Shown piece after piece: positions 1-64,000 of a stretch of 64,000 nt of DNA. The stretch lies in assembly GCA_016861045.1 (NCBI GenBank), contig BOKP01000002.1, positions 1-64,000 of the forward strand. Reading direction: 5' to 3'. The position numbers and the translations under genes were made by a program. This DNA comes from Actinomycetes bacterium (GTDB taxonomy: Bacteria > Actinomycetota > Thermoleophilia > Solirubrobacterales > 70-9). Each line of letters opens with the position of its first letter. Position 1 is the first letter of the stretch. The notes under the pieces are model-generated. The model searched no databases. It had not been told where the DNA came from and was given only the letters and a program-made list of their open reading frames with translations.

Positions 1-43
1 CGACTACTGCAAGGGCGACACCTCGAAGACGATCGACCGCTAG
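1..43 (+). CDS. 3' end of an unidentified gene
   Basis: Only the last 13 codons are visible, ending at a TAG at 41-43; the last residues read KTIDR. They are too few to identify a family. The assignment to the plus strand rests on the open frame up to the edge and on the strong hairpin at 65-92, which sits where a terminator between this gene and the convergent HD-GYP gene would be expected. Confidence 0.4.
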   Translation, partial: DYCKGDTSKTIDR

Positions 44-64
44 CGGTCATCCGTCCGCGGCGGG

Positions 65-92
65 CGGCCCGGTGGCTTCGGCCGCCGGGCCG
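65..92. terminator. Hairpin with UUCG tetraloop, likely bidirectional terminator
   Basis: A 12-bp stem (65-76 with 81-92, one G-T wobble at position 73) closes a TTCG tetraloop at 77-80. It lies between a gene ending at 43 on the plus strand and one ending at 161 on the minus strand. No clear T-tract follows, which is common for terminators in very GC-rich actinobacteria. Confidence 0.6.
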
Positions 93-160
93 CTTCGTCG
101 CGCTCAGGGGCGAGATCGCCAAGCTGACGCCGGGCGCGGCGGGCATCGACCCCGCGCCGG

Positions 161-1513
161 TCAGACGAGAGCGGGGGTCCTGTAGCGCTCCCGGACCTGT
201 CTGACGAGGGTGGCGACGACATCGGGGTCGAACTGCCCGCCCGCGTTCGCCTCGAGCTCGGCGACCGCATCCTCGACCGGCATCGCCGAGCGATAGGCGC
301 GGTCGGTCGTCATCGCGTTGAACGCGTCGCAGGCGAAGATGATCCGCGACTCGATCGGGATCGCCTCGCCGGCGAGCCCGTCCGGGTAGCCGTCGCCGTC
401 GTAGCGCTCGTGCGAGGAGCGCACGACCAGGCCGATCTCCGACATGAGGCCTCCGATCTTCTCGAGCATCCGCTGGCCCTCGACCGTGTGGGTCCGGATC
501 AGCATCCACTCGCGCTCGTCGAGAGGTCCCGGCTTGTTGATGAGCGCCTTCGGGATCGCGACCTTGCCGACGTCGTGGAGGAGGGCGCCGAACTCGACGT
601 TGCGGCGACGCCGCTCGTCGAGGCCGAGCTCGGCGGCGACCGCCACCGCGTGCTCGACGACGCTGCGGCTGTGGGTGCCGGTGTAGGTGTCGTCGTGCTC
701 GATCATGTCGCCGAGCACGTGGGCGGTCCCCCGGTAGGCGCTGCTGAGCTCGAACAGCGACTGCAGCCGCGCGGTCCGCTCGCGGGCGAAGACCAGCAGC
801 AGCATGAAGAGCGGCAGCGACAGCAGCAGCGCCCACGGCCGGCCGGTCGCGGCGAGCGCGATCGCGAACCCGACCGGGGCGAGCAGCGTGTCGACCACGT
901 AGATCCAGCGGCTCTCGACCGCCTGCTCGCTGACCGAGGCATGGCCGTGGAGCCGCTCGCGCGCGCCGGAGGCGATCGACTCGACCAGGAACTGGGAGCC
1001 GAGCGCCGCGAGGAGCAGGAGGGCGCCGACCTCGGTCGCGGCCGGCGCCCCGGCCGCCGCGAGGAGCAGCGACGGGCCGATCGAGAACCAGGCGTCGCCC
1101 GCCGCCATCATCACCCTCCCCGGCGCCAATTGCTGGACGATCGCGGTCGTCACCTTGCCCGCCGCCAGGCCGGCGAGCACGAACAGGGGGACGAGCTCCG
1201 GCGGGAGCACGAACAGCATCGGCACGAACGCCACCTGGGTCGGGAAGCTGTGGACGGAGCCGACCTCGAAGATGACGAGGGAGGCGACGGCGAGGGAGAA
1301 GGTCGCGAGGAGCGCGTCGGTCCAGTCGAGCGGCCGGTCGGTCGGCACGAGGACGGCGATCGCGACGGCGGCGATCACGAACGCGCCGCCGACGGTGAGC
1401 TCGGCCCTGCGCTCGCGGGCGGCGACCGCCCGCAGCCCGCGCCCGCGCGATTCGATCAGGAGCCGCTGGATGCCCTGCGGCACCGACTCGGTGGCGTTCA
1501 CCACATCCTCCAT
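161..1513 (-). CDS. Membrane-bound HD-GYP domain phosphodiesterase
   Basis: 450 residues. About 240 N-terminal residues form a polytopic membrane region with roughly 6-8 hydrophobic segments, probably a sensor. The C-terminal half is an HD-GYP domain: the metal-binding HD lies in LLHDVGK (H313, D314), followed by HERYDGDGYP (368-377) and a DRAYR segment. HD-GYP proteins hydrolyse cyclic di-GMP (some act on other cyclic dinucleotides); the key residues look intact, so activity is expected. The substrate cannot be read from the sequence. The ATG at 1513 is divergent from the sigma factor gene at 1625, with only 111 nt between them, so the two may share a control region and a role in stress signalling. 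Confidence 0.93.
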   Translation of the reverse strand: MEDVVNATESVPQGIQRLLIESRGRGLRAVAARERRAELTVGGAFVIAAVAIAVLVPTDRPLDWTDALLATFSLAVASLVIFEVGSVHSFPTQVAFVPMLFVLPPELVPLFVLAGLAAGKVTTAIVQQLAPGRVMMAAGDAWFSIGPSLLLAAAGAPAATEVGALLLLAALGSQFLVESIASGARERLHGHASVSEQAVESRWIYVVDTLLAPVGFAIALAATGRPWALLLSLPLFMLLLVFARERTARLQSLFELSSAYRGTAHVLGDMIEHDDTYTGTHSRSVVEHAVAVAAELGLDERRRRNVEFGALLHDVGKVAIPKALINKPGPLDEREWMLIRTHTVEGQRMLEKIGGLMSEIGLVVRSSHERYDGDGYPDGLAGEAIPIESRIIFACDAFNAMTTDRAYRSAMPVEDAVAELEANAGGQFDPDVVATLVRQVRERYRTPALV

Positions 1514-1612
1514 CCGTCCATTTCCGGCACGGGACTAAGATCGGCCCGTTCCGCTCCGACCTTGAGGCGGGGCGAGATCCCGCACGCCCGCTACCCGGGT
1601 GGGCGGCTTCCC

Positions 1613-1624
1613 TACGCTGGGAGC
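1613..1624 (+). promoter_or_regulatory. Putative -10 element for leaderless sigma factor mRNA
   Basis: TACGCT at 1613-1618 is followed after 6 nt by the ATG at 1625. There is no clear Shine-Dalgarno sequence and no obvious -35. The same TACGCT-N7-ATG layout occurs before 16684 and before 13824. This spacing would place the transcription start at or next to the start codon. Confidence 0.45.
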
Positions 1625-2389
1625 ATGCGCGAGAGACCCGCCAGCGGGGAGGATCTCCCGGCGGGCGAGGAGGAGCGCCTCTGGCGCCGGGCTGCCGACG
1701 CCGACGAGCGCGCGAGAGAGCGCCTCGTCCGTCACTACCTGCCGTTCGCGGAGATGCTCGCGCGGCGCTACCACACGGCGCGGGAGCCGCATGAGGACCT
1801 CGAGCAGGTCGCGCGCATGGGCCTCGTCAAGGCCGTCGCCCGCTTCGAGCCGGAGCGCGGCGTGCCGTTCAAGGGGTTCGCCGCTCCGACGATCCTCGGC
1901 GAGCTCAAGCGCCACTTCCGCGATCGCGTCTGGATGGTGCGGGTGCCACGATCGATCCAGGAGGGCATCGCCGAGATCGAGGCGGCGACTACCGGGCTCG
2001 CGGCGGAGCTGCAGCGGATGCCTTCGGTGCGCGAGATCGCCGCCCGCGTCGGCCGCGAGGAGACCGAGGTCCTCGAGATCCTCGAGGCGAACCAGAGGCG
2101 GCGCCCGTCATCGATCGACCGGACCGTGCGCGGGGACGACGGCGATGCGGCCCCGGCCGCGGAGCTGATCGGCGGCGAGGACGATGGCTTCGAGCTGGTC
2201 GAGGGGAGGCTCGCGATCGAGCGGGAGCTGCCTCACCTCGACGAGCGCGAGCGGCGCGTGATCGCCCTGCGCTTCGCCGCCGACATGACCCAGTCGCAGA
2301 TCGCCGCTGAGATCGGCTGCTCGCAGATGCAGGTCTCCCGGATCCTCCGGCGGGCGCTCGACAAGCTCCGCGAGCGGGCCGCCGGCTGA
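1625..2389 (+). CDS. RNA polymerase sigma factor, SigB/SigF/SigG family
   Basis: 254 residues. Region 2 (about 30-100) contains the HEDLEQVARMGLVKAV core-binding segment and the FKGFAAPTILGELKRHFRD -10 recognition segment. Region 3 (about 110-180) and region 4 (about 195-250) with a helix-turn-helix (QSQIAAEIGCSQMQVSRIL) follow. Length and order match group 3 sigma factors held by an anti-sigma kinase of RsbW/SpoIIAB type; exactly such a kinase ends just 7 nt downstream on the opposite strand. The open frame runs far upstream, but homology begins at this ATG and the promoter-like TACGCT sits 6 nt before it. It probably directs a general stress regulon, released by the STAS protein at 5890 and the phosphatase at 3263. 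Confidence 0.93.
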   Translation: MRERPASGEDLPAGEEERLWRRAADADERARERLVRHYLPFAEMLARRYHTAREPHEDLEQVARMGLVKAVARFEPERGVPFKGFAAPTILGELKRHFRDRVWMVRVPRSIQEGIAEIEAATTGLAAELQRMPSVREIAARVGREETEVLEILEANQRRRPSSIDRTVRGDDGDAAPAAELIGGEDDGFELVEGRLAIERELPHLDERERRVIALRFAADMTQSQIAAEIGCSQMQVSRILRRALDKLRERAAG

Positions 2390-2396
2390 CCCCCGA

Positions 2397-3239
2397 TCAG
2401 CCGGCGGCGGCGATCCGGAAGGCGACGTACTCGCCGTCGTCGCGCTCCTCGACCGCGACCGAGTCGGCGAGCCTCTCGAGCGTGCCGGCGGCGTCGGGCA
2501 GCTCGAGCCCCGCCCGCAGCCGCTCGCCGCCGCCGGCCGCGAGCGGGCCGACGATCATCTCGACGCAGTCGCCGCCGTCGGCGAGGCCGAAGCTCGGGGG
2601 CCGGCTCGCGAAGGCGTCGGCGGAGAGATCGGACACGGCCTCGGCGAGCAGCATCGCGTCCGAGACCCGGTCGACGGCGAGGTCGCGGCGAGCCGCGAAG
2701 GCGCTCACCGCCCGCGAGAGGGCTCCCGGAAGCAGGGCCGCGTCGGAGGCCGTAATCGAGACCCCGGAGGGCGCCGGTTCGACCTCGACGTCGAGATCGC
2801 GGATCCTCGGCGCCGGCCCCGGGTTCTCGAGCGGCATCTCCATCACCACCTCGGTCCCCTCGCCGACCCGGCCCGAGATCGAGAAGCCGCTGCTGAGAGC
2901 TGCGATCAGCGACAGCCCCAGCCGCAGGCTCGAGCCGGGAGACTCGACGTCGGGACGGGGCTGGAACCCGACGCCGCGGTCGGCGACGCGAACGACGAGG
3001 ACCCCGGCGCCGGGCTCGGCCTCGACGAAGATCGGCCCCGGCGCGGCCGGATACGCGTGGACGACCGCGTTCATGCACGCCTCGGTCACCACGGTCTCGA
3101 GGTCGGCGACGCCGGGCCGGTCCATGCCGGCCGCCTCGGCGACGCCGGCGAGCGCGTGACGCACGAGCGCCACGTTGCCCGCCTCCGCCGGCACCGTGAG
3201 CCGCAGGCGCGGGATCGAATCGGCCCTCTGCCCCGCCAT
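2397..3239 (-). CDS. Anti-sigma factor serine kinase (RsbW/SpoIIAB-like), with a second degenerate module
   Basis: 280 residues from the ATG at 3239. Residues 1-140 are a GHKL ATPase of the anti-sigma type: N-box EACMNAVVHAY, G1 box DRGVGF and a glycine-containing GLSLIAAL lid segment. It should bind the sigma factor and phosphorylate the STAS antagonist. Residues 140-280 appear to follow the same secondary-structure order but without the N-box asparagine or the G1 aspartate, so this half looks like a decayed duplicate or a docking module (inference). Family members are usually 130-160 residues, so this is nearly double length. The start is 23 nt after the stop of the phosphatase gene on the same strand, indicating an operon. 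Confidence 0.88.
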   Translation of the reverse strand: MAGQRADSIPRLRLTVPAEAGNVALVRHALAGVAEAAGMDRPGVADLETVVTEACMNAVVHAYPAAPGPIFVEAEPGAGVLVVRVADRGVGFQPRPDVESPGSSLRLGLSLIAALSSGFSISGRVGEGTEVVMEMPLENPGPAPRIRDLDVEVEPAPSGVSITASDAALLPGALSRAVSAFAARRDLAVDRVSDAMLLAEAVSDLSADAFASRPPSFGLADGGDCVEMIVGPLAAGGGERLRAGLELPDAAGTLERLADSVAVEERDDGEYVAFRIAAAG

Positions 3240-3262
3240 ATCGCGCGGGCTACCCGCGCTCG

Positions 3263-5812
3263 TCACGCCGAAACCCCCGAGCCGGCGCGGGCCCGGGCAC
3301 CCGGGCCGCGGCCGTCGCCGTTGTCCCGGCCGGAGCGCATCACGGCGAGCACGGCGGCGTCGTCGTCGAAGTCTCCCTCGACGAAGCGACCGAGCTCGCC
3401 GCTGATCCTCCGAATCGTCTCCTCGGGCCCACCGGCGCCCCCGACGCAACGGCAGAGCCGCTCCTCGCCGAACCGGCCTTCAGCGCCGCGCGCCTCGACG
3501 ACCCCGTCGGTGTAGACGACGACCTGATCGCCGGGCGCGAGCGGGAGCGTCGCGATCCTCCAGCTCGCGTCGTCGAACGCTCCGAGGACGGGGCCGGCGG
3601 GACGGATCGCGCTGGTGGCGGCGCCGCGGACGACGAGCGGCGGCGGGTGGCCGGCCACGGCGACCCGGATCGAGCCCGCACGGGGCTGGTCGAGCATCAG
3701 GACGGCGACGCTGCAGAGGGCGCCGTCGGCGCGCGCGAGCAGCGCCCGGTTGAGGACGGCGAGAGCCCGGCCGGGGTCGCCGGTCAGGGCCCCGGCGGTG
3801 CCGAGGGTGTAGCGGGCGAGCGCCGTCAGCGAGGCGGCGCGGGCGCCGTGCCCGGTCACGTCACCGACCACCGCCATCCAGCCGTCCTCGACCGGGACGA
3901 TGTCGTAGAAGTCGCCGCCGGCCTCGATCTCGGCGCCGGCGGGGCTGTAGAGGCCGGCGAGCGACCACCCCGGCAGCTCGGGAAGCGCCGGGGGCCGCAG
4001 CCCGCCCTGGAGCGTCGCCGCGATCTCGCTGCGCTGGCTCGCGATCCGGGCGTTGTCGATGGCGAGGGCGACCCGCTCCGATATCCGCAGCGCCACCCGC
4101 CGCTCGAGCGGGGTGAAGGCGCGGCGCTCGACCCGGTTGGCGAAGCCGATGAGACCGATCAGGCGCTCGCCGATCCGAAGCGGCTGGACCATCACCGACC
4201 CGAGCCCGATCCCCCGGAGCCCGCCGGCGATCCCGGCCGCCGCCGCCGGCCAGTCGCCGGGGCGGGCCGTGTCGAGGACGAGGGGAGACCGCGAGCGCAG
4301 CACCTCGGGCATGCCGATGCCCTCGGGATCGAGCGGGTTGGCCTCGACGATCGCCCGCAGCAGGGGCTCGCGCTCCCGATCGACGTCGGCCGTCGCCACC
4401 GGGCGCAGCATCCCGCCGCCGTCGGGCATCAGCACGCCGCAGGCGTCGGCGAGGCGCGGGGTCAGCAGGGCGACGAGCCGCTGCGGCATGAGCTGCGGGT
4501 CGGTGGAGGCGTCGAGGAGCTCGGCGGTGCTGGCGAACACGGACTGGGCGAACTCGGATAGCTTCATCTCGGAGACGTCCTCGAAGGCCGTGACGGTGTA
4601 CATCGGCGCGTCGTCGAGAGCCGGCATCGTGCGCGAGCGGACCCGCAGCCACGACTCGGCTCCGGCGACCGGCTCGACCAGGCGGATGATCGAGCCGGGC
4701 TCGACGTCGGGGACCTGCCAGGGCATGACGTCGCGGGCGATGATCCCGCCGCTCTCGTCGTAGCAGTCGAAGCCGGGCGCGGCGCCGGCGGGTCCGAGCA
4801 GGTCGCCGAGCTGCTCCCGGCCGGCGAGCCGAACCGCCGCCTCGTTGGCGAAGACCAGCCGGCCCCCGCGCCCGGTGATCGTCACCGGCTCGTCGAGCAC
4901 CGCCATCACCGCGTCCATCCGCAGCTCGACGCTCTCGAGGTCAGAGAACAGGCCGGCGTTGTCGAGCGTGAGCGCGAATCGGTCGGCCAGCGCGCGGCCG
5001 AACGCGACGTCGTCATCGTCGAAGCGGCGGCCCGACCAGGCGCGGACGAGGGTCATCGCCCCGATCCGCCGCCCCCGCGACTGCAGCGCGACGACCATGA
5101 AGGAGCGGATCCCGAGCGAGCGCAGGAACTCGAGGTCGCTCGCGGACCGCGCGAGCGCGCCGACGTCGTCGTCGACGACGAACCGGTTGACGACCGGCTC
5201 CGCGACCCCGTCGCCGAGCGCTACCCCGGGGGAGACCGAGGGCCGGCGGGCGAGCAGCCCCGGCTCGACCTCGCGCCGGCGCGGCTCGGCGGCACGGACG
5301 GCGATCCGCTCCATCCGCCCGCCGACGATCGAGTCGATGATGCAGATGTCGGCGAGCTCGGGGACCACCAGGTCGGTGATCCGTCTCAGCGTCGCCGCGA
5401 GCGTCGGGCGCTCGTCGCCGGCCGCCGCGACGGAGTTGAGGAGCGCGATTCGGGCCGCCGCCCGGTTGTTGCGGCCGACCAGCGCCGCGACGAAGCAGGC
5501 GAACACGGCGCCCAGCCCCGTGAGCCCGTAGCGGACCCAGAAGTCGACCGTCCCGTAGTTGTGGTTCCAGAGACCGCTGGCGCCGACGACGACCACGGTC
5601 ATCGCGACGACGACCACGGTCACCCTGACGTGGCCGCCGAGCGCGGTCGCCAGCGGAACCAGAGCGAAGAAGCCGACGATGACCAGATCGTCGCGGGTGT
5701 CGAGGAGCGCGAGCCCGGCGAGCGCGACCAGCGCCGGGACGATGCCGCCCCGGAGCGGCGACCGGATCCGGAACGTGCCCGGGGCCCAGGAATGTCTGCG
5801 CTCGTCTCCCAT
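3263..5812 (-). CDS. Membrane-anchored multi-sensor PP2C-type phosphatase (RsbU/SpoIIE-like)
   Basis: 849 residues. About four transmembrane helices (residues 15-110) are followed by a GAF-like domain (about 130-290), a PAS-like segment (about 300-410), a second GAF-like domain (about 420-590) and a C-terminal PPM/SpoIIE phosphatase (about 600-820). Metal-binding aspartates appear in GGDFYDI, GDVTGHGA and YTDGVVEARG. These enzymes dephosphorylate STAS anti-anti-sigma proteins and so release the sigma factor. The sensor part suggests input at the membrane plus two cytosolic ligands. The ATG at 5812 has GGAGCCGAGGAG directly before it; an earlier in-frame start at 5878 would only add an arginine-rich tail. 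Divergent from the STAS gene, co-directional with the anti-sigma gene. Confidence 0.92.
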   Translation of the reverse strand: MGDERRHSWAPGTFRIRSPLRGGIVPALVALAGLALLDTRDDLVIVGFFALVPLATALGGHVRVTVVVVAMTVVVVGASGLWNHNYGTVDFWVRYGLTGLGAVFACFVAALVGRNNRAAARIALLNSVAAAGDERPTLAATLRRITDLVVPELADICIIDSIVGGRMERIAVRAAEPRRREVEPGLLARRPSVSPGVALGDGVAEPVVNRFVVDDDVGALARSASDLEFLRSLGIRSFMVVALQSRGRRIGAMTLVRAWSGRRFDDDDVAFGRALADRFALTLDNAGLFSDLESVELRMDAVMAVLDEPVTITGRGGRLVFANEAAVRLAGREQLGDLLGPAGAAPGFDCYDESGGIIARDVMPWQVPDVEPGSIIRLVEPVAGAESWLRVRSRTMPALDDAPMYTVTAFEDVSEMKLSEFAQSVFASTAELLDASTDPQLMPQRLVALLTPRLADACGVLMPDGGGMLRPVATADVDREREPLLRAIVEANPLDPEGIGMPEVLRSRSPLVLDTARPGDWPAAAAGIAGGLRGIGLGSVMVQPLRIGERLIGLIGFANRVERRAFTPLERRVALRISERVALAIDNARIASQRSEIAATLQGGLRPPALPELPGWSLAGLYSPAGAEIEAGGDFYDIVPVEDGWMAVVGDVTGHGARAASLTALARYTLGTAGALTGDPGRALAVLNRALLARADGALCSVAVLMLDQPRAGSIRVAVAGHPPPLVVRGAATSAIRPAGPVLGAFDDASWRIATLPLAPGDQVVVYTDGVVEARGAEGRFGEERLCRCVGGAGGPEETIRRISGELGRFVEGDFDDDAAVLAVMRSGRDNGDGRGPGARARAGSGVSA

Positions 5813-5889
5813 CTCCTCGGCTCCGATTCTGGCGCGTCGCGGCGGCCGCGGGCGCCGGCGGCGCCGTGCCGCTAGCATCGGGTGGCCCG

Positions 5890-6243
5890 ATGCCCGCAGC
5901 GTTCGAGGCCAGATCCGAGCAGCTGAGCGGACCGGTGCGCAGGATCTCGGTCGTGGGCGAGCTCGACCTCGATACCGCGCCCGGGCTCGAGCGCGAGCTC
6001 CAGGCCGCCCGCGCGGACGGCTCGACCCCGGTCGTGCTCGACCTCTCCGGCTGCGGGTTCATCGACTCCAGCGGCCTCGCCCTGATCGTCCAGTCGTGGC
6101 GCGAGCTCGAGAGCGCGGACGGCGTGTCGCTGGCGCTCTGCTGCGCCGGCGACCAGGTCGAACGGCTCCTGCGGGTCACCGGCGCCTACGACGCGATCCC
6201 GATCTACGACAGCCTCGGCGACGCGCTCGACGCCCTCCGCTGA
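5890..6243 (+). CDS. STAS-domain anti-sigma factor antagonist (RsbV/SpoIIAA-like)
   Basis: 117 residues, one STAS domain. The hallmark is VLDLSGCGFIDSSGLALIV, with the DSSG serine that the cognate kinase phosphorylates. Unphosphorylated protein binds the anti-sigma kinase and frees the sigma factor; the PP2C phosphatase on the other strand resets it. A GTG at 5866 in the same frame is possible, but the ATG at 5890 gives the usual family N-terminus (GPVRRISVVGELDLDTA). It is divergently arranged with the phosphatase gene, so the partner-switching loop is complete within 6.3 kb. Confidence 0.93.
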   Translation: MPAAFEARSEQLSGPVRRISVVGELDLDTAPGLERELQAARADGSTPVVLDLSGCGFIDSSGLALIVQSWRELESADGVSLALCCAGDQVERLLRVTGAYDAIPIYDSLGDALDALR

Positions 6244-6269
6244 GGCCGCCGGCATCCCGGCACGGCACG

Positions 6270-7172
6270 GTGAGGCAAGAGGCGATCGCAGGCTCCGCGA
6301 TCCGCTGCGGCCGGCGAACGGTGGCGATCAGCCACCCGGGCAAGGTGATGTTCCCCGAGATCGGCGCGACCAAGCTCGAGCTCGCCCGCCACTACGAGCG
6401 GGTGGCGGGGCTGATGCTGCCCCTGCTCCGCGACCGCCCGCTCACGTTCCAGGTCTTCCCGAGCGGGATCGGCGACGAGGGCTACTACCTGAAGTCGATC
6501 CCGCCACACTTCCCCGACTGGATCGGCCGCGCCCGCGTCGCCAAGCGCGGCGGCTCGCTGGTCCAGGTCGTCGCCGCCGACGCCGCGACGCTCGTCTACC
6601 TCGCCGGTCAGAACATGGTCACCCCGCACGCCTGGCTCTCGCGCGCCGACCGGCCGCGCCGGCCGGACCGCCTGATCCTCGACTTCGACCCCTCGCCCGG
6701 CGCCGGCTTCGCCGCCGTTCGCGCCGCCGCCCGCGCCGCCGGCGACCGGCTCCGCGACGCCGGCCTCGTCCCGTTCGCGATGGTCACGGGCTCCCGCGGG
6801 GTCCACGTCGTCTGCCCGCTGCGACGCGGCCCCGGCTTCGCGGCCGTCCATTCCTACGCGCGCGCCCTCGCCGATCGGATGGTCGCCGACGACCCCGGCC
6901 GCCTGACGCTCGAGTGGCGCCGCGCCGACCGCGGCCCGCGGATCTACATCGACGTCAACCGGATCAACTACGCCCAGCACGCCGTCGCCCCCTACGGCGT
7001 CCGGGCCCGGCCGCGGGCGCCGGTCGCGATGCCGATCGCCTGGGAGGAGCTCTCCGACCGCCGGCTCGCGCCCGACGGCTGGACGATCCGCGACTGCGGC
7101 CGGCGGATCGAGGAGGCGGGCAATCCCTGGCAGGGGTTCGGACGGCGGGCCCGCAAGCTGCCCGCCCCCTGA
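6270..7172 (+). CDS. Stand-alone LigD-type polymerase (archaeo-eukaryotic primase domain)
   Basis: 300 residues, the full length of a LigD polymerase domain and nothing more: no ligase or 3'-phosphoesterase module is attached, and no ku gene is in the window. N-terminal RTVAISHPGKVMFPE matches the family start. Catalytic acidic residues are D138 and D140 (LILDFDPSP) and D228 (IYIDVNR), with the nucleotide-binding GSRGVHV and the conserved QHAVAPYGVRARP loop. Such enzymes add ribo- or deoxynucleotides during non-homologous end joining or lesion bypass. GTG 6270 is chosen because it retains the N-terminal conserved strand; GTG 6321 is the alternative. Starts 26 nt after the STAS gene, perhaps co-transcribed. 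Confidence 0.9.
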   Translation: MRQEAIAGSAIRCGRRTVAISHPGKVMFPEIGATKLELARHYERVAGLMLPLLRDRPLTFQVFPSGIGDEGYYLKSIPPHFPDWIGRARVAKRGGSLVQVVAADAATLVYLAGQNMVTPHAWLSRADRPRRPDRLILDFDPSPGAGFAAVRAAARAAGDRLRDAGLVPFAMVTGSRGVHVVCPLRRGPGFAAVHSYARALADRMVADDPGRLTLEWRRADRGPRIYIDVNRINYAQHAVAPYGVRARPRAPVAMPIAWEELSDRRLAPDGWTIRDCGRRIEEAGNPWQGFGRRARKLPAP

Positions 7173-7216
7173 GCCCGGGCCGGCGCGGGCGGGGAGGCCG
7201 GGCCCGCTCGGCCGGA

Positions 7217-7633
7217 TCAGTCGCCGCTGAGCGTGGCCACGAGGCGGCGCGGGCCGCCATGGTCGCGGTGCTCGCAGAGGTAGACGCCCTGCCAGGTCCC
7301 GAGCCGCAGCGAGCCGGTGGCGACCGCGATCACGAGCGCGGGGCCGATCAGCACCGACTTCACGTGCGCCGGCATGTCGTCGCGGCCCTCGAGCGTGTGG
7401 CGCCAGTAGGGAGCGTCCTCCCGCACCGCGTCGTTGAACCAGCTCTCGAGGTCGGCCCGGACCTCGGGGCTCGCGTTCTCGCTCAGGGCGAGGGAGGCGG
7501 AGGTGTGGAGGATCTGCAGATGCAGGAGCCCGACCTCGACGCCGTCGAGCGGCAGCGCCGAGACGACCTCGTCGGTGATCAGGTGAAACCCGCGCGGACG
7601 CGGGTCGAGCACGATCTCGGCCCGGGCCCACAC
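7217..7633 (-). CDS. YjbQ/UPF0047 family protein
   Basis: 138 residues, the typical size of UPF0047. Conserved features are LQILHTSASLALSENA, a WRHTLEGRDDMPAHVKSVLIG stretch containing the family histidines, and the C-terminal GTWQGVYLCEHRD. Members have been linked to weak thiamine-phosphate synthase activity, but the physiological role is unsettled. Starts with GTG at 7633. The TatA gene lies 30 nt upstream on the same strand, so the two may be co-transcribed. Convergent with the polymerase gene. Confidence 0.9.
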   Translation of the reverse strand: MWARAEIVLDPRPRGFHLITDEVVSALPLDGVEVGLLHLQILHTSASLALSENASPEVRADLESWFNDAVREDAPYWRHTLEGRDDMPAHVKSVLIGPALVIAVATGSLRLGTWQGVYLCEHRDHGGPRRLVATLSGD

Positions 7634-7663
7634 CTCAGCGGGCCGGCGGCCGCGGGGCGGCGC

Positions 7664-8086
7664 TCACCGCCCCCCGGCGCGATCGCTGCCCGCCTCACCG
7701 CCGCCGCCACCCTCCGGGCCCGCGCCCGCCGGGCCGGAGCCGGCATCGGTCGGCTCCGGCCCGTCGCCCGCCGAACCGGATCCGCCCGACCCGGCCGGGG
7801 GCCGCGGGTCGTCGCCGGCGGCCTCCTCGCCGCTCGCGATCCCCTTGACGGTGTCTCGGACCTCGCGCGCCTCGCGGATGCCCCGACCGACCGACTCGCT
7901 GACCTTCTTGGTGTCGACCCCCTCGGCCTTCGTCCGCAGCTGCCCCGCCAGCTCCTTCGCCTTCTCGCCCCCCTTTCGCGCCCCCGTGCCCGCAGACCGC
8001 CCGAGCTGGGGCAGGCGCCTGTAGCCGCCGAAGACGATCAGCACGATGACGACGAGGATCACGATCTCGAGCACTCCGATGCCCAT
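7664..8086 (-). CDS. tatA: Sec-independent protein translocase TatA-like protein
   Basis: 140 residues. A single N-terminal hydrophobic helix (residues 4-20) is followed by the FGGYRRLPQLGRSAG hinge, an amphipathic helix and a long, charged, then Gly/Pro-rich disordered tail. The hinge F-G and the LPQLGRSAG segment match TatA, which forms the oligomeric pore part of the twin-arginine pathway. TatB is also possible because of the length, but the order of features fits TatA best. A TAGGCT hexamer lies 9 nt before the ATG on the coding strand. No tatC is in the window. Confidence 0.85.
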   Translation of the reverse strand: MGIGVLEIVILVVIVLIVFGGYRRLPQLGRSAGTGARKGGEKAKELAGQLRTKAEGVDTKKVSESVGRGIREAREVRDTVKGIASGEEAAGDDPRPPAGSGGSGSAGDGPEPTDAGSGPAGAGPEGGGGGEAGSDRAGGR

Positions 8087-8306
8087 TGCAGGGCGAGCCT
8101 ACAGCCAGTTAGGGTTGGCGCCGAGCCGGGCCGGCCGATTCCTCGACGCTCGACCCGGCCGATCGTTCCCCCTCCCGGTCACAGCTCGCGCCGCGCGCCG
8201 GGCTCCTCGGCGGGGGCGATCCCGCTCCGCGGGCTCCGTCGAAGCTGGCGCGCTGGCCGCGAGGCCGCGCAGACGCCCCTCCACGAAGGTCGACGCCGTC
8301 TCGACC

Positions 8307-9752
8307 TCAGCTGTCGAAGCCGAGCCCGAGCCTGTCGAGCAGCCGCAGCCAGAGGCCGCGGCGGCCGCCGTTGCGATCGGCGGCGGCGAGCCGCGACCGG
8401 GTGAGCTGCACGACCGCCCAGCGCAGCGGCTCGGGCGGGAACGGGACCGGCTTGCTGCGCACGTAGGCGAGCCCGGTCGCCTCGGTACGCCGCCCGTCGA
8501 GCAGGTCGAGGGCGACCTCGGCGCCGAAGCGCGAGGCGCCGACGCCGAGCCCCGTGTAGCCGCCGACGAAGGCGACGCGGCCGCCATGGCTCGTGTCGAA
8601 GAAGCACGAGAAGCGGCTGCAGGTGTCGATCGCGCCGCCCCACTTGTGCGTGAAGCGGATCCCGCTGAGCTGGGGGAAGGTGGCGAAGAAGTGCTGTGAG
8701 AGCGCGGCGAAGGTCGCCTCGTCGACGTCGTGGCGGGGATCGACCCGGCCGCCGAAGCGGTAGACGGCCTCGTACCCGCCCCAGAGGATCCGGTCGTCGT
8801 CGGTCAGCCGGTAGTAGTGGAACCGGTTGCCGACGTCGCCGATTCCCTGGCGGTTGCGCCAGCCGATCGCCGCCAGCTGGTCGCTCGACAGCGGCTCGGT
8901 CACGAGCACGTAGTCGTAGACGGGAACGATCCAGCGCCGCAGCGCCCGGCGCAACGGCGGAAACGCGTTCGTCGCCAGGAGCACCCGCTCGGCCCGGACC
9001 TCGCCGCCGCCGCCCGTCAGCCGCATCGCCCGCCCGTCCGCCGCGAGCGAGTCGAGCCGCGAGCGCTCGTGGACGTCGACGCCGAGCCCGGCGGCCGCCA
9101 GGCCGAGCCCGTCGGCGAGCCGGGCGGGATCGACGAGGCCCTCGCCGGTCCGGTTGACGAGGCCGCCGAGGTAGGTCGGCGAGGCGACCTCGGCGCGAAC
9201 CGCGTCGCGGTCGAGAAGCTCGACGTCGTGGCCGTGGGCGGCGAGGAGCTCAGCATCCTCGGCGAGCCAGGCGAGCTGGTGCGGCTCGACCGCGACCGCG
9301 AGCTCCCCGTTCACCTCGAGGTCGCAGTCGATTCCGAGCCGCCCGACGTCGCTCCGCAGCTCGGAGAAGTTGTCGTGCCCGAGCCGCTGCAGCGCCCCGA
9401 TCTCGTCGGGGAAGCGGCTCAGGCCGTTCGCGAGCCCGTGCGTGATCGAGGCCGAGACGAAGCCGCCGTTGCGGCCCGAGGCGCCGCTTCCGATCCTGTC
9501 CCCCTCGACCAGGACGACGCTCCGGTCGGGCTGCCGCCGCTTGGCTTGCACGGCGGCCCAGAGGCCGGTGAAGCCGCCGCCGACGACGCAGAGGTCGGCC
9601 TCGACCGATCCCTCCAGGGGCGGATGGCGAGGCGGGTCGGAGCGGCGGTCGATCCAGAACGACCGCGGGACCGCGTCCCGGTAGGCGGCGCGCTCCTCGG
9701 CGGTCGGGTCTCGGGGCCAGGCGGCCGTCGAAGCGGCTGGGGGTGCGGTCAC
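8307..9752 (-). CDS. FAD-dependent amine oxidase, PuuB/OrdL-like (DAO family)
   Basis: 481 residues. The N-terminal dinucleotide-binding motif VVGGGFTGLWAA (around residue 53) is followed by the GSGASGRNGGFVS loop typical of gamma-glutamylputrescine oxidase-like proteins, then a DAO fold ending with FVGGYTGLGVGASRFG. These enzymes oxidise secondary or primary amines with FAD and O2. The substrate is not readable from sequence. Starts with GTG 9752, 47 nt after the Rpf gene on the same strand, so read-through from the riboswitch-controlled rpf transcript is possible. A second, shorter family member is at 50767-52077. Confidence 0.88.
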   Translation of the reverse strand: MTAPPAASTAAWPRDPTAEERAAYRDAVPRSFWIDRRSDPPRHPPLEGSVEADLCVVGGGFTGLWAAVQAKRRQPDRSVVLVEGDRIGSGASGRNGGFVSASITHGLANGLSRFPDEIGALQRLGHDNFSELRSDVGRLGIDCDLEVNGELAVAVEPHQLAWLAEDAELLAAHGHDVELLDRDAVRAEVASPTYLGGLVNRTGEGLVDPARLADGLGLAAAGLGVDVHERSRLDSLAADGRAMRLTGGGGEVRAERVLLATNAFPPLRRALRRWIVPVYDYVLVTEPLSSDQLAAIGWRNRQGIGDVGNRFHYYRLTDDDRILWGGYEAVYRFGGRVDPRHDVDEATFAALSQHFFATFPQLSGIRFTHKWGGAIDTCSRFSCFFDTSHGGRVAFVGGYTGLGVGASRFGAEVALDLLDGRRTEATGLAYVRSKPVPFPPEPLRWAVVQLTRSRLAAADRNGGRRGLWLRLLDRLGLGFDS

Positions 9753-9799
9753 GGCGGCGGGATCGTAGCCCGCCGGGCCCGGATCAGCCGGTCGGCCGG

Positions 9800-10249
9800 T
9801 CAGCCGCAGACCGGCCAGGGCCGGGTGCCGTCGCGCTTCTTCAGGTGCACGGCGACGACCGCCTGGGTTCTGTAGGAGTAGTCGACCGGATCGCCGCCGG
9901 GGCTCTTCGGCGAGGTCTTCCAGGCGTCGCGGGTGAACATGAACGCGCCGCGGTAGCGGCCGTTCAGCGCGACCGCGTTCGGGTCCCTGCCGGACTCGCA
10001 CTCGGCGACCCGGGCGGCCCAACGCCGGTCCTTGCGCTTGACGCGGTCCCAGAGCCGGTGGTACTTGGCCGGGGTCAGGTTGTGCTTGCCGCCGGTGCGG
10101 GTCTCGCCCCCGGTCCCGACTCCGCCCGAGCGTGCGGCGGCGCGGTCGGCGCCGGACGCGAGGATCGACGCGAGGGCGATCGTGGTGAGCACGAGGACGC
10201 CGATCGCGACGGTCACCGTCCTCGGCCGCAAGCTGGTGTTGTTGGACAT
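9800..10249 (-). CDS. Secreted resuscitation-promoting-factor-like muralytic protein
   Basis: 149 residues. A signal peptide or anchor (residues 10-36) and a short linker lead to an Rpf-like transglycosylase domain (about 60-149): WAARVAECESGRDP with the presumed catalytic glutamate in CESG (E85), YRGAFMFTRDAW and a C-terminal RPWPVCG. Two cysteines (84 and 148) can form the disulfide known in Rpf domains. Unlike mycobacterial RpfB it has no G5 or LysM module. It should cleave peptidoglycan glycan strands outside the membrane. The 5' leader folds as a c-di-AMP riboswitch (10258-10405), a known arrangement for actinobacterial rpf genes. Confidence 0.9.
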   Translation of the reverse strand: MSNNTSLRPRTVTVAIGVLVLTTIALASILASGADRAAARSGGVGTGGETRTGGKHNLTPAKYHRLWDRVKRKDRRWAARVAECESGRDPNAVALNGRYRGAFMFTRDAWKTSPKSPGGDPVDYSYRTQAVVAVHLKKRDGTRPWPVCG

Positions 10250-10257
10250 CGTCGCTC

Positions 10258-10405
10258 CGCTCTCTCGGCGCTTGCGGGGTTAGCTGACGGGCTCGCGCGA
10301 AGAGCTTGCGCTACCTGGCAGCGGCCAGGACTCGCCCCAACACTCGGGTCCCCCGCTCGGCCGCGGTATGTGGCGGCCGACTCAGCAGGATTCCGGCACG
10401 TTAGC
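10258..10405 (-). promoter_or_regulatory. c-di-AMP (ydaO/yuaA-type) riboswitch upstream of rpf
   Basis: Read on the minus strand, the leader contains the conserved blocks of the ydaO class in the right order: GCTGAGTC near 10386, GGGGGACCC (10354-10346), GGGGCGAGTCC near 10338-10328, an AGCTCTTC segment, and the highly conserved CCCGTCAGCTAACC (10291-10278) followed by CCGCAAGCGCC. The last block matches the family's 3' consensus almost exactly. c-di-AMP riboswitches are usually genetic OFF switches and are known before rpf and other cell-wall hydrolase genes in Actinobacteria. Boundaries are approximate. The ATG at 10249 lies about 10 nt beyond the last block, so the expression platform must be compact. 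Confidence 0.88.
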
Positions 10406-10420
10406 AAACCGTTAGGAAAC
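10399..10420. repeat. Two tandem 11-bp repeats (CGTTAGSAAAC), candidate operator
   Basis: CGTTAGCAAAC (10399-10409) is followed immediately by CGTTAGGAAAC (10410-10420), 10 of 11 identical. An 11-bp head-to-tail repeat is the usual footprint of OmpR/PhoB-family response regulators. It lies at the 5' edge of the rpf riboswitch and 61 nt before the divergent SpoIID gene, so it could control either or both. Which regulator binds cannot be told from sequence; MtrA is a reasonable candidate because it controls wall hydrolases in other actinobacteria. Confidence 0.5.
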
Positions 10421-10481
10421 GATCCGTGTCAGCGGTCGTGACGGCAGGAGACGACGTCCCGCCGGGGAAGGAAGGAGAGCG

Positions 10482-11606
10482 ATGAGGGCACGGGGTGCGG
10501 CGGCGGCCAACGCGTGGCGCGGAGCCTCCCTCGCCGTCCTCGTCCTGCTCGCCCTCGCCGCGGCCGCCGCTCCCGCCGACGCGAGCAGCTGGGTGGTCAA
10601 GGGCGCGGGCTACGGCCACGGCGTCGGGATGGGCGCCTACGGCGCCTACGGCTACGGCAGGCACGGATGGGGCTACGAGCGGATCCTCGGCCACTACTAC
10701 CGGCGCGTCCGAGTCGAGCGGAGGAGCGGTCGCGACCGGGTACGGGTGCTGCTCGGGACCCGTTCGGAGGCCGTCGCCTTCGACGGCGCCACCAGGGCCT
10801 GCCGGCGGCGGCTGCGACCGGGAAGGACCTACCGGGCGCAGCGCCGCGGGTCGCGGGTGCGGCTGCTCTCGGCCGCCGGCAAGCGGCTCGCCGGCTGCGG
10901 CGGGCGGCTCCGCGCCAACGGCGGCGGCACGATCCGCGTCCACGGGATCGGCACCTACCGCGGAGCGCTCGAGGCCGTTGCCGACGGCGACCGCCTGCTC
11001 GTCGTCAACCGCCTCGACGTCGAGGACTACGTGCGCGGCTCGCTTCCGGCCGAGGTCTTTCCGTCCTGGCCGAAGGAGACGCTGAGGGCGTTCGCGGTCG
11101 CGATCCGCTCGATCGCGCTGTCGACCGACGTCGGCGGCCGGGCGTTCGACCTCTACGCGGACACCCGCACGCAGGTCTACGGCGGGGTCGGCGTCGAGTC
11201 GGGGCGGACGAACCGGGCCACGCGCTCGACCGGCCGCCGCGTCCTCACCTACCGCGGCGACGTCATCCAGGCGGTCTACAGCTCGTCCTCCGGAGGCCGC
11301 ACCGAGTCGCGCTTCCCCGGCGGGCCGAAGGTCCCCTACTACGAGAGCGTCAAGGACCCCTACGACCGCTACTCGCCGCTGCATCGGTGGACGGTCCGGT
11401 TCTCGCAACGCGAGATCGACGCCCGCCTCGGCCCCTACGTCAACGGCCGCCTGCGCCGGATCGTGGTGCTGAAGCGCGGCGACAGCCCCAGGATCGTCAC
11501 GGCGAGGCTGATCGGCAGCGGCGGCCGCAGCAAGGTCAGCGGCGACACCCTCCGGCTCGCCCTCGGCCTCTACTCGAGCTGGGCCCGCTTCGACGAGCGG
11601 CGCTGA
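10482..11606 (+). CDS. Secreted SpoIID/LytB domain protein
   Basis: 374 residues with a clear signal peptide (15-35). The mature protein opens with GYGHGVGMGAYGA, the SpoIID signature otherwise found near the C-terminus of SpoIID proteins. A beta-rich SpoIID domain follows (about 160-310) with VEDYVRGSLPAEVFPSWPKETLRAFAVAIRS and YADTRTQVYGG. SpoIID is a lytic transglycosylase acting on denuded glycans in sporulating Firmicutes; homologues without sporulation genes are thought to remodel the wall. The catalytic glutamate equivalent lies in LPAEVF. GGAAGGAAGGAG before the ATG is a strong ribosome-binding site. Divergent from rpf with a shared 232-nt control region. Confidence 0.9.
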   Translation: MRARGAAAANAWRGASLAVLVLLALAAAAAPADASSWVVKGAGYGHGVGMGAYGAYGYGRHGWGYERILGHYYRRVRVERRSGRDRVRVLLGTRSEAVAFDGATRACRRRLRPGRTYRAQRRGSRVRLLSAAGKRLAGCGGRLRANGGGTIRVHGIGTYRGALEAVADGDRLLVVNRLDVEDYVRGSLPAEVFPSWPKETLRAFAVAIRSIALSTDVGGRAFDLYADTRTQVYGGVGVESGRTNRATRSTGRRVLTYRGDVIQAVYSSSSGGRTESRFPGGPKVPYYESVKDPYDRYSPLHRWTVRFSQREIDARLGPYVNGRLRRIVVLKRGDSPRIVTARLIGSGGRSKVSGDTLRLALGLYSSWARFDERR

Positions 11607-11613
11607 GCGCGAA

Positions 11614-11664
11614 AGCCGAGCCGGAGCGACTTCCTTCGGAATGACGAAGATTCCCGGCTCGGCT
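11614..11664. terminator. Nested hairpin between convergent genes
   Basis: Perfect 11-bp arms AGCCGAGCCGG (11614-11624) and its complement (11654-11664) enclose a 29-nt loop, which itself contains a small TTCC-TTC-GGAA hairpin (11631-11641). It lies between the SpoIID gene and the convergent acyltransferase gene, as expected for a bidirectional terminator. Confidence 0.6.
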
Positions 11665-11719
11665 CGGCGATCGACCATGGTTTCCCGGCCGGCAACACCG
11701 TCGGGCTCCCCGGGCAGGG

Positions 11720-13723
11720 CTAACCCGCGGTCGTCGTCCCGGGCCCGGCGGCCGCCGGGCCCCTGCCCCGCTCCGAGCCGACCCTGCAGTCGTCGTTGTC
11801 GGGGTTGTCGACCGGCGCCCCGGCCGGGAACGCGTTCAGGAGCGCGTCGGCGATCCGCTTGCTGCGCTGCCGGTAGCCCCGGGTCGTGAAGTGGATGCCG
11901 TCCTCGACGAACCAGTCGTCCTCGACCTCCGAGGCCCAGTCGTAGATGCGCATGTTCGGGTTGGACGCGCAGGCCGCGAGCAGCGCCTTGTTCCACGCCT
12001 GCATGTTCGAGTTGTCGTAGGGGCTGCCGTCGGAGAGCAGCGAGCGGACGTCGACCCAGAGCACCGGATCGCCGTCGGCCACCTTCATCATCGTCTCGAT
12101 CCGCTCGTCGTAGCCGAACGACGAGCCGGCGGCGACGTTGGCCGCCTCGTTGGTCCCGAGCGCCAAGACCCAGCAGCCGTCGAAACCGTCCGCCCGGTAC
12201 GCCTTGCCGACGTCCTCGGCGTTCGGCTGACCCTCGAAGCGCTCGTAGATCGAGCGCGCGCCGGAGACCTCGAGATGCTGGGTGGTGGCGCCGACGCGCC
12301 CGAACTGGGCGGCGATCCGGTCCTTTCGATTCGGCAGGTAGTCGGCGGAGACGAGGCCCTCGGAGGTCGAGTCGCCGATGTGGATGACCGAGTCGCAGAC
12401 CGTCCTGTCCTTGATCTCGGGCGCCTCCGCGGCGTTGTCGGTGAGCGTGGTCGCGACCGAGACGTTCCCCGGCCCCTCCGCCTGGCTGGGGCCGGCGTTG
12501 ACGCCGGCGAGGCCGGCGAACGCCGCCGCCACGGTCGCCGCCGCGACCGCGATTCCCGCCCATGCCGGGCGGCTGAGCCGGCGCCCGCGCAGCTCGCCCG
12601 CCCGCCAGCGGCGCCAGAGCCGGCCGAGGGCGCCGTGGCGGATCGGGTCCTCGACGTAGCGCCAGGAGAGGGCGGCGACGGCGAACGTCGCCGCGGTCTG
12701 GAGGATCGCCCGCGGCAGGTCGGCCCCCTCCGCCCCGTCGGGGGTCGTCAGGACGATGATCGGGAAGTGCCACAGGTAGATGCCGTAGGAGCGCTGCCCG
12801 ATCCAGCGCACCGGCCGGCAGCCGACGATCGGGCCGAGGCGGGTGGCCGGATGGGCCATCGCCGCGACCGCGAGCGCGGTCGCGAACGAGAGCACGAGGA
12901 AGCCGCCGCGGTACAGGAACGGCGAGAACTCGGTCGAGCGCCAGAACATCAGGCCGATGACGAGAAGCCCGACGACGCCGGCGGCGTCGATCGTGCGCCG
13001 GGCGCCGGGCGTGACGCGGCCGCGCAGGTGCCGGCTCGGCCAGACCGTCGCCAGCGCGGCGCCGACCATCAGCTCGAGTGCCCGAGTGTCGGTCCCGTAG
13101 TAGACCCGCGAGGGGTCGATCCCGGGCTCGTAGAGGACCAGCATCAGGATCGCCGAGGCGAGCGCGAGGCCGATGATCGCGATGCCGAGCCGCGGCCGCA
13201 GCCAGCCCGGACGGCGGGCCTCCGGGATCAGCTTGACCCCGATCATCACCAGGAACGGCCAGACGATGTAGAACTGCTCCTCGACCGACAGCGACCAGAG
13301 GTGGTTGAGCGGCTCCGGGGCCTCGAACTGGGCGAAGTAGGAGACGTCGTGGAAGATCAGCCACCAGTTGTTGAAGTAGGCGGCCGCCGACGCCACCGCC
13401 CAGCGGAAGTCGGGCGACTGCTGCGGGCCGAGGACGGTCACCCAGGCGAGGACGATGACGAGCATCAGGAACAGGGCCGGAAGCAGCCGCCGGGCGCGGG
13501 CGAGCCAGAAGGACTTGAGCCGGATCCCGCCCCGCTCGACCTGGCCGAGCAGGATGTCGGTGATCAGGTAGCCGCTGAGCGTGAAGAAGACGCCGACGCC
13601 GAGCAGGCCCCCGGGCATCCAGGCGAACCCGAGGTGATAGACGATCACCCCGAGCACGGCGATCGCGCGCAGCCCATCGAGGCCGGGCATGTAGCGCTGG
13701 TTTGACTTGATCGGCTCAGGCAC
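11720..13723 (-). CDS. Acyltransferase-3 (OafA-type) with C-terminal SGNH domain, copy 1
   Basis: 667 residues. Residues 1-400 are the acyltransferase-3 membrane domain: YMPGLDGLRAIAV, the catalytic-type histidine in VIVYHLG, and FFTLSGYLITD, with about ten helices. The C-terminal extracellular domain (about 440-650) is an SGNH hydrolase-like fold: GDSTSEG near 450, GTNEAAN, and EDGIHF near 610. OafA-type fusions pass acyl groups (commonly acetyl) across the membrane to wall or surface polysaccharides; the SGNH part is the transferase. Starts at GTG 13723. It is a close paralogue of 14533-16491 with the same domain order and motifs, on the same strand, so the pair arose by duplication. Confidence 0.92.
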   Translation of the reverse strand: MPEPIKSNQRYMPGLDGLRAIAVLGVIVYHLGFAWMPGGLLGVGVFFTLSGYLITDILLGQVERGGIRLKSFWLARARRLLPALFLMLVIVLAWVTVLGPQQSPDFRWAVASAAAYFNNWWLIFHDVSYFAQFEAPEPLNHLWSLSVEEQFYIVWPFLVMIGVKLIPEARRPGWLRPRLGIAIIGLALASAILMLVLYEPGIDPSRVYYGTDTRALELMVGAALATVWPSRHLRGRVTPGARRTIDAAGVVGLLVIGLMFWRSTEFSPFLYRGGFLVLSFATALAVAAMAHPATRLGPIVGCRPVRWIGQRSYGIYLWHFPIIVLTTPDGAEGADLPRAILQTAATFAVAALSWRYVEDPIRHGALGRLWRRWRAGELRGRRLSRPAWAGIAVAAATVAAAFAGLAGVNAGPSQAEGPGNVSVATTLTDNAAEAPEIKDRTVCDSVIHIGDSTSEGLVSADYLPNRKDRIAAQFGRVGATTQHLEVSGARSIYERFEGQPNAEDVGKAYRADGFDGCWVLALGTNEAANVAAGSSFGYDERIETMMKVADGDPVLWVDVRSLLSDGSPYDNSNMQAWNKALLAACASNPNMRIYDWASEVEDDWFVEDGIHFTTRGYRQRSKRIADALLNAFPAGAPVDNPDNDDCRVGSERGRGPAAAGPGTTTAG

Positions 13724-13897
13724 GGGCGGTTCCGCGGAGCGCCGGGCGTGACCCCGCCGCCTTCCTCGCGGAAGGCTTCGAAGCGCCGGCGGATGGAGCG
13801 GTTTCCGGGCTACGCTTTACCAGATGGGAGCGCCGCGCAAGCGGGCCGGGGGCGGGGCGCGGGGACGCGTGCAGCCCCGACGGCCCGGCGCGGCAGC

Positions 13898-14485
13898 CTA
13901 GTCGTCGACGCGCACCCGGCTGTAGGTCGAGCGCAGCAGCCGCCGGTAGCCCTTGCACCGGTAGCACCAGGGCGAAGCGGCGATCGCGTCGATCTGCGCC
14001 ATGTCGGACCTCCCGACCGTGTTCATGACGTCGCGGTAGAGATCGCCGCGCAGGTGCTTCGCGGTGGCGCGGGCGCCGCGCCGGACCGTGCCGAAGCGCT
14101 CGCCCGGCCCGATGTTGAGGGGGTTGTCGTCGGGCCCCCCCTCGGCCAGCGTCCACGCGCCCACGACCCGGGCGGAGAGCCCCGTGCGGCGGACGACGAT
14201 CACGGTGAACCGCGCATACGCCCTCGGGACGCCGGAGATCGCGGACGCCTCCGGGGCCTTGCCCGGACCGCCCCCGGTCCCCCCGCCCGCAGCGATGCCG
14301 CCCCCGGCCCGGGCGATCGCCGGGACGAGGAGGGTCGCGGCGACGGCGAGGAGCACCGCCGTCCGCGCGATCGCCCCGATCGCGTCCGGGGCCGTGCCCG
14401 CCGACCGCCCTGCGACCCGGCTACGTGTTGGCTGCACCTCTGACTCCGCTTCCGCTACCGCTTCCTCGCGTTGCGAGCTCGGCAT
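13898..14485 (-). CDS. Small secreted protein, lysozyme-like candidate
   Basis: 195 residues. A short cytosolic N-terminus, a hydrophobic signal segment (about 45-68) and a Gly-rich linker precede a compact domain of about 110 residues. Conserved-looking points are WTLAEGGPDDNPLNIGPG, ARATAKHL, and a C-terminal SPWCYRCKGYRRLL with a CxxC. The Glu in AEGG followed by NPLNIG resembles the catalytic entry of some lysozyme or transglycosylase folds, but this is inference and no family is named with confidence. It lies between the two acyltransferase-3/SGNH genes, 47 nt after one and 174 nt before the other on the same strand, which supports a role at the wall. Confidence 0.75.
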   Translation of the reverse strand: MPSSQREEAVAEAESEVQPTRSRVAGRSAGTAPDAIGAIARTAVLLAVAATLLVPAIARAGGGIAAGGGTGGGPGKAPEASAISGVPRAYARFTVIVVRRTGLSARVVGAWTLAEGGPDDNPLNIGPGERFGTVRRGARATAKHLRGDLYRDVMNTVGRSDMAQIDAIAASPWCYRCKGYRRLLRSTYSRVRVDD

Positions 14486-14532
14486 GTGAGTCGGAAGGCG
14501 GCGATCGATCCGCGAGCGCTGGGCGAGAAATC

Positions 14533-16491
14533 TCAGGCGGCCGATCCGGCGCCCGCGCCCACCACGCAACCCGACGCCGACGGAGCAGACGGGTCGCCGC
14601 CGTCGGGGAACGCCTCGCGCAGCGCCCCGGCGATGAGGCGCGCGCGAGCGGCGTTGCCCGCGGCGGTGAAGTGGACGCCGTCCTCGCCGAACCACTCGTC
14701 CCTCGCGTCGGCCGCCCAGTCGTAGATCCGCATCGCGGGGTGCTTCGCGCAGGCGTCCTCGAGGGCATCGTTCCACGCCTGCATGCCCGACTCGGCCGCG
14801 ACCCCGCTCGGGTTGAGCGTCTTGAGGTTGATCCAGAGAACCGGGTCGTCTCCGGCCACCGACATCATCGTCTCGACCCGCTCGTCGATTCCCACCGCCG
14901 ATCCCGCCGCCACGTTCGCGGCGTCGTTCGTGCCGAGGGCGAACACCCAGCACCCGTCGAACCCCTGCTCCGCCCAGGAGGCCGCGACGTCCTCGGCGTT
15001 GGGCAGGCCGTCGCCGGACTCGAAGACGGAGCGGGAGAGCGCGACCTCGAAATGGGCCGTCTCGACTCCGACGCGCGAGTACCGGGCGGAGATCAGCTGC
15101 CCCGGACGGGCCACGTACTGCTCCGAGACGAGTCCCTCCGACGTCGAGTCGCCGACGTGGACGAGCTCCCGGCAGGAGGTCCGGTCCGCCGCCGCGGGCT
15201 CCGCGCCGGTCACCGTGGTGGCGACGCTCACGACGTGGGGCATGCCGGCCTGGGTCGGCCCCGCGCCGACCCCGGCGAGACCGAGGATCGCCGCGAACAC
15301 GGTCACGCCGGCCGCGCCGCCCATGGCCCAGCCCGTTCGCGTGATCACCAGCGGGCGCGGGCGGGCCTCCCACCAGCGGCCGAGAGCGCGCCGCAGCCCC
15401 CAGCGACGGATCGGATCCTCGACGTACTTCCACGAGAGCGCCGCGATCGCGATCGTCGCCGCGACCTGGAGCGCGCCCCGGACCAGCCCCGGCGCCTGAC
15501 CCGCCTCCGCGCTCGTCAGCGCGATTACCGGGAAGTGCCAGAGGTAGATCCCGTACGAGCGCTCGCCGATCCAGCGGAGCGGCCGGACGCCGAGCAGGGG
15601 CCCGAGCCGCGAGGCGGGATGGGCGAGCGCGGCGACGAGCAGCGCGGTCGCCAGCGACAGGATCAGGAACCCGCCCCTGTAGAGGAAGGGCGAGAGCTCG
15701 CTCGAGCGCCAGAACATCAGGGCGATGACGGCCAGGCCGAGCACCCCGCCGGCGTCGATCAGTCGCCGGGCCTCGAACGAGATCCCGCCTCGCAGGCGCC
15801 TGCTCGGCCAGACGGCCGCGAGGGCGGCGCCGACGAGAAGCTCGATCGCCCGGGTGTCGGTCCCGTAGTAGACGCGCGACGGGTCGGAGCCCGGCCGGTA
15901 CAGGACCGCCATCAGGACCCCCGATGCGATCGCGAGGCCGAGGATGATCGCGCCGAGCCTCGGCCGGGTGCCCGCCCTGGGCTCCATCCGCGGCAGGTAC
16001 CTGAGCGCGAGCAGCAGAGCGAACGGCCAGACGATGTAGAACTGCTCCTCCACCGAGAGCGACCAGAGGTGGTTAAGGGGGGCCGGCGCCTCGAACTGCG
16101 CGAAGTATGAGACGTCGTGGAAGACCTGCCACCAGTTGTTGACGTAGAGGGCGGCGCTCAGGACCGCCTGCCGGAAGTCGGCCGGCTGATGCGGGCCCAC
16201 CACCGTGACCCAGGCCATCACCACGACCAGCATCACGACCAGCGCCGGCAGCAGCCGGCGCGCCCGGGCCAGCCAGAAGGACCCGAGCCTGATCCCTCCC
16301 GCGTCGACCTGCGCGAGCAGCAGGTCCGTGATCAGGTAGCCGCTGAGGGTGAAGAAGACGCCGACGCCGAGCAGGCCCCCGGGCATCCACCCGATCCCGA
16401 GGTGGTAGGCGATCACCGCGAGCACGGCGATCGCCCGCAGCCCGTCCAGCCCCGGCATGTAGCGCCGCCCGCGCTTTACCGGCTCGGGCAC
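14533..16491 (-). CDS. Acyltransferase-3 (OafA-type) with C-terminal SGNH domain, copy 2
   Basis: 652 residues with the same plan as copy 1: YMPGLDGLRAIAV, VIAYHLG, FFTLSGYLITD in the membrane domain (1-400), then an SGNH domain with GDSTSEG near 447, GTNDAAN, and EDGVHF near 605. The SGNH serine, glycine, asparagine and D-x-x-H residues are all present. Probably O-acylates an envelope glycan; donor and acceptor are unknown. GTG at 16491 is preceded by GAGGGGGG. The two copies differ most in the stretch linking the membrane and SGNH parts, so acceptor specificity may differ. First gene of a minus-strand run of three. Confidence 0.92.
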   Translation of the reverse strand: MPEPVKRGRRYMPGLDGLRAIAVLAVIAYHLGIGWMPGGLLGVGVFFTLSGYLITDLLLAQVDAGGIRLGSFWLARARRLLPALVVMLVVVMAWVTVVGPHQPADFRQAVLSAALYVNNWWQVFHDVSYFAQFEAPAPLNHLWSLSVEEQFYIVWPFALLLALRYLPRMEPRAGTRPRLGAIILGLAIASGVLMAVLYRPGSDPSRVYYGTDTRAIELLVGAALAAVWPSRRLRGGISFEARRLIDAGGVLGLAVIALMFWRSSELSPFLYRGGFLILSLATALLVAALAHPASRLGPLLGVRPLRWIGERSYGIYLWHFPVIALTSAEAGQAPGLVRGALQVAATIAIAALSWKYVEDPIRRWGLRRALGRWWEARPRPLVITRTGWAMGGAAGVTVFAAILGLAGVGAGPTQAGMPHVVSVATTVTGAEPAAADRTSCRELVHVGDSTSEGLVSEQYVARPGQLISARYSRVGVETAHFEVALSRSVFESGDGLPNAEDVAASWAEQGFDGCWVFALGTNDAANVAAGSAVGIDERVETMMSVAGDDPVLWINLKTLNPSGVAAESGMQAWNDALEDACAKHPAMRIYDWAADARDEWFGEDGVHFTAAGNAARARLIAGALREAFPDGGDPSAPSASGCVVGAGAGSAA

Positions 16492-16683
16492 CCGCCCAGC
16501 CCCCCTCGCTCCCGGTGGTCCGATCCGATCCCGGCTCCTCGACCGGGCTCGCAGCTCTGAGTTGGCTTGATCGACACAGGCATCACCGGCCCTGGTGCGC
16601 GTGGCCCAGTCCCAGCAGCCCTATACGCGGCAGGTCTCCATAATCCTGCGGCGACGGCGGGCGCCTTGGCTACGCTGTGGCCG

Positions 16684-17055
16684 ATGGCAGGCTCGAGCAA
16701 CGAGCGGCCGGGCGTCGCCACGGGAGGAGACGGTGCGGGCATGACCACCCGCGGCCGGATCGGGCTGGCCGCCCTGGCCCTCGTGCTGCTCGCGCTCGCC
16801 GCCGTCGGCGGCCACCTCCTCGGCACCGCCTCGGGCGAGGACCTCGACGCGGCCCGGGCGGCGGGGGAGCGCGAGGGCTGGAAGCGGGGAACCGCGGTCG
16901 GAGGCGAGGTCTATCCGTCCGGGCTCGAGATCGGCCGCAGGATCACCTACGGGCGCAGCTTCCGCTCCTCCTACCGGGACGCCTACGTGAGCGCCTTCGC
17001 CGGGACGGGCGTCACGGAGCCGGACGCGGAGAAGGTCGAGATTCCGGTTCCGTGA
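16684..17055 (+). CDS. Small membrane-anchored GX3-repeat protein
   Basis: 123 residues from ATG 16684 (104 from ATG 16741). A single hydrophobic helix (about 25-47) is followed by glycine every fourth residue: G61, G65, G69, G73, then a looser SGLEIGRR series. No known domain is recognised. The start at 16684 is favoured by TACGCT ending 7 nt upstream, as in other leaderless-looking genes here; the ATG at 16741 has GGGAGGAG about 12 nt before it. The stop overlaps the next start (GTGA), so the two proteins are translationally coupled and are likely partners; the neighbour also carries GX3 repeats right after its membrane helix. Confidence 0.75.
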   Translation: MAGSSNERPGVATGGDGAGMTTRGRIGLAALALVLLALAAVGGHLLGTASGEDLDAARAAGEREGWKRGTAVGGEVYPSGLEIGRRITYGRSFRSSYRDAYVSAFAGTGVTEPDAEKVEIPVP

Positions 17056-17903
17056 GCCGCCGCGCGGTTGCGATCGTCGCCTTCTCGGCGCTGCTCGCCG
17101 CAGCCTTCGCCGGCGCCTACGCGATCGCCGCCGCGGCCGCCCCCGACCGCGACGACGCCGAGCGGGTCGCGGCCGAGGGGATGCGGCGGACCTACGCGGT
17201 GGCCCAGCTCGGCGCCTACGCCGACGGGCTGCGCTACGGGCTCGAGCAGGGCGTGGCCGACGGCCGCTACGACGGCGAGCAGCGCGGGCGGGCGGCGGGG
17301 AGGGCGGCCGTCGACACGGTCCTCGCGAAGCGCAACATGCCTACCGGTCCGCCCTCGCCCGCGATCGGGACGCGCCTCGAGGGCTCCGGCGGGGTGCTGG
17401 TCGTCGGCGACAGCCTCGAGGTCGGGACATCTCCCTACCTGGACGACCACCTCTCGGGGGTGCCGCTCACCGTCAACGCCGAGGGCGGCTACAACAGCAT
17501 CCAGATCTTCGACCTGTTCCAGGACAGCTACGACCCCGCCCAGTCGGTGATCGTCTTCGACGCCGGCACCAACGACAACCCGGCCTATCCCGAGATCCTC
17601 GCCTCCAACCTCGACAAGGTCGCGGGGATCGTCGGCGATCGCTGTCTCGTCGTCCCGACGATTCACGCGCCACCGGTCAACGGCATCGACACGACCGGCA
17701 AGAACCGCGTCGTGCGCTCGTTCGCGGCGAGCCACCCGAGCACCGAGGTCCCGGACTGGGCGCGCGCCGCCGCCGCCCACCCCGAGCTGATGCAGCCCGA
17801 CGACCTGCACCCGACCCCGGAGGGAGCGGACTACCGGGCGCAGCTGATCGCGCGCGGCGTGAAGGCGTGCCTGGCGCGCGACCCGCGCTTCATCGGCGGC
17901 TAG
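17052..17903 (+). CDS. Membrane-anchored SGNH hydrolase with N-terminal GX3 repeat
   Basis: 283 residues. A signal anchor (5-30) leads into seven glycines spaced exactly four residues apart (G59 to G83), a Pro-rich linker, and an SGNH/GDSL domain: VVGDSLEVG with the nucleophile near 119, DAGTNDNP near 171, and DDLHPTPEG near 250 holding the D-x-x-H pair. It should hydrolyse or transfer ester groups outside the membrane. GTG 17052 overlaps the previous stop by 4 nt. With the two SGNH-bearing acyltransferases just upstream on the other strand, it may remove or move acyl groups on the same polymers (inference). Confidence 0.85.
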   Translation: MSRRAVAIVAFSALLAAAFAGAYAIAAAAAPDRDDAERVAAEGMRRTYAVAQLGAYADGLRYGLEQGVADGRYDGEQRGRAAGRAAVDTVLAKRNMPTGPPSPAIGTRLEGSGGVLVVGDSLEVGTSPYLDDHLSGVPLTVNAEGGYNSIQIFDLFQDSYDPAQSVIVFDAGTNDNPAYPEILASNLDKVAGIVGDRCLVVPTIHAPPVNGIDTTGKNRVVRSFAASHPSTEVPDWARAAAAHPELMQPDDLHPTPEGADYRAQLIARGVKACLARDPRFIGG

Positions 17904-17912
17904 CGGCCCGGG

Positions 17913-18485
17913 TCAGAGCCCGAGCCCGCGCACGCCCCGCTCGTCCCAACCGAGGTGATGGGCGAGCTCGTGGCGGACGGTGCGCCGGACCTGCGCCCGC
18001 AGCAGCTCGGGGTCGTGGCCGAAGTCGCGCTCGAGCGTGTCCTGGTAGACGACGATGTGATCGGGATGGCCGTCGCGGGCCACGGTGCCGCCGATGTAGT
18101 GGCCGTAAGCATGGTGCTCGTGGCCGCGCCTGGAGACCACGACCGGCGTGTCCCCCAGCACCTCCAGGAGCTCGGCCGGGAGCTCGTCGAGCGCGGCGAT
18201 CACGAGCTCGTCGAACTCGCTCGGCGGCGCGGACGGCGGCGGCAGCCGGGCGAGGGCGTCGCTGCGGTCGACGAGCCGGCGGAACTCGGGCTCGGGCATC
18301 TCCTCGCCCGCCAGGGCGGTCACCGCCCAGGCGGCGACGAGGATGATCACCGCCGCCCCGAGCAGGATCGTCAGCAGGCCCTCGAGGCCGTCGAGCGAGG
18401 GCGGCCGGAGCAGGAACCAGGCGAGCAGCCCGACCAGAGCGGTCAACGCGGCCGCCCGCAGCGGCGGCCCGAACGTGTCCTTCAC
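17913..18485 (-). CDS. Membrane-tethered minimal zinc metallopeptidase (zincin, DUF1025-like)
   Basis: 190 residues. Two hydrophobic helices (about 10-27 and 36-58) are followed by a soluble domain with the zinc signature RHELAHHLGWDE near the C-terminus, preceded by IVVYQDTLERDF and LLRAQVRRTV. This matches the small zincin family (PF06262/DUF1025-type), in which HExxH plus a downstream acidic residue bind zinc; most members are soluble and about 110-130 residues. The double-helix anchor is an addition. GTG start at 18485, with TAACCT 7 nt upstream on the coding strand. Target unknown. Confidence 0.82.
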   Translation of the reverse strand: MKDTFGPPLRAAALTALVGLLAWFLLRPPSLDGLEGLLTILLGAAVIILVAAWAVTALAGEEMPEPEFRRLVDRSDALARLPPPSAPPSEFDELVIAALDELPAELLEVLGDTPVVVSRRGHEHHAYGHYIGGTVARDGHPDHIVVYQDTLERDFGHDPELLRAQVRRTVRHELAHHLGWDERGVRGLGL

Positions 18486-18516
18486 CGCTCCCAGGTTAGG
18501 CGACGGCGGGGTGCGG

Positions 18517-19314
18517 CTAACCCGGCGGCGGCGGCGGCTCAGCCAGGCCCCAGGCGTCGACGCCGCCGTCGACGAGGATCGTGGTGCCGGTGATGAAAGC
18601 CCCGCCGGGGCTGGCCACGAACGCGACGGTCTGGCCGACCTCGTCCTCGCTGCCGAGCCGGCCGAGCGGAACCGTGCGGCGCGACTCCTCGAGCGAGTCC
18701 GGGCCGTAGGAGGCGAGCCCCTCCGTCTCGATCGGCCCGCAGCTCAGGCAGACCGAGCGGATCCCGTAGCGGCTCCACTCGAGCGCCAGGCTCGAGGCGA
18801 GGTTCTCGAGCGCCGCGCGCGTCGCGCAGGCATGGGCGAACCCCGGTATCCCCCGGCGCGGCGAGAACCCGACGAAGACGATCAGCCCCCGACGGGCGGG
18901 GATCATCGCCTCGGTGGCGATCCGCCGCGTCAGCTCCCAGTTCCCGTCGAGGTTGAGACGCTCGACCGCGCGCCACCCCTTGCCGCCGATCTCCGCCGCG
19001 GGAGCGCCGAACTGGCCGCCGGCGTTGGCGACGAGGACGTCGATCGATCCGTAGCGCTCGAGGACCGCCGCCACCATGCTCTCGACCTGATCGGGCTCGC
19101 GGATGTCGCAGCGGACCGCCACGCACTCGGCCCCCTCCCGCTCGAGGCCGGCCCGGACCTCCTCGAGCGGCCCGTCGCGGCGGCCGCAGATCGCCACCCG
19201 CGCCCCCGACCGGGCCAGGGCGCGCGCGGCTCCCCGCCCGATCCCGGTGCCGCCGCCGGTGACGAGCGCCACCTTGCCGGCGTTGGCGTCGGACCGGAGC
19301 ACCCCCGCCGTCAC
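18517..19314 (-). CDS. SDR-family oxidoreductase, 2,4-dienoyl-CoA reductase-like, atypical active site
   Basis: 265 residues with a Rossmann TGGGTGIGRGAA motif (about 18-29), NAGGQFGAPA, and C-terminal FITGTTILVDGGVDAW. The CGPIETEGL segment resembles the PGPI-x-TEG motif of peroxisomal-type 2,4-dienoyl-CoA reductases. The usual YxxxK is replaced: the aligned stretch reads HACATRAAL, with Ala for Tyr and Arg for Lys. In the dienoyl-CoA reductase family the Tyr is also absent but the Lys is kept. It may be an enoyl- or dienoyl-CoA reductase with altered chemistry, or a non-catalytic protein. GTG start; next gene on the strand is a lipid acyltransferase 71 nt away. Confidence 0.83.
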   Translation of the reverse strand: MTAGVLRSDANAGKVALVTGGGTGIGRGAARALARSGARVAICGRRDGPLEEVRAGLEREGAECVAVRCDIREPDQVESMVAAVLERYGSIDVLVANAGGQFGAPAAEIGGKGWRAVERLNLDGNWELTRRIATEAMIPARRGLIVFVGFSPRRGIPGFAHACATRAALENLASSLALEWSRYGIRSVCLSCGPIETEGLASYGPDSLEESRRTVPLGRLGSEDEVGQTVAFVASPGGAFITGTTILVDGGVDAWGLAEPPPPPG

Positions 19315-19385
19315 CGGAACGTCGCTGCCGCGGTCGCTGCCACCCGCCGCACCCTATCCGCGGCGGGTTCGGCCGGCGCCGCCGC

Positions 19386-20297
19386 TCACTCGCGCTGCGA
19401 CCCCGGAGCCGCCGATCGCGGCCCGGGGCGGGGGGACAGCAGCGCCCGCAGCGCCGCGGCCCGCGCGACGGTGAGCCGGCGCGCCCGGCCGCCGAGGCGC
19501 GGCAGCAGGCGCCGGGCGGCGTCATCCTCGCGCTCGGCGAGGAGCTCCTCGATCGCCTTCGCGACCGCCGAGCGAACGGCGTCGCGCAGCGCCGCGGCGG
19601 CGTCACCGTCGGCCCACGAGCATCCGAACGCGCGGGCGTCGATCGGCGCTCCGATCCGCGCGTAGATCCGCTGCGGGCGCGGCAGCGGCGTCGGCCCGAG
19701 GCCGCGAACGAGCGGCGGCAGGAGCTCGGGGTCGATGTCGGCCCGGCGCGCCAGCGCCCGCACCGGTGCGTAGATCGCGTCGTCGGCGTCGGCGACCACG
19801 TCCCACATGTCGTCGACGCCGACCATCGCGAACGGCACGACCGGGTAGCCGTGCTCGAGCGCGAGCCGGGCGAAGCCGATCCGCTCGCGCCAGACGAGCG
19901 GGTAGTAGTCGCCGCGCCGGCGCGACACCTCACGCCCGCCGCCGGGGAAGACGAGCACCGCCTCGCCAGCCCGCATCAGGCGGCGGGCGTTCTCGCGGCT
20001 CCCGTCGACGGTCCCGAAGCGGGCCAGGACCGCGCGCCACAGCGGCACCCGGAAGTGCTGGCGGTCGCCGAGCGAGCGGACCAGCACGCCGGTCTCGTCG
20101 TAGATCCCGAGGACGACGAAGGGAACATCGAAGACGCCGAGCGTGGTGTGGTTTCCGACCAGGAGGTAGCGGCCGTCGGCCGGCAGGTTCGCGTAGCCGT
20201 CGATCCGCGGGTCGGTCCACGCCCGCCACGGGGCCAGCAGCGCCCGGGCGGCGGCGACCCCGGCCGGGCCGGGCGGCTCGAAAGCGTCCGCCTGCAC
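19386..20297 (-). CDS. Lysophospholipid acyltransferase-like enzyme, TMEM68/phytyl-ester-synthase type
   Basis: 303 residues. The acyl-binding block LLVGNHTTLGVFDVPF, then GTVDGSRENARRLM and VFPGGGREVSRRRGDYYPLVW followed by RIGFARLAL and VVPFAMVGVDDMWDV, match the plant phytyl ester synthase/TMEM68 group better than PlsC, whose motif is NHxxxxD. These enzymes esterify diacylglycerol or long-chain alcohols at the membrane. GTG 20297 follows GGGAG at good spacing. It is downstream of the L,D-transpeptidase gene and upstream of the SDR on the same strand, with short gaps, so a loose operon is likely. The substrate is not determinable here. Confidence 0.85.
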   Translation of the reverse strand: MQADAFEPPGPAGVAAARALLAPWRAWTDPRIDGYANLPADGRYLLVGNHTTLGVFDVPFVVLGIYDETGVLVRSLGDRQHFRVPLWRAVLARFGTVDGSRENARRLMRAGEAVLVFPGGGREVSRRRGDYYPLVWRERIGFARLALEHGYPVVPFAMVGVDDMWDVVADADDAIYAPVRALARRADIDPELLPPLVRGLGPTPLPRPQRIYARIGAPIDARAFGCSWADGDAAAALRDAVRSAVAKAIEELLAEREDDAARRLLPRLGGRARRLTVARAAALRALLSPRPGPRSAAPGSQRE

Positions 20298-20350
20298 GTT
20301 CCCATTCTCCCGCACTTCCCGCCGGTCCGGGGCGACCGCTGGTGGCCGCC

Positions 20351-21211
20351 CTACTCCGTGATCCGGACCGGCGTTCCCAGCGGCACGGTCGCGATCACGT
20401 CCCGCAGCACCCCGTCGGGGCTGCGGATGCAGCCGTTGGAGGCATCGAGGCCGAGCGCCTCGCCGGTACCGTTTCCGTGGAAAGCGATCCGGTCCCCGCC
20501 CGTCCAGCCCGCGGGCAGGTACGGCTGGGTGGCGCTGATCGCGATCGCGCAGCAGCCGTAGACCGGGTTGAGCCCGCCCTCGATCAGGTCGGTGACCGAG
20601 TAGCTCCCGGTCGGCGTCGGCGTCGCCGCCGTGCCGACGGTGACCGGCCACTCGCGGACGACATCGCCGGCGCGCCGGAGGCGGGCCTCGTGGGCGGAGA
20701 GGTCGACGACGATCCGGTAGGGGGTCGTCTCCCCGCGCAGCTCCTCGGGGTCGGCCCGGACCCAGGCCAGCTCGCCGTTCGGGAGCTCCTCCGAGGGAAC
20801 GCCGAGCCAGCCGGGGCGGCTGCGGTTGACCGAGAAAGCGGTAGTCGAGCCGAACGGCGTCTCGTCGTCGACCTCGGCGACCACCTTCCCGCCCGGCGAG
20901 CGGTGCAGCGCGACCCGCTCGCCGTCGCGCACGCGCACGATCGGCTCCTCCGCCCCGCCCCCCGGCGGCACGACCACCGGCTCGGGGGCAACCACCGGCG
21001 GCGGGAGGGCGCGGTCGGCGACCGGGGCCTGGGGCTCGCGGAGCGCGGCGACCGGAAGCCCGCCGGCCCGCGTCCGCTGCGGGAAATCGGCCGACGTCGC
21101 AGACTCGGCGTGACGGTAGGCGTCGCGACCGACGAGGACGAGCGCGAGCAGGGTCGCGAGGACCGCGAGCACGGTCAGCCAGGGACTCAACCGATGCGGA
21201 TCCGATGCCAC
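20351..21211 (-). CDS. L,D-transpeptidase (YkuD family)
   Basis: 286 residues. One N-terminal signal anchor (12-30), a Pro-rich stretch, an SH3-like region, and a C-terminal YkuD domain with IAFHGNGTGEALG and SNGCIR; the nucleophile is the cysteine near residue 262. It should form 3-3 peptidoglycan cross-links or attach proteins to the wall, outside the membrane. The family consensus HGxx-SxGC is kept, with Asn in place of His before GC (SNGC instead of SHGC), a common variant. Located in a run of wall and lipid genes on the minus strand. Confidence 0.92.
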   Translation of the reverse strand: MASDPHRLSPWLTVLAVLATLLALVLVGRDAYRHAESATSADFPQRTRAGGLPVAALREPQAPVADRALPPPVVAPEPVVVPPGGGAEEPIVRVRDGERVALHRSPGGKVVAEVDDETPFGSTTAFSVNRSRPGWLGVPSEELPNGELAWVRADPEELRGETTPYRIVVDLSAHEARLRRAGDVVREWPVTVGTAATPTPTGSYSVTDLIEGGLNPVYGCCAIAISATQPYLPAGWTGGDRIAFHGNGTGEALGLDASNGCIRSPDGVLRDVIATVPLGTPVRITE

Positions 21212-21278
21212 CCCGCCGACAGGGTAGAGCGATGGCGTGCCCGCCCGCGCCGGGGGTCCGTCGCGCTATAACGGAGCG

Positions 21279-21797
21279 ATGGGATTCCTGGACAAGCTGA
21301 AGGAGAAGGGGCGCGGGATCGTCACGGCGGCCAAGCCCGAGGACGGGGTCGGTCCGCAGCCGGCGGACGAGGTCCGGCGGCGGCTTCTGGCGATCGCCGG
21401 CAAGGGGATCGAGACCGCTGAGGAGGACGGCAGGATCATCGTCGCCTGGTCGGCGAGGATCGCCGCGGCCGGACCCGGGGGCGCGGGCGCCGAGTACCTG
21501 TACCGGGCGTTCGAGATCGAGCTCGACGAGGCCGACCACGAGGCGGCGGGCATCGGCCTGAAGACGACCAGCGACGCCGAGCTCGGCGTCGGCGGCTCGC
21601 TCTCGGCCGGGCTCGCCTGGGAGCGGGGCCAGCACATCGGCAGCGAGACCGTCCACGTCGTCGCCTGGCTCGGACCCCACTCGACCGAGGGCGGCGCGGA
21701 CGAGTCCGGCTACAAGTTCGCCTGGTCGGATCTCCGCGACCCGGTCATCGACGCCGTCACCGGCGCCGGCTGGACCTACAAGCCGAAGAAGGTCTGA
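21279..21797 (+). CDS. Conserved hypothetical protein
   Basis: 172 residues, no signal peptide or membrane helix. N-terminus MGFLDKLKEKGRG is amphipathic, followed by an alpha/beta region ending in KFAWSDLRDPVIDAVTGAGW and a basic tail. No family recognised. ATG 21279 has ACGGAG just before it; TATAAC at 21267-21272 could be a -10 element. Its last 22 nt overlap the 3' end of the convergent adenylate cyclase gene. Confidence 0.72.
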   Translation: MGFLDKLKEKGRGIVTAAKPEDGVGPQPADEVRRRLLAIAGKGIETAEEDGRIIVAWSARIAAAGPGGAGAEYLYRAFEIELDEADHEAAGIGLKTTSDAELGVGGSLSAGLAWERGQHIGSETVHVVAWLGPHSTEGGADESGYKFAWSDLRDPVIDAVTGAGWTYKPKKV

Positions 21798-23104
21798 GGG
21801 CCGGCCCGGCTCCCGCGCCGCTTGCCGCCGGGCGCGGCCGCGAGCAGCAGGTAGGTGGTCATCGCCGACTTGCCCTTGACCTCGATCGGTCCGCGGGGGC
21901 GCAGATCGAAGCCGGGCCCGAGCCGATCTCGAACCCGCCCGGTGACCTGGATCCCCCCCGGCGGGGCATGCGACTCCATCCGGCTGGCGGTGTTGACGGT
22001 GTCGCCCCAGAGGTCGTAGATGAAGCGCGACTGGCCGATCACGCCGGCCACGACGGGGCCGGTGTCGATTCCCGCCCGGATCCCGAGCTCGAGCCCGGCC
22101 TCCCGGCCGCAGCGCTCGAGCTCCGGGCGCATCGCGAGCGCCAGCGACGCGACCGCCTCGACGTGATCGGCGCGCGGCTCCGGCACGCCGGCCGCCGCCA
22201 TGTAGGCATCGCCGATCGTCTTGATCTTCTCGACGCCACGCTCGGCGGCGAGGGCGTCCCAGCGGGCGAAGACCCGGTCGAGCACCGCGACGAGCTCGTC
22301 CGCCGGCAGCCGCTCGGCCAGCCGGGTGAAGCCGATGAGGTCGGCGAACAGGACCGTCACCGAAGGGTGGTGGTCGGCGATCACCCCCGGGCGGGACTTG
22401 AGCCGCGCCGCCACCGGCCCGGGGAGCACGTTCAGGAGCAGGCGCTCCGACCGCGCCTGCTCGAGCTCGAGAGCCCGGTGCTGCTGCTCGAGCTCGGAGC
22501 GGGCGCGGTCGCGGGAGCGCACGAAGTGCTGCAGGAGGGCGTAGGCGGTCGCCGAGACGCCGATCATGTTGAGCCCGAAGAAGGCCACGGTGACGCCGGT
22601 CGGGACGTCCGGCGCCGAGGCGGCGAGGGTCGGGTCGAGCGCCACCGAGACGGCGACGAGGCCGACGAACCCGGCGAACCACGGGACCGACCGCCGGGCC
22701 CCGGAGAACAGCAGCGCCCCGAGCGGCGAGGTCACGCCCCAGAGCCCGACCGCGGACGAGGACTCGAAGCCGCCGAGGCTCCACTGCAGCAGGAAGGGGA
22801 AGACCAGGCTCATCGCCAGCTGGCTGCGGCGGAAGAGGACGTAGCGGCGGGCCCGGGCGAAGACGAGGATGCTGGTCGCCGAGGCGAGCTGGTAGACGAA
22901 CGGGATCGCCGCCGAGGACCAGAGCCCGAGGACCGCGTAGGTGACGACCCAGATCGAGGCGAAGCTCGCCATCAGCGACGCCGAGAGGACCAGCACGGAC
23001 TTCCGCAGCCGCAGCTCCTCGGGGTCGTCGGGCGCCGAGCCGGCGTCGACGAGACGCTGCAGCCAGCGGAGCCGTCCGATCGCCCTCCGCGCCCGAGCCT
23101 CCAT
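21776..23104 (-). CDS. Membrane-bound class III adenylate/guanylate cyclase
   Basis: 442 residues from the ATG at 23104 (465 from an in-frame ATG at 23173, which would only add a Gly/Pro-rich tail). About six hydrophobic helices (40-210) and a signalling coiled coil (ARSELEQQHRALELEQARSE) precede a class III catalytic domain. Metal-binding aspartates lie in VLFADLIGFT and GDAYM, the adenine-selecting lysine in KIKTIGDAYM, and the transition-state residues in YDLWGDTVNTASRM. All catalytic positions are present, so it should make cyclic AMP as a homodimer. The sensor part resembles the multi-helix cyclases common in actinobacteria. Convergent overlap with 21279-21797. Confidence 0.92.
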   Translation of the reverse strand: MEARARRAIGRLRWLQRLVDAGSAPDDPEELRLRKSVLVLSASLMASFASIWVVTYAVLGLWSSAAIPFVYQLASATSILVFARARRYVLFRRSQLAMSLVFPFLLQWSLGGFESSSAVGLWGVTSPLGALLFSGARRSVPWFAGFVGLVAVSVALDPTLAASAPDVPTGVTVAFFGLNMIGVSATAYALLQHFVRSRDRARSELEQQHRALELEQARSERLLLNVLPGPVAARLKSRPGVIADHHPSVTVLFADLIGFTRLAERLPADELVAVLDRVFARWDALAAERGVEKIKTIGDAYMAAAGVPEPRADHVEAVASLALAMRPELERCGREAGLELGIRAGIDTGPVVAGVIGQSRFIYDLWGDTVNTASRMESHAPPGGIQVTGRVRDRLGPGFDLRPRGPIEVKGKSAMTTYLLLAAAPGGKRRGSRAGPQTFFGL

Positions 23105-23225
23105 CGAAGTCCGAGGATAGGCCGTCGAGGCCGGATCGGGCCCGCCCGGCTCGTTCGGCCCGGCGCCGGGCATCGGATAGGCTCGGGGCCCCGAGACGAC
23201 CCCGACGATCGGAGCCCCTGCAGCC

Positions 23226-24074
23226 GTGATCCCGGGCCTCCGCAGCGGCCCCGACGCGATCAGCCCGACCGCGCATTACACGGGGCAGGTCTGGGTCCGG
23301 AACGGGCTCTCCGCTCCCGAGCTGGGAACGTGGCAGGGGCGCCTGCTCGTCGATGCGCTGCGCCCGACGATGGCGCTCAGCCGGGCTCTCGGCGGGCCGT
23401 CGCTCGAGGGACTCCTGATCGCCCGCCACCGGATCATCGACGCCGAGCTCGAGCGCTCGGTGGAGGCCGGTGAGGTCGGGCAGGTGATCGAGGCGGCCTG
23501 CGGGATGTCCGCGCGCGGCTGGCGCTTCTCGGCGCGCTGGGGCGGCCGCCTCGCCTACGTCGAGGCGGACCTGCCCGCGATGGCCCGCCGCAAGCGCGAG
23601 GCGCTCGCGCGCCTCGGACCGCGCCCGGCAGGTCATCGGGTCGCCGGGCTCGACGTCCGCCGCGACTCGGGGCCGGGGAGCCTCGCGGCGCTCGCGGCCG
23701 AGCTCGATCCGGCGGTCGGCACGGCGATCGTCACCGAGGGGCTCCTCACCTACCTCGGCGACGCCGACGTCCTCGCCCTCTGGCGCCGGATCGCCGCCGT
23801 CCTGCGCCGGTTCGAGGCCGGCCTCTACCTCTCCGACCTGCGACTCGCCGGCACCGGTGCCGACCCGGTCGAGGGGATCTTCAACCTGGCGCTGTCGGGG
23901 TTCGTGCGCGGACGCGTCCACTCGCACTTCCGCGACGAGGAGGACGCCGCCCGCCGGCTCGTCGACGCCGGCTTCGACCGCGCCCGGCTCCACGACGGCG
24001 GCACCCACCCCGCGGCCGGCGGCGGCGATCCCGGCGCCGTCCTGATCCGGGTCGTCGAGGCGCGGCTGCGGTGA
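23226..24074 (+). CDS. SAM-dependent methyltransferase, leucine carboxyl methyltransferase family
   Basis: 282 residues. Features of the LCM/COG3315 family: an N-terminal TAHYTGQVWVRNGLS, a SAM-binding region reading QVIEAACGMSARGWRF where the family usually has LGAGLDTR, VEADLPAMARRK, and IVTEGLLTYL. The reaction is probably O-methylation of a small-molecule carboxyl or hydroxyl group. The stop overlaps the fetA start by 4 nt (GTGA), so it is coupled to the FetAB transporter genes; a functional link is likely but its nature is unclear. Confidence 0.85.
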   Translation: MIPGLRSGPDAISPTAHYTGQVWVRNGLSAPELGTWQGRLLVDALRPTMALSRALGGPSLEGLLIARHRIIDAELERSVEAGEVGQVIEAACGMSARGWRFSARWGGRLAYVEADLPAMARRKREALARLGPRPAGHRVAGLDVRRDSGPGSLAALAAELDPAVGTAIVTEGLLTYLGDADVLALWRRIAAVLRRFEAGLYLSDLRLAGTGADPVEGIFNLALSGFVRGRVHSHFRDEEDAARRLVDAGFDRARLHDGGTHPAAGGGDPGAVLIRVVEARLR

Positions 24075-24736
24075 CGGCCCCGCTCTTCGGGCTCGACCGG
24101 GTGTCGCTGCGGCGCGGCGGCGTGCCGGTCCTCGACGGGCTCACGGCCGAGCTGCGGGAGGGCGCCAACGCCGTCGTCGGCCCGTCCGGATCGGGGAAAT
24201 CGACCCTGCTGCGCCTGCTCGACCGGCTCTCGGACCCCGACTCCGGCTCGGTCCGCTTCCGCGGGACCGACACTCGCGAGATCGACCCGCTGCGGCTCCG
24301 CCGCGATGTCGCGCTCGTGCCGCAGCTGCCGGCGCTGCTCGACGGCACCGTCGCCGCCAACATCCGATTCGCCGCCGGCCTCGCCGGCCGCGAGCCGGAC
24401 GTCGAGCGGCTGCTCGGGCTCGCCGGCCTCGACCCGTCGTTCGCCGACCGCGACGTCGACCGCCTCTCGGTCGGCGAGCAGCAGCGGGCGATGATCGCCC
24501 GCGCGCTCGCGCCCGAGCCGGACGTGCTCCTCCTCGACGAGCCGACCTCGGCGCTCGACGAGCAGGCCCGTGACTCGATCGAGCGCACGGTCGCCGAGCT
24601 CGGGCGCAGCCTCGGCGTCTCGGTCGTGATCGTCACCCACGACCCGGGCCAGGCCCGCCGGCTCGCCGGCTGGATCGTCGGCATCGAACGCGGCCGCGCC
24701 GTCCGCCAGGGCTCCGCCTCCGAGGTCCTCCCTTGA
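24071..24736 (+). CDS. fetA: ABC transporter ATP-binding protein, FetA-like
   Basis: 221 residues with Walker A GPSGSGKST (36-44), Q-loop in VALVPQLPALL, signature LSVGEQQR, Walker B VLLLDEPTSALDE and H-loop VTHD. Size and pairing with a UPF0014 permease identify the FetAB type, which exports iron in E. coli and gives resistance to oxidative stress. GTG start overlaps the methyltransferase stop; its own stop overlaps the TTG start of the permease. Three coupled genes in a row imply fixed stoichiometry. Confidence 0.9.
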   Translation: MTAPLFGLDRVSLRRGGVPVLDGLTAELREGANAVVGPSGSGKSTLLRLLDRLSDPDSGSVRFRGTDTREIDPLRLRRDVALVPQLPALLDGTVAANIRFAAGLAGREPDVERLLGLAGLDPSFADRDVDRLSVGEQQRAMIARALAPEPDVLLLDEPTSALDEQARDSIERTVAELGRSLGVSVVIVTHDPGQARRLAGWIVGIERGRAVRQGSASEVLP

Positions 24737-25530
24737 GCGGCGGCGCGATCGAGATCAGCCTCGGCGAGGTGGCCGCGGCGCTCGTCCTCGTCGCGATCGC
24801 CGCCGCGATCTCGCGCTGGCGCCGGGCCGGGCTCGAGGCCGGCATCGGGATCGCGGTCGTCCGCAGCTTCGTCCAGCTCACCGCGATCGGGGTCGTGATC
24901 ACGGCGATCTTCGACAGCGACAGCCTGCTCCTCGTAGTCGCGCTGCTGGCGGTGATGGTCGGCTTCGGCGCGTTCACCGCCCGGACCCGCACCCGGCACG
25001 TCCCCGGCTCCCTCGGTCCGCTCCTGATCGCTCTCGCCCTCTCGGCGACGGCGACGCTCGGGCTCGTCCTGGCGCTCGGGATCTTCCCAGCCGAGCCGCG
25101 CTACCTGGTCCCCGTCGGCGGCATGGTGATCGGCAACGCGATGACCGCCTCCGCCGTCGCCCTGAACCGGCTCGGCGACGAGATGACCTCGTCCGCGGCC
25201 CGGATCGAGGCGACGCTGGCGCTCGGGGCGACGGCCCGGATCGCGGCCGAGCCGATCGTCCGCGGGGCGCTCCGCTCGGGGACGATCGCCCTCGTCGACT
25301 CGACGAAGACGACCGGCCTGATCTTCTTTCCGGGCACGATGGTCGGGATGCTGCTCGCCGGCGCCGACCCGACGGACGCGGTGCGGCTCCAGCTCATCCT
25401 GCTCTACGTGCTGCTCGGCGCGGTAGCGATCTCGGCCCTCGTCGCGACCACGCTCGCCTACCGCGGCTTCTTCACCTCCGCCCACCAGCTCCGCGACACG
25501 GCCGGGCGGCCTGCGGGCAACCGGCGCTAG
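24733..25530 (+). CDS. fetB: ABC transporter permease, FetB/UPF0014 family
   Basis: 265 residues, about seven membrane helices. Conserved family segments are VVRSFVQLTAIGVVI, GMVIGNAMTASAVALNRL, ALGATARIAAEPIVRGALR and STKTTGLIFFPGTMVGMLLAGADP. It pairs with the ATPase encoded directly upstream. TTG start at 24733 overlaps the upstream TGA. The expected role is metal (iron) export; other substrates are possible because few members have been tested. Confidence 0.92.
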   Translation: MSGGAIEISLGEVAAALVLVAIAAAISRWRRAGLEAGIGIAVVRSFVQLTAIGVVITAIFDSDSLLLVVALLAVMVGFGAFTARTRTRHVPGSLGPLLIALALSATATLGLVLALGIFPAEPRYLVPVGGMVIGNAMTASAVALNRLGDEMTSSAARIEATLALGATARIAAEPIVRGALRSGTIALVDSTKTTGLIFFPGTMVGMLLAGADPTDAVRLQLILLYVLLGAVAISALVATTLAYRGFFTSAHQLRDTAGRPAGNRR

Positions 25531-25638
25531 GACGACCGCCCCGGGGGTCGAGCCGGTCTCGGGCCCGCCCGTGCGCCCGGTGGCGGCTCGTCCGGCCCCG
25601 CGCGGGGCGCGGGGATCTTCTAGTCTCCGGCGACCGGT

Positions 25639-27018
25639 ATGGGACCGCGAACGCGAAGCTGGGCCCGGCGCGCGCCGGCGCTGCTGGCGCTCGTCGCGAC
25701 GGGCTTCGCGCTCTCCGGTTGCGCGTTCCAGCGCCCCGAGGATCCCGTCGTCCTCACCGGCTCGGAGCTTCCGCGCCTGATCGGGGCGCCGCCGGGGAAG
25801 ATCCTCGCCTACCGATACATCCAGGACCAGTGGCAGCAGGTCCCCGTCCAGGTGGACGAGCGCGCGGTGATCGACTTCGGGACCGTCTACGACGACGATC
25901 CCTACGGCGTCCAGGTCCTGACCTACACCGATCCCGGAACGTTCGTCGGCCCCGACCCCGATCCGACCCTGGACGGGAACGACGAGGTCGCCCTGATGGG
26001 CATCGACTCCTGGAGCCGGGCGCCCGCCGGCGCCCACCCCCCGAACGTCGTAGCGGGCTCGGGCGAGGAGCTGCGGATCCATGACGCCACCGGCGACCCG
26101 ATCGACACCTACGTCTATCTCTACAGGCAGACCGGCAACCTCGATCCCGGCGCCGGCCGGAGCTACGTCGACTACGACTTCGGCCTCCTCTCCGGCGACT
26201 ACAAGGGCACCTACCGCCTCAACGACGGCCCCAACCCCGAGGACTCGACGGTGACGACGAGCTTCTACTCGCGGCATTTCTCCGACCGCTGGACCGGCGA
26301 CGGGCTGCGGATCACGGCCCCGGGGGCGAGCGGCGTCGACATCCTCGATCGGCACAAGAACCTGTTCGCCCCGGGCTTCTGCGACCGCAGCGAGGACACC
26401 TTCAACGACGCCGAGGGCGCGTTCATCGTCAACAAGAGCGGCCCGGTCCGCGCGATCCGCTCCTACATCGGCGCGAACAGCGGGCCGCTGACCGGCCGCC
26501 AGCACGTCTTCTACGAGCGCCGCGAGGAGATCACCACGTTCCTCCGCGTCCACGCGATCCCCGCGGTCATGGACTTCTTCGACTACAGCCCCGCCGCGTC
26601 CGGGATGACCTACCGCAGTGACGCCGACGGGGACGGGGCCACGATCGACGGCATCCCCGATCAGGTCGACGCCGGCGAGATCGGCTGGGAGACGGTCGAC
26701 GGCGCCCAGGGCGGGCTCTCGATCGTGCACCGGATCAGCACCGACGTCCCCGGCCTCGACTGGACCTCCTACCATCTCGACGACAGCACGCCGTCGGGCC
26801 CGTCGCAGACGCAGTGCACCGGGGACGCCTTCGCCTACGGCTCGAGCGGACCCTGGATCAACGAGGGGATCCCGAACACCGATCCCCGCTCGACCCCCTT
26901 CTACTCGCTCACCGACCGCCGAACCCTCTTCTACGAGCTGCCGGGCAAGCCCGACGGGCCGCGGCGCTCGGCCCAGGTCGACAGCCCGCTTCAGGTCTCG
27001 GTCGCGCCGCACGACTGA
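25639..27018 (+). CDS. Predicted lipoprotein of unknown function
   Basis: 459 residues. An N-terminal Arg-rich and hydrophobic signal ends in the lipobox LSGC near residue 29. The mature protein is acidic, rich in Asp, Gly and aromatic residues, and probably beta-rich; it contains DADGDGATIDGIPDQVD, which resembles a calcium-binding DxDxDG loop. No family recognised. TAGTCT at 25621-25626 lies 12 nt before the ATG and no Shine-Dalgarno sequence is visible. Gene ends 132 nt before the oxidase operon, separated by a hairpin, so it is probably a separate unit. Confidence 0.8.
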   Translation: MGPRTRSWARRAPALLALVATGFALSGCAFQRPEDPVVLTGSELPRLIGAPPGKILAYRYIQDQWQQVPVQVDERAVIDFGTVYDDDPYGVQVLTYTDPGTFVGPDPDPTLDGNDEVALMGIDSWSRAPAGAHPPNVVAGSGEELRIHDATGDPIDTYVYLYRQTGNLDPGAGRSYVDYDFGLLSGDYKGTYRLNDGPNPEDSTVTTSFYSRHFSDRWTGDGLRITAPGASGVDILDRHKNLFAPGFCDRSEDTFNDAEGAFIVNKSGPVRAIRSYIGANSGPLTGRQHVFYERREEITTFLRVHAIPAVMDFFDYSPAASGMTYRSDADGDGATIDGIPDQVDAGEIGWETVDGAQGGLSIVHRISTDVPGLDWTSYHLDDSTPSGPSQTQCTGDAFAYGSSGPWINEGIPNTDPRSTPFYSLTDRRTLFYELPGKPDGPRRSAQVDSPLQVSVAPHD

Positions 27019-27022
27019 CGAA

Positions 27023-27048
27023 CCCCGCGCGCGCCGGGTCCCGCGGGG
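27023..27048 (+). terminator. Hairpin after the lipoprotein gene
   Basis: Arms CCCCGCG (27023-27029) and CGCGGGG (27042-27048) with a 12-nt loop, starting 5 nt after the stop codon. Probably separates the lipoprotein transcript from the oxidase operon. Confidence 0.45.
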
Positions 27049-27150
27049 CGCGCCCGGTCGGCGGCGAGCACGGGTCCCGGGCTCGCGCCGGCTGCCGGCC
27101 GGGTGCCCGGGGGATCGGATATGTTCCGCCTGCTCCGGTTGGACTGCTAG

Positions 27151-27702
27151 GTGGGAGACGCATTGCTTGATCCGAGCTACGATGGCTTTCAGATCGCGGT
27201 CGCGGTCGTCTTCGCGCTGATCGCGGTCTCGCTGGCGCTGTTCTTCGCCTTCGCGGCCCGCCAGGCCGGGCGCGAGATGTCCCTCGAGGCCGTGACCGAG
27301 GCCGCCTACCGGGCGCGGCCGCTGTGGCTGGCGTTCCTCGCGATCGTGCTCGGCACGATCGTCTGCGTGACCCTGTTCTTCACGCCCTACCGCCCCGACA
27401 CCGCCGCCGCCAGCGCGACCGTGAAGGTGGTCGGCGGGCAGTTCTACTGGACCATGGACCCGAAGAGCGTGCCCGCCGGCAGCGACGTCATCTTCGAGGT
27501 CACCGCGGCCGACGTCAACCACGGCTTCGGCGTCTACAACCCGACGGGACAGCTGATCGGGAACGTCCAGGCGATGCCCGGCTACACGAACGACCTCGAG
27601 CTGAGCCTCGACGAGCCCGGGACCTACCTCGTCTCGTGCCTCGAGTTCTGCGGCCTCAAGCATCACGACATGGCGGCCGAGTTCGAGGTGACGGAGGAGT
27701 AG
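27151..27702 (+). CDS. Heme-copper oxidase subunit II with CuA site
   Basis: 183 residues. Two membrane helices (about 12-35 and 55-77) precede a cupredoxin domain. CuA ligands are H124 (DVNHGFGV), C163 and C167 (CLEFC), H171 and M174, the same spacing as in Thermus ba3 oxidase. It accepts electrons from a c-type cytochrome and passes them to subunit I. The short length and two-helix anchor are near the B-family type. GTG start at 27151. The stop codon abuts the ATG of subunit I with no gap, so the two are translated together; the cytochrome c gene follows subunit I after 3 nt. Confidence 0.93.
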   Translation: MGDALLDPSYDGFQIAVAVVFALIAVSLALFFAFAARQAGREMSLEAVTEAAYRARPLWLAFLAIVLGTIVCVTLFFTPYRPDTAAASATVKVVGGQFYWTMDPKSVPAGSDVIFEVTAADVNHGFGVYNPTGQLIGNVQAMPGYTNDLELSLDEPGTYLVSCLEFCGLKHHDMAAEFEVTEE

Positions 27703-29733
27703 ATGGAGAGCGCCACGGCCACCGCCCCCGCCACCGGCAGCATCGCCCATCCCGACGGCGAGCGACTGATGGCGCCGCCGGACCGCGAGGCGCGGCTGGT
27801 CGGCTGGCTCTGCGCCGGCACCGGGCTGGCGCTGTTCGCGGTGATGGGCCTGCTCGGGCTGACGATGCGGCTCACCCAGGCCGAGGTGCTCGGCGTCTCC
27901 GACGAGTGGTTCTACCGGATCATGACCCTGCACGGATCGGGGATGCTCGCCGGAATCCTGCTGGCGTTGATGGGCGGGATCTGGTACGTGCTGAAGTCCG
28001 TCGCGGAGCTGAGCTTCACGCGGATGCTGGTCAGCTACGCGGCGATGGTCCTCGGCGCGGTCGTCGTCCTCGTCTCGGTCGTCTTCGGCGGGTTCGGGGC
28101 CGGCTGGACGTTCCTCTCGCCGCTGCCGTTCCTCCCGGCCGAGGCCTGGGACACCTGGGCCGCCGCGGCGTACTTCATCGGACTGATGCTGGTCGGCGTC
28201 AGCTTCCTCGTCTTCTGCATCGACGTGCTCACGACCCTGACCCGCACCTACGGCGGGCTCTCCGGCGCCCTCGGCGTTCGCTTCCTGCGCGACCGCGACG
28301 ACAACCCGCCGCCGCCGCAGGTGATCGCCGCCACCGCGGTCACCGCCCAGGGCACGCTGGCGAGCGCGGTCGGGTCGACGATCCTGATCGCGCTGCTCGG
28401 CAAGTCGATCGACTCCGGGGTCGAGCTCGACGCGCTCTGGGCGAAGAACCTGACCTACTTCTTCGGCCACTCCTACGCGAACCTGATCATCTACCTCGGA
28501 GCGGGGATGATCTACGTGCTGCTGCCGCGCTATGCGGGCCGCCAGTGGAAGACGACGAAGCCGCTCGCCTACGGCTGGCTGGCGACGCTGCTGCTGGTCA
28601 CGACCGCCTACGGCCATCACCTCTACATGGACTTCGTCCAGCCCGGGGCGGCGTCGGTGATCGCGACCGTCTCCTCATCGGCTGCGGCGCTGCCGGTCGC
28701 GGTCGTGACCGTCTACACCGGGGTCATGCTCGTCTGGGGCTCGCGATACCGCTGGACGCTCGCGAGCGTGCTGATCTACCTCGGCTTCGCGGGCTGGACG
28801 ATCGGCGGCGTCGGGGCCGTGATCGACTCCCTGATCCCGATCAACTTCCGGTTCCACAACACGCTCTGGGTGCCGGCCCACTTCCACACCTACCTGATGC
28901 TCGGCGCGGTCTTCTGGGTGATGGCCTTCCTCGTCCACATGCTCGAGCGGGCGGCGGGACGACCGGCCTCGGAGCGGGTCGCGAAGGCCTCGGTCGGCGC
29001 GATGGTGCTCGGCGGCTACGGCCTCGTCGGCGCTTGGTACGCGTCCGGGGCGCTCGGCGTGCCGCGCCGCTACTCGGTCCAGCCCGTCGACACCGAGGTC
29101 TACAGCGCGGTCGCGAGCGCGTGCGTGGCGCTGTTCGCGGTCGGCTTCCTGCTGGTCCTGTTCGAGGTCGGGCGGCTCGCGCTCGCCGCCCGCGGCGGCG
29201 CCGGCCGCGGCTCCGGCGCCGCCGCGCCGCCGCCGATCGCCGGGGCCGCGGCCGCGGCCGGGCCGGCGCCGGCCCGGCCCGCCCTGACCTCGCCCTTGCA
29301 GATCGGGACGGTGGTGGCGATCGCGGTCGCGGCCAGCTTCGCCCTGCTCCCGGGGATCTCGGCGGCGACCGAGGGCAACGTGCAGATGCACCACCTCGCC
29401 CATGCCGTGCAGTACCTCTACGGGATCGCGCTCGGGATCGCGTTCGGCTCGACGCCGTCGATCTTCCGGCGCCTCGCCCCGCGCTGGACCGGCGCTGCGA
29501 TCGCGGCCGGGATCATCGGCTCCACGGCGATGCTGCTGGCGATGGTCCCGGCCATCTACGAGCCGCTCCAGGACGACGACGTCCTCCACAGCTTGTACCA
29601 CGTCGGAGTCGTCGCGCTCGGCGTGATCACCGGATTCGGAGCGGCGTTGCTGGGACCGACCACCGGCAAGCTGCTCGCCGTGCTCTCGGTCGGAATGGGG
29701 CTGATGTACGCAGCCGGCGTGACAGGAGGCTAG
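27703..29733 (+). CDS. B-family heme-copper oxidase subunit I lacking the crosslinking Tyr (possible NO reductase), with extra C-terminal helices
   Basis: 676 residues. Ligands are all visible: H77 (LHGSG) and H395 for the low-spin heme, H393 (AHFH) for the high-spin heme, H256 (GHSYAN), H305 and H306 (GHHLYMD) for CuB. In oxygen reductases the helix carrying the first CuB histidine reads H-x3-Y; here the residue at that position is N260. Loss of this Tyr is a known mark of NO reductases that arose inside the oxidase superfamily, so NO reduction is a serious alternative to O2 reduction. After an Ala/Pro/Gly linker (about 485-525) come five more predicted helices with paired histidines (H563, H564, H567 and H629, H633), not part of the usual fold. 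Confidence 0.92.
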   Translation: MESATATAPATGSIAHPDGERLMAPPDREARLVGWLCAGTGLALFAVMGLLGLTMRLTQAEVLGVSDEWFYRIMTLHGSGMLAGILLALMGGIWYVLKSVAELSFTRMLVSYAAMVLGAVVVLVSVVFGGFGAGWTFLSPLPFLPAEAWDTWAAAAYFIGLMLVGVSFLVFCIDVLTTLTRTYGGLSGALGVRFLRDRDDNPPPPQVIAATAVTAQGTLASAVGSTILIALLGKSIDSGVELDALWAKNLTYFFGHSYANLIIYLGAGMIYVLLPRYAGRQWKTTKPLAYGWLATLLLVTTAYGHHLYMDFVQPGAASVIATVSSSAAALPVAVVTVYTGVMLVWGSRYRWTLASVLIYLGFAGWTIGGVGAVIDSLIPINFRFHNTLWVPAHFHTYLMLGAVFWVMAFLVHMLERAAGRPASERVAKASVGAMVLGGYGLVGAWYASGALGVPRRYSVQPVDTEVYSAVASACVALFAVGFLLVLFEVGRLALAARGGAGRGSGAAAPPPIAGAAAAAGPAPARPALTSPLQIGTVVAIAVAASFALLPGISAATEGNVQMHHLAHAVQYLYGIALGIAFGSTPSIFRRLAPRWTGAAIAAGIIGSTAMLLAMVPAIYEPLQDDDVLHSLYHVGVVALGVITGFGAALLGPTTGKLLAVLSVGMGLMYAAGVTGG

Positions 29734-29736
29734 GAA

Positions 29737-30171
29737 GTGGACGGGAGACGGTCGGACGAGGGAAGCCGGACGGTGCAGGCGTGGATCTACGGGATCCTCG
29801 CCGGGGTCGTGGTGCTGGCCCTGATGGGCATCGCCTACACGGTCGGCTCCAACAGCGGCGGCGACGAGCCCGCCACGACGCAGGCCGAGGCGACGACGAC
29901 CGACAAGGCGGACGAGACGACTGGCGGGGCGGGAGGCGGTCCCGAGGCGGAGCTCTTCGCCACGAACTGCGGGAGCTGCCACACGCTCGCGGCCGCCGGC
30001 ACCAGCGGCACCACCGGGCCCGACCTCGACGCCCTGGCCCCGGACGAGGCGCAGGTTCAGGCGGCGATCGAGAACGGCGGCGCCGGCTCCGGCGCGATGC
30101 CGGCGAACATCGTCACCGGCACCGACGCGAAGGACATCGCCGCCTACGTGTCCTCGTCGGCCGGGAACTGA
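29737..30171 (+). CDS. Membrane-anchored monoheme cytochrome c
   Basis: 144 residues. One N-terminal helix (about 15-36), a Thr/Ala/Glu-rich linker (40-65), then a class I cytochrome c domain with CGSCH (C78, C81, H82) and the sixth ligand M121 in GAMPANI. The likely electron donor to the CuA subunit two genes upstream. GTG start, preceded by AGGAGG 9 nt upstream and only 3 nt after the oxidase stop, so the three genes form one operon. Confidence 0.92.
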   Translation: MDGRRSDEGSRTVQAWIYGILAGVVVLALMGIAYTVGSNSGGDEPATTQAEATTTDKADETTGGAGGGPEAELFATNCGSCHTLAAAGTSGTTGPDLDALAPDEAQVQAAIENGGAGSGAMPANIVTGTDAKDIAAYVSSSAGN

Positions 30172-30176
30172 CCCAC

Positions 30177-30200
30177 CGCGGAGGAGCGCTCCGCTCCGCG
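30177..30200. terminator. Hairpin between convergent genes
   Basis: Arms CGCGGAG (30177-30183) and CTCCGCG (30194-30200) enclose a loop that itself contains GAGCGCTC. It lies 5 nt after the cytochrome c stop and 26 nt before the end of the convergent EF-G-like gene. Confidence 0.45.
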
Positions 30201-30226
30201 TCCGCCCCCTCGGCCGTGCCCCGCGC

Positions 30227-32323
30227 TCAGGCGACCGCCTCGGAGCCCGCGGAGCGGGCCGCGGCGATCACCTTCTCGGCGAGGTGGGCCGGGACCTCGG
30301 CGTGGCGGTCGAACTCGAGCGCGTAGTCGCCGCGGCCGCCCGTGATCGCGCGCAGCGCCGGGGCGTAGTCGAGGACCTCGGCCATCGGCACCTCGGCGAC
30401 GATCTCGGTCGTCCCGGCGCCGCCCTTGGGCTCCATACCGAGCGGATGGCCACGGCGCGAGTTGAGGTCTCCGATCACGTCGCCGACGCAGTCGTCGGGG
30501 CAGGCGATCGTCAGCTTCGCGATCGGCTCCAGCAGCGCCGGCGATGCGTCCGCCATCGCCTCCTTGAAGCCCATCGAGGCGCAGATCTTGAACGCCATCT
30601 CGGAGGAGTCGACCGTGTGGTGCTGGCCGTCCACGAGCCGCACGCGGACGTCCTTGATCGGGTAGCCGGCGAGCGTGCCGTGCTGCATCGCCTCCTTCAC
30701 GCCGGCCTCGACCGCGGGGATGAAGCCGCCCGGGATCACCCCGCCCTTGATCTCGTTGACGAACTCGAGGCCGGTCCCGGGGTCGGCCGGCTCGATCTCG
30801 ATGTGGCAGTCGGCGAACTGGCCGCGGCCGCCTGACTGCTTCTTGTAGCGGGAGTGGGCCTTGGCCGGCTTGCGGATCGCCTCGACGTAGGGGACGCGCG
30901 GCGGGTGCAGCTCGATCTCGGCCCCGTAACGGCTCTTCATCCGCGCGACCACGACCTCGACGTGGATCTGGGTCAGCCCGGCGATGATCTGCTCGCCGGT
31001 CTGCGGATCGCGGTGGACGTCGAGCGTCGGATCCTCCTCGCGCAGGCGCCGGATCGCCGTCGCCGCCTTCTCCTCGTCGCCGCGGCTCTTCGGCTCGAAC
31101 GCGAACGCCATCACCGGGCTCGGCAGCTCGAGCCGCGCAAGCGCCAGGTCGCGCCTGCGATCGCAGAGCAGCTCGCCGGCCCGGGTCTCCTTGAGCTTCG
31201 GCACGATCCCGATGTCGCCGGCGCCGAGGTCGTCGACCGCGGTCATCTTCGCCCCCTGTGCCTCCAGGAGCTGGCCGACCCGCTCCTGGGTGTCGCGGGT
31301 TACGTTCACGACCTGGGCGTCGGCGGTGAGCGTCCCCGAGAGGACGCGAACCACGTTGAGGCGTCCGGCGAAGGGATCGGCGGTCGTCTTGAAGACATGG
31401 ACGACGAGATCGTCGCCCTCGTCGGGCTCGATCCCGACCTCGGCGCCGTCGCCGTCGAGCAGGGTCCGGGCGCCGCGCATCGCCGGCGAGGGCAGGTCCT
31501 CGACGAGCGCCTCGAGCAGCCGGCCGGTGCCGAGGTTGCGGGTGGCGATCCCGCAGGTGACCGGGAACAGGTGGCCCTCGGTGACGCCGCGCTTGAGCGC
31601 CGTGACGATCTCCGAGTGGGAGATCTCCGCGCCCTCGAGGTAGTGCTCCATCAGCTCGTCGGAGTTCTCGGCCACCTCGTCCATGAGCTTGTCGCGGTAC
31701 TGCTCGGCGAGCTCGACCATCTCCTCGGGGATCTCCGCCTCGACCGTGCCGCCGCGCTCGGCGCTCTCGTGCAGGAAGGCCTTCATGTCGATCAGGTCGA
31801 CGATCCCCCGCACCTCGTGCTCGGTGCCGATCGGGATCTCGGTCGCGACGACGTGGGGACCGAACGCCGCCTTCAGCGAATCGAGGGCCGCGAAGAAGTC
31901 GGCCCGCTCGCGATCGAGCATGTTGACGAAGACGAGGCGCGGCAGCTCCGCTTCGGCCGCCCGCTGCCAGAGCCGGTCGGTTCCGACCTCGACCCCGGCC
32001 ACGGCGTTGACGACGACCACCGCCGCGTCGGCCACCGACAGCGCCGCGGCCGCCTCGGCGACGAAGCTCGGCTCCCCGGGAGCGTCGATCACGTTCAGCT
32101 TGCGGTCGTCGTGCTCGAAGGTCACGACGGCGGCATCGATCGACATCCCCCGCGCCTTCTCGTCCTCGGCGGAGTCGGTGACGGTGCTGCCGTCGTCGGC
32201 CCGCCCGAGCCGGTTGGTGACCCCCGCCTCGAACAGCATCGCCTCGCAGACCGAGGTCTTGCCACAGCCGCGATGTCCGACCAGAGCTACGTTCCGAATC
32301 CGGTCAGCCGACTTGTGCGACAT
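30227..32323 (-). CDS. Elongation factor G-like GTPase (EF-G2 type)
   Basis: 698 residues, the full EF-G domain order: GTPase domain (1-270), beta barrel (about 290-370), then domains III-V with the domain IV region around GGRGQFADCHIEIEP. G1 is GHRGCGKTS. G3 reads DAPGEPSF instead of DTPGH. G4 reads NMLD (134-137) instead of NKxD. These shifts resemble the non-canonical EF-G2/FusA2 group of actinobacteria, whose role is unclear; canonical fusA normally lies with the ribosomal str operon genes and none are here. ATG 32323 is 7 nt after TAGGCT on the coding strand, suggesting a leaderless message. Divergent from the enoyl-CoA hydratase. Confidence 0.92.
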   Translation of the reverse strand: MSHKSADRIRNVALVGHRGCGKTSVCEAMLFEAGVTNRLGRADDGSTVTDSAEDEKARGMSIDAAVVTFEHDDRKLNVIDAPGEPSFVAEAAAALSVADAAVVVVNAVAGVEVGTDRLWQRAAEAELPRLVFVNMLDRERADFFAALDSLKAAFGPHVVATEIPIGTEHEVRGIVDLIDMKAFLHESAERGGTVEAEIPEEMVELAEQYRDKLMDEVAENSDELMEHYLEGAEISHSEIVTALKRGVTEGHLFPVTCGIATRNLGTGRLLEALVEDLPSPAMRGARTLLDGDGAEVGIEPDEGDDLVVHVFKTTADPFAGRLNVVRVLSGTLTADAQVVNVTRDTQERVGQLLEAQGAKMTAVDDLGAGDIGIVPKLKETRAGELLCDRRRDLALARLELPSPVMAFAFEPKSRGDEEKAATAIRRLREEDPTLDVHRDPQTGEQIIAGLTQIHVEVVVARMKSRYGAEIELHPPRVPYVEAIRKPAKAHSRYKKQSGGRGQFADCHIEIEPADPGTGLEFVNEIKGGVIPGGFIPAVEAGVKEAMQHGTLAGYPIKDVRVRLVDGQHHTVDSSEMAFKICASMGFKEAMADASPALLEPIAKLTIACPDDCVGDVIGDLNSRRGHPLGMEPKGGAGTTEIVAEVPMAEVLDYAPALRAITGGRGDYALEFDRHAEVPAHLAEKVIAAARSAGSEAVA

Positions 32324-32330
32324 GGCCGCG

Positions 32331-32403
32331 AGCCTATAGCAGCCGCAACCTCCGGGCGCGCCCTCCCGCCGGCGGCACGGGCGCCGCAGGGCGGCTGTAC
32401 CTT
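32331..32403. promoter_or_regulatory. Divergent promoter pair, both leaderless-like
   Basis: TAGGCT on the minus strand (32336-32331) ends 7 nt before the EF-G-like ATG, and TACCTT on the plus strand (32398-32403) ends 6 nt before the enoyl-CoA hydratase ATG at 32410. The 86-nt gap shows no Shine-Dalgarno sequence for either gene. No convincing -35 elements are seen. Confidence 0.45.
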
Positions 32404-32409
32404 CCACGC

Positions 32410-33342
32410 ATGGGCGAGGTGCGGGTCTCAGAGCACGGCGGCGGCGTCGCCCTCGCGACGATCGCCAACCCCCCGCATGCGCTGATGGACGAGGAGATCG
32501 TCATCGGCCTCGAGGCGCTCGCGGAGCGCGCCGAGTCGGACCCCGAGCTGACGGCCGTGGTCATCACCGGCGCCCACCCGGAGCGGTTCGTCGCCCACTA
32601 CGACGTCGCCGAGCTGCTCGACGGATCCCGCCGATCTCCGTCGGTGACCCCGGCGGTCGCGCGCGCCTCGCTCGGCGCCGTCGGCACCGTCCGCCGCGTC
32701 CCCGGCGGCCGCGAGGCGCTCGCGCGGACGCCGGCGGCGGGGCTCTCGGCGGCGGAGCGCTTCGGCGAGATCCTCCTCCGCTTCAACACCTGCGGCGCCG
32801 TCCTCGTCGCCGCCGTCAACGGCTCGGCGATGGGCGGCGGCTGCGAGCTCGCGCTCGCCTGCGACTTCCGTCTGATGGCGGCGGGACCGCACGTGATCGG
32901 CCAGCCCGAGATCCTGCTCGGCTTCCCCCCGGGCGGGGGCGGCACCCAGCGGCTGGCGCGGATGCTCGGTACGAGCGCGGCGCTCGGGATCTGCATCGAC
33001 GGCGGTCCGCTCGACCCCGGGAGCGCCGCGGAGATCGGGCTCGTCGACGACGTCGTCGCGGCCGAGGAGCTGCTCGAGCGCGCGCTCGAGCTCGCCGCGC
33101 GGCTGGGAAGCCGGCCGAAGGCGGCGATCGCCGCCGTCAAGCGGGCGGTCCACCTCGGCGGCTCCCAACCGCTCCCCGCCGGCCTCCGGCTCGAGCGGGC
33201 CGAGTTCATGGCCGCGCTGACGAGCAAGCCGGCGGAGCGGGCGATGGCCGCCTACGTCGAGCGGCTCGAGCGAACCGGCGAGCTGCCGTGCTACGACCGC
33301 GACGCGCTCCAGCGGGCGCTCGAGCGCGGCCGCTTCGGCTGA
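32410..33342 (+). CDS. Enoyl-CoA hydratase/isomerase (crotonase) family protein
   Basis: 310 residues, crotonase fold. The oxyanion-hole stretch NGSAMGGGCELALACDFRLM and the later catalytic-type glutamate in GQPEILLGFPPGGGGTQRL are both present. Compared with typical 260-residue hydratases it carries an insertion of about 45 residues (about 75-125) before the oxyanion hole, so an isomerase or hydrolase role is possible. ATG 32410 is 6 nt after TACCTT. No other beta-oxidation genes are adjacent. Confidence 0.88.
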   Translation: MGEVRVSEHGGGVALATIANPPHALMDEEIVIGLEALAERAESDPELTAVVITGAHPERFVAHYDVAELLDGSRRSPSVTPAVARASLGAVGTVRRVPGGREALARTPAAGLSAAERFGEILLRFNTCGAVLVAAVNGSAMGGGCELALACDFRLMAAGPHVIGQPEILLGFPPGGGGTQRLARMLGTSAALGICIDGGPLDPGSAAEIGLVDDVVAAEELLERALELAARLGSRPKAAIAAVKRAVHLGGSQPLPAGLRLERAEFMAALTSKPAERAMAAYVERLERTGELPCYDRDALQRALERGRFG

Positions 33343-33347
33343 GGCCG

Positions 33348-33387
33348 GCCGGCGCCGGGATCGGCGATCGGGCCGGGAGGCGCCGGC
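33348..33387. terminator. Hairpin between convergent genes
   Basis: Perfect 9-bp arms GCCGGCGCC (33348-33356) and GGCGCCGGC (33379-33387) with a 22-nt loop fill almost the whole gap between the hydratase and the convergent kinase gene. Confidence 0.5.
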
Positions 33388-34239
33388 TCAGGGCCGGGCC
33401 GACCGCGGCGGGGAGGCCTCGACCGCCGGCAGGTCGAAGCTGACGGTCGTCCCGCTCCGGGCTGGACCGGGATCGAGCCGGAGCCGCCCCCCGTGCGCCT
33501 CGACGATCCGCCGGCAGACCTCGAGGCCGACCCCGGGCCGCGCTCCGCCCGCCGTCCGCTCCCGCGGGCCGTCAGAGGAGGGGGAGGCGGCGCCGCGGTC
33601 GATGCCGATCCCGTTGTCGGCGATCTCGAAGCGCCAGCGGCGCCCCTGGCGCCTGGTGCCGATCCTGACCCGCGGTGGCCGGGACCGGTCGCGGAACCTG
33701 ATCGCGTTCGCGAGGACGTTCTGAAACAGCCGCACGAGCTCCGACCGCTCGCCCGACACCGCGGGCAGCGGCTCCGCGTTGACCGCCACGCCGGCAAGCT
33801 CCCGGCTCGCCCGGAGGTTGGCGAGGGCTTCGTCGAGCACCGCGTTCGCATCGACCGGGTGCCGGGGCCCGGCGCCGTCGCGGCGCTCGGCCGTCCGCAG
33901 GGCTCCCTCGATCAGCGCCTGGCCGCGCTCGACCCCGGCCCGGATCCCGTCGAGCTGGCGCCGCACCGGCTCCTCGATCCCGGGACCGAGCGCGTCCTCG
34001 AGGGCCTCGGAGAAGAACGCGATCGTTCCCAGGCCCTCGGAGAGGTCGTGCGCGAGCGCCTCCCCGAACGCCTCGAGCTCCGAGTTCGCGCCCTCCAGCC
34101 GCTCGATCCGGCGCAGGAGATCGGCGTTCGCGGCGCTCAGCGTCGCGGCGCGATCGGCGGCGCGCCGCGCCGGCGCCCCCGCCGCCCGGCGGTCGACCGG
34201 CCGCTGAACGCTACCGCTCCTCGCCTCCGTGTCGCTCAC
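33388..34239 (-). CDS. Soluble sensor-less histidine kinase
   Basis: 283 residues from GTG 34239, which has AAGGGG 8 nt upstream; an ATG at 34281 would add 14 residues. A coiled coil (AATLSAANADLLRRIERLEG) leads to the dimerisation helix with the phospho-accepting histidine in ALAHDLSEGL and then a GHKL ATPase: N-box FQNVLANAIRF, G1 DNGIGID and G2 GVGLEVCRRI. No membrane helix or recognisable sensor domain. It is divergent from two LuxR-type response regulators, the probable partners. Confidence 0.88.
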   Translation of the reverse strand: MSDTEARSGSVQRPVDRRAAGAPARRAADRAATLSAANADLLRRIERLEGANSELEAFGEALAHDLSEGLGTIAFFSEALEDALGPGIEEPVRRQLDGIRAGVERGQALIEGALRTAERRDGAGPRHPVDANAVLDEALANLRASRELAGVAVNAEPLPAVSGERSELVRLFQNVLANAIRFRDRSRPPRVRIGTRRQGRRWRFEIADNGIGIDRGAASPSSDGPRERTAGGARPGVGLEVCRRIVEAHGGRLRLDPGPARSGTTVSFDLPAVEASPPRSARP

Positions 34240-34436
34240 GGGTCCATCCCCTTGGGTCCGCCCCTCCGGCCCATCCTCCATCCTGAAGGGCCACGACAGG
34301 GTATCCGGACGACGTCGGCGGGGCGCCGATCCCCGCGACGGGGGAGGAGCGATGCAGCTCTCAAGCCGGCGGGCGCGGCTCCCGATCGCTCCCGTGTGGA
34401 CATCCGGGCCTCGAACGCGACCGGAAGCGGCCGGCG

Positions 34437-35051
34437 ATGAGCGTGCGCGTGCTGGTCGTCGATGACTTCGCGCTGATGCGCGACGGGATCGCCGCGGCGC
34501 TCGAGGTCGACCCGAGGATCGAGATCGTCGGGCTCGCCGCCGACGGGACCGAGGGATTCGAGCTGACGCGCGAGCTCGCGCCCGACGTCGTGGTGCTCGA
34601 CCTGCGGATGTCGGAGCGGGGCGGGCTCGAGACCCTCGAGCTCTGCTCCGAGCACGCCCCCGCGACGAAGGTGCTGATCCTGACCGCGAACGAGAACCCG
34701 AGCAACCTCGACGCGGCGATGGCCGCGGGCGCCGCGGGGTATCTGACGAAGGGGGTCGACCCGGGCGAGCTGCGCGAGGCGGTGGTCGCGGTGCACCGCG
34801 GCGAGAGGGTGCTGGCTCCCGCGCTTGCAGGGCGCTCGCGCCCGGGCGCCGGCGCTCCTGGGGAGCTGACCGCGCGCGAGCGGCGGATCCTGCGCCTGTT
34901 GAGCCGGGGGATGACCGACAGGGAGATCGCCGCGGAGCTGTTCGTCGGGGTGCGGACCGTCCAGTACGATCTCTCGAGTGTCCGCAGGAAGACGGGCATC
35001 GCGAGCCGATCGGAGCTCTCCCGCTGGGCGGTCATCCACGCGCTCGACTGA
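34437..35051 (+). CDS. NarL/LuxR-type response regulator
   Basis: 204 residues. Receiver domain (1-120) with VVDDF, phospho-accepting Asp in VVLDLRMSERGG, ILTANEN and lysine in YLTKG. C-terminal LuxR helix-turn-helix (about 142-200): LTARERRILRLLSRGMTDREIA. The output should be DNA binding. It is followed 33 nt later by a paralogue, and divergent from a histidine kinase. All key receiver residues are intact. Confidence 0.92.
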   Translation: MSVRVLVVDDFALMRDGIAAALEVDPRIEIVGLAADGTEGFELTRELAPDVVVLDLRMSERGGLETLELCSEHAPATKVLILTANENPSNLDAAMAAGAAGYLTKGVDPGELREAVVAVHRGERVLAPALAGRSRPGAGAPGELTARERRILRLLSRGMTDREIAAELFVGVRTVQYDLSSVRRKTGIASRSELSRWAVIHALD

Positions 35052-35084
35052 CGCGGAGGTCTCCGCGGGGGGCCTGTCCGGCTG

Positions 35085-35714
35085 ATGGAGACCACCGTCG
35101 TCATCGTCGACGACTTCCCGCTGGCGCGGGCGGGGATCGCGGCCGCGCTCGGCGCCGATCCGGGGATCAGCGTGATCGGCGAGGCCGGCGCCGCCGCCGA
35201 GGCGATCGAGCGCGTCCATGAGCTCGGGCCCGACGTGGTGCTGCTCGATCTGCGGTTGGGGGACGGCGGGGGGCCGGAGCTCGTCGGTGCCCTGCTCGCG
35301 GCGGCGCCGGCGGCCGCCGTGCTCGTGCTCACCGCGATCGAGAAGGTCGGCACGATGCGGGAGGTCAGGGAGGCCGGCGCCGCCGGCTGCCTCAGCAAGC
35401 GCATCGCCGCTCGGGACCTGCGCGGCGCGGTCCTGACCGTGGCCGGGGGCGGCACCGCCTTCGACCCCGGCGAGCCGGCAGGCGGCCCTCCCGAAGCCGC
35501 TTCCGAGGGGACGCCGGAGGCCGCCGAGCTTCTCACCGCCCGCCAGCTGGAGGTGCTGGCGCTGGTCGCCGAGGGCGCATCCGACGCCGAGGTCGCCGCG
35601 CGGCTGTCGCTCTCGCCCCGGACCGTGCAGAGCCACCTGGCGGCGATCCGCGCACGGACGGGGATGCGGCGGCGGCCGCAGCTCGCCAGCTGGGCGGTCA
35701 AGCACGCGCCGTAG
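35085..35714 (+). CDS. NarL/LuxR-type response regulator, paralogue
   Basis: 209 residues. Receiver with IVDDFPLARAG, Asp in VLLDLRLGDGGG, VLTAIEK and CLSKR; LuxR domain LTARQLEVLALVAEGASDAEVA. The two regulators share the same plan and sit in tandem, but differ in the stretch after the switch threonine and in the DNA-recognition helix (VRTVQYDL versus PRTVQSHL), so they likely bind different sites. Both may be served by the one kinase upstream. Confidence 0.92.
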   Translation: METTVVIVDDFPLARAGIAAALGADPGISVIGEAGAAAEAIERVHELGPDVVLLDLRLGDGGGPELVGALLAAAPAAAVLVLTAIEKVGTMREVREAGAAGCLSKRIAARDLRGAVLTVAGGGTAFDPGEPAGGPPEAASEGTPEAAELLTARQLEVLALVAEGASDAEVAARLSLSPRTVQSHLAAIRARTGMRRRPQLASWAVKHAP

Positions 35715-35735
35715 CCGCGGCGCGGTGACCGCGGC
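35714..35735. terminator. Hairpin between convergent genes
   Basis: Arms GCCGCGG (35714-35720) and CCGCGGC (35729-35735) with an 8-nt loop, between the response regulator and the giant surface-protein gene. Confidence 0.5.
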
Positions 35736-35738
35736 GAC

Positions 35739-38700
35739 CTACGGGGGCGCGTCGATCTCGACCCGCAGCGGGGCGAACTCGCTCAGGTTGAGGGCGCGGT
35801 CGACGACGATCGCCTGAACGTCCCAGACGCCCTCGCCGGAGATGTCGAACGGGCCGGTGTAGAAGTGGCCGTTGTAGCTGGTCCCGGGGCCGGGGTCGGT
35901 GTCGCGGATGTAGGCCATCCAGCCGGGGGTCTCGGGCACGCCGGAGGCGTCGGGGCCGCCGGGGTCGTTGCCGGAGATCGTGCAGCTGACCGGCGAGGTC
36001 GGCGACGGCGCCGGCGCCGGCGGGCAGGAGATCGAGGCGACCGGCGCGACCGTGTCGACCTTGAAGCTGCGGCTGGCCGGGGTCGGGTCCGCGTTGCCGG
36101 CGCCGTCCCTTGCGCGGACGGCGAAGGTGTGATCGCCGTCGGCCAGCGGGTCGAGGGTCTCGGGCGAGCCGCAGGGCTCGAAGCCGCCGTTGTCGATCTC
36201 GCACTCGAAGCTCGCGCCGGGGTCGTCGGAGGAGAAGGCGAAGGTCGGGGTCGGATCGTTGGTCGGACCGGTCGGTCCCGCGTCGATCGCGGTGTCGGGC
36301 GGGGTGGCGGCGCACTCGACCGTGACCGAGACGGCCGCCGTCGAGCCGCCGTTGAGCGTGTAGCCGAAGCTCGCGGGCGGATCGCCGGGGGAGCTGTTGC
36401 AGTAGCCGGGGTCGGGCTCGTAGGTGAGGCCCTTGCCGTCGGGGTCTACCAGGATGGTGCCGTGGGCGCTGCCCGGGACGGACGCCACGATGAAGATCTC
36501 GAACGGGCCGCCGTCGGGATCGGTGTCGTTGGCGAGGACGTCGATCGGGGTCGGGCCGGCGTCCTGGGCGACCGTCACCTCGTCGTCGACCGCGGTCGGG
36601 GCGATGTCCTCCGACCCGCTGATCGCGACCTCCTCGAGCACGGGACTGCGAGCCGGATCGCCGCTGGTCAGGGTCGCCCGGTACTGCACGTAGCGGCTGT
36701 TGCCGGGGATCTCGCCGCCGCTCGCGACCGGGGTGAACCCGCTCCAGCTCCCGTCCGGCGTCGCGGTGTCCCCGGTGCGGACGCTGAGCTCGACGCCGGT
36801 GCCGGCGGGAGCGTCGGCGACCCAGCTCAGGGCACCCCAGTCGGTGGCCTGTCCGGCGTCGAGGATCCGCGAGTCGAAGCTGCCGGACCCCGGATAGGGG
36901 CCCATCCGCAGCCAGCCGAGCGCGAGCTCGGGACCGCCCGAGCCGAGGTCGCTCAACGTCGGCCGCAGATCGACGCCGAAGCTGCCGGAGTGCGTCGCGA
37001 CCAGGCCGCCGTCGACGTAGTAGCGGACCTCGCCGGCGTCCCACTCGATCCGGTAGCGGTGCGAGACGTCCGGGGTGACCCCCGGAACCGTGAGGCTGCT
37101 CTCCCCGGCGCCGAAGTTCGTTCGTGCCCGCACCTCGTTGCTCGTGCTCCCGGTGCTGAACATCGCGTAGAGGTCGCTCTGGAAGCTGTCGGCGGTCAGG
37201 CCGGCGTGCTGGAAGGGGGCCGCGCCGAGCGCCCCCTCGAACTCGAGGACGCGGCCGGGGCCGAACGTCGCGTCGGTGCTCGCGAAGGCGCCGTCGACGT
37301 GGATGCTGCCGCCGGCGAGCGTGGCGGACCCGCCGGTCCACGGCGCGCCGTTCCCGCTCGACCAGCCGGCCGGCAGCCCGGGGCCGCCCCGGAACTCCTC
37401 GCCGACCGCGGGTCTGAGCGTGACCTCGCCGCCCGCCTCATCCGCGACGTAGGCTCCGGAGCCGGGATCGCCGGCGGAGAAGTCCGCCGCCGTCGTGTCG
37501 ACCAGCCCGACCGGCGGGCCGCCGACCGTGAACTTCCAGCCGTCGTCGGCCCCGAGCGGGTTGCCGGCAGCGTCCTCGATCGAGCCGGCCACCGTGACGT
37601 CGTAGGTGGCCTCGGCGTCGAGGTCCGCATCCGGGTCGAGGGTCACCGTGCTGCCCTCCGCATCGACGGCCGCGGGGACGTCGGCGCCGCTGCCCCGCCT
37701 GCGCAGGCGCACGCTCGAGCCGTCGACCGTCGCCGGGTCGATCACCTCGCTGAAGCCGACGACGACGTCGGAGCCGGCCGCGACCCCGGTGGCGTCGGGC
37801 GCCGGGCTGCGCTCGGTGACGCTCGGCGGCGTCGCGTCGGGAGCGTGGACGTATCCGATCGAGACCCGGGCGAGCGCCGCGGTCACGCCGGGATCGCTGC
37901 TGGTCAGCCGCGCCCGGTACTGCAGGTAGCGAGACTCGCCGGGGACGTCGTCGCCGCTCGACGCGATCGGGTCGAACCCGCTCCAGGTCCCGTCCGGGGT
38001 CGGGGTGTCGCCGGTGCGGACGCTGATCTCGATCCCGGTGCCGGCGGGCGTGACGGCGTCCCAGGCGAGCGCGCCCCAACCGGCGTTCCCACCGGCGTCG
38101 AGGACCCGCGAGTCGAAGCTGCCCTCCGCCGGATAGGGACCGACCCGCAACCAATCGAGCCCGAGCTCGGGACCGCCCGGGTCGAGGTCGCTCGTCAGCG
38201 CCCGCATCGCCTGGACGAAGCCGACCGAGTGGGTGGCGACGAGGGCGTCGTCGACGAAGAACCGGACCTCGCCCGGGTCCCACTCGATCCGGTACCGATG
38301 CCGGGAGCCGAGCAGGTCCGCGGGCAGCGGCGTGTCGGTCGCGGTCGTCCCGTTGTGGGTGCGGGCGTAGAGCTGCCCGTCGGCCTTCGTGCCGAACGCC
38401 GCCCAGGGCGGCGCGTTCAGGTCGACGGCGAACCCGGCGGTCTGGAACGGGGTCGCGGCGAACGTCGCGGCGAGCTCCAGCGAGCGAGCCGACCCGTAGG
38501 TGGAATCCGTGCCGGCGCTGGCACCGTCGACGTGGAGCCCGCCGCCGGAGACGGCGGCGCCGCCGCCGGGCGACCACGGGGCGCTCGACCAGCCCGCCGG
38601 CAGCGAGGCGCCCTCGAACTCCGCTCCCTCCGCCGGCCTCAGCGTGACCTCGCCGTCGTCGCTCCGCGCCACGTACGCATCGGCCCCGACCGTGCCGGCG

Positions 38701-41700
38701 CCGAAGTCCGAGCCGGTCGTGTCGATCAGCGAGAGCCCGGCGGTGGTGAACGTCCAGGAGTCGTCGGCGCCGAGCGGATTGCCGCTCTGGTCCTCGACCG
38801 AGCCGGCGACCGTGACCTCGTAGGTGGCGCCCGGCTCGAGGTCGGCATCCGGGTCCAGCGTCGTCGTCGCGCCCGCGTAGGCGACCGTCGCCGCGACGTC
38901 GGCGCCGCCGCCCTGCTCGCGCAGGCGGACGGTGCTCCCGTCGAACGTCGCCGGGTTCATCGGCTCGCTGAAGCCGACCTCGACGGTGGCGGCGCGGTCG
39001 ACCCCGGCCGCGCCCGGCGCCGGCGTCCGCGTCGTGATCGTCGGGGCCGTCGTATCGCCGCTTGGGGCGTACGTGGCGCTGACCTCGCTCAGGCTCGGCG
39101 AGCGCATCCCGTCGCCGGCCTCGAGGACCGCCCGGTACTGCAGATAGCGCGAGTGGCCGCCGATCGCCCCGCCCGGGGCCGCGACCGGGGCGAACGCGCT
39201 CCAGCCGGCATCGGGCGTCGGCGTGCTCCCGGTGCGGACCTGAAGCGCGACGCTGGTCCCGGCCGGGGTGTCGGCCGTCCAGTTGAGCGCCTGCCAGTTG
39301 ACCGCCTCACCGGCGTCGAGGATGCGCGAGTCGAAGCTCGACGACGGCGGGAACGGGCTCATCCGGATCCAGTCGACCGACAGGGCCGGGCCGCCGGCGT
39401 TGAAGTCGCTCGCGGCCGGGCTCAGATCCGGGCCGAAGGCCGCCGTGTGGGTCGCGACGAGGCCTCCGTCGACGTAGTAGCGGACCTCGCCGGGCCCCCA
39501 CTCGATCCGGTAGCGGTGCTCGGAGCCGACGAGCGCGCCGGGGATCGGCGTATCGACGCTGCCCGATCCCGTGTTGGTGCGGGCGTAGAGCTGATCGCTC
39601 GCGTTGTTGGTGCTGAACAGCGCCCAGGCGCTGGTGAAGCCGTCGGTCAGCCCGACGTGCTCGAAGGGCGCCGCGCCGAAGCTGGCGCTGAACTCGAGCG
39701 AGCGGCCGGGGCCGAAGCTCGCGCCGGTCGCGGCGTAGGCCCCATCGACGGCGAGCCTGCCGCCCGCGACGATCGCGCTGCCGCCCGCGCCGCCGCCCTG
39801 GGACTCCCACGTCGTCCCCGACCAGCCGCCCGGCAGCGCCGGGCCGCCCGCGAACTCGGCGCCGACGGCGGGCTCGAGCATCACCTCGCCGTCCCCGGAC
39901 GCGGCGACGTAGCCGTCCGCGTCGGTCGTCCCGGCGGAGAAGTCGGCCACGGTCGTGTCGGTGAGCGTCGCCGCCGGGGTCGTGAAGCTCCGCGGCGGCT
40001 GGGCCCCGCCGGGCTCGGTCGTCGCGTTCGCGGAAGCGTCCGCCGAGGTCACGCGGTAGTAGTAGGTGGTGCTCGGATCGAGCCCGCTGAGCCCGACGCT
40101 GTGGGAGGTGCCCATCCCCGGATCGCTCGCGGTCGAGCCCAGCGACCCGGGACTGGTCCCGTAGTCGACCCGTGAGTCCGACGGCTCGTCGGTGTCCCAG
40201 CTGATCGTCGCCGTCTCGGGACCGAGGTCCTCGGCGACGTTGGAGATCGCCGGGCCCGCCTGATCGGGCTCGTAGGTCGCCGCGTAATCGCCGGGCGCGG
40301 CGTCGATGAACGCGTACCGCTCCCCCTTTACCGTCCGCACCGTCGTCGCGACCGACTCCTCGTTCCGCGTCACGCCGGTCAGCGTGCCCGCCGCCGATTC
40401 GGCGGGCACCATCGCCCGCAGCCCGTTCGCACCCGAGCCGACCTCGATCGTGAACCGGAGCCGGCTTCCGTTCCAGCCGATCCCGTTGAAGGCGGAGCCG
40501 TTGCGCCCGTCGAGCCAGCGCAGCATCTGCGCGCTCGAGACGACCGGGACGTCGCGCGCCTGCGCCGAGGCGACGATCGCGTCGGAGCCGGCGGAGGAGG
40601 CGGAGTCGGTGTGCATGTTGGCGACGAAGGCGCCGTAGTAGCCCTCGGTCCCGAGCGCGCGGTCGAGCAGCGCGTCGGCGGTGAACGGGTAGGACTGGCC
40701 CGACTCGTCGGTCATCTGCGTCGGCGCCTGGTAGACGTCGATCATCGAGCCGTCCGTGTCGGCGAACCTCATCGGCATCCCCGATCCCGTGAACAGACCC
40801 GGCGTGTCGTCGACCCAGCTCGGCGGCCAGAAGTAGTAGTTGGTGTCGAGGCGGATGCCGTGGTCGAGCTCGGCCTTCGGCACCGAGGCCCAGTCGCTCC
40901 AGGCGATGCAGTGGGTGCGGCTCGTCGCGGGAGCGCCGACGTCCGGATACCGGGCCGCGAACTGGCCGAGCTGGTCGGTCAGGTCCTGCTCGAGCGAGAG
41001 CGGCGTGAAGTCCGCGCAGCCCGTGCTCAGGTGCATCGCCACCTCGAAGCCATCGGCCTCGTATCCCGCCGCCTGGGCGTTCGTCAGCGGCGAGCCCGGG
41101 AAGACGTAGGAGGTCGAGCGGATGCACTCCCAGTCGGCGACCGCGCAGCCGGCCGGGCTCAGCTCCCCGTACTGGTCGAAGCGGCCCGCGGTGCCGCCGC
41201 CGGCGTGGTCGTCGCCGGTCATCACGACGACCGCCTTCTCGCCTCGCGGGAAGTACCAGAAGCGCGGCAGCGGCATCCGGTCGGCGTTCATCTCGCCGAT
41301 CAGGTTGGCCAGCAGCCGCTGCTGCTCGTCGGCCTGCGGGATCGCGATCCTGTCGCGGTCGACCCAGTCCGGCTGGGGATCGCCGGCCGCGTCGCCGAAG
41401 AACAGGTTGTCGGCGCGGATCGGGCCGGCCTGGCCGTCCCGCGACTGCCCGGCCCAGACCGGGTTGCCCTGGCGCGTGTAGACGACCGAGCGCGCCAGGT
41501 CGTAGGTGAAGGCCGCGGCCTGGCCGCCGTTCGGGCCGACGCTCCGCAACGTCACCGCCGGGCTCGAGGTCGGGGTCGTCGCGTCCGAGTAGAGGGTGGC
41601 GATCGTGGCCGTGTCGCTCGCCGTGTAGAGATCGGCGGCCCCGTGGTACTGGATCGTCCCGTCGACGATCCCGGCTCCCGGTCCCGAGCCCGTGTTGACG

Positions 41701-44700
41701 TCGAGGTAGCCCTCCGCCAGGGGCGCGCCCGCGGGGGTGACCCCGAGCAGGCCCGCGAGCTCGGCGTCGGGACGCATCGCGACCAGGTTGCCGCCGCCCG
41801 TCACCCAGTCGCTCAGCGTCTGTGCCTGCACCGCGGTCAGGTCGGCCTCGCCGAGGACGACGACGTCGTAGCCGTCGAGCGTCGAGGCGTCGATCGCGCC
41901 GAGGTCGGCGACCGCGAACTCGTTCAGCCCCTCCGCCCGCAGGATCTCGGCGTAATAGCGGCCGAACGGGTTCGAGCCGTCGGCGACGACGAGGATCGGC
42001 CCGCCCGGCCCCTCGTCGGGCGGAGGTGGCGGCGGCGCGGCCGTCGTGAACGTCCAGGAGTGGTCGCCGCCGCGCGGGTTGCCGGCGGCATCGGTGACGC
42101 CCCCGGGGCCGCCCTTGACGGTGGCCGTGTAGGCCGTCGAGTGGGCGAGCTCGGCGCCGGGGTCGAGGGTCGCCGTCCTCGTCGCCGGCGAGTAGCTGAC
42201 CGCGGCGGGGACGACGGCGTTGGCAGCGTCGCGCAGCTCGAAGCTGGCCTCGTCGATCGTCCCCGCGTCCATCGCCTCGTTGAACGTCGCGGTGACGTCG
42301 GTGGAGGTGCCGACGCCCGAAGCGCCCGGCGCCGGCGTGACCAGGCTGATCTCGGGCGGCGTCGTGTCGGGGCCGGTGTCGTCGTCGAAGACGACGTCGA
42401 CCCAGTAGTTGGTCGCGTTGAAGGTGCTCGTCGGGAAGACCCCGGCCGGGCCGTACGCGTAGACGCCGTTGGCGCCGTCGACGCCGTCGGCGAGCGCGTG
42501 CAGCGGCGGGGCGTCGACTCCCTGGCCGGCGAAGGCACCGCCGGTGGCCGCGTAGTTGCCGCTGGGGGCGTGGTAGGAGGCGACGTAGGTGGTGTCGGCC
42601 TCGATCGCGACGGGGACGTCGAGCTCGGCCTCCTGCCAGCCGGTCGCGCTCTCGCCGGTGAACGTCGCCTGGGCCAGCAGGGCGCCCGACGCCGACCAGA
42701 GGTGTCCGACGTGGGTGCCGGTGTTGGCTGCGCCCTTGTAGAAGCGGATGCCGGTGATCTCGCCGGCGATGTCGGAGCGGAACTTGACGCCGAGCTCGAC
42801 CGCGTTGGCGTCGCTGGCGACGGGCGGCGTCGCCGAGTCGCTCCAGATCGAGCAGGGGCAGCTCGCCGGCACCACGTCGACCGTCGTCCCGGGTCCGGGC
42901 GCCTCGATGTTGCCGCTGTCGTCGACTGCGCGGGTCCGGATCGTCGCCGGGCCCGTCGCCTGCGGAGTCCACGAGTAGCTCCAGCTCCCGCGCCCGTCGG
43001 CCGGTCGCCAGGTCGAGCCGCCGTCGACCGAGACCTCGACGCCGCCGACCTCTCCCCCGCCCGCGTCCGATGCCGTGCCGCTGATCGTCGTCTGCCGGCC
43101 GGCCGGGAGATCGGCGCCGGCGCTCGGGCTCGTGAGCTGCGAGCCCGGGGCGGTCGCATCGGTCGAGGCGCTCGCCACGGCGAGGCCCGGCTGCAGGGTG
43201 TCGGGCTGGGCGCCCATGTCGGCGAGCAGGTTCACGGTCGCCTGCTGCATCCGCGGGTCCGGCGACGTGGCGCCGCGGTCGTGGTTGCCGTCGAGCCCCC
43301 ACGACCACTGGATCGTGCCGGCGCCGAAGACGAGCGCGCCGCTTTCGGCGCGGTAGAGCGTCAGGTGGTGGGTAGCGGTTCCGGGCGCGTAGGTCGAGCC
43401 GTTGTCCTGCAGCACCTCGACCCCGGGGCGGACCGCCGTCGAGAGCCGGATCAGGCCGGGCGGGCGCGAGCCGTTGTCGAGGTCCTCGTCCCACTCGTAG
43501 CCGAGCGTGCTCTCGCCGAGGGTCGCGCTCTGCCCCGGAGCGAGCGAGCCGAGGCTCGTGTCACGCCAGAGCCGCAGCTTGCCCTCGGCCGCCTGCACCT
43601 CGATCTCCGAGGTGCCGGAGTTGACCATGAAGATCGTGCCGGTCAGGGCGTTCTCCGGCTGCGGGCCCTCGGGGTTGAACGGGCGCCCGTCACGCCAGGT
43701 GCCGGTCCAGGTCGGGGTCGGGTCGATCTTCGCGCCGGCGTGGGTCTCCTTGTAGGAGACGAGGGTGCGGTGCGGGGTGCCGGTGCCGTCGATGCTCTGC
43801 TCCCACCGGGTCTTCCAGAACGACTCGTTGCCGCTGAAGAAGGCGAGGTCGACGCCGGCGTCGCGTGCCGCGGTCACGTTCGCGCGCTGCCCCGCCGACC
43901 AGTACTCGTCGTGGCCGACGGACAGATACGCCTCGTGCTCGAGGATCTCGCCGCCGTAGCGGTCGGCGTCGACGCCGGTGAAGTAGCTGACGTCGTAGCC
44001 GTTGCGCTCGAGCCAGCGCACCATCGGGTACTCGGCGTTGAACGGGGAGTCCTCCGGGGTCGGGCCCCGCGTCGTGAACGGGCGGTTGTAGCTGACCTTG
44101 TAGGCGCGGCCGGCGGGCGAGCCGGTGTAGAGGCTGTTCCCGCCGTAGCTGTTGTAGGCCTGCCAGGTCGTGTCGGCGGTCTGGAACAGCAGGTCGGAGC
44201 CGCCGGCGTCGTCACGGACGACGAAGTAGACGTGGCTCGAGCCGGCGGTCGCGTCCTCGCGGACGAGCTTGGCGAAGTAGACCCCCGAGACGGCGTCGAC
44301 GGGCACGTCCCAGGAGGCGGAGACGGCCCAGTTGCCGCAGTCGACGAGGCCGGTCCCGGGGTCGCTCAGGCAGGCGGGCTGGCCCTGCGGCAGCGTCGCG
44401 GACGGCTCGACGGAGGCGACCTGCCGCGCTCCGTCGCCCCCGTAGTACCCCATCCTGTAGATGTCGAGCCGGTAGTCGTCGGCGTCGGTGTCGACCTTGA
44501 AGTCGACCGTCTCGCCGATGTCGACGCTGATGTCGGTCGCGAAGCCCTGGATGCTCGCCGAGCCGGCGCCGCTGACGTCCCACTCGCTCGGCGGGCTGCC
44601 GGGCTTGGAGTTCTCGCAGACGATCTCGTTCGCGACCGGCTCGTCGCAGGGCGCGGCCTCGGCGGTTGCCGCGATCGCGCCGAAGGCGGCGAGGAGCGTG

Positions 44701-44774
44701 ACGGCGAGCAGCAGGCCCCGGGCGAGGGCCGCGGCCGACGACCGCCGTCCCACGTTGGAGCCTCCCCCGGACAT
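35739..44774 (-). CDS. Giant secreted multidomain protein (DMFase-beta-like, DUF4082, deacetylase-like, repeats)
   Basis: 3,011 residues with a signal peptide (15-45). Order: an N,N-dimethylformamidase-beta-like domain (about 50-520; YFTGVDADRYG, LSVGHDEYWS, FFSGNESFWKTRW), an Ig-like domain (about 548-632), DUF4082 (about 640-790; VKFRSDIAGEITGIRFYKG), a Big_5 Ig-like domain (about 803-912), a ThuA/amidotransferase-like fold followed by a NodB-like deacetylase fold (about 925-1500; VVVMTGDDHAGGG, EVAMHLSTGC), FN3 (about 1505-1600), three lectin-like/RILDAG/Big_5 repeat units (about 1600-2720), a cadherin-like domain and a final Ig-like region. No wall anchor is seen at the C-terminus. It probably binds and modifies a surface or extracellular polymer; no enzyme activity can be assured. 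ATG 44774; a TTG at 44783 is an alternative. Confidence 0.9.
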   Translation of the reverse strand: MSGGGSNVGRRSSAAALARGLLLAVTLLAAFGAIAATAEAAPCDEPVANEIVCENSKPGSPPSEWDVSGAGSASIQGFATDISVDIGETVDFKVDTDADDYRLDIYRMGYYGGDGARQVASVEPSATLPQGQPACLSDPGTGLVDCGNWAVSASWDVPVDAVSGVYFAKLVREDATAGSSHVYFVVRDDAGGSDLLFQTADTTWQAYNSYGGNSLYTGSPAGRAYKVSYNRPFTTRGPTPEDSPFNAEYPMVRWLERNGYDVSYFTGVDADRYGGEILEHEAYLSVGHDEYWSAGQRANVTAARDAGVDLAFFSGNESFWKTRWEQSIDGTGTPHRTLVSYKETHAGAKIDPTPTWTGTWRDGRPFNPEGPQPENALTGTIFMVNSGTSEIEVQAAEGKLRLWRDTSLGSLAPGQSATLGESTLGYEWDEDLDNGSRPPGLIRLSTAVRPGVEVLQDNGSTYAPGTATHHLTLYRAESGALVFGAGTIQWSWGLDGNHDRGATSPDPRMQQATVNLLADMGAQPDTLQPGLAVASASTDATAPGSQLTSPSAGADLPAGRQTTISGTASDAGGGEVGGVEVSVDGGSTWRPADGRGSWSYSWTPQATGPATIRTRAVDDSGNIEAPGPGTTVDVVPASCPCSIWSDSATPPVASDANAVELGVKFRSDIAGEITGIRFYKGAANTGTHVGHLWSASGALLAQATFTGESATGWQEAELDVPVAIEADTTYVASYHAPSGNYAATGGAFAGQGVDAPPLHALADGVDGANGVYAYGPAGVFPTSTFNATNYWVDVVFDDDTGPDTTPPEISLVTPAPGASGVGTSTDVTATFNEAMDAGTIDEASFELRDAANAVVPAAVSYSPATRTATLDPGAELAHSTAYTATVKGGPGGVTDAAGNPRGGDHSWTFTTAAPPPPPPDEGPGGPILVVADGSNPFGRYYAEILRAEGLNEFAVADLGAIDASTLDGYDVVVLGEADLTAVQAQTLSDWVTGGGNLVAMRPDAELAGLLGVTPAGAPLAEGYLDVNTGSGPGAGIVDGTIQYHGAADLYTASDTATIATLYSDATTPTSSPAVTLRSVGPNGGQAAAFTYDLARSVVYTRQGNPVWAGQSRDGQAGPIRADNLFFGDAAGDPQPDWVDRDRIAIPQADEQQRLLANLIGEMNADRMPLPRFWYFPRGEKAVVVMTGDDHAGGGTAGRFDQYGELSPAGCAVADWECIRSTSYVFPGSPLTNAQAAGYEADGFEVAMHLSTGCADFTPLSLEQDLTDQLGQFAARYPDVGAPATSRTHCIAWSDWASVPKAELDHGIRLDTNYYFWPPSWVDDTPGLFTGSGMPMRFADTDGSMIDVYQAPTQMTDESGQSYPFTADALLDRALGTEGYYGAFVANMHTDSASSAGSDAIVASAQARDVPVVSSAQMLRWLDGRNGSAFNGIGWNGSRLRFTIEVGSGANGLRAMVPAESAAGTLTGVTRNEESVATTVRTVKGERYAFIDAAPGDYAATYEPDQAGPAISNVAEDLGPETATISWDTDEPSDSRVDYGTSPGSLGSTASDPGMGTSHSVGLSGLDPSTTYYYRVTSADASANATTEPGGAQPPRSFTTPAATLTDTTVADFSAGTTDADGYVAASGDGEVMLEPAVGAEFAGGPALPGGWSGTTWESQGGGAGGSAIVAGGRLAVDGAYAATGASFGPGRSLEFSASFGAAPFEHVGLTDGFTSAWALFSTNNASDQLYARTNTGSGSVDTPIPGALVGSEHRYRIEWGPGEVRYYVDGGLVATHTAAFGPDLSPAASDFNAGGPALSVDWIRMSPFPPSSSFDSRILDAGEAVNWQALNWTADTPAGTSVALQVRTGSTPTPDAGWSAFAPVAAPGGAIGGHSRYLQYRAVLEAGDGMRSPSLSEVSATYAPSGDTTAPTITTRTPAPGAAGVDRAATVEVGFSEPMNPATFDGSTVRLREQGGGADVAATVAYAGATTTLDPDADLEPGATYEVTVAGSVEDQSGNPLGADDSWTFTTAGLSLIDTTGSDFGAGTVGADAYVARSDDGEVTLRPAEGAEFEGASLPAGWSSAPWSPGGGAAVSGGGLHVDGASAGTDSTYGSARSLELAATFAATPFQTAGFAVDLNAPPWAAFGTKADGQLYARTHNGTTATDTPLPADLLGSRHRYRIEWDPGEVRFFVDDALVATHSVGFVQAMRALTSDLDPGGPELGLDWLRVGPYPAEGSFDSRVLDAGGNAGWGALAWDAVTPAGTGIEISVRTGDTPTPDGTWSGFDPIASSGDDVPGESRYLQYRARLTSSDPGVTAALARVSIGYVHAPDATPPSVTERSPAPDATGVAAGSDVVVGFSEVIDPATVDGSSVRLRRRGSGADVPAAVDAEGSTVTLDPDADLDAEATYDVTVAGSIEDAAGNPLGADDGWKFTVGGPPVGLVDTTAADFSAGDPGSGAYVADEAGGEVTLRPAVGEEFRGGPGLPAGWSSGNGAPWTGGSATLAGGSIHVDGAFASTDATFGPGRVLEFEGALGAAPFQHAGLTADSFQSDLYAMFSTGSTSNEVRARTNFGAGESSLTVPGVTPDVSHRYRIEWDAGEVRYYVDGGLVATHSGSFGVDLRPTLSDLGSGGPELALGWLRMGPYPGSGSFDSRILDAGQATDWGALSWVADAPAGTGVELSVRTGDTATPDGSWSGFTPVASGGEIPGNSRYVQYRATLTSGDPARSPVLEEVAISGSEDIAPTAVDDEVTVAQDAGPTPIDVLANDTDPDGGPFEIFIVASVPGSAHGTILVDPDGKGLTYEPDPGYCNSSPGDPPASFGYTLNGGSTAAVSVTVECAATPPDTAIDAGPTGPTNDPTPTFAFSSDDPGASFECEIDNGGFEPCGSPETLDPLADGDHTFAVRARDGAGNADPTPASRSFKVDTVAPVASISCPPAPAPSPTSPVSCTISGNDPGGPDASGVPETPGWMAYIRDTDPGPGTSYNGHFYTGPFDISGEGVWDVQAIVVDRALNLSEFAPLRVEIDAPP
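36610..39975 (-). repeat. Three tandem protein-coding repeat units in the giant gene
   Basis: Units begin near 39972, 38735 and 37505, each starting with DTT-x2-DF and containing GEV-x-L-x-PA, a lectin-like stretch with HRYRIEW and GEVR-x-(Y/F)VD, then FDSR-x-LDAG. The first two units (about 410 residues each) end in a Big_5 domain with W(T/K)FT; the third lacks it. Units are clearly homologous but not identical, so they are old duplications. They may act as adhesive or spacer modules. Confidence 0.8.
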
Positions 44775-44936
44775 ACCCCGCAATTACCGGCGATCTCAGC
44801 CGCTCGCGCATGGGTATTTCGCGCAATCCCAGATCGCGCCATGCCCGCGGACGCCCGCCCCCGCTCGCGGGGGCCGACGCCGCACGCTCGCCGTCCTCCG
44901 GCCCGCCGCCCACGGCGGGCCGGGACCCTGATCGCC

Positions 44937-46304
44937 CTACTCGAGGGAGCGGATCAGCTTCTTGTTGACGAACTCGTCCATCCCGTAGGGGCCGAGCTCG
45001 CGGCCGAAGCCGGAGCGCTTGACGCCGCCGAACGGGAGCTCGGCGCCGTCGAGGAGGACGCCGTTGATGAAGACCATCCCGGTGTCGAGATGGTTCGCCA
45101 CCCGGTCCGCCTGCTCGGGATCATCGGTGAACACGTAGGAGCCGAGCCCGAACGGGGTGTCGTTGGCGAGCTCGATCGCCTCCTGCTCGGAGCCGACCCG
45201 GTAGACGCTCGCCACCGGCCCGAAGAACTCCTCCCGATAGGCGTCGTTGTCCGGCGTGATCCCGGTCAGCACGGTCGCGTGGAAGAAGTTCCCGTCGCGG
45301 CCGCCCTCGAGCGCGATCTCGGCGCCCTGGGCCTTCGCCCGCTCGAGCTGGTCCTGGAGGCGCTCGGAGGCGATATCCGACGAGAGCGGCCCCATCGCGG
45401 GGTCGTCGGTCGGGTTCCCGGGCTCCATCGACGCCATCTTCTCCGTCAGCTTCGCGAGGAAGTCCTCGTAGAGCTCATCGGCGACGATGAACCGCTTCGC
45501 CGCGTTGCAGGACTGGCCCGTGTTGTCGAGGCGAGCGTTGGTGGCCGCCTCCACGACCGCGTCGAGGTCCCTGGTGGCGAGCAGGATGAACGGGTCCGAG
45601 CCACCCATCTCGAGCACGACCTTCTTCAGGTTGCGCCCGGCGACCTCGGCCACGGCGGAGCCCGCCCGCTCGGAGCCCGTCACCGAGACGCCGCGGACCC
45701 GCGGATCGGCGATCGCGGTGGCGATCTGCTCGTTCGAGGCGAGGATCGTCTGGTAGGCGCCCGCCGGGAACCCGGCCTCGTCGTAGATCGCCTGGATCGC
45801 CTCCGCCGACTCCGGGCACTGCGGCGCCGGCTTCAGCAGGATCGTGTTGCCGACGATCAGGTTCGGCCCGGCGAAGCGCGCAACCTGGTAGTAGGGGAAG
45901 TTCCAAGGCATGATCCCGATCAGCGGTCCCATCGCGCTCTTGCGGATCACCGCCTTGCCCTCGCCCGCGAGCAGGTCGATCGGCTCGTCGGCGAGGAGCT
46001 CCTCCGCCCGCTCGGCGTAGTAGCCGTAGATGTCGCCGCAGAAATCGACCTCGCCGAGGGCCTGCTCGGTCGGCTTGCCCATCTCGCGCACCGCGACCTC
46101 GGCCAGCGCCTCGCGCCGCTCGATGTGCAGGTCGGCCACCCTCTGGACCAGCGCCGCGCGCTCCGCCACCGTCGTCGACAGCGACCACTCGCGGTGCGTC
46201 TCCCAGGCCTTCCCGATCGCCGCGTCGAGGTCGGAGTCGGTGATGTCGTCGTACTCCCTGCCCTTCTCCCCGGTTGCCGGGTTCACGACCGCGTAGTTGC
46301 CCAT
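44937..46304 (-). CDS. gabD: NAD(P)-dependent succinate-semialdehyde dehydrogenase-like
   Basis: 455 residues. Aldehyde dehydrogenase fold with catalytic Glu in LEMGGSDPF (about 230) and catalytic Cys in GQSCNAAKRF (about 265). IGIMPWNFPYYQ and the C-terminal KRSGFGRELGPYGMDEFVN are typical of the succinate-semialdehyde group. It would convert succinate semialdehyde to succinate at the end of GABA or polyamine breakdown. The exact aldehyde is not certain. A TAGGAGAGGAACGA leader gives a good ribosome-binding site. Divergent from a MarR regulator that is likely its repressor. Confidence 0.9.
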   Translation of the reverse strand: MGNYAVVNPATGEKGREYDDITDSDLDAAIGKAWETHREWSLSTTVAERAALVQRVADLHIERREALAEVAVREMGKPTEQALGEVDFCGDIYGYYAERAEELLADEPIDLLAGEGKAVIRKSAMGPLIGIMPWNFPYYQVARFAGPNLIVGNTILLKPAPQCPESAEAIQAIYDEAGFPAGAYQTILASNEQIATAIADPRVRGVSVTGSERAGSAVAEVAGRNLKKVVLEMGGSDPFILLATRDLDAVVEAATNARLDNTGQSCNAAKRFIVADELYEDFLAKLTEKMASMEPGNPTDDPAMGPLSSDIASERLQDQLERAKAQGAEIALEGGRDGNFFHATVLTGITPDNDAYREEFFGPVASVYRVGSEQEAIELANDTPFGLGSYVFTDDPEQADRVANHLDTGMVFINGVLLDGAELPFGGVKRSGFGRELGPYGMDEFVNKKLIRSLE

Positions 46305-46611
46305 TTCGTTCCTCTCCTAGTGCCGAGCGTGTATCGCGCTTGTTGCGGGGTCCGGATGCAGGCTACCCGCTCGCGGCCGCCGGGCGAAGCCCGACTTGCG
46401 GTCGAACCCGGAGGGGCGCCCCGATGCCCGGCGACCGGGCCCGGCCCGGTGCCGGGGCGCTCGCCGGCCGCTCTCGGCAGGCCCCTTTCGGCTGTACTTA
46501 GGCTACCAAAGCGATTTTGCGGATTTCCGCATGCCAAGCGCGAAACCGGACCGCGACCACTGCCGGTAGGCTCTTAGGTAACCTGAGCATCGGGTCTCGC
46601 CCGCCTTCACC
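46305..46611. promoter_or_regulatory. 307-nt divergent control region between the dehydrogenase and marR
   Basis: No gene or RNA is seen here. Features noticed: TTAGGCTACC (46498-46507) and TTAGGTAACC (46574-46583), two copies of TTAGG-[CT][TA]-ACC; the second includes an AGGT-A-ACCT inverted repeat. Between them TGCGGA-TT-TCCGCA (46518-46531) is a perfect 14-bp palindrome. Any could be a MarR operator. TAGGCT at 46567-46572 may be a -10 element for marR. The dehydrogenase-proximal half is GC-rich with imperfect inverted repeats. Confidence 0.55.
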
Positions 46612-47061
46612 GTGGCCACCCACGCGCCCCAGCGACAGGACTTCGGCCGGCTCCTCGCCCGGCTGACGCGGCTGCACCAGCGCGAGCTCGCGGCGCGGCT
46701 GGCCGCCGCCGGGCTCGCCGAGCCGCGGGCGGCGCACGCTGCGATCACCGCGGAGATCGATGCGAACGGCTCGCGGCTCAGCGAGCTCGCCGCGCGGGCG
46801 CGGATGACGTTGCCGGCGACGGCGGAGCTGGTCGACGACCTCGAGCGGCTCGGGATCGTCGAGCGCCGGCCCGACCCGCGCGACGGCCGGGCGAAGCTGA
46901 TCGTCCTCACCGGACCGGGCCGGGAGGCGGCGCGCATCGCCGGTCGGACGATCGGCCTGATCGAGGCCGAGTATGCGCAGCGGGTCGGGCCGAACCGCTT
47001 CGAGGCGGCCGCCCGGGCCCTCGACGACCTCCTCCGCTCGCTCGACCGCGGCGATCGCTGA
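46612..47061 (+). CDS. MarR-family transcriptional regulator
   Basis: 149 residues. Winged helix-turn-helix with SRLSELAARARMTLPATAELVDDLERLGIVERR, followed by the wing DPRDGRAKLIVLT, and a C-terminal dimerisation helix. MarR proteins repress nearby genes and are released by small ligands. GTG start at 46612. Divergent from the semialdehyde dehydrogenase, the natural target, with palindromes between them. The gene runs convergent to a membrane protein gene. Confidence 0.92.
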   Translation: MATHAPQRQDFGRLLARLTRLHQRELAARLAAAGLAEPRAAHAAITAEIDANGSRLSELAARARMTLPATAELVDDLERLGIVERRPDPRDGRAKLIVLTGPGREAARIAGRTIGLIEAEYAQRVGPNRFEAAARALDDLLRSLDRGDR

Positions 47062-47111
47062 CGGCCGCCGCCCGCGCGGCGACCCGGCCGCGGCCGCCGC
47101 CCGGGCCGGCC

Positions 47112-48812
47112 TCACGCGCCGGCGCAGGCGCGGACCGGGGCCGCCGCCGAGACGCGCCACGGGTCCGCGACCCCGTCGGCGGGCGGCGCCAGGGTCATCG
47201 CCTCGCCCGGCGGCAGGGTGCCGACGGCGACGCCCGGCGGGTCGGCGAAGCGGGCGACGCTGACGGCGGCGGGTTGACCGGACTCGAGGGTGAGGGCCTG
47301 CCCCGGCGCGAGCTCGAGCGACCCGGCCCCGCCCGGCCCGGGACCGAGATCGAGGCAGCCCCGGCGTGGAACGTCGCCGGCCGCCGGGGCCAGCGCCAAC
47401 CCCAGGGCGCCGACCAGGCTCTCGTCGGTGAGCTCCCGAAGCGGCGCCGGGAGCGCGCGGACCTCCGCCGGCGCGTACCCGATCGACCCGTAGCGCCCGG
47501 CGGCCTCGAGGTAGTCGCCGGCGGTGTGCCCGGTCCAGAAGGTGATCTGCGGCGGCCCGTCCTCGGGCACGTACCGCGCATCCGCGTTCGCGCCGGCGAT
47601 CTCGAACCCGGCGAGGGCGGCCCGCTGCTGGGCGGCCTCGGCGCGCGCGAACGCCCCCGCGGTCCGAAGCTGCGCGAGGTTGGTCGCCACCCCCGCCGCG
47701 GCGAGCAGGCAGACCGCGACCAGCGCCGGCCTTCCCCACCGCAGCCCGGCCGCCAGCCAGGCGCCGGCGATCAGCACCACCAGCGCCCCGGGGTAGAGGT
47801 AGCGGGGGCTGTCGGGCGCCCGGAACGTCCCGACGGAGACCACCCCCAAAAGCCAGAGGGCGAGCGCGATCGCCAGCGCCGCCCATGCCATCGCCGGGAC
47901 CGGACCGCGCCGGAGCCGCCAGCCGACGCCGATCAGCGCCAGGACCGCCAGGGTCGGGCCCGCCTCGATCGCGCCGTCGCCGAAGGGATAGTCGAGGCCG
48001 GCGAGCGCCCCGAGCACGCCGCTCAACGACTGGTAGGCCCAGGAGGGGAACAGGAGCACGTCGACGAGCGAGATCTGGCCGTCGGAGCTGGATTCGGAGC
48101 CGAGCGCCCACAGCCACCAGGCGACGTAGGCGGCGGCCGGGACCACGGCGACCCACGCTCGCCGGCGGCGGTCGTCGCGGAGGGCGACCGCGACGGCGAC
48201 GCCGACGACGAACGGGAGGGCGACCGAATAGGTGACGACCCCGAGGCAGAGCAGGGCGCAGGCCATGACGTCGCCGCCGCGGTCGTCGCGGTCGAGGGCG
48301 AGGAGCGCGCCGAGCCCGCAGGCGAGCGCGCCGATCACCGTGAACCCGTTTCCGGCGAGCAGGTGGAGCGGATCGGAGCCGAAGAAGAGCAGGACCATGG
48401 TCGGGCCGAATGCCACCAGCCTTCCGACCCTGCGCTGCGCGTAGGCGAAGAACAGCCCGGCGGCGAGGACCACGACCCCGGCGGTCAACAGCTGAAACGG
48501 CAGGTAGCCGACGCCGAGCGTCGAGAAGATCGCCTCGTAGGCGAGCCGAGTCGTGAGGATCAGGTGGCCGACGTGGGGCTCGAACGCGGCCCCGAGCCCG
48601 GGATCCGGGCTCTCCATGAACCAGTCCATCTCGTCGACCGACAGGGTCAGGTCCCGCCCCCACCAGAGGATCAGGCCCGTCGCGATCACCGCCGCCGCAG
48701 CGAACAGTGGCCAGGCGATCCGATCGAACCAGGGAAGGCCGCCGGCGGACGCGGGGGCCGGCTGCTCCGCGGCGGGGGGCGGGGCTGCCGGTGGTGTCTC
48801 GAGCGGTCTCAT
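47112..48812 (-). CDS. Polytopic membrane protein, GT-C glycosyltransferase-like
   Basis: 566 residues with about ten to eleven membrane helices (35-380) and a C-terminal extracellular domain of about 190 residues. After the first helix comes a loop with TLSVDEMDWFMESP; acidic residues in this loop, then a helix pair, are typical of GT-C type transferases using polyprenyl-phosphate sugars. No closer family is evident, so a transport or structural role is also possible. The C-terminal part is beta-rich (PGQALTLESGQPAAVSVARF). Stands alone, 162 nt from the patatin gene. Confidence 0.8.
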   Translation of the reverse strand: MRPLETPPAAPPPAAEQPAPASAGGLPWFDRIAWPLFAAAAVIATGLILWWGRDLTLSVDEMDWFMESPDPGLGAAFEPHVGHLILTTRLAYEAIFSTLGVGYLPFQLLTAGVVVLAAGLFFAYAQRRVGRLVAFGPTMVLLFFGSDPLHLLAGNGFTVIGALACGLGALLALDRDDRGGDVMACALLCLGVVTYSVALPFVVGVAVAVALRDDRRRRAWVAVVPAAAYVAWWLWALGSESSSDGQISLVDVLLFPSWAYQSLSGVLGALAGLDYPFGDGAIEAGPTLAVLALIGVGWRLRRGPVPAMAWAALAIALALWLLGVVSVGTFRAPDSPRYLYPGALVVLIAGAWLAAGLRWGRPALVAVCLLAAAGVATNLAQLRTAGAFARAEAAQQRAALAGFEIAGANADARYVPEDGPPQITFWTGHTAGDYLEAAGRYGSIGYAPAEVRALPAPLRELTDESLVGALGLALAPAAGDVPRRGCLDLGPGPGGAGSLELAPGQALTLESGQPAAVSVARFADPPGVAVGTLPPGEAMTLAPPADGVADPWRVSAAAPVRACAGA

Positions 48813-48974
48813 GGCATCAACCGACGGATTCGCGGCCGACGGTGCGACGCTCCCGTGCCGGCATCCTACGCCCGATCGGGCTCGCGGCGGCCGGGCGGGC
48901 GTTGCGCGGAACGTCTCCCGGGCCGACGAGCCCCGACCGCCCGTCGCGACGCGCCGCCCACCGGCCCGGCCGGG

Positions 48975-50087
48975 TCAGGGGCGGTGCGGGTCGGGGGCGA
49001 GCGGTCCGGCGGCTACGAGCCGGTCGGCGATCTCCTCGAGCTCGGGCTCGCGCTCGGAGATCAGCGCCGCCGCGGCAGCCGGAAGCTTGCCGGCGAGCGC
49101 CTCCTCGCCGGCGTCGTCGAGCGCGATCGCCTGCTCGAGGCGGACCTGGAGGCGGAAGTAGCGCGGCCCCCGGCCGACCTCGCCGCGACCCGGGGCCGGC
49201 GCCCCCGGGTCGTGGTTGAGGAGCATGTGCGCCCAGTGATCGGCACCGTCGGAGGCCCCGTCGAGGACGGCGCCGAGGATCGGCGGCTCGGCCCCGTGCG
49301 GCAGGATCCAGCCGATCTTGCCCCAGCCGCTGACCGTCGCCGCGTCGAACCCCCGCTCATGGACGCCGGTCCCGATCGAGACGACGAGCAGACCGTCGGT
49401 CCCGACCCGCCCGGCGCCGGTCCGCTTCAGCGCCTCGGCGATCGCCGCGACCGAGGGGTTGTTGGCGAACACCCCGCCGTCGACCAGGGCCCGCCCGTCC
49501 AGGTCGTGCGCGGGGAAGTACGTCGGCGCCGACGCAGTCGCCATCGCCGCATCGGCGATCGGGCGGTTCCGCTCCTCCCGCCCCTGATCCGCCGGCGGGA
49601 CCGGCTCGCGCGCCCGCCAGCGCTTGAAGAAGTAGGGCTCGCGCCCGGCCATGTCGTAGGAGGCGACGACGACCTCGCGCAGGGCGTCGGCGAGCATCAC
49701 GTCGCCGAGGCGTCTCCGGACCGCCTCGGCGAGCGGCTCGATCGAGTACTTGGGCCCCGCATACCCCCACAGGGTCCGCAGCTTCCGCCCCAGCGTCCGC
49801 CGGAAGATCCGCGGCCCGTCCTGGACGTAGAAGGCGGCGAGCTCCGCGGCGCTGACCCGCGGCCGCGCCGGGTCGGCCGGATCGGGCGCCGTCAGCGCGA
49901 GCGCGATCAGCCCGCCGGTCGACGTCCCGGCGAACAGGTGGAAGTAGTCGGAGATCCGCACCCGCTCCCCCGCCCGCTCCCGCAGCCGCCGTTCGAGGTC
50001 GGCGATCACGAGCGCCGGGACCAGCCCGCGGATCCCCCCTCCGTCAACCGACAGGATCCGGAAGCGATCGGTGGGCGAACCGGCCAG
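48975..50087 (-). CDS. Patatin-like phospholipase with unusual or missing start codon
   Basis: About 370 residues. The patatin oxyanion motif DGGGIRG is present (residues 15-21 from the CTG at 50087), the nucleophile in GTSTG (S56) and the Asp in VDGGVFANNPS, so the active site is complete. The first ATG/GTG/TTG in this frame is GTG 50009, which would start after the oxyanion motif. Upstream the frame closes at a TAG (50099-50097). Between them only rare starts exist: ATT 50096 or CTG 50087. Either a rare start is used or the start codon has been lost. Expected role is lipid acyl hydrolysis in the cytosol or at the membrane. Confidence 0.82.
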   Translation of the reverse strand: MAGSPTDRFRILSVDGGGIRGLVPALVIADLERRLRERAGERVRISDYFHLFAGTSTGGLIALALTAPDPADPARPRVSAAELAAFYVQDGPRIFRRTLGRKLRTLWGYAGPKYSIEPLAEAVRRRLGDVMLADALREVVVASYDMAGREPYFFKRWRAREPVPPADQGREERNRPIADAAMATASAPTYFPAHDLDGRALVDGGVFANNPSVAAIAEALKRTGAGRVGTDGLLVVSIGTGVHERGFDAATVSGWGKIGWILPHGAEPPILGAVLDGASDGADHWAHMLLNHDPGAPAPGRGEVGRGPRYFRLQVRLEQAIALDDAGEEALAGKLPAAAAALISEREPELEEIADRLVAAGPLAPDPHRP

Positions 50088-50232
50088 GGCCTGAATCTAC
50101 TACCGCCGATCGCCGCCGCCAAGCGCTCTCCGGGCTCCCCCGGCTCAGCGGCGGGGCGCCGCCCTGGCCTGCTGCCGGTAGCCTCCGGCTCGAACGCCCG
50201 TCACCGGGTCCCGACCGAGCAGGAGAACGTCG

Positions 50233-50736
50233 ATGGCCGACCGCCCAGTGTTCCTCTACGCCGCCGTCTACGACGCCGCCGCTGACGCCAGGGCCGATTA
50301 CGAGGCCGTCCTCGACCTCCACGCCGCCGGCCTCGTCGGCACCTTCGATGCCGCCGTGATCGAGAAGGAGGACGGCAAGGTCCGCGTCCACAAGACCGAG
50401 AAGCCGACCCAGCACGGCGCCTGGACCGGGATCGCCGTCGGCGCCGTCGCCGGGATCCTCTTTCCGCCGTCGATCATCGGGACCGCGGTCGCCGGCGGGC
50501 TCGCCGGCGGCGTCATCGGCCACCTCTGGAAGGGGCTCTCGCGCGGCGACCTCAAGGATCTGGGCGAGGCGCTCGACGACGGCGACGCGGCGCTGATCGT
50601 GATCGGCGAGTCGAAGGTCGAGGAGCAGATCGAGCGGGCCGTCAAGCGCGCCAAGAAGGTGATCGAGAAGCAGATCGACGCCGATGCCGACGAGCTCGGG
50701 CGCCAGATCGAGGCGGCGGGGCGAGAGGCCACGTGA
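50233..50736 (+). CDS. DUF1269 family membrane-associated protein
   Basis: 167 residues. An N-terminal ferredoxin-like part (YAAVYDAAADARADYEAV) with the family EKEDGKVRVHKT stretch, then a glycine-rich hydrophobic region (about 65-100; GIAVGAVAGILFPPSIIGTAVAGG) and a charged helical tail. Matches DUF1269, whose function is unknown but which often goes with stress regulons. AGGAG lies 9 nt before the ATG. Divergent from the patatin gene. Confidence 0.88.
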   Translation: MADRPVFLYAAVYDAAADARADYEAVLDLHAAGLVGTFDAAVIEKEDGKVRVHKTEKPTQHGAWTGIAVGAVAGILFPPSIIGTAVAGGLAGGVIGHLWKGLSRGDLKDLGEALDDGDAALIVIGESKVEEQIERAVKRAKKVIEKQIDADADELGRQIEAAGREAT

Positions 50737-50743
50737 CCGGCCC

Positions 50744-50764
50744 GCCGCGGCAGCTCGCCGCGGC
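50744..50764. terminator. Hairpin between convergent genes
   Basis: Two copies of the self-complementary GCCGCGGC (50744-50751 and 50757-50764) pair with a 5-nt loop, just after the DUF1269 gene and before the end of the convergent FAD oxidase gene. Confidence 0.55.
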
Positions 50765-50766
50765 GT

Positions 50767-52077
50767 TCACCCCCGCCCGGCGAAGCGGTCCGAGATCCGG
50801 TCGATCGTCCACGCGGCCCGGAGCGCCGGGGCGCTGAACAGGGGGGCGGGGGCGAAGCGGGGTCGGGGGCGCCAGACCGCGAGGAGGTCGTCGTGGGCCT
50901 CCTCCCCGGCCAGCCGGTCGGCCAGCAGCGTCCCCAGATAGGGGGCCTGGGCGAGGCCGTGGCCGTTGTAGCCGACGGCGTAATAGACGTTCGCGGCGGC
51001 CTCCCCCGCCACCGGCAGCCACGACGGCGTCATCGCGATCCAGCCGCCCCAGGCGCGCCGCGCGGCGACGTCCCGAAGCGACGGGAAGCGCTCGTGGAAG
51101 CCGCGGACCACGTCGGCGACGGCGGCCGGATCGGGCGTGCGGGCGCCGAGGGGGCCACGCGGCCTCCGCGGCAGGCGGCTGCCGAAGACCACCGTCCCGC
51201 GCGCGGTCCGGCGGTAGCTCTCGAGGATCACGTGCTGGGTGTAGATCCCGGCCCGCCCGGTCCAGCCGGCGGCCTCGAGGCGCCCGGGTTCGATCGGCGC
51301 GGTCTCGGCGAGCGTCACCCACAGCGGCGCCACCGCCCGCGGCGGGCCGAACGGGATGTCGCGCGTGTAGGCGTTGGTGGCGAGCAGGACCCGCCCGGCG
51401 CGTACCCGGCCGCGGGCGGCATCGACCACGACCCCGGATCGAGAGGGCGCGATCGCCTCCACCGCCGTCCGCTCGAACGCCCTCACGCCCGCGTCGCCCA
51501 GCGCGGCGCGGAGCCCGCGGGCGAGGCGGCCCGGGTTGAGGGTCCCGCCGGCCCGCTCGAGGATGCCGCCGCGAAAGGCGTGCGGAAGCCCCGCCTCGCG
51601 CCCCTCGACCAGCTCGACCTCGCCGCCGCAGCCGGCGAGGAAGCGCGCGATCCGCCCGGCCCGGCGCATCTGCCCCGCCGACAGCGCGGCCGAGACGTTC
51701 CCGCCGGGCACGTACTCGCAATCGATGCCGAGGCGCTCGATCAGCCCCGCGGCGAAATGGACGGCCGCGTCCGCCAGCCGGACGAGCTCGGGCGCCCGGC
51801 GGCGGTAGGCGCTGGCGAGGAGCTGCGGGTCGCCCGCGATCGTCGGCGTCAGGTGGCCGGCGTTGCGCGAGCTCGCCCCCCAGCCGCAGAACGCGGACTC
51901 GAGCACGACGGCCTCGACGCCGCGCTCACGGAGCCGCAACGCCGCCGCCATGCCCGTGTAGCCGCCGCCGACGATCGCCACGTCGCAGGCGAGCTCGCCC
52001 TCCAGCGCCGGCAGCGGATCGGCGGGAGGATCGATCCAGCCGCTGAAGGCCAGATGCTCGGGCCCCGCCCCGCTCAT
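50767..52077 (-). CDS. FAD-dependent amine/amino-acid oxidase (DAO family), second copy
   Basis: 436 residues. FAD-binding VAIVGGGYTGMAAAL near the N-terminus, CGWGASSRNAGHLTPTIAG, and C-terminal YYAVGYNGHGLAQAPYLG match PuuB/OrdL-like oxidases. About 45 residues shorter than the paralogue at 8307-9752, which has an extra N-terminal and C-terminal tail. The substrate is unknown. Stands alone between a DUF1269 gene and a hydrolase gene; ATG 52077. Confidence 0.88.
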   Translation of the reverse strand: MSGAGPEHLAFSGWIDPPADPLPALEGELACDVAIVGGGYTGMAAALRLRERGVEAVVLESAFCGWGASSRNAGHLTPTIAGDPQLLASAYRRRAPELVRLADAAVHFAAGLIERLGIDCEYVPGGNVSAALSAGQMRRAGRIARFLAGCGGEVELVEGREAGLPHAFRGGILERAGGTLNPGRLARGLRAALGDAGVRAFERTAVEAIAPSRSGVVVDAARGRVRAGRVLLATNAYTRDIPFGPPRAVAPLWVTLAETAPIEPGRLEAAGWTGRAGIYTQHVILESYRRTARGTVVFGSRLPRRPRGPLGARTPDPAAVADVVRGFHERFPSLRDVAARRAWGGWIAMTPSWLPVAGEAAANVYYAVGYNGHGLAQAPYLGTLLADRLAGEEAHDDLLAVWRPRPRFAPAPLFSAPALRAAWTIDRISDRFAGRG

Positions 52078-52234
52078 CGCGTCCTCGGCCTGCCCGGCGC
52101 CCGCGGGAGGCGGGCTCGATCGGGAGACCGGGCGAATCCTCGAAGCATGCCCGCAACCTAGCGGCGGACGGCGGCGCCCGGCGCCGGGTCCGGCGGCGAG
52201 CCGGGTACCGTAGCCCGGTGGAAAGGAGGCGACG

Positions 52235-53221
52235 ATGGTGAATTCGGCACCGGCCGGGAGGCTCGAGACGTGGGGCGCGCCCGGCGAGCCCCTCGGCCCC
52301 TACGAGGAGATCAGCCTGCACGGCCACACGGTCGGCTTTCAGGCCGCCGGCGACGGGCCGCTGCTCGTGCTGCTGCACGGCATCACCTCGACCTCGGACG
52401 CGTGGCGCGAGGTGATGCCGAAGCTCTCCGAGCGCTACACGGTGATCGCGCCCGACATGATCGGCCACGGGCGCTCGGCCAAGCCGAGGGGCGACTACTC
52501 GCTCGGGGCCTACGCCGCGGGGGTCCGCGACCTGCTCGGCGTCCTCGGCTTCGACAGCGCCACGGTCGTCGGCCACTCCCTCGGGGGCGGGATCGCGATG
52601 CAGTTCTCCTACCTCTTCCCCGAGTACGTGGAGCGGATGGCGCTGATCTCGTCGGGCGGGCTCGGCAAGGAGGTCCACCCGCTGCTCCGCGCCGCCACCC
52701 TGCCCGGGTCCGAGTGGGTGCTGCCGCTGCTCGCCCGCGAGTGGTCGGTGCGCGCCGGCGATGCCGTCCACTCGGTCGCCGCGAGGCTCGGCGTCGAGGC
52801 GGGCCCGGACATCGCCGAGTTCGCCCGCGGCTACGCCTCGCTGATCCATCAGGGCGCCCGCGACGCCTTCCTCGACACGATGCGCGGCGTGATCGGCCCC
52901 GACGGCCAGAAGGTCTCGGCCCTCGATCGGCTCTACCTCGCCGACCAGATCCCGTTCCTCGTGATCTGGGGCGACGAGGATCCGGTGATCCCGGTCGAGC
53001 ACGGTCGCCGTGCCCACGAGCTGGTCGCCCACAGCCGCTACGTCGAGATCGAGGGCTCGGGCCACTGGCCGATGCTCGATGCGCCCGATCGGCTGGTCAG
53101 CGAGCTGACGAGCTTCATCGAGCAGACCGAGCCGTTCGAGTGGGACCTGGAGCAGGTCCGCGAGCGGATGCGCCGCGGCCCCGTGGCGCGGGAGCAGTCG
53201 ACCGCCGGCCCGCGGCGCTGA
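52235..53221 (+). CDS. Alpha/beta hydrolase
   Basis: 328 residues. Canonical fold: LLHGITSTSDAWREV oxyanion region, APDMIGHGRSAKP, nucleophile in GHSLGGG, acid in WGDEDPVIP, and histidine in GSGHWPMLDAP. No lid or signal peptide is obvious. Close to the epoxide-hydrolase/haloperoxidase-like group, but substrate cannot be assigned. AAAGGAGG at 52222-52229 is a near-perfect Shine-Dalgarno sequence. Ends 37 nt before metE, so the two may share a transcript. Confidence 0.9.
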   Translation: MVNSAPAGRLETWGAPGEPLGPYEEISLHGHTVGFQAAGDGPLLVLLHGITSTSDAWREVMPKLSERYTVIAPDMIGHGRSAKPRGDYSLGAYAAGVRDLLGVLGFDSATVVGHSLGGGIAMQFSYLFPEYVERMALISSGGLGKEVHPLLRAATLPGSEWVLPLLAREWSVRAGDAVHSVAARLGVEAGPDIAEFARGYASLIHQGARDAFLDTMRGVIGPDGQKVSALDRLYLADQIPFLVIWGDEDPVIPVEHGRRAHELVAHSRYVEIEGSGHWPMLDAPDRLVSELTSFIEQTEPFEWDLEQVRERMRRGPVAREQSTAGPRR

Positions 53222-53258
53222 GCGGCGTCCGTCCCCGCCCGAGCCGCCCGGATTCGCG

Positions 53259-55541
53259 ATGGCCCGCACCGCCGTCCTCGGACTTCCCCGCATCGGCCCC
53301 GAGCGCGAGCTGAAGCTCGGGCTCGAGGCCTACTGGGCCGGCAGCGCCGGCAGCGCCGAGCTGCTCGGGACCGCCGCCGAGCTGCGGGCGGCGGCGTGGC
53401 GGCGCGCCGCGGCCGCCGGGATCGACGTGATCCCCTGCGGCGACTTCAGCCTCTACGACCACGTGCTCGACACCGCCTGGGCGCTCGGCGCGGTGCCGAG
53501 CCGGTTCGGCGAGCCCGACCGCGACGACCTCGATGCCTACTTCGCTCTCGCCCGCGGCAGCGCCGAGGCGCGCCCCCTGGAGATGACGAAGTGGTTCGAC
53601 ACCAACTACCACTACATGGTTCCCGAGCTCGCGCCCGGGCAGCGCTTCGACCCCCGCTCCGACCACTGGACCGGGCCGCTGCGGGAGGCCGCGGCGCTCG
53701 GGATCGCGGCCCGGCCGGTGCTCCTCGGGCCCTACAGCTTCCTCCGGCTCGGCAAGGGCTTGCCCGAGCCGCTGCGGCTGCTCGACGACCTCGTCCCCGC
53801 CTACGAGCGGTTGATCGGGGAGCTCCGGGCGGCCGGAGCGGCGGAGGTCCAGATCGACGAGCCCTGCCTCGTCCTCGACCCGGGACCGGCCGACCTCGAC
53901 GCGTTCGCGGAGGCGTGGCGGGCCCTCGCCACCGTCGGTGTCGGGCTCTGCCTCACCACCTACTTCGCGGGGCTGCAGAAGGCCGCGATCGGGCGGCTCG
54001 GCGAGCTCGCCCCCGACGAGCTCCACCTCGATCTCGTCCGCGCCCCCGGGCAGCTCGGGCCGGTGCTGGCGGCGCTGCGCGAGGAGCCGACGCGGCTCTC
54101 GCTCGGCGTGCTCGACGGACGCAACGTCTGGGCGGCGGACCTCGACGCGGCGCTCGTCCTGCTCGACCGCGCCGCCGGCGCGGTCGGCGCCGAGCGGTTG
54201 ACGATCGCTCCCTCGTGCTCGCTGCTCCACGTCCCCTACGAGGCGGCGCGCGAGCGGGCGATCGACCCCGAGGTCCGGCCCTGGCTCGCCTTTGCGGCCG
54301 AGCGGCTCGCGGAGCTCGCGACCCTCGGCGGGGCGCTGGAGGCGGGGCCGGAGCGGCGCGACGGGCTCCTGGCCGCGAGCCGGGCGACGCGGGAGGCGCG
54401 GCGGCGCTCGCCCTCGACGAACGACCCCGCCGTCCGCGAACGGGCCGCCGGGCTGGGCGCGGACGACTACGGGCGCAGCCGCCCCGCGGACGAGCGCCGG
54501 CGGCGCCAGCGCGAGCGGGTGCCGCTGCCGGAGCTGCCGACGACGACGATCGGCTCCTTCCCGCAGACCGCGGAGATCCGGGCCGCCCGCCGCGATCTCC
54601 GCGAGGGCAGGCTCGACGAGGAGGCCTACGAGCGGTTCCTCGAGGCCCGGATCGCCGAGGTGGTCGCGGCCCAGGAGCGGCTCGGCCTCGACGTCCTCGT
54701 CCACGGCGAGGCCGAGCGCGGCGACATGGTCGAGTACTTCGGCCAGCAGCTCGCCGGCTTCGCCTTCTCGGACGGAGGCTGGGTCCAGTCCTACGGCTCG
54801 CGCTGCGTGAAGCCGCCGATCATCTACGGAGACGTCTCCCGCCCGGGCCCGATGACGGTGCGCTGGTGGCGCCACGCGCAGTCGCAGACCGACCGGCCGG
54901 TGAAGGGGATGCTGACGGGCCCGGTGACGATCCTGCAGTGGTCGTTCGTCCGCGACGACCAGCCGCGGCAGCAGACCTGCGTCCAGATCGCGCTCGCGAT
55001 CGGCGACGAGGTACGCGATCTCGAGGCGGCCGGAGCGTTCGCGATCCAGGTCGACGAGGCGGCGCTGCGCGAGGGCCTGCCGCTGCAGCGCGCCGACCGG
55101 GACGACTACCTGCGCTGGGCGATCGACTGCTTCCGCCTCGCGGCCGCGCCCGCGGCGCCGGAGACCCAGGTGCACACCCACATGTGCTACTCGGAGTTCA
55201 ACGAGATGATGGAGCACATCGCGCGCCTCGACGCCGACGTGCTCTCGATCGAGGCCTCGCGCTCGGGCATGGAGGTGCTCGACGCTTTCGCGGGCGAGTC
55301 CACCTACCCGAACGACGTCGGCCCCGGCGTCTACGACATCCACTCGGCTCGAGTTCCCGAGACGGACGAGATCGAGCGGCTGCTCGCGATCGCGGAGACG
55401 CGGATCGACCGCGACCGGCTCTGGGTCAACCCGGACTGCGGCCTGAAGACGCGGCGCTGGGAGGAGGTGCTGCCGGCGCTCGAGCACATGGTCGCCGCCG
55501 CCCACCGCCGCCGTGCCGCGGGCGGGCAGTCCGGCGGCTGA
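53259..55541 (+). CDS. metE: Cobalamin-independent methionine synthase
   Basis: 760 residues, the normal MetE length. N-terminal half: [21 protein letters not shown] and [12 protein letters not shown]-terminal catalytic barrel: [10 protein letters not shown], zinc ligands in HTHMCYSEF (about 640) and NPDCGLKTR (about 725), and [18 protein letters not shown]. It transfers the methyl of 5-methyltetrahydropteroyl-polyglutamate to homocysteine. Upstream there is only a 37-nt gap, so there is no room for the cobalamin riboswitch that often precedes metE; regulation must come from elsewhere. Confidence 0.95.
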
Positions 55542-55617
55542 GCCGACGACCGGCCCGGCCCGGTTCGGGCACGGCCGGCATTGGGCATGCTCCCGACTCC
55601 CGCCCGGGGGGCGCCCC

Positions 55618-56682
55618 TCAGCGCCTCAGCTCGACCTTCGCCGAGGCGTCGGGGCCGCCGGCGACCTTCGCCTTGACGCGAACGGTCAGCGAGCCGTCGC
55701 CGCGGGCGGCGCGCCTGCCGGCCTTCGTGAGCCTGACGCCGACCCGCTTGCGGGCGCCGGGCTCGACCTTGAACTTCGAGCTGCCGAGCTTGCCGCCGCC
55801 GCGCTTCGGCAGCAGCGTCAGCTTGCCGCGGCAGCGGGTCACGAGGTTGCAGTCGAGCGGCACCCTGGCGCTCGAGCCGCCGACCGTCCCGTCGCGGATC
55901 GAGACGCCGCCGAGGCAGCGCCCGCCCCTGGCGCCGGCCCGGGTCCGCGGCGGCGGCAGGGCCGCGTCGTCGGGCCAGGAGCCGGCGACCGCGCGGGCGG
56001 CGGGCGGGCGGGCGCGGGCGCCGCCGCAGAGCGGCGTGATCTCGGCGTTGACCAGCGGGACGAGGCTGTTGCCGTAGCCGTCGACCCGGCCGGCGACGTT
56101 GTCGGCGGCCGTGAGGCGCGGGAAGAACGCCAACGAGCCCTCGAACCCGCCTCCCGGGTAGCGACCGGGGATCGCGACGCCGTTGGCGCGCACGGTGAGC
56201 CCGATGTAGTCGACGACCTGGATGCCGGCGCCGACGTCGATGTAGTGCGCGACCGGGAGCCGCACGCGAACGTTGCTGGTCGCGTTGGCGCGCGGCGTGA
56301 ACAGCTGGCTCTCGCCGGCGTGGAAGCAGCAGGTGACCCCGGCCGTGGTGCTGCCGATCGCGCGCACGACGGTCGCCTGCATCGGCCCGACGGGCGCCGC
56401 CGCCCTGACCCGGACGGCGGTGACGACGCCGCCGCCGAACGGCGCCTGCGTCGTGCGCCCGACATCGGCCGAGGTCCCGAGATAGGTGCAGTTGTCGGGG
56501 AAGCCGAAGAACTGCGGACCGATCACGCTCGGCCGCGAGCGGCAGTCGAAGTTGGCGTTCGGCGGGTTGGCGCCGAGGTTGGGGCCGACGACGATCGCGG
56601 CGGCCCCCGCGGGCAGCAGCACCGACAGCGCCAGCGCGGCGCCGAGCGTCGTCGTCAGGATCCGTGCGACTCCCCTTCGCAC
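55618..56682 (-). CDS. Secreted protein of unknown function
   Basis: 354 residues from GTG 56682 (TTG 56685 is also possible). Signal peptide in 8-29. The mature protein is predicted beta-rich with several cysteines ([24 protein letters not shown]). The C-terminus reads [20 protein letters not shown] and VRVKAKV, a pattern seen in many exported proteins of this actinobacterial group. No enzyme motif recognised. Convergent with metE and divergent from the GST-N-like gene. Confidence 0.8.
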
Positions 56683-56781
56683 CAATCGACACTTATAGCG
56701 CCCGCGCCCCGACGCCGCCAGGGGGAGGCGACGCCCGATCGCGCCGGCGCCGGCGCGCCTCCCGCACGCCGCCCGCCGAGG

Positions 56782-56811
56782 TTGAGCGTCGAGCCGGTCA
56801 GGGGATAGGCT
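56782..56811 (+). promoter_or_regulatory. Putative SigA-type promoter for the GST-N-like gene
   Basis: TTGAGC (56782-56787), an 18-nt spacer, TAGGCT (56806-56811). The GTG start at 56839 follows with GAGGAGG 7 nt before it. Confidence 0.5.
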
Positions 56812-56838
56812 GCTCCGACCGAGCCGAGGAGGCAAGCC

Positions 56839-57138
56839 GTGGCCAAGGTGAAGCTGCACCGCTGTCCGTTCACGTTCATACACAACGACCTCGACCACTG
56901 CTGGAAGGTCCAGAAGGCTCTGGACGAGCAGGGAATCGACTACGAGGTCGTCACCGAGCCGGTCTATCCGCGCGGTCGCCGCAAGGACGTGATCCGGCTC
57001 AGCGGCCAGCACATGCTGCCGGTGATCGAGTTCGAGGACGGCTCCGCCTACCGTGCGGAGTCCGTGGAGATGGCGGAGACGATCGCCGCCGGCGGGCTGT
57101 TCGACCAGGCCGGAGAGGATCCCGGCGCGTCGCGGTGA
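56839..57138 (+). CDS. Small thioredoxin-fold protein (glutathione S-transferase N-terminal-like)
   Basis: 99 residues. A beta-alpha-beta start KLHRCPFTFIHNDLDHCW, a cis-proline in GQHMLPVIEF and a following EDGSAYRAES match the GST N-terminal/glutaredoxin fold, without the helical C-terminal domain. Instead of CxxC the active region reads CPFTF, so a monothiol or non-redox role is likely. GTG start with a good ribosome-binding site. Convergent with the TetR gene. Confidence 0.82.
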   Translation: MAKVKLHRCPFTFIHNDLDHCWKVQKALDEQGIDYEVVTEPVYPRGRRKDVIRLSGQHMLPVIEFEDGSAYRAESVEMAETIAAGGLFDQAGEDPGASR

Positions 57139-57174
57139 GAGCACGGCCGGCCGCGCCGGGGGTCGGATCCCCGC

Positions 57175-57804
57175 TCAGCTCGTAGCCGACCGCATCGCCG
57201 CCGCCAAAGTCTCGTTGAGGATCGGGAGGATCCGCTCCGGCGGCGTCGAGGCCGCGCGAGCCTCGTCGAGGACGGCGCCGAAGAACGCCAGATAGCCCTT
57301 GAGCGCGGCGCGGGCGAGCGGCGGCGGCCGCTCGGTCCCGAGATGGTTGAGCGAGATCGCCGCGATCACGCCCTCGACGAACCGGTCCATCGTCTCGCGC
57401 AGCTCGGGGTCGGTGGAGCTGCGGGCCTGCCGGTAGAGCCTCCACGCCACGCTCGGCTCCATCGCGTGCTCGATCATCCTGCCGTTGTTGGCGATCAGCC
57501 GCTCGGCGAGCGGGATCGACTCGTCTGTGATCCACTCGTCGGTGAGCTGATGGCCCGCGGCCTCGGCGACCGCGAGCGCGACGTCCGCCCGTCCGCGCGG
57601 GAAGTAGTGGTAGAGCAGGTTGCGGGTCACATCGGCCCCGGCGGCGACGTCGTCGAGCGAGAACCCGGCGTACCCCCGCTCCGCCACGACCGGCATCGCG
57701 GCGGCGACGAGCTGCTCATGGCGGGCCTCCCGCGACAGGCGCCGGGGGGCCCGCGGGCTTCGACCGGTCGCGCTCGCGCGTGAGCGCGTGGACCTCTCGA
57801 GCAT
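57175..57804 (-). CDS. TetR-family transcriptional regulator
   Basis: 209 residues. The N-terminal helix-turn-helix (about 30-75) reads AERGYAGFSLDDVAAGADVTRNLLYHYFPRG split over the usual positions, and a helical ligand-binding part follows. It probably represses the divergent pair of secreted-protein genes and itself: a palindrome lies 8 nt before its ATG. The ligand is unknown. Confidence 0.92.
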   Translation of the reverse strand: MLERSTRSRASATGRSPRAPRRLSREARHEQLVAAAMPVVAERGYAGFSLDDVAAGADVTRNLLYHYFPRGRADVALAVAEAAGHQLTDEWITDESIPLAERLIANNGRMIEHAMEPSVAWRLYRQARSSTDPELRETMDRFVEGVIAAISLNHLGTERPPPLARAALKGYLAFFGAVLDEARAASTPPERILPILNETLAAAMRSATS

Positions 57805-57811
57805 CGTGCGA

Positions 57812-57822
57812 TCGTACTACGA
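57812..57822. promoter_or_regulatory. Palindrome TCGTACTACGA, candidate TetR operator
   Basis: Perfect 5-bp arms TCGTA/TACGA around a central C, 8-18 nt upstream of the TetR start codon. A related TCGTGCGA lies beside it. Binding here would block the tetR promoter. Confidence 0.4.
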
Positions 57823-57851
57823 AACCGGGCGCTATTTACATCGGACCCAAC

Positions 57852-57881
57852 TTGACAACATGACAATAGGCCCGTTAGGGT
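57852..57881 (+). promoter_or_regulatory. SigA-type promoter for the twin secreted-protein operon
   Basis: TTGACA (57852-57857), an 18-nt spacer, TAGGGT (57876-57881), 41 nt before the ATG at 57922. TGACAA is repeated at 57853-57858 and 57861-57866, overlapping the -35. This is the clearest housekeeping-type promoter in the window. Confidence 0.65.
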
Positions 57882-57921
57882 CCCCCCGTCCGCCCCAAGC
57901 CGAAGCGAGGTAACCCCGAGA

Positions 57922-59355
57922 ATGGCCGCCACCCCCGGACCCCATCCGACCGCTCCGCGCCGTGCCCTCGCCGCCGTGCTGATCGCGAGCGCGGCCGCGC
58001 TCGCGATCGCGACCCCGGCCCGGGCCGATCTCACCTACCTCCCCCATCATCTCGCCGTCGAGACCAACCAGAAGTACGGGCACGACTGCTTCTGGGCGCC
58101 GCCGAAGGGGATGGACTACGCGACCCTGCCGAACACGAAGCCGATCCAGACGCCGAATCTCTTCCCGGACGTGGGCTCCACCTACTTCGTCGCCCAGTAC
58201 AAGCTCCCGGCCGGCGCCAGCCTCACCTTCCACGGCAAGTTCGGCCACCAGCGCTACATGTCGTGGACGATGTTCGGGCGGCCCGGCGCCCTCGGCCAGA
58301 TCGCCTCCGCAGACCACCTCCGCGACTTCCAGATCGAGCCCGACAGGGGCTCGGTCAACCCGTTCCTGCCGGGCCGGAGCCGGAAGGGCGGGCCCCGCCG
58401 CTACACCTTCCACGTCGTCTCCGGGCCGATCCCCGCGCGCCGCGCCCCGAACACGATCTACACCCAGACCACCGACCCTGACGTCCGGCTCGGAATGAGC
58501 ATCCGCAACTACCTCCCGGACCGCGGTCGCGACGGCACCGGCGACGCCGGGCTGCCGAAGCTGGTCCTCAACCTCGCCGACGGGACGAAGCTGCGGGGCG
58601 GGGAGGCCTGCGCGATGCTCGACCCGATCGAGGACGCGAGCAGGTCCACCTTCCCGGCGCCGCTGTGGAAGTCGCTCGTCGCCGACGCCCCCGATCCCGT
58701 CAACGCTCCGGCCGTCGATCCGCCGCGCTGGGAGAAGTTCTGGAACGCCCTCTACAACGTCGCCGGGATCTTCATCGAGGATCCCGCGGAGCGGGCCGCC
58801 ACCTACCCGCCCGACGCGATCGGCGGGTTCCAGAGCAACCCCGACACCAGCTACCTGCTGACGCCGATCAGCCGCAGGTACGGTCGCCTGCTCACCGTCT
58901 CGGGCAAGATGCCGACCGTCCCGAGGACCCTGCCGGCCAGCGGCCGCTGGATCCCGCGCGACTACCAGGTCCGCTACTGGTCGCTCTGCAGCGGCTCCTC
59001 GGCGGTAACCGGCCTCGGCTACGACTGCGTCTACGACCAGCAGGTGCCGCTGCGCAAGGGCCGTCGCTACACGCTCGTCATCGGCCGGCCCGGCGATCGC
59101 CCGGCGAACGCACGCCGCGAGTGCGGCTACCGCTGGATCAACTTCGGCAAGGGCGAGAGCTACGACGACCCCGCCTCGCGCGGCTGGGTCGGGACGATGT
59201 ACATGCGGTTCATGGCGGCCGACCCCGGCTGGAAGCAGGCGCCGCAGCAGGTCGAGGTGCCGGGGACCGAGCGCGAGGTCATGGGCCCCTACTACCCGCG
59301 GTCGAAGTACTGGACGAAGTCCGAGTTCAGGCAGCTCGGCTGCCGCGGCGGATGA
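57922..59355 (+). CDS. Secreted protein of unrecognised family, twin 1
   Basis: 477 residues with a signal peptide ending near ARADL (about residue 36). The mature protein shares a common plan with the next gene: DCFW near the N-terminus, RYM, NPF, NYLPDRGRDGTGDAGLPK and LADGTKLRG, then QVRYWSLCSG, YDCVYDQQVP and CGYRWINFGKG, and a C-terminal VMGPYYPRSKYWTK with a final GC. Paired cysteines suggest disulfides, so it works outside the cell. No catalytic signature. The fold is probably beta-rich. Expression is likely under the divergent TetR. Its stop overlaps the ATG of the next gene (ATGA). Confidence 0.85.
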   Translation: MAATPGPHPTAPRRALAAVLIASAAALAIATPARADLTYLPHHLAVETNQKYGHDCFWAPPKGMDYATLPNTKPIQTPNLFPDVGSTYFVAQYKLPAGASLTFHGKFGHQRYMSWTMFGRPGALGQIASADHLRDFQIEPDRGSVNPFLPGRSRKGGPRRYTFHVVSGPIPARRAPNTIYTQTTDPDVRLGMSIRNYLPDRGRDGTGDAGLPKLVLNLADGTKLRGGEACAMLDPIEDASRSTFPAPLWKSLVADAPDPVNAPAVDPPRWEKFWNALYNVAGIFIEDPAERAATYPPDAIGGFQSNPDTSYLLTPISRRYGRLLTVSGKMPTVPRTLPASGRWIPRDYQVRYWSLCSGSSAVTGLGYDCVYDQQVPLRKGRRYTLVIGRPGDRPANARRECGYRWINFGKGESYDDPASRGWVGTMYMRFMAADPGWKQAPQQVEVPGTEREVMGPYYPRSKYWTKSEFRQLGCRGG

Positions 59356-60833
59356 TCGGCCGGGCCCGGGCCGCCGCGGTCGTCGCGGCGGCCGCCGTCA
59401 TGGCGGCCGCCCTGCTTCCGGCCGGCGCGTCGGCGGCGCGCGGCGACATGGTCGGCGGGCGCTTCAGCGACTGCTTCTGGAACTACGGGGCGTTCGGCGT
59501 CCGCGACTTCAACATCGCCTACCCCGACGCCGGGGCGACCTACTGGGCGGCCGGCTTCCGGCGACCTCCGGGCTCGAAGCTGACGCTCCGCGGCCGCTAC
59601 CCGCACGCCCGCTACATGGCGCTGCAGACCTACGACGTCCTCGGCCGCGGCGTCGACGCGCTCGCCGACTACCAGATCGATCCCCTTCCCGGCTCGACGA
59701 ACCCGTTCCGCCGCGGTGCCGACCGCAGCACCCGCAAGCGCGGCTACCGGGTCACGGTGGTCGATTCGAAGAACCCCGGCTACCCGCTCGAGGCCTACGA
59801 CGGCGAGCCCGATCGCAACCGGATCTACGTGATCCCCGAAGCCGGGCCGATCACCGAGACCGCCGACGGGCAGACCTACGAGCTGAACCTGCTGATGATG
59901 CGCGTCTACGTGCCCGACGACGGCGCCGACCTGACCGGCGGCGTCGGCCTGCCGAAGCCGACGCTGAGGCTCGCCGACGGCACGGTGCTCCGGGGCCAGT
60001 CCCTCTGCGACGCGGTCGACTCCGAGTCGAAGGCGCTCGGGCACACCCGCGTCCCCGATCCCGGGGCGCTCCTGATCAGCGCCGACTCCTACCGGGCGAT
60101 GCGCTACCCGAACGAGCTCGCGGCGCCGGTCAACGTGTTCGCCGGGCTGATGTCGGTCCCGCGCCAGGTGCCGCCCTGGTTTCCGGCCGTCCGCGGGGGC
60201 GAGTGGCGCGCCCAGTACGACCGCCGCTACCTGCTGCAGCTCTGGACCGGCGACCACGCCCCCGGGGCGGTTCCGGACCCGCCGCCGCGCAGCGCTTCCG
60301 GCGGCTTCTTCCCGAACGTCCACAACGCCTACGTCCGGACGGCGATCAACCGCAAGCTCGGCAAGGTGGCGGTCTTCCGGGGCAGGCTGCCGTCCGCCCC
60401 CCGGACCCTGCACGGCGACGCGCGGATGGGAGCCGGGCAGGTCCGCTACACGAGCTTCTGCATGAACCAGGCGCCGGTGACGACCAAGGTCACCGACTGC
60501 GCGTTCGACGAGCAGGTCCCGACCAACCGCAGGCGGACCTACACGATCGTCGTCAGCCGGGCAGCCGATCGCCCGGCCAGCGCCCGCCACGCCTGCGGAA
60601 AGGCCTGGATCCGCTGGAGCAAGGCCGGCGACGGCTACGAGGACCCCGACTTCGGATGGTTCCAGGTCCGCAACATGCTGCCGTCGCGGAGCTTCCGCCA
60701 CGCGATCCAGCTCACCTCGACCCCGGGCGACGAGAAGGACGTCATGGGTCCCTACCTGCCGAGGCTCACCTACTACGACGGCCCGGCCGCGTTCCGCCGC
60801 TCACCGTTCGGCGGCTGCGGATCGGCGCGCTGA
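59352..60833 (+). CDS. Secreted protein of unrecognised family, twin 2
   Basis: 493 residues, signal peptide (5-29). Homologous to the preceding protein across its whole length: DCFWNYG, ARYMALQT, TNPF, RVYVPDDGADLTGGVGLPKP, LADGTVLRG, PSAPRTLHGDA, QVRYTSFCMN, TDCAFDEQVP, CGKAWIRWSK and VMGPYLPRLTYYD. Translational coupling through ATGA points to a fixed ratio, possibly a heterodimer. The two are divergent enough (roughly a third identical by eye) to have distinct roles. No known domain is recognised. Confidence 0.85.
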   Translation: MIGRARAAAVVAAAAVMAAALLPAGASAARGDMVGGRFSDCFWNYGAFGVRDFNIAYPDAGATYWAAGFRRPPGSKLTLRGRYPHARYMALQTYDVLGRGVDALADYQIDPLPGSTNPFRRGADRSTRKRGYRVTVVDSKNPGYPLEAYDGEPDRNRIYVIPEAGPITETADGQTYELNLLMMRVYVPDDGADLTGGVGLPKPTLRLADGTVLRGQSLCDAVDSESKALGHTRVPDPGALLISADSYRAMRYPNELAAPVNVFAGLMSVPRQVPPWFPAVRGGEWRAQYDRRYLLQLWTGDHAPGAVPDPPPRSASGGFFPNVHNAYVRTAINRKLGKVAVFRGRLPSAPRTLHGDARMGAGQVRYTSFCMNQAPVTTKVTDCAFDEQVPTNRRRTYTIVVSRAADRPASARHACGKAWIRWSKAGDGYEDPDFGWFQVRNMLPSRSFRHAIQLTSTPGDEKDVMGPYLPRLTYYDGPAAFRRSPFGGCGSAR

Positions 60834-60837
60834 CCGC

Positions 60838-60854
60838 CCGGCCACGCGGGCCGG
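60838..60854 (+). terminator. Short hairpin after the twin genes
   Basis: Arms CCGGCC (60838-60843) and GGCCGG (60849-60854), 5-nt loop, 4 nt after the stop of the second twin. Weak but well placed. Confidence 0.35.
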
Positions 60855-60944
60855 CCGAGCCGTCGGCGCCGGCGCGAGGCCTGCCGCCGGTCGCCGCGCA
60901 GCGCGCCGGGTAACCCCCTCACCGGGCTCGGTTTATTGCTCCTG

Positions 60945-62081
60945 ATGAACGACCGGGAACGGGCGAGCGGGGGCGGCGGTGACAGCTTCGGGCCGATCCG
61001 CGGCGTCCTGCTCGAGCTGCTGAGTGAGCTCGACGACGCGGCGGCGGGGTCCCCGCGGGCGTTCTACGACCGGGTCTGCCAGGGGATCTGCGAGCTGACC
61101 GCGATGAACCGCTGCGCGGTGCTGCTGTACGACCGCCGCGAGAAGCGGGTCCTGCCCGCCGGCAGCCACGGGATCGACGACGAGATCCTCGGCCAGCTCC
61201 ACGGCACGCTGTCGGAGACCCCGATCGCCGCCGAGGCGCTCGACGCGGACCGGGTCATCGTCACCTCGAGGCTGTCGGAGGCGATCCCGGCCCGGCATCG
61301 GTCGCTCCCCGGCGTCGCGATGCTCGCCTGCGTCCCGATCGCCGCCGGCGCGCGAAAGCTCGGGGTGATGCTCTGCGACGCGGGCGGCGGCGAGTTCGAG
61401 ATCGACGCTCCCCAGCGCGACCTGATGTGGGCGCTCGGCAAGACCGTGGCGCTGGCGGCGAGCGCGCGGACCGCCTCCGCCCAGCAGGAGCGGGCGAAGC
61501 TGCTGGCCGAGCGCGTGGCGATCGCGCGCGAGGTCCACGACAGGGTGATGCAGCGCCTCTTCGGCCTCTCGCTCGTGCTCGGCTCGGGCGAGGCCCTCGA
61601 CCCCACCGAGCAGCGGCGGGCATCGGAGGAGCTCCGCTCCGCGCTCGACGATCTCCGCGATGTGATGCGGCGTACCGGCGAGCCCGCCCGCCCGCCGGCG
61701 AGTCCCACCCTGCGGGAGGAGATCACCCGCCTCGCCGCCCACTATCCCGCCGTCGAGTTCGAGACGGCGGCGGCGGCCGACCCGCCGCCCGAGCACGAGG
61801 CGCTCGCCCAGTCCGTCCTCGCCGAGGCCCTCCACAATGCCTCCAAGCACGCCGAGCCGACTGCGATCTCGATCGCCACCGCGACCGACGAGGGGGCGTT
61901 CTCGCTCGACGTCCACAACGACGGCGTCAGCCCGGGCTCCGGCGCGACGGTCGGCCGGGGCGGGATGGGCCTGCGTCTCGCCGCCTTCGACGCGATCCAG
62001 AACGGCGGCGTCCTCGAGTTCGGCCCCGAGGGGGACGGCTGGAGGGTTCGCCTCTACCTGCCGGCCGAGGAGAGGGCGTGA
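60945..62081 (+). CDS. GAF-domain sensor histidine kinase (NarL-partner type)
   Basis: 378 residues from ATG 60945 (TTG 60936 is in frame). A GAF domain (about 20-170), a HisKA_3 dimerisation domain with the phospho-accepting histidine in AIAREVHDRVMQRLFGLSL, and a GHKL ATPase with LAEALHNASKHAEP and GRGGMGLRLAAF. No membrane helix, so it senses a cytosolic ligand or redox state. Overlaps the response regulator start by 4 nt (GTGA), a classic coupled two-component pair. Confidence 0.92.
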   Translation: MNDRERASGGGGDSFGPIRGVLLELLSELDDAAAGSPRAFYDRVCQGICELTAMNRCAVLLYDRREKRVLPAGSHGIDDEILGQLHGTLSETPIAAEALDADRVIVTSRLSEAIPARHRSLPGVAMLACVPIAAGARKLGVMLCDAGGGEFEIDAPQRDLMWALGKTVALAASARTASAQQERAKLLAERVAIAREVHDRVMQRLFGLSLVLGSGEALDPTEQRRASEELRSALDDLRDVMRRTGEPARPPASPTLREEITRLAAHYPAVEFETAAAADPPPEHEALAQSVLAEALHNASKHAEPTAISIATATDEGAFSLDVHNDGVSPGSGATVGRGGMGLRLAAFDAIQNGGVLEFGPEGDGWRVRLYLPAEERA

Positions 62082-62686
62082 CCGAGCCCGCTGCGGAGAG
62101 CCTCGACGTCCTCGTCGTCGATGACCACGACGTCGTCCACTGGGGCTTCAAGCTCCTGCTCGCCAAGCAGGGCTGGGTCGGCTCGTGCGTGGCCGCGACG
62201 TCGTCGGCGGAGGCGATCGAGTGCCTGCGACGGGGTCCGGTCGACGTCGCGCTCGTCGATCTCTTCCTCGGCGCCGGATCCGGCGCCGACCTGTGCGAGG
62301 AGATCAGGCGCATCTCACCCGACACGCGCGTGCTGCTGATGTCGGGCGCCGGCACGATCTCGCCCGGGGCGGCGCGCGCCGCCGGAGCCGCCGGCTTCGT
62401 GTCGAAGAGCTGGCGCGCCGCCGACATCGCGATGGCCGTGCGGATGGTCGGAAACGGGATGACCGTCTTCGAGCCGGGCGCCGAGCCGGCCGAGGCGGGG
62501 CTCTCGGCCCGGGAGCGCGAGGTCCTGCGGCTGATCGCCGCGGGGGCCACCAACCGCGAGATCGCCGAGCGTCTCTACCTCTCCCCGCACACGATCAAGG
62601 AGTACACGAGCTCGCTCTACCGCAAGCTCGGGGTCCGCAACCGGGCCGAAGCCGCGAGCCGCGCCGAGCAGCTCGGGCTCGGCTGA
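62078..62686 (+). CDS. NarL/LuxR-type response regulator
   Basis: 202 residues. Receiver (5-125) with VVDDHD, phospho-accepting Asp in ALVDLFLG, LMSGAG and lysine in FVSKSW. LuxR domain: LSAREREVLRLIAAGATNREIAERL split over helices, with PHTIKEYTSSLYRKLGVRNR. GTG 62078 overlaps the kinase stop, so the kinase is the cognate partner. Likely targets cannot be named from sequence. Confidence 0.93.
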   Translation: MTEPAAESLDVLVVDDHDVVHWGFKLLLAKQGWVGSCVAATSSAEAIECLRRGPVDVALVDLFLGAGSGADLCEEIRRISPDTRVLLMSGAGTISPGAARAAGAAGFVSKSWRAADIAMAVRMVGNGMTVFEPGAEPAEAGLSAREREVLRLIAAGATNREIAERLYLSPHTIKEYTSSLYRKLGVRNRAEAASRAEQLGLG

Positions 62687-62704
62687 CCCCCCGGGCCGTC
62701 GCGG

Positions 62705-62729
62705 CCGATCCCCCCGGTCGGGGGATCGG
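62705..62729 (+). terminator. Strong hairpin after the two-component operon
   Basis: Perfect 10-bp arms CCGATCCCCC (62705-62714) and GGGGGATCGG (62720-62729) with a 5-nt loop, 18 nt after the response regulator stop and before fabD. Confidence 0.6.
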
Positions 62730-62780
62730 GCCGGCTCGGAGGCTCACCCGCGCCGGGGCCGAGGGTAGAAGCTTTCGCAG

Positions 62781-63629
62781 ATGCCGACCGCGCTCCTCTT
62801 CCCCGGCCAGGGCGCCCCCGCCGCCGATTGGCGGGACGCGATCGCGCGCTGGTGCCCGGAACTGCTCGCGGAGGCCCGGCGATTGCTCGGCGGTCGCGAC
62901 CCGCTCGAGCGGTTCGGCACCGGGACCGAGTTCGACCAACCGGCGATCTACTCGGCCTCGATCGCCGCCTTCGCGGCCGCGGGGCGCCCCGCGGCGACCT
63001 TCCACGCCGGGCATTCGATGGGGGAGATCGCGGCGCTCGCCTGCGCCGGCGCGTTCTCCGAGCGGGACGGCCTCCGGGTCGTCGTCGAGCGCGGCCGGCT
63101 GATGGCCGCGGCCGCGGGAGGTGCCGGCGCGATGCTCGCGGTTCGGGTCGGCGCCGACGAGGTCGCCGGCACCGCCGCGGCATCCGGGGTCGTGATCGCC
63201 AACCTCAACTCCCCGTCGCAGACGGTCCTCTCCGGCCCGGTCCCGGCGATCGAGCGGGCCGCCGCCGAGCTCGGCGAGCGCGGCATCAAGGCGAAGCGGC
63301 TGGCGATCGGCGGCGCCTTCCACTCCCCCGCGATGGCGCCCGCCGCCGAGCGGTTCCGCCGCTTCCTCGCGGGGATCCGGTTCAAGGCCCCGAGCGTCCC
63401 CGTGCTGAGCGGCCGCACCGGGAGGGCGTTCACCGACCCCGTCTCCGAGCTCGCCGCCTCGCTGCTCGCCCCGGTGCGCTGGATCGACGTCGTCGCGAGC
63501 CTCGACGCCGCGGGGGTCACGAGCTTCCGCGAGATCGGACCGGGAAGGGCGCTGACCGGCCTCGTCCGCAAGATCCTGCCGTCCGCGGACGCCGAGGCGA
63601 GCGCTCCGCCGGAGGCGATCGGTGCCTGA
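62781..63629 (+). CDS. fabD: Malonyl-CoA:ACP transacylase
   Basis: 282 residues. FPGQGAP at the start, nucleophile S79 in GHSMGEIAAL, H181 in GGAFHSPAM, and the KRLAIGGAFH and REIGPGRALTGLVRK segments of FabD. It loads malonate onto acyl carrier protein for fatty acid synthesis. Slightly shorter than E. coli FabD (309), mostly at the N-terminus and the loops. Overlaps the fabH-like start by 8 nt, so the two are one operon, as in many bacterial fab clusters. Confidence 0.93.
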   Translation: MPTALLFPGQGAPAADWRDAIARWCPELLAEARRLLGGRDPLERFGTGTEFDQPAIYSASIAAFAAAGRPAATFHAGHSMGEIAALACAGAFSERDGLRVVVERGRLMAAAAGGAGAMLAVRVGADEVAGTAAASGVVIANLNSPSQTVLSGPVPAIERAAAELGERGIKAKRLAIGGAFHSPAMAPAAERFRRFLAGIRFKAPSVPVLSGRTGRAFTDPVSELAASLLAPVRWIDVVASLDAAGVTSFREIGPGRALTGLVRKILPSADAEASAPPEAIGA

Positions 63630-64000
63630 GGCCGCCGTCGTCCCTCCGTCTCCCCCGGCGGCGAGCGGGGTCAGGCCCCGGCTCGCCGGGATCGGGACCG
63701 CCCTTCCCGCCACGGCGGTCCCGAGCGCGGAGATCGCCGCCCGGCTCGGGGTCGAGCCGGGCTGGATCGAGCAGCGGACCGGGGTCGAGCGGCGCCACAT
63801 CGCCGGCGACGGCGACTCGCTGACCGCGCTCGCCGCCGCGGCCGCCGAGCGCGCCCTGGCCGTCGCCGACGTCGACCCCGCCGACGTCGACCTCGTCCTC
63901 GTAGCGACCTTCACCGCAGATCGGCTGCTGCCGAACGCGGCGCCGCTGGTCGCCGACGCGATCGGCTCCCGCGGCGCCTTCGCCTGCGACCTCGGCGCGG
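63622..64000 (+). CDS. fabH: 3-oxoacyl-ACP synthase III, 5' part (runs off the window)
   Basis: The first 126 codons are visible. PRLAGIGTALPATAV, WIEQRTGVERRHIA and DLVLVATFTADRLLPNAAPLVAD are the typical FabH N-terminal strands; the active-site Cys lies beyond the edge or just at it (the last residues read AFACDLGA, the usual place of the nucleophile). GTG 63622 lies within the fabD stop region and follows GGAGG. Starts a new round of fatty-acid synthesis by condensing acetyl- or branched acyl-CoA with malonyl-ACP. Substrate preference is not visible. Confidence 0.9.
   Translation, partial: MPEAAVVPPSPPAASGVRPRLAGIGTALPATAVPSAEIAARLGVEPGWIEQRTGVERRHIAGDGDSLTALAAAAAERALAVADVDPADVDLVLVATFTADRLLPNAAPLVADAIGSRGAFACDLGA

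Follow-up and report, generated by a model that had tools for sequence, protein, structure and literature searches.

The window, by which we mean the whole stretch of 64,000 nucleotides that was analysed (contig BOKP01000002.1, positions 1 to 64,000), carries a three-gene operon that encodes a CuA subunit II, a subunit I fused to a CtaG-like membrane module, and an anchored cytochrome c. The features to which we refer are the following:

27151..27702, forward strand: subunit II, with two N-terminal TM helices followed by a periplasmic CuA cupredoxin domain (PF00116, 35.9 bits; TIGR02866, 75.6 bits)
27703..29202, forward strand: subunit I catalytic domain (residues 1-500), with a 12-helix heme-copper oxidase fold, six His ligands and N260
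28468..28482, forward strand: H256-S-Y-A-N260 of helix VI, holding a CuB ligand and the diagnostic Asn
29203..29283, forward strand: Ala/Pro/Gly-rich linker (residues about 501-527; pLDDT about 60)
29284..29730, forward strand: C-terminal five-helix module (residues 528-676), distantly CtaG-like, with invariant HHxxH and HxxxH
29737..30171, forward strand: cytochrome c of 144 aa, with one N-terminal TM anchor and a CGSCH heme motif (PF13442, 34.1 bits; PF00034, 30.8 bits)

The subunit I ORF (27703-29733, forward strand) is intact, encodes 676 aa and has the third-position G+C typical of a real gene. The stop codon of subunit II abuts its ATG, the cytochrome c ORF starts three bases past its stop, and the next gene downstream of the operon encodes elongation factor G on the other strand (30227-32407). 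An upstream ORF of 459 aa (25639-27018) was left out of the operon because it had no Pfam or NCBIfam match and no match at the loci of relatives. Scans for promoters and terminators found nothing. The subunit I ORF matched PF00115 (COX1) with 195 bits, and its NCBIfam matches bore cytochrome oxidase names only, all of them far below the cut-off (CtaD_CoxA was the best match; CtaD, 114 versus 671 bits). The AlphaFold2 model of the protein reached a pLDDT of 89.6 and a pTM of 0.92. By VIA-align, residues 28-502 of this model were superposed on an A-family subunit I with a Z of 40 and an rmsd of 2.8 A over 455 residues, and the structure alignment to chain 7deg gave a Z of 34.6.

The first-pass annotation had held that a CuA subunit and a membrane-anchored cytochrome c are retained at this locus. 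Indeed, both flank subunit I, the heme motif is present, and the CuA ligands of subunit II are complete (H124/C163/E165/C167/H171/M174). An alignment of four subunit II sequences demonstrated that these ligands are conserved in the Ruegeria and Thermomicrobium homologues. In the cytochrome c, Met121 is the candidate for the sixth ligand as judged from its sequence, and this protein is probably the electron donor to CuA. Elsewhere in the window, a 3011-aa, probably secreted protein with repeated domains covers 9 kb (35739-44774, reverse strand). In addition, two neighbouring paralogues (11720-13723 and 14533-16491, both on the reverse strand) start with RYMPGLDGLRAIAVLxVIxYHLG and look like membrane acyltransferases that probably arose by tandem duplication.

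The active site of subunit I had been described as having six metal and heme histidines and an Asn in place of the cross-linked Tyr of oxidases, and both observations were confirmed. The histidines are H77, H256, H305, H306, H393 and H395. In a family profile search, in which the Thermus ba3 oxidase was the first PDB match, GHPIVYFWLLP of ba3 was aligned with GH-x-x-x-N260, and Tyr237 of ba3 stood in the N260 column. Relatives were drawn from a one-genome-per-species scan and from the class of the window genome, and they represent about ten phyla (Actinomycetota, Eremiobacterota (Vulcanimicrobiota), Planctomycetota, Verrucomicrobiota, Acidobacteriota, Pseudomonadota, Myxococcota, Bacillota, Chloroflexota, Gemmatimonadota, Dormibacterota and Kryptonia). 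N260 was invariant in 82/82 distinct relatives, as were all six histidines, Y264, Y271, D310, D375 and Y397, and all 23 aligned Tyr-type paralogues carried Tyr at the N260 site. Because of this constancy in both groups, we do not take Asn260 for a sequencing error.

The same residue bears on the assignment to a family. Membership in the A- or B-family of O2 reductases was rejected since N260 occupies the place of the Tyr four residues past the helix VI CuB His, and membership in the C family (cbb3) was rejected since V299 occupies the place of its helix VII Tyr. The published residues at the Tyr site are Gln in eNOR, Asp in gNOR and Glu in cNOR and qNOR (PMC8756737 Table A4). With Asn at this site, gNOR was likewise rejected, as were cNOR and qNOR, from which the window enzyme also differs by having CuA instead of a NorC or quinol arrangement. 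Asn at the Tyr site has been described as the signature of sNOR and of the Bacillus CuANOR/bNOR (PMC8756737 Table A4; PMC3475470).

In a maximum-likelihood tree from which the N260 column was left out, all Asn-type rows formed one clade with a support of 100/100. This clade includes Ruegeria pomeroyi (formerly Silicibacter) and Thermomicrobium roseum, and its sister group consists of Tyr-type oxidases from the same bacterial class (support 100/97). The eNOR-like Gln sequences (L157, L158 and L161) grouped with ba3 outside the Asn clade, also in a quick tree with more rows; this position and the Gln of eNOR at the site led us to reject eNOR. A placement among proven O2 reductases, which the first-pass annotation had named as an outcome contrary to its reading, was not observed, as the protein lies within a pure Asn clade.

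Silicibacter is among the listed sNOR carriers (PMC8756737 Table A4), and it is by this genus listing that Ruegeria serves as the named sNOR reference of the tree, which is without Nitrosomonas and Geobacillus sequences. The 'type II' cluster of Bacillus and Geobacillus was reported to consist of a two-TM subunit II, a 12-helix subunit I and a third component with 4-5 TM helices (PMC3475470). In the window, the model places 12 helices before the fused module, and subunit II has two hydrophobic segments. We filed the window enzyme under sNOR because of its Asn residue, the presence of Ruegeria in the same clade and the type II plan, next to the six histidines and the CuA subunit II, this being an assignment from sequence by the criteria of secondary papers. 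The CuA-type NO reductase that had been suggested at first is the best-supported reading of the locus, but the type is not new, since the Asn has already been published for sNOR and CuANOR/bNOR. To this known class we add a CtaG-like module fused to subunit I, the logic of a complex with four modules, and the pathway at the genome level.

The survey also brought up other heme-copper proteins. A Burkholderiales-labelled MAG carries a Thermoleophilia-type fused enzyme (L045, JAICUZ010000003.1; 50% identical) that is nested in the Thermoleophilia clade, which reflects either horizontal transfer or misbinning. In Thermoleophilia Tyr-type B-like oxidases (L014, L016, L021-L032), subunit I often extends at its C-terminus into a fused cytochrome c domain, which in L014 and L016 shares 59-64% identity with the cytochrome c that the window operon encodes as a gene of its own. 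In two genomes of the same genus, such a Tyr-type enzyme with fused cytochrome c is present instead of the Asn type. A 35-kb Sulfuritalea contig (G252:C136) encodes three heme-copper proteins, namely an Asn-type sNOR, a Gln-type eNOR-like protein and a third, divergent protein with GGGHALQFIWT (L168, L158 and L173). Another protein of this Sulfuritalea MAG (L170, G252:C26:6922-8226) has Glu four residues past the helix VI His (FAHNLMEAMALMV), and its last helix X His is replaced by Met; it sits on a very long branch and fits no named NOR type in the alignment.

In 18/20 sampled genomes of the bacterial family to which the window genome belongs, we detected a conserved subunit I paralogue of A-family fold with replaced ligands (L185-L202), which is absent from the window genome itself. 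Examples are G238:C194:6886-8400 (reverse strand), 2.6 kb from an Asn-type gene, G053:C3:142842-144356 (reverse strand) and G180:C141:20-1513 (forward strand). The ORFs are intact and 43-76% identical to the G238 copy. The helix II His is replaced by Y/M/F/G/A, the CuB His by T/S/A, the Tyr by M/L/V/A/T/I, and the helix VII His-His pair by an invariant Gln-Asn; the heme a3 His is lost, and one helix X His is left in half of the sequences. The paralogue looks like a cofactor-free pseudo-oxidase kept by selection.

The last ~150 residues of the subunit I protein lie outside the oxidase fold, a point that the first-pass annotation had overlooked. In the model, residues 528-676 form five helices. 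A profile of this module detected it as a separate gene directly after subunit I in 41/82 loci examined, and in 18 of these 41 the module ORF runs on into a CxxCH cytochrome c domain. Each of the 11 complete Thermoleophilia-type loci, on the other hand, has the module fused to subunit I, with a cytochrome c gene behind it. As the module has been joined to subunit I in some lineages and to cytochrome c in others, we consider all four modules (the CuA subunit, the Asn-type catalytic subunit, the CtaG-like membrane module and cytochrome c) to be parts of one complex.

Across 21 sequences, ten positions of the module did not vary, including those of HHxxH and HxxxH. Profile-profile comparison matched the module to Caa3_CtaG with an E of 2.5e-6 and a probability of 89, while other membrane profiles and reversed CtaG, used as controls, gave a probability of 1.1 or less. 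Direct matches to Pfam PF09678 stayed below threshold, the best being 11.3 bits for one member. When the module alone was compared with PDB folds, Foldseek gave no match below an E of 0.001, and the best Z of 6.1 was at the level of common helical arrangements, so that we assign no fold to it. The profile-profile match suggests a distant relationship between the module and the copper-assembly factor Caa3_CtaG. A full CtaG (PF09678, 174 bits) is encoded in T. roseum, and full CtaG is found downstream of subunit I in the clusters of T. roseum, L105 and L101. In one further locus (L084:2501-4508), an Asn-type subunit I is fused in frame to a full-type CtaG (a PF09678 relative) within which the contig ends, and this fusion is a version independent of that in the window. 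In Bacillus subtilis, Caa3_CtaG is needed for active cytochrome caa3, and it is tentatively regarded as a CuB assembly factor (PMC9145763, PMC13344008). As its invariant histidines suit copper handling, the fused module probably helps to load or stabilise CuB. A CtaG-like module fused to the catalytic subunit would also offer a handle on the function of Caa3_CtaG, which is itself unsettled.

The genome that contains the window measures 2.70 Mb and is 97% complete. It encodes two heme-copper proteins only, the window enzyme and an aa3 oxidase with the normal Tyr, as well as a cytochrome bd. A narGHJI cluster was identified in which all four products scored over the curated cut-off (NarG 1762 bits, NarH 787, NarJ 110 and NarI 216). 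Furthermore, a NirK-like protein is encoded on another contig; in the PDB it matched a copper nitrite reductase best (217 bits), and the copper ligands of the two were aligned, but it fell below the curated NCBIfam cut-off (193 versus 296 bits). Neither cNOR nor qNOR was found in the genome, and searches with two NosZ families retrieved no NosZ, the only matches being to CuA or cupredoxin segments. The view that the enzyme is encoded next to no other denitrification gene therefore holds within the window, but not genome-wide, where narGHJI and the nirK-like gene are present on other contigs. The window enzyme is the only heme-copper NOR candidate of this genome, whose gene set would take nitrate by way of nitrite and NO to N2O. 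Another genome of the same genus (G180:C160:4718-11074) has its NirK-like gene about 2 kb from narG, so that nitrate and nitrite reduction are encoded in one cluster there.

Across 249 genomes of the class, NarG was present in 8/9 Asn-type genomes versus 37/240 others (Fisher p=5e-6, phylogeny ignored), and full-length NirK in 6/9 versus 33/240 (p=6e-4, phylogeny again ignored). Within the genera g4, g14 and g56, NarG occurs in the Asn-type genomes but in none of the sampled others, and the reverse was seen in no genus. NarG is also often found together with the Tyr-type relatives of this class. In other phyla, a convincing full-length NirK was found in about 9/29 Asn-type genomes, and there was no NirK within 6 kb of the 82 Asn-type loci. 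Beside 13 of these loci (L059, L060, L062, L065, L080, L082, L083, L091, L094, L099, L102, L110 and L115) we observed members of a family that joins a DUF2249 domain to Crp-type cNMP-binding and HTH domains, as read on L091. Published work links DUF2249 proteins to denitrification in haloarchaea (PMC11218638) and to nitrate respiration in Thermus (PMC6282519), and the DUF2249-Crp protein is a candidate for an NO or nitrate responsive regulator.

From the sequence and the gene content we infer that the locus is an sNOR-type NO reductase operon which ends a Nar-NirK-NOR pathway at N2O, and we assign a probability of about 0.72 to this explanation as a whole. Electrons from the bc1 complex would be handed on by the anchored cytochrome c to the CuA site of subunit II, and would pass from there through the low-spin heme (H77/H395) to the binuclear centre formed by the high-spin heme (H393) and CuB (H256/H305/H306), where two NO would bind and be converted to N2O and water. 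A site that lacks the cross-linked Tyr should not easily provide the further electron and proton that O2 splitting requires, whereas the two-electron reduction of NO would have no need of this residue. The fused CtaG-like module would load or stabilise CuB. At the level of the cell, nitrate would be reduced to nitrite by NarGHJI, nitrite to NO by NirK, and NO to N2O by the window enzyme, with no NosZ beyond. It should be noted that sNOR is a proposed type that has not been biochemically characterised (PMC11388526), and that the literature searched offered no case of NO reduction by a purified enzyme of the Asn clade.

A different proposal is that the enzyme reduces O2 with high affinity and does so without the cross-linked Tyr, with another residue, such as Y252, Y264 or Y303, as the donor of electron and proton. 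In transcriptomics of Nitrosomonas europaea, the sNOR genes were induced under O2 limitation, and the authors suggested a high-affinity O2 oxidase (PMC6967387). Oxidases have the same kind of CuA and cytochrome c components, and Y264 would suit the role of a donor, as it is constant throughout the Asn clade, is replaced by Phe or Leu in Tyr-types, and shares a helix face with H256 and N260 (i, i+4, i+8). Y252 and Y303, however, vary within the clade, the former being Phe or Leu in 29/82 and the latter Trp or Phe in 9/82; oxidases have tryptophan at both positions. A Tyr from another helix near CuB, which the first-pass annotation had likewise named as contrary to its reading, was sought, and none was conserved. 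The cross-linked Tyr of cbb3 lies six residues before the His pair on helix VII, and a cbb3 sequence found in this survey does have Tyr there. The Asn clade has V/I/T/M at this position (H305 minus 6, which is V299 in the window protein) in 82/82. The only near-invariant tyrosines are Y71, Y264, Y271, Y308 and Y397, none of them at the cbb3 position, and a substitute Tyr elsewhere was rejected on these grounds; Y271 and Y308 are common to the Asn clade and the Tyr-type oxidases. Moreover, the aa3 and bd oxidases of the genome make the window enzyme dispensable for O2 reduction, and apart from this candidate the genome has no heme-copper NOR. Together with the strong association of the Asn type with NarG, this makes O2 reduction an unlikely function.

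Even less probable, in our view, is that the same chemistry serves NO detoxification, either aerobically or under nitrosative stress, rather than respiration. The frequent lack of NirK in Asn-type carriers of other phyla would fit such a physiology, as would the DUF2249-Crp regulators and the suggestion that bNOR acts in aerobic NO reduction (PMC11388526). Nonetheless, respiratory NarG is present in the window genome and in 7/8 other Asn-type genomes sampled in the class, and an electron supply through CuA and cytochrome c is a trait of a respiratory enzyme. Finally, although the ligand-less paralogues in the same bacterial family show that decay to a non-enzyme occurs in this lineage, a degenerate or regulatory heme-copper protein without turnover is scarcely credible here, as the six subunit I ligands are conserved in 82/82 and the CuA ligands in the four aligned subunit II sequences, unlike in those paralogues.

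Extending the reading as an NO reductase from the window to the whole Asn clade, we tentatively propose, at odds slightly short of even, that the clade with its about ten phyla represents a CuB-type NO reductase of four modules that loads its own CuB by means of a CtaG-derived, copper-loading membrane module, and that in soil Thermoleophilia it is the sole heme-copper NOR beside Nar and NirK without NosZ. If this were true, these bacteria would be overlooked emitters of N2O, a greenhouse gas. Standard annotation names such genes cytochrome c oxidase, so that organisms which make N2O from nitrate are missed or are scored as having no NO reductase. As it is debated whether sNOR reduces NO or O2, a genome in which an sNOR is the sole heme-copper NOR candidate, next to separate aa3 and bd oxidases, is a clean place for testing this.

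Among known systems, sNOR (Nitrosomonas, Silicibacter/Ruegeria, Deinococcus and Geobacillus) and the 'type II qCuANOR' of B. azotoformans share with the window enzyme the Asn, a two-TM subunit II, a 12-helix subunit I, a small multi-TM third component in the cluster and a B-family-like sequence, and the Ruegeria enzyme falls into the same clade. The window enzyme is set apart from them by the fusion of the CtaG-like module to subunit I and by the dedicated anchored cytochrome c encoded behind it. In addition, the window operon lacks the adjoining SCO/SenC and formate/nitrite transporter genes of Ruegeria, and its subunit I is only 35-38% identical to those of Ruegeria and Thermomicrobium. The bNOR or CuANOR type I of Bacillus azotoformans, for which NO reductase activity has been shown in the literature and which has so far been reported from Bacillota only, likewise has Asn at the site and a CuA subunit II. 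However, its subunit I is longer, with 13 helices, and its subunit II has one TM helix, whereas the window enzyme has 12 helices plus the fused module and a two-TM subunit II; because of this different helix plan, membership in bNOR was rejected. With eNOR, the window enzyme has in common that it is a CuA-type NOR from the B-family side of the superfamily.

The B-family ba3 oxidase of Thermus thermophilus, which is the best PDB profile match, resembles the window enzyme in fold and ligands, and its K-path Y248 matches the invariant Y271. It differs by its cross-linked Tyr237, its one-TM subunit II and the lack of a CtaG-like module. As for the module itself, it shares with Caa3_CtaG (PF09678) the HHxxH / HMxQH and PxxYDxx...HxxxH pattern, and in Thermomicrobium and two relatives a full CtaG gene is located at or near the position of the module in the operon. 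In contrast to the seven helices of Caa3_CtaG, the module comprises about 150 aa with five helices, and the link between the two is seen by profile comparison only.
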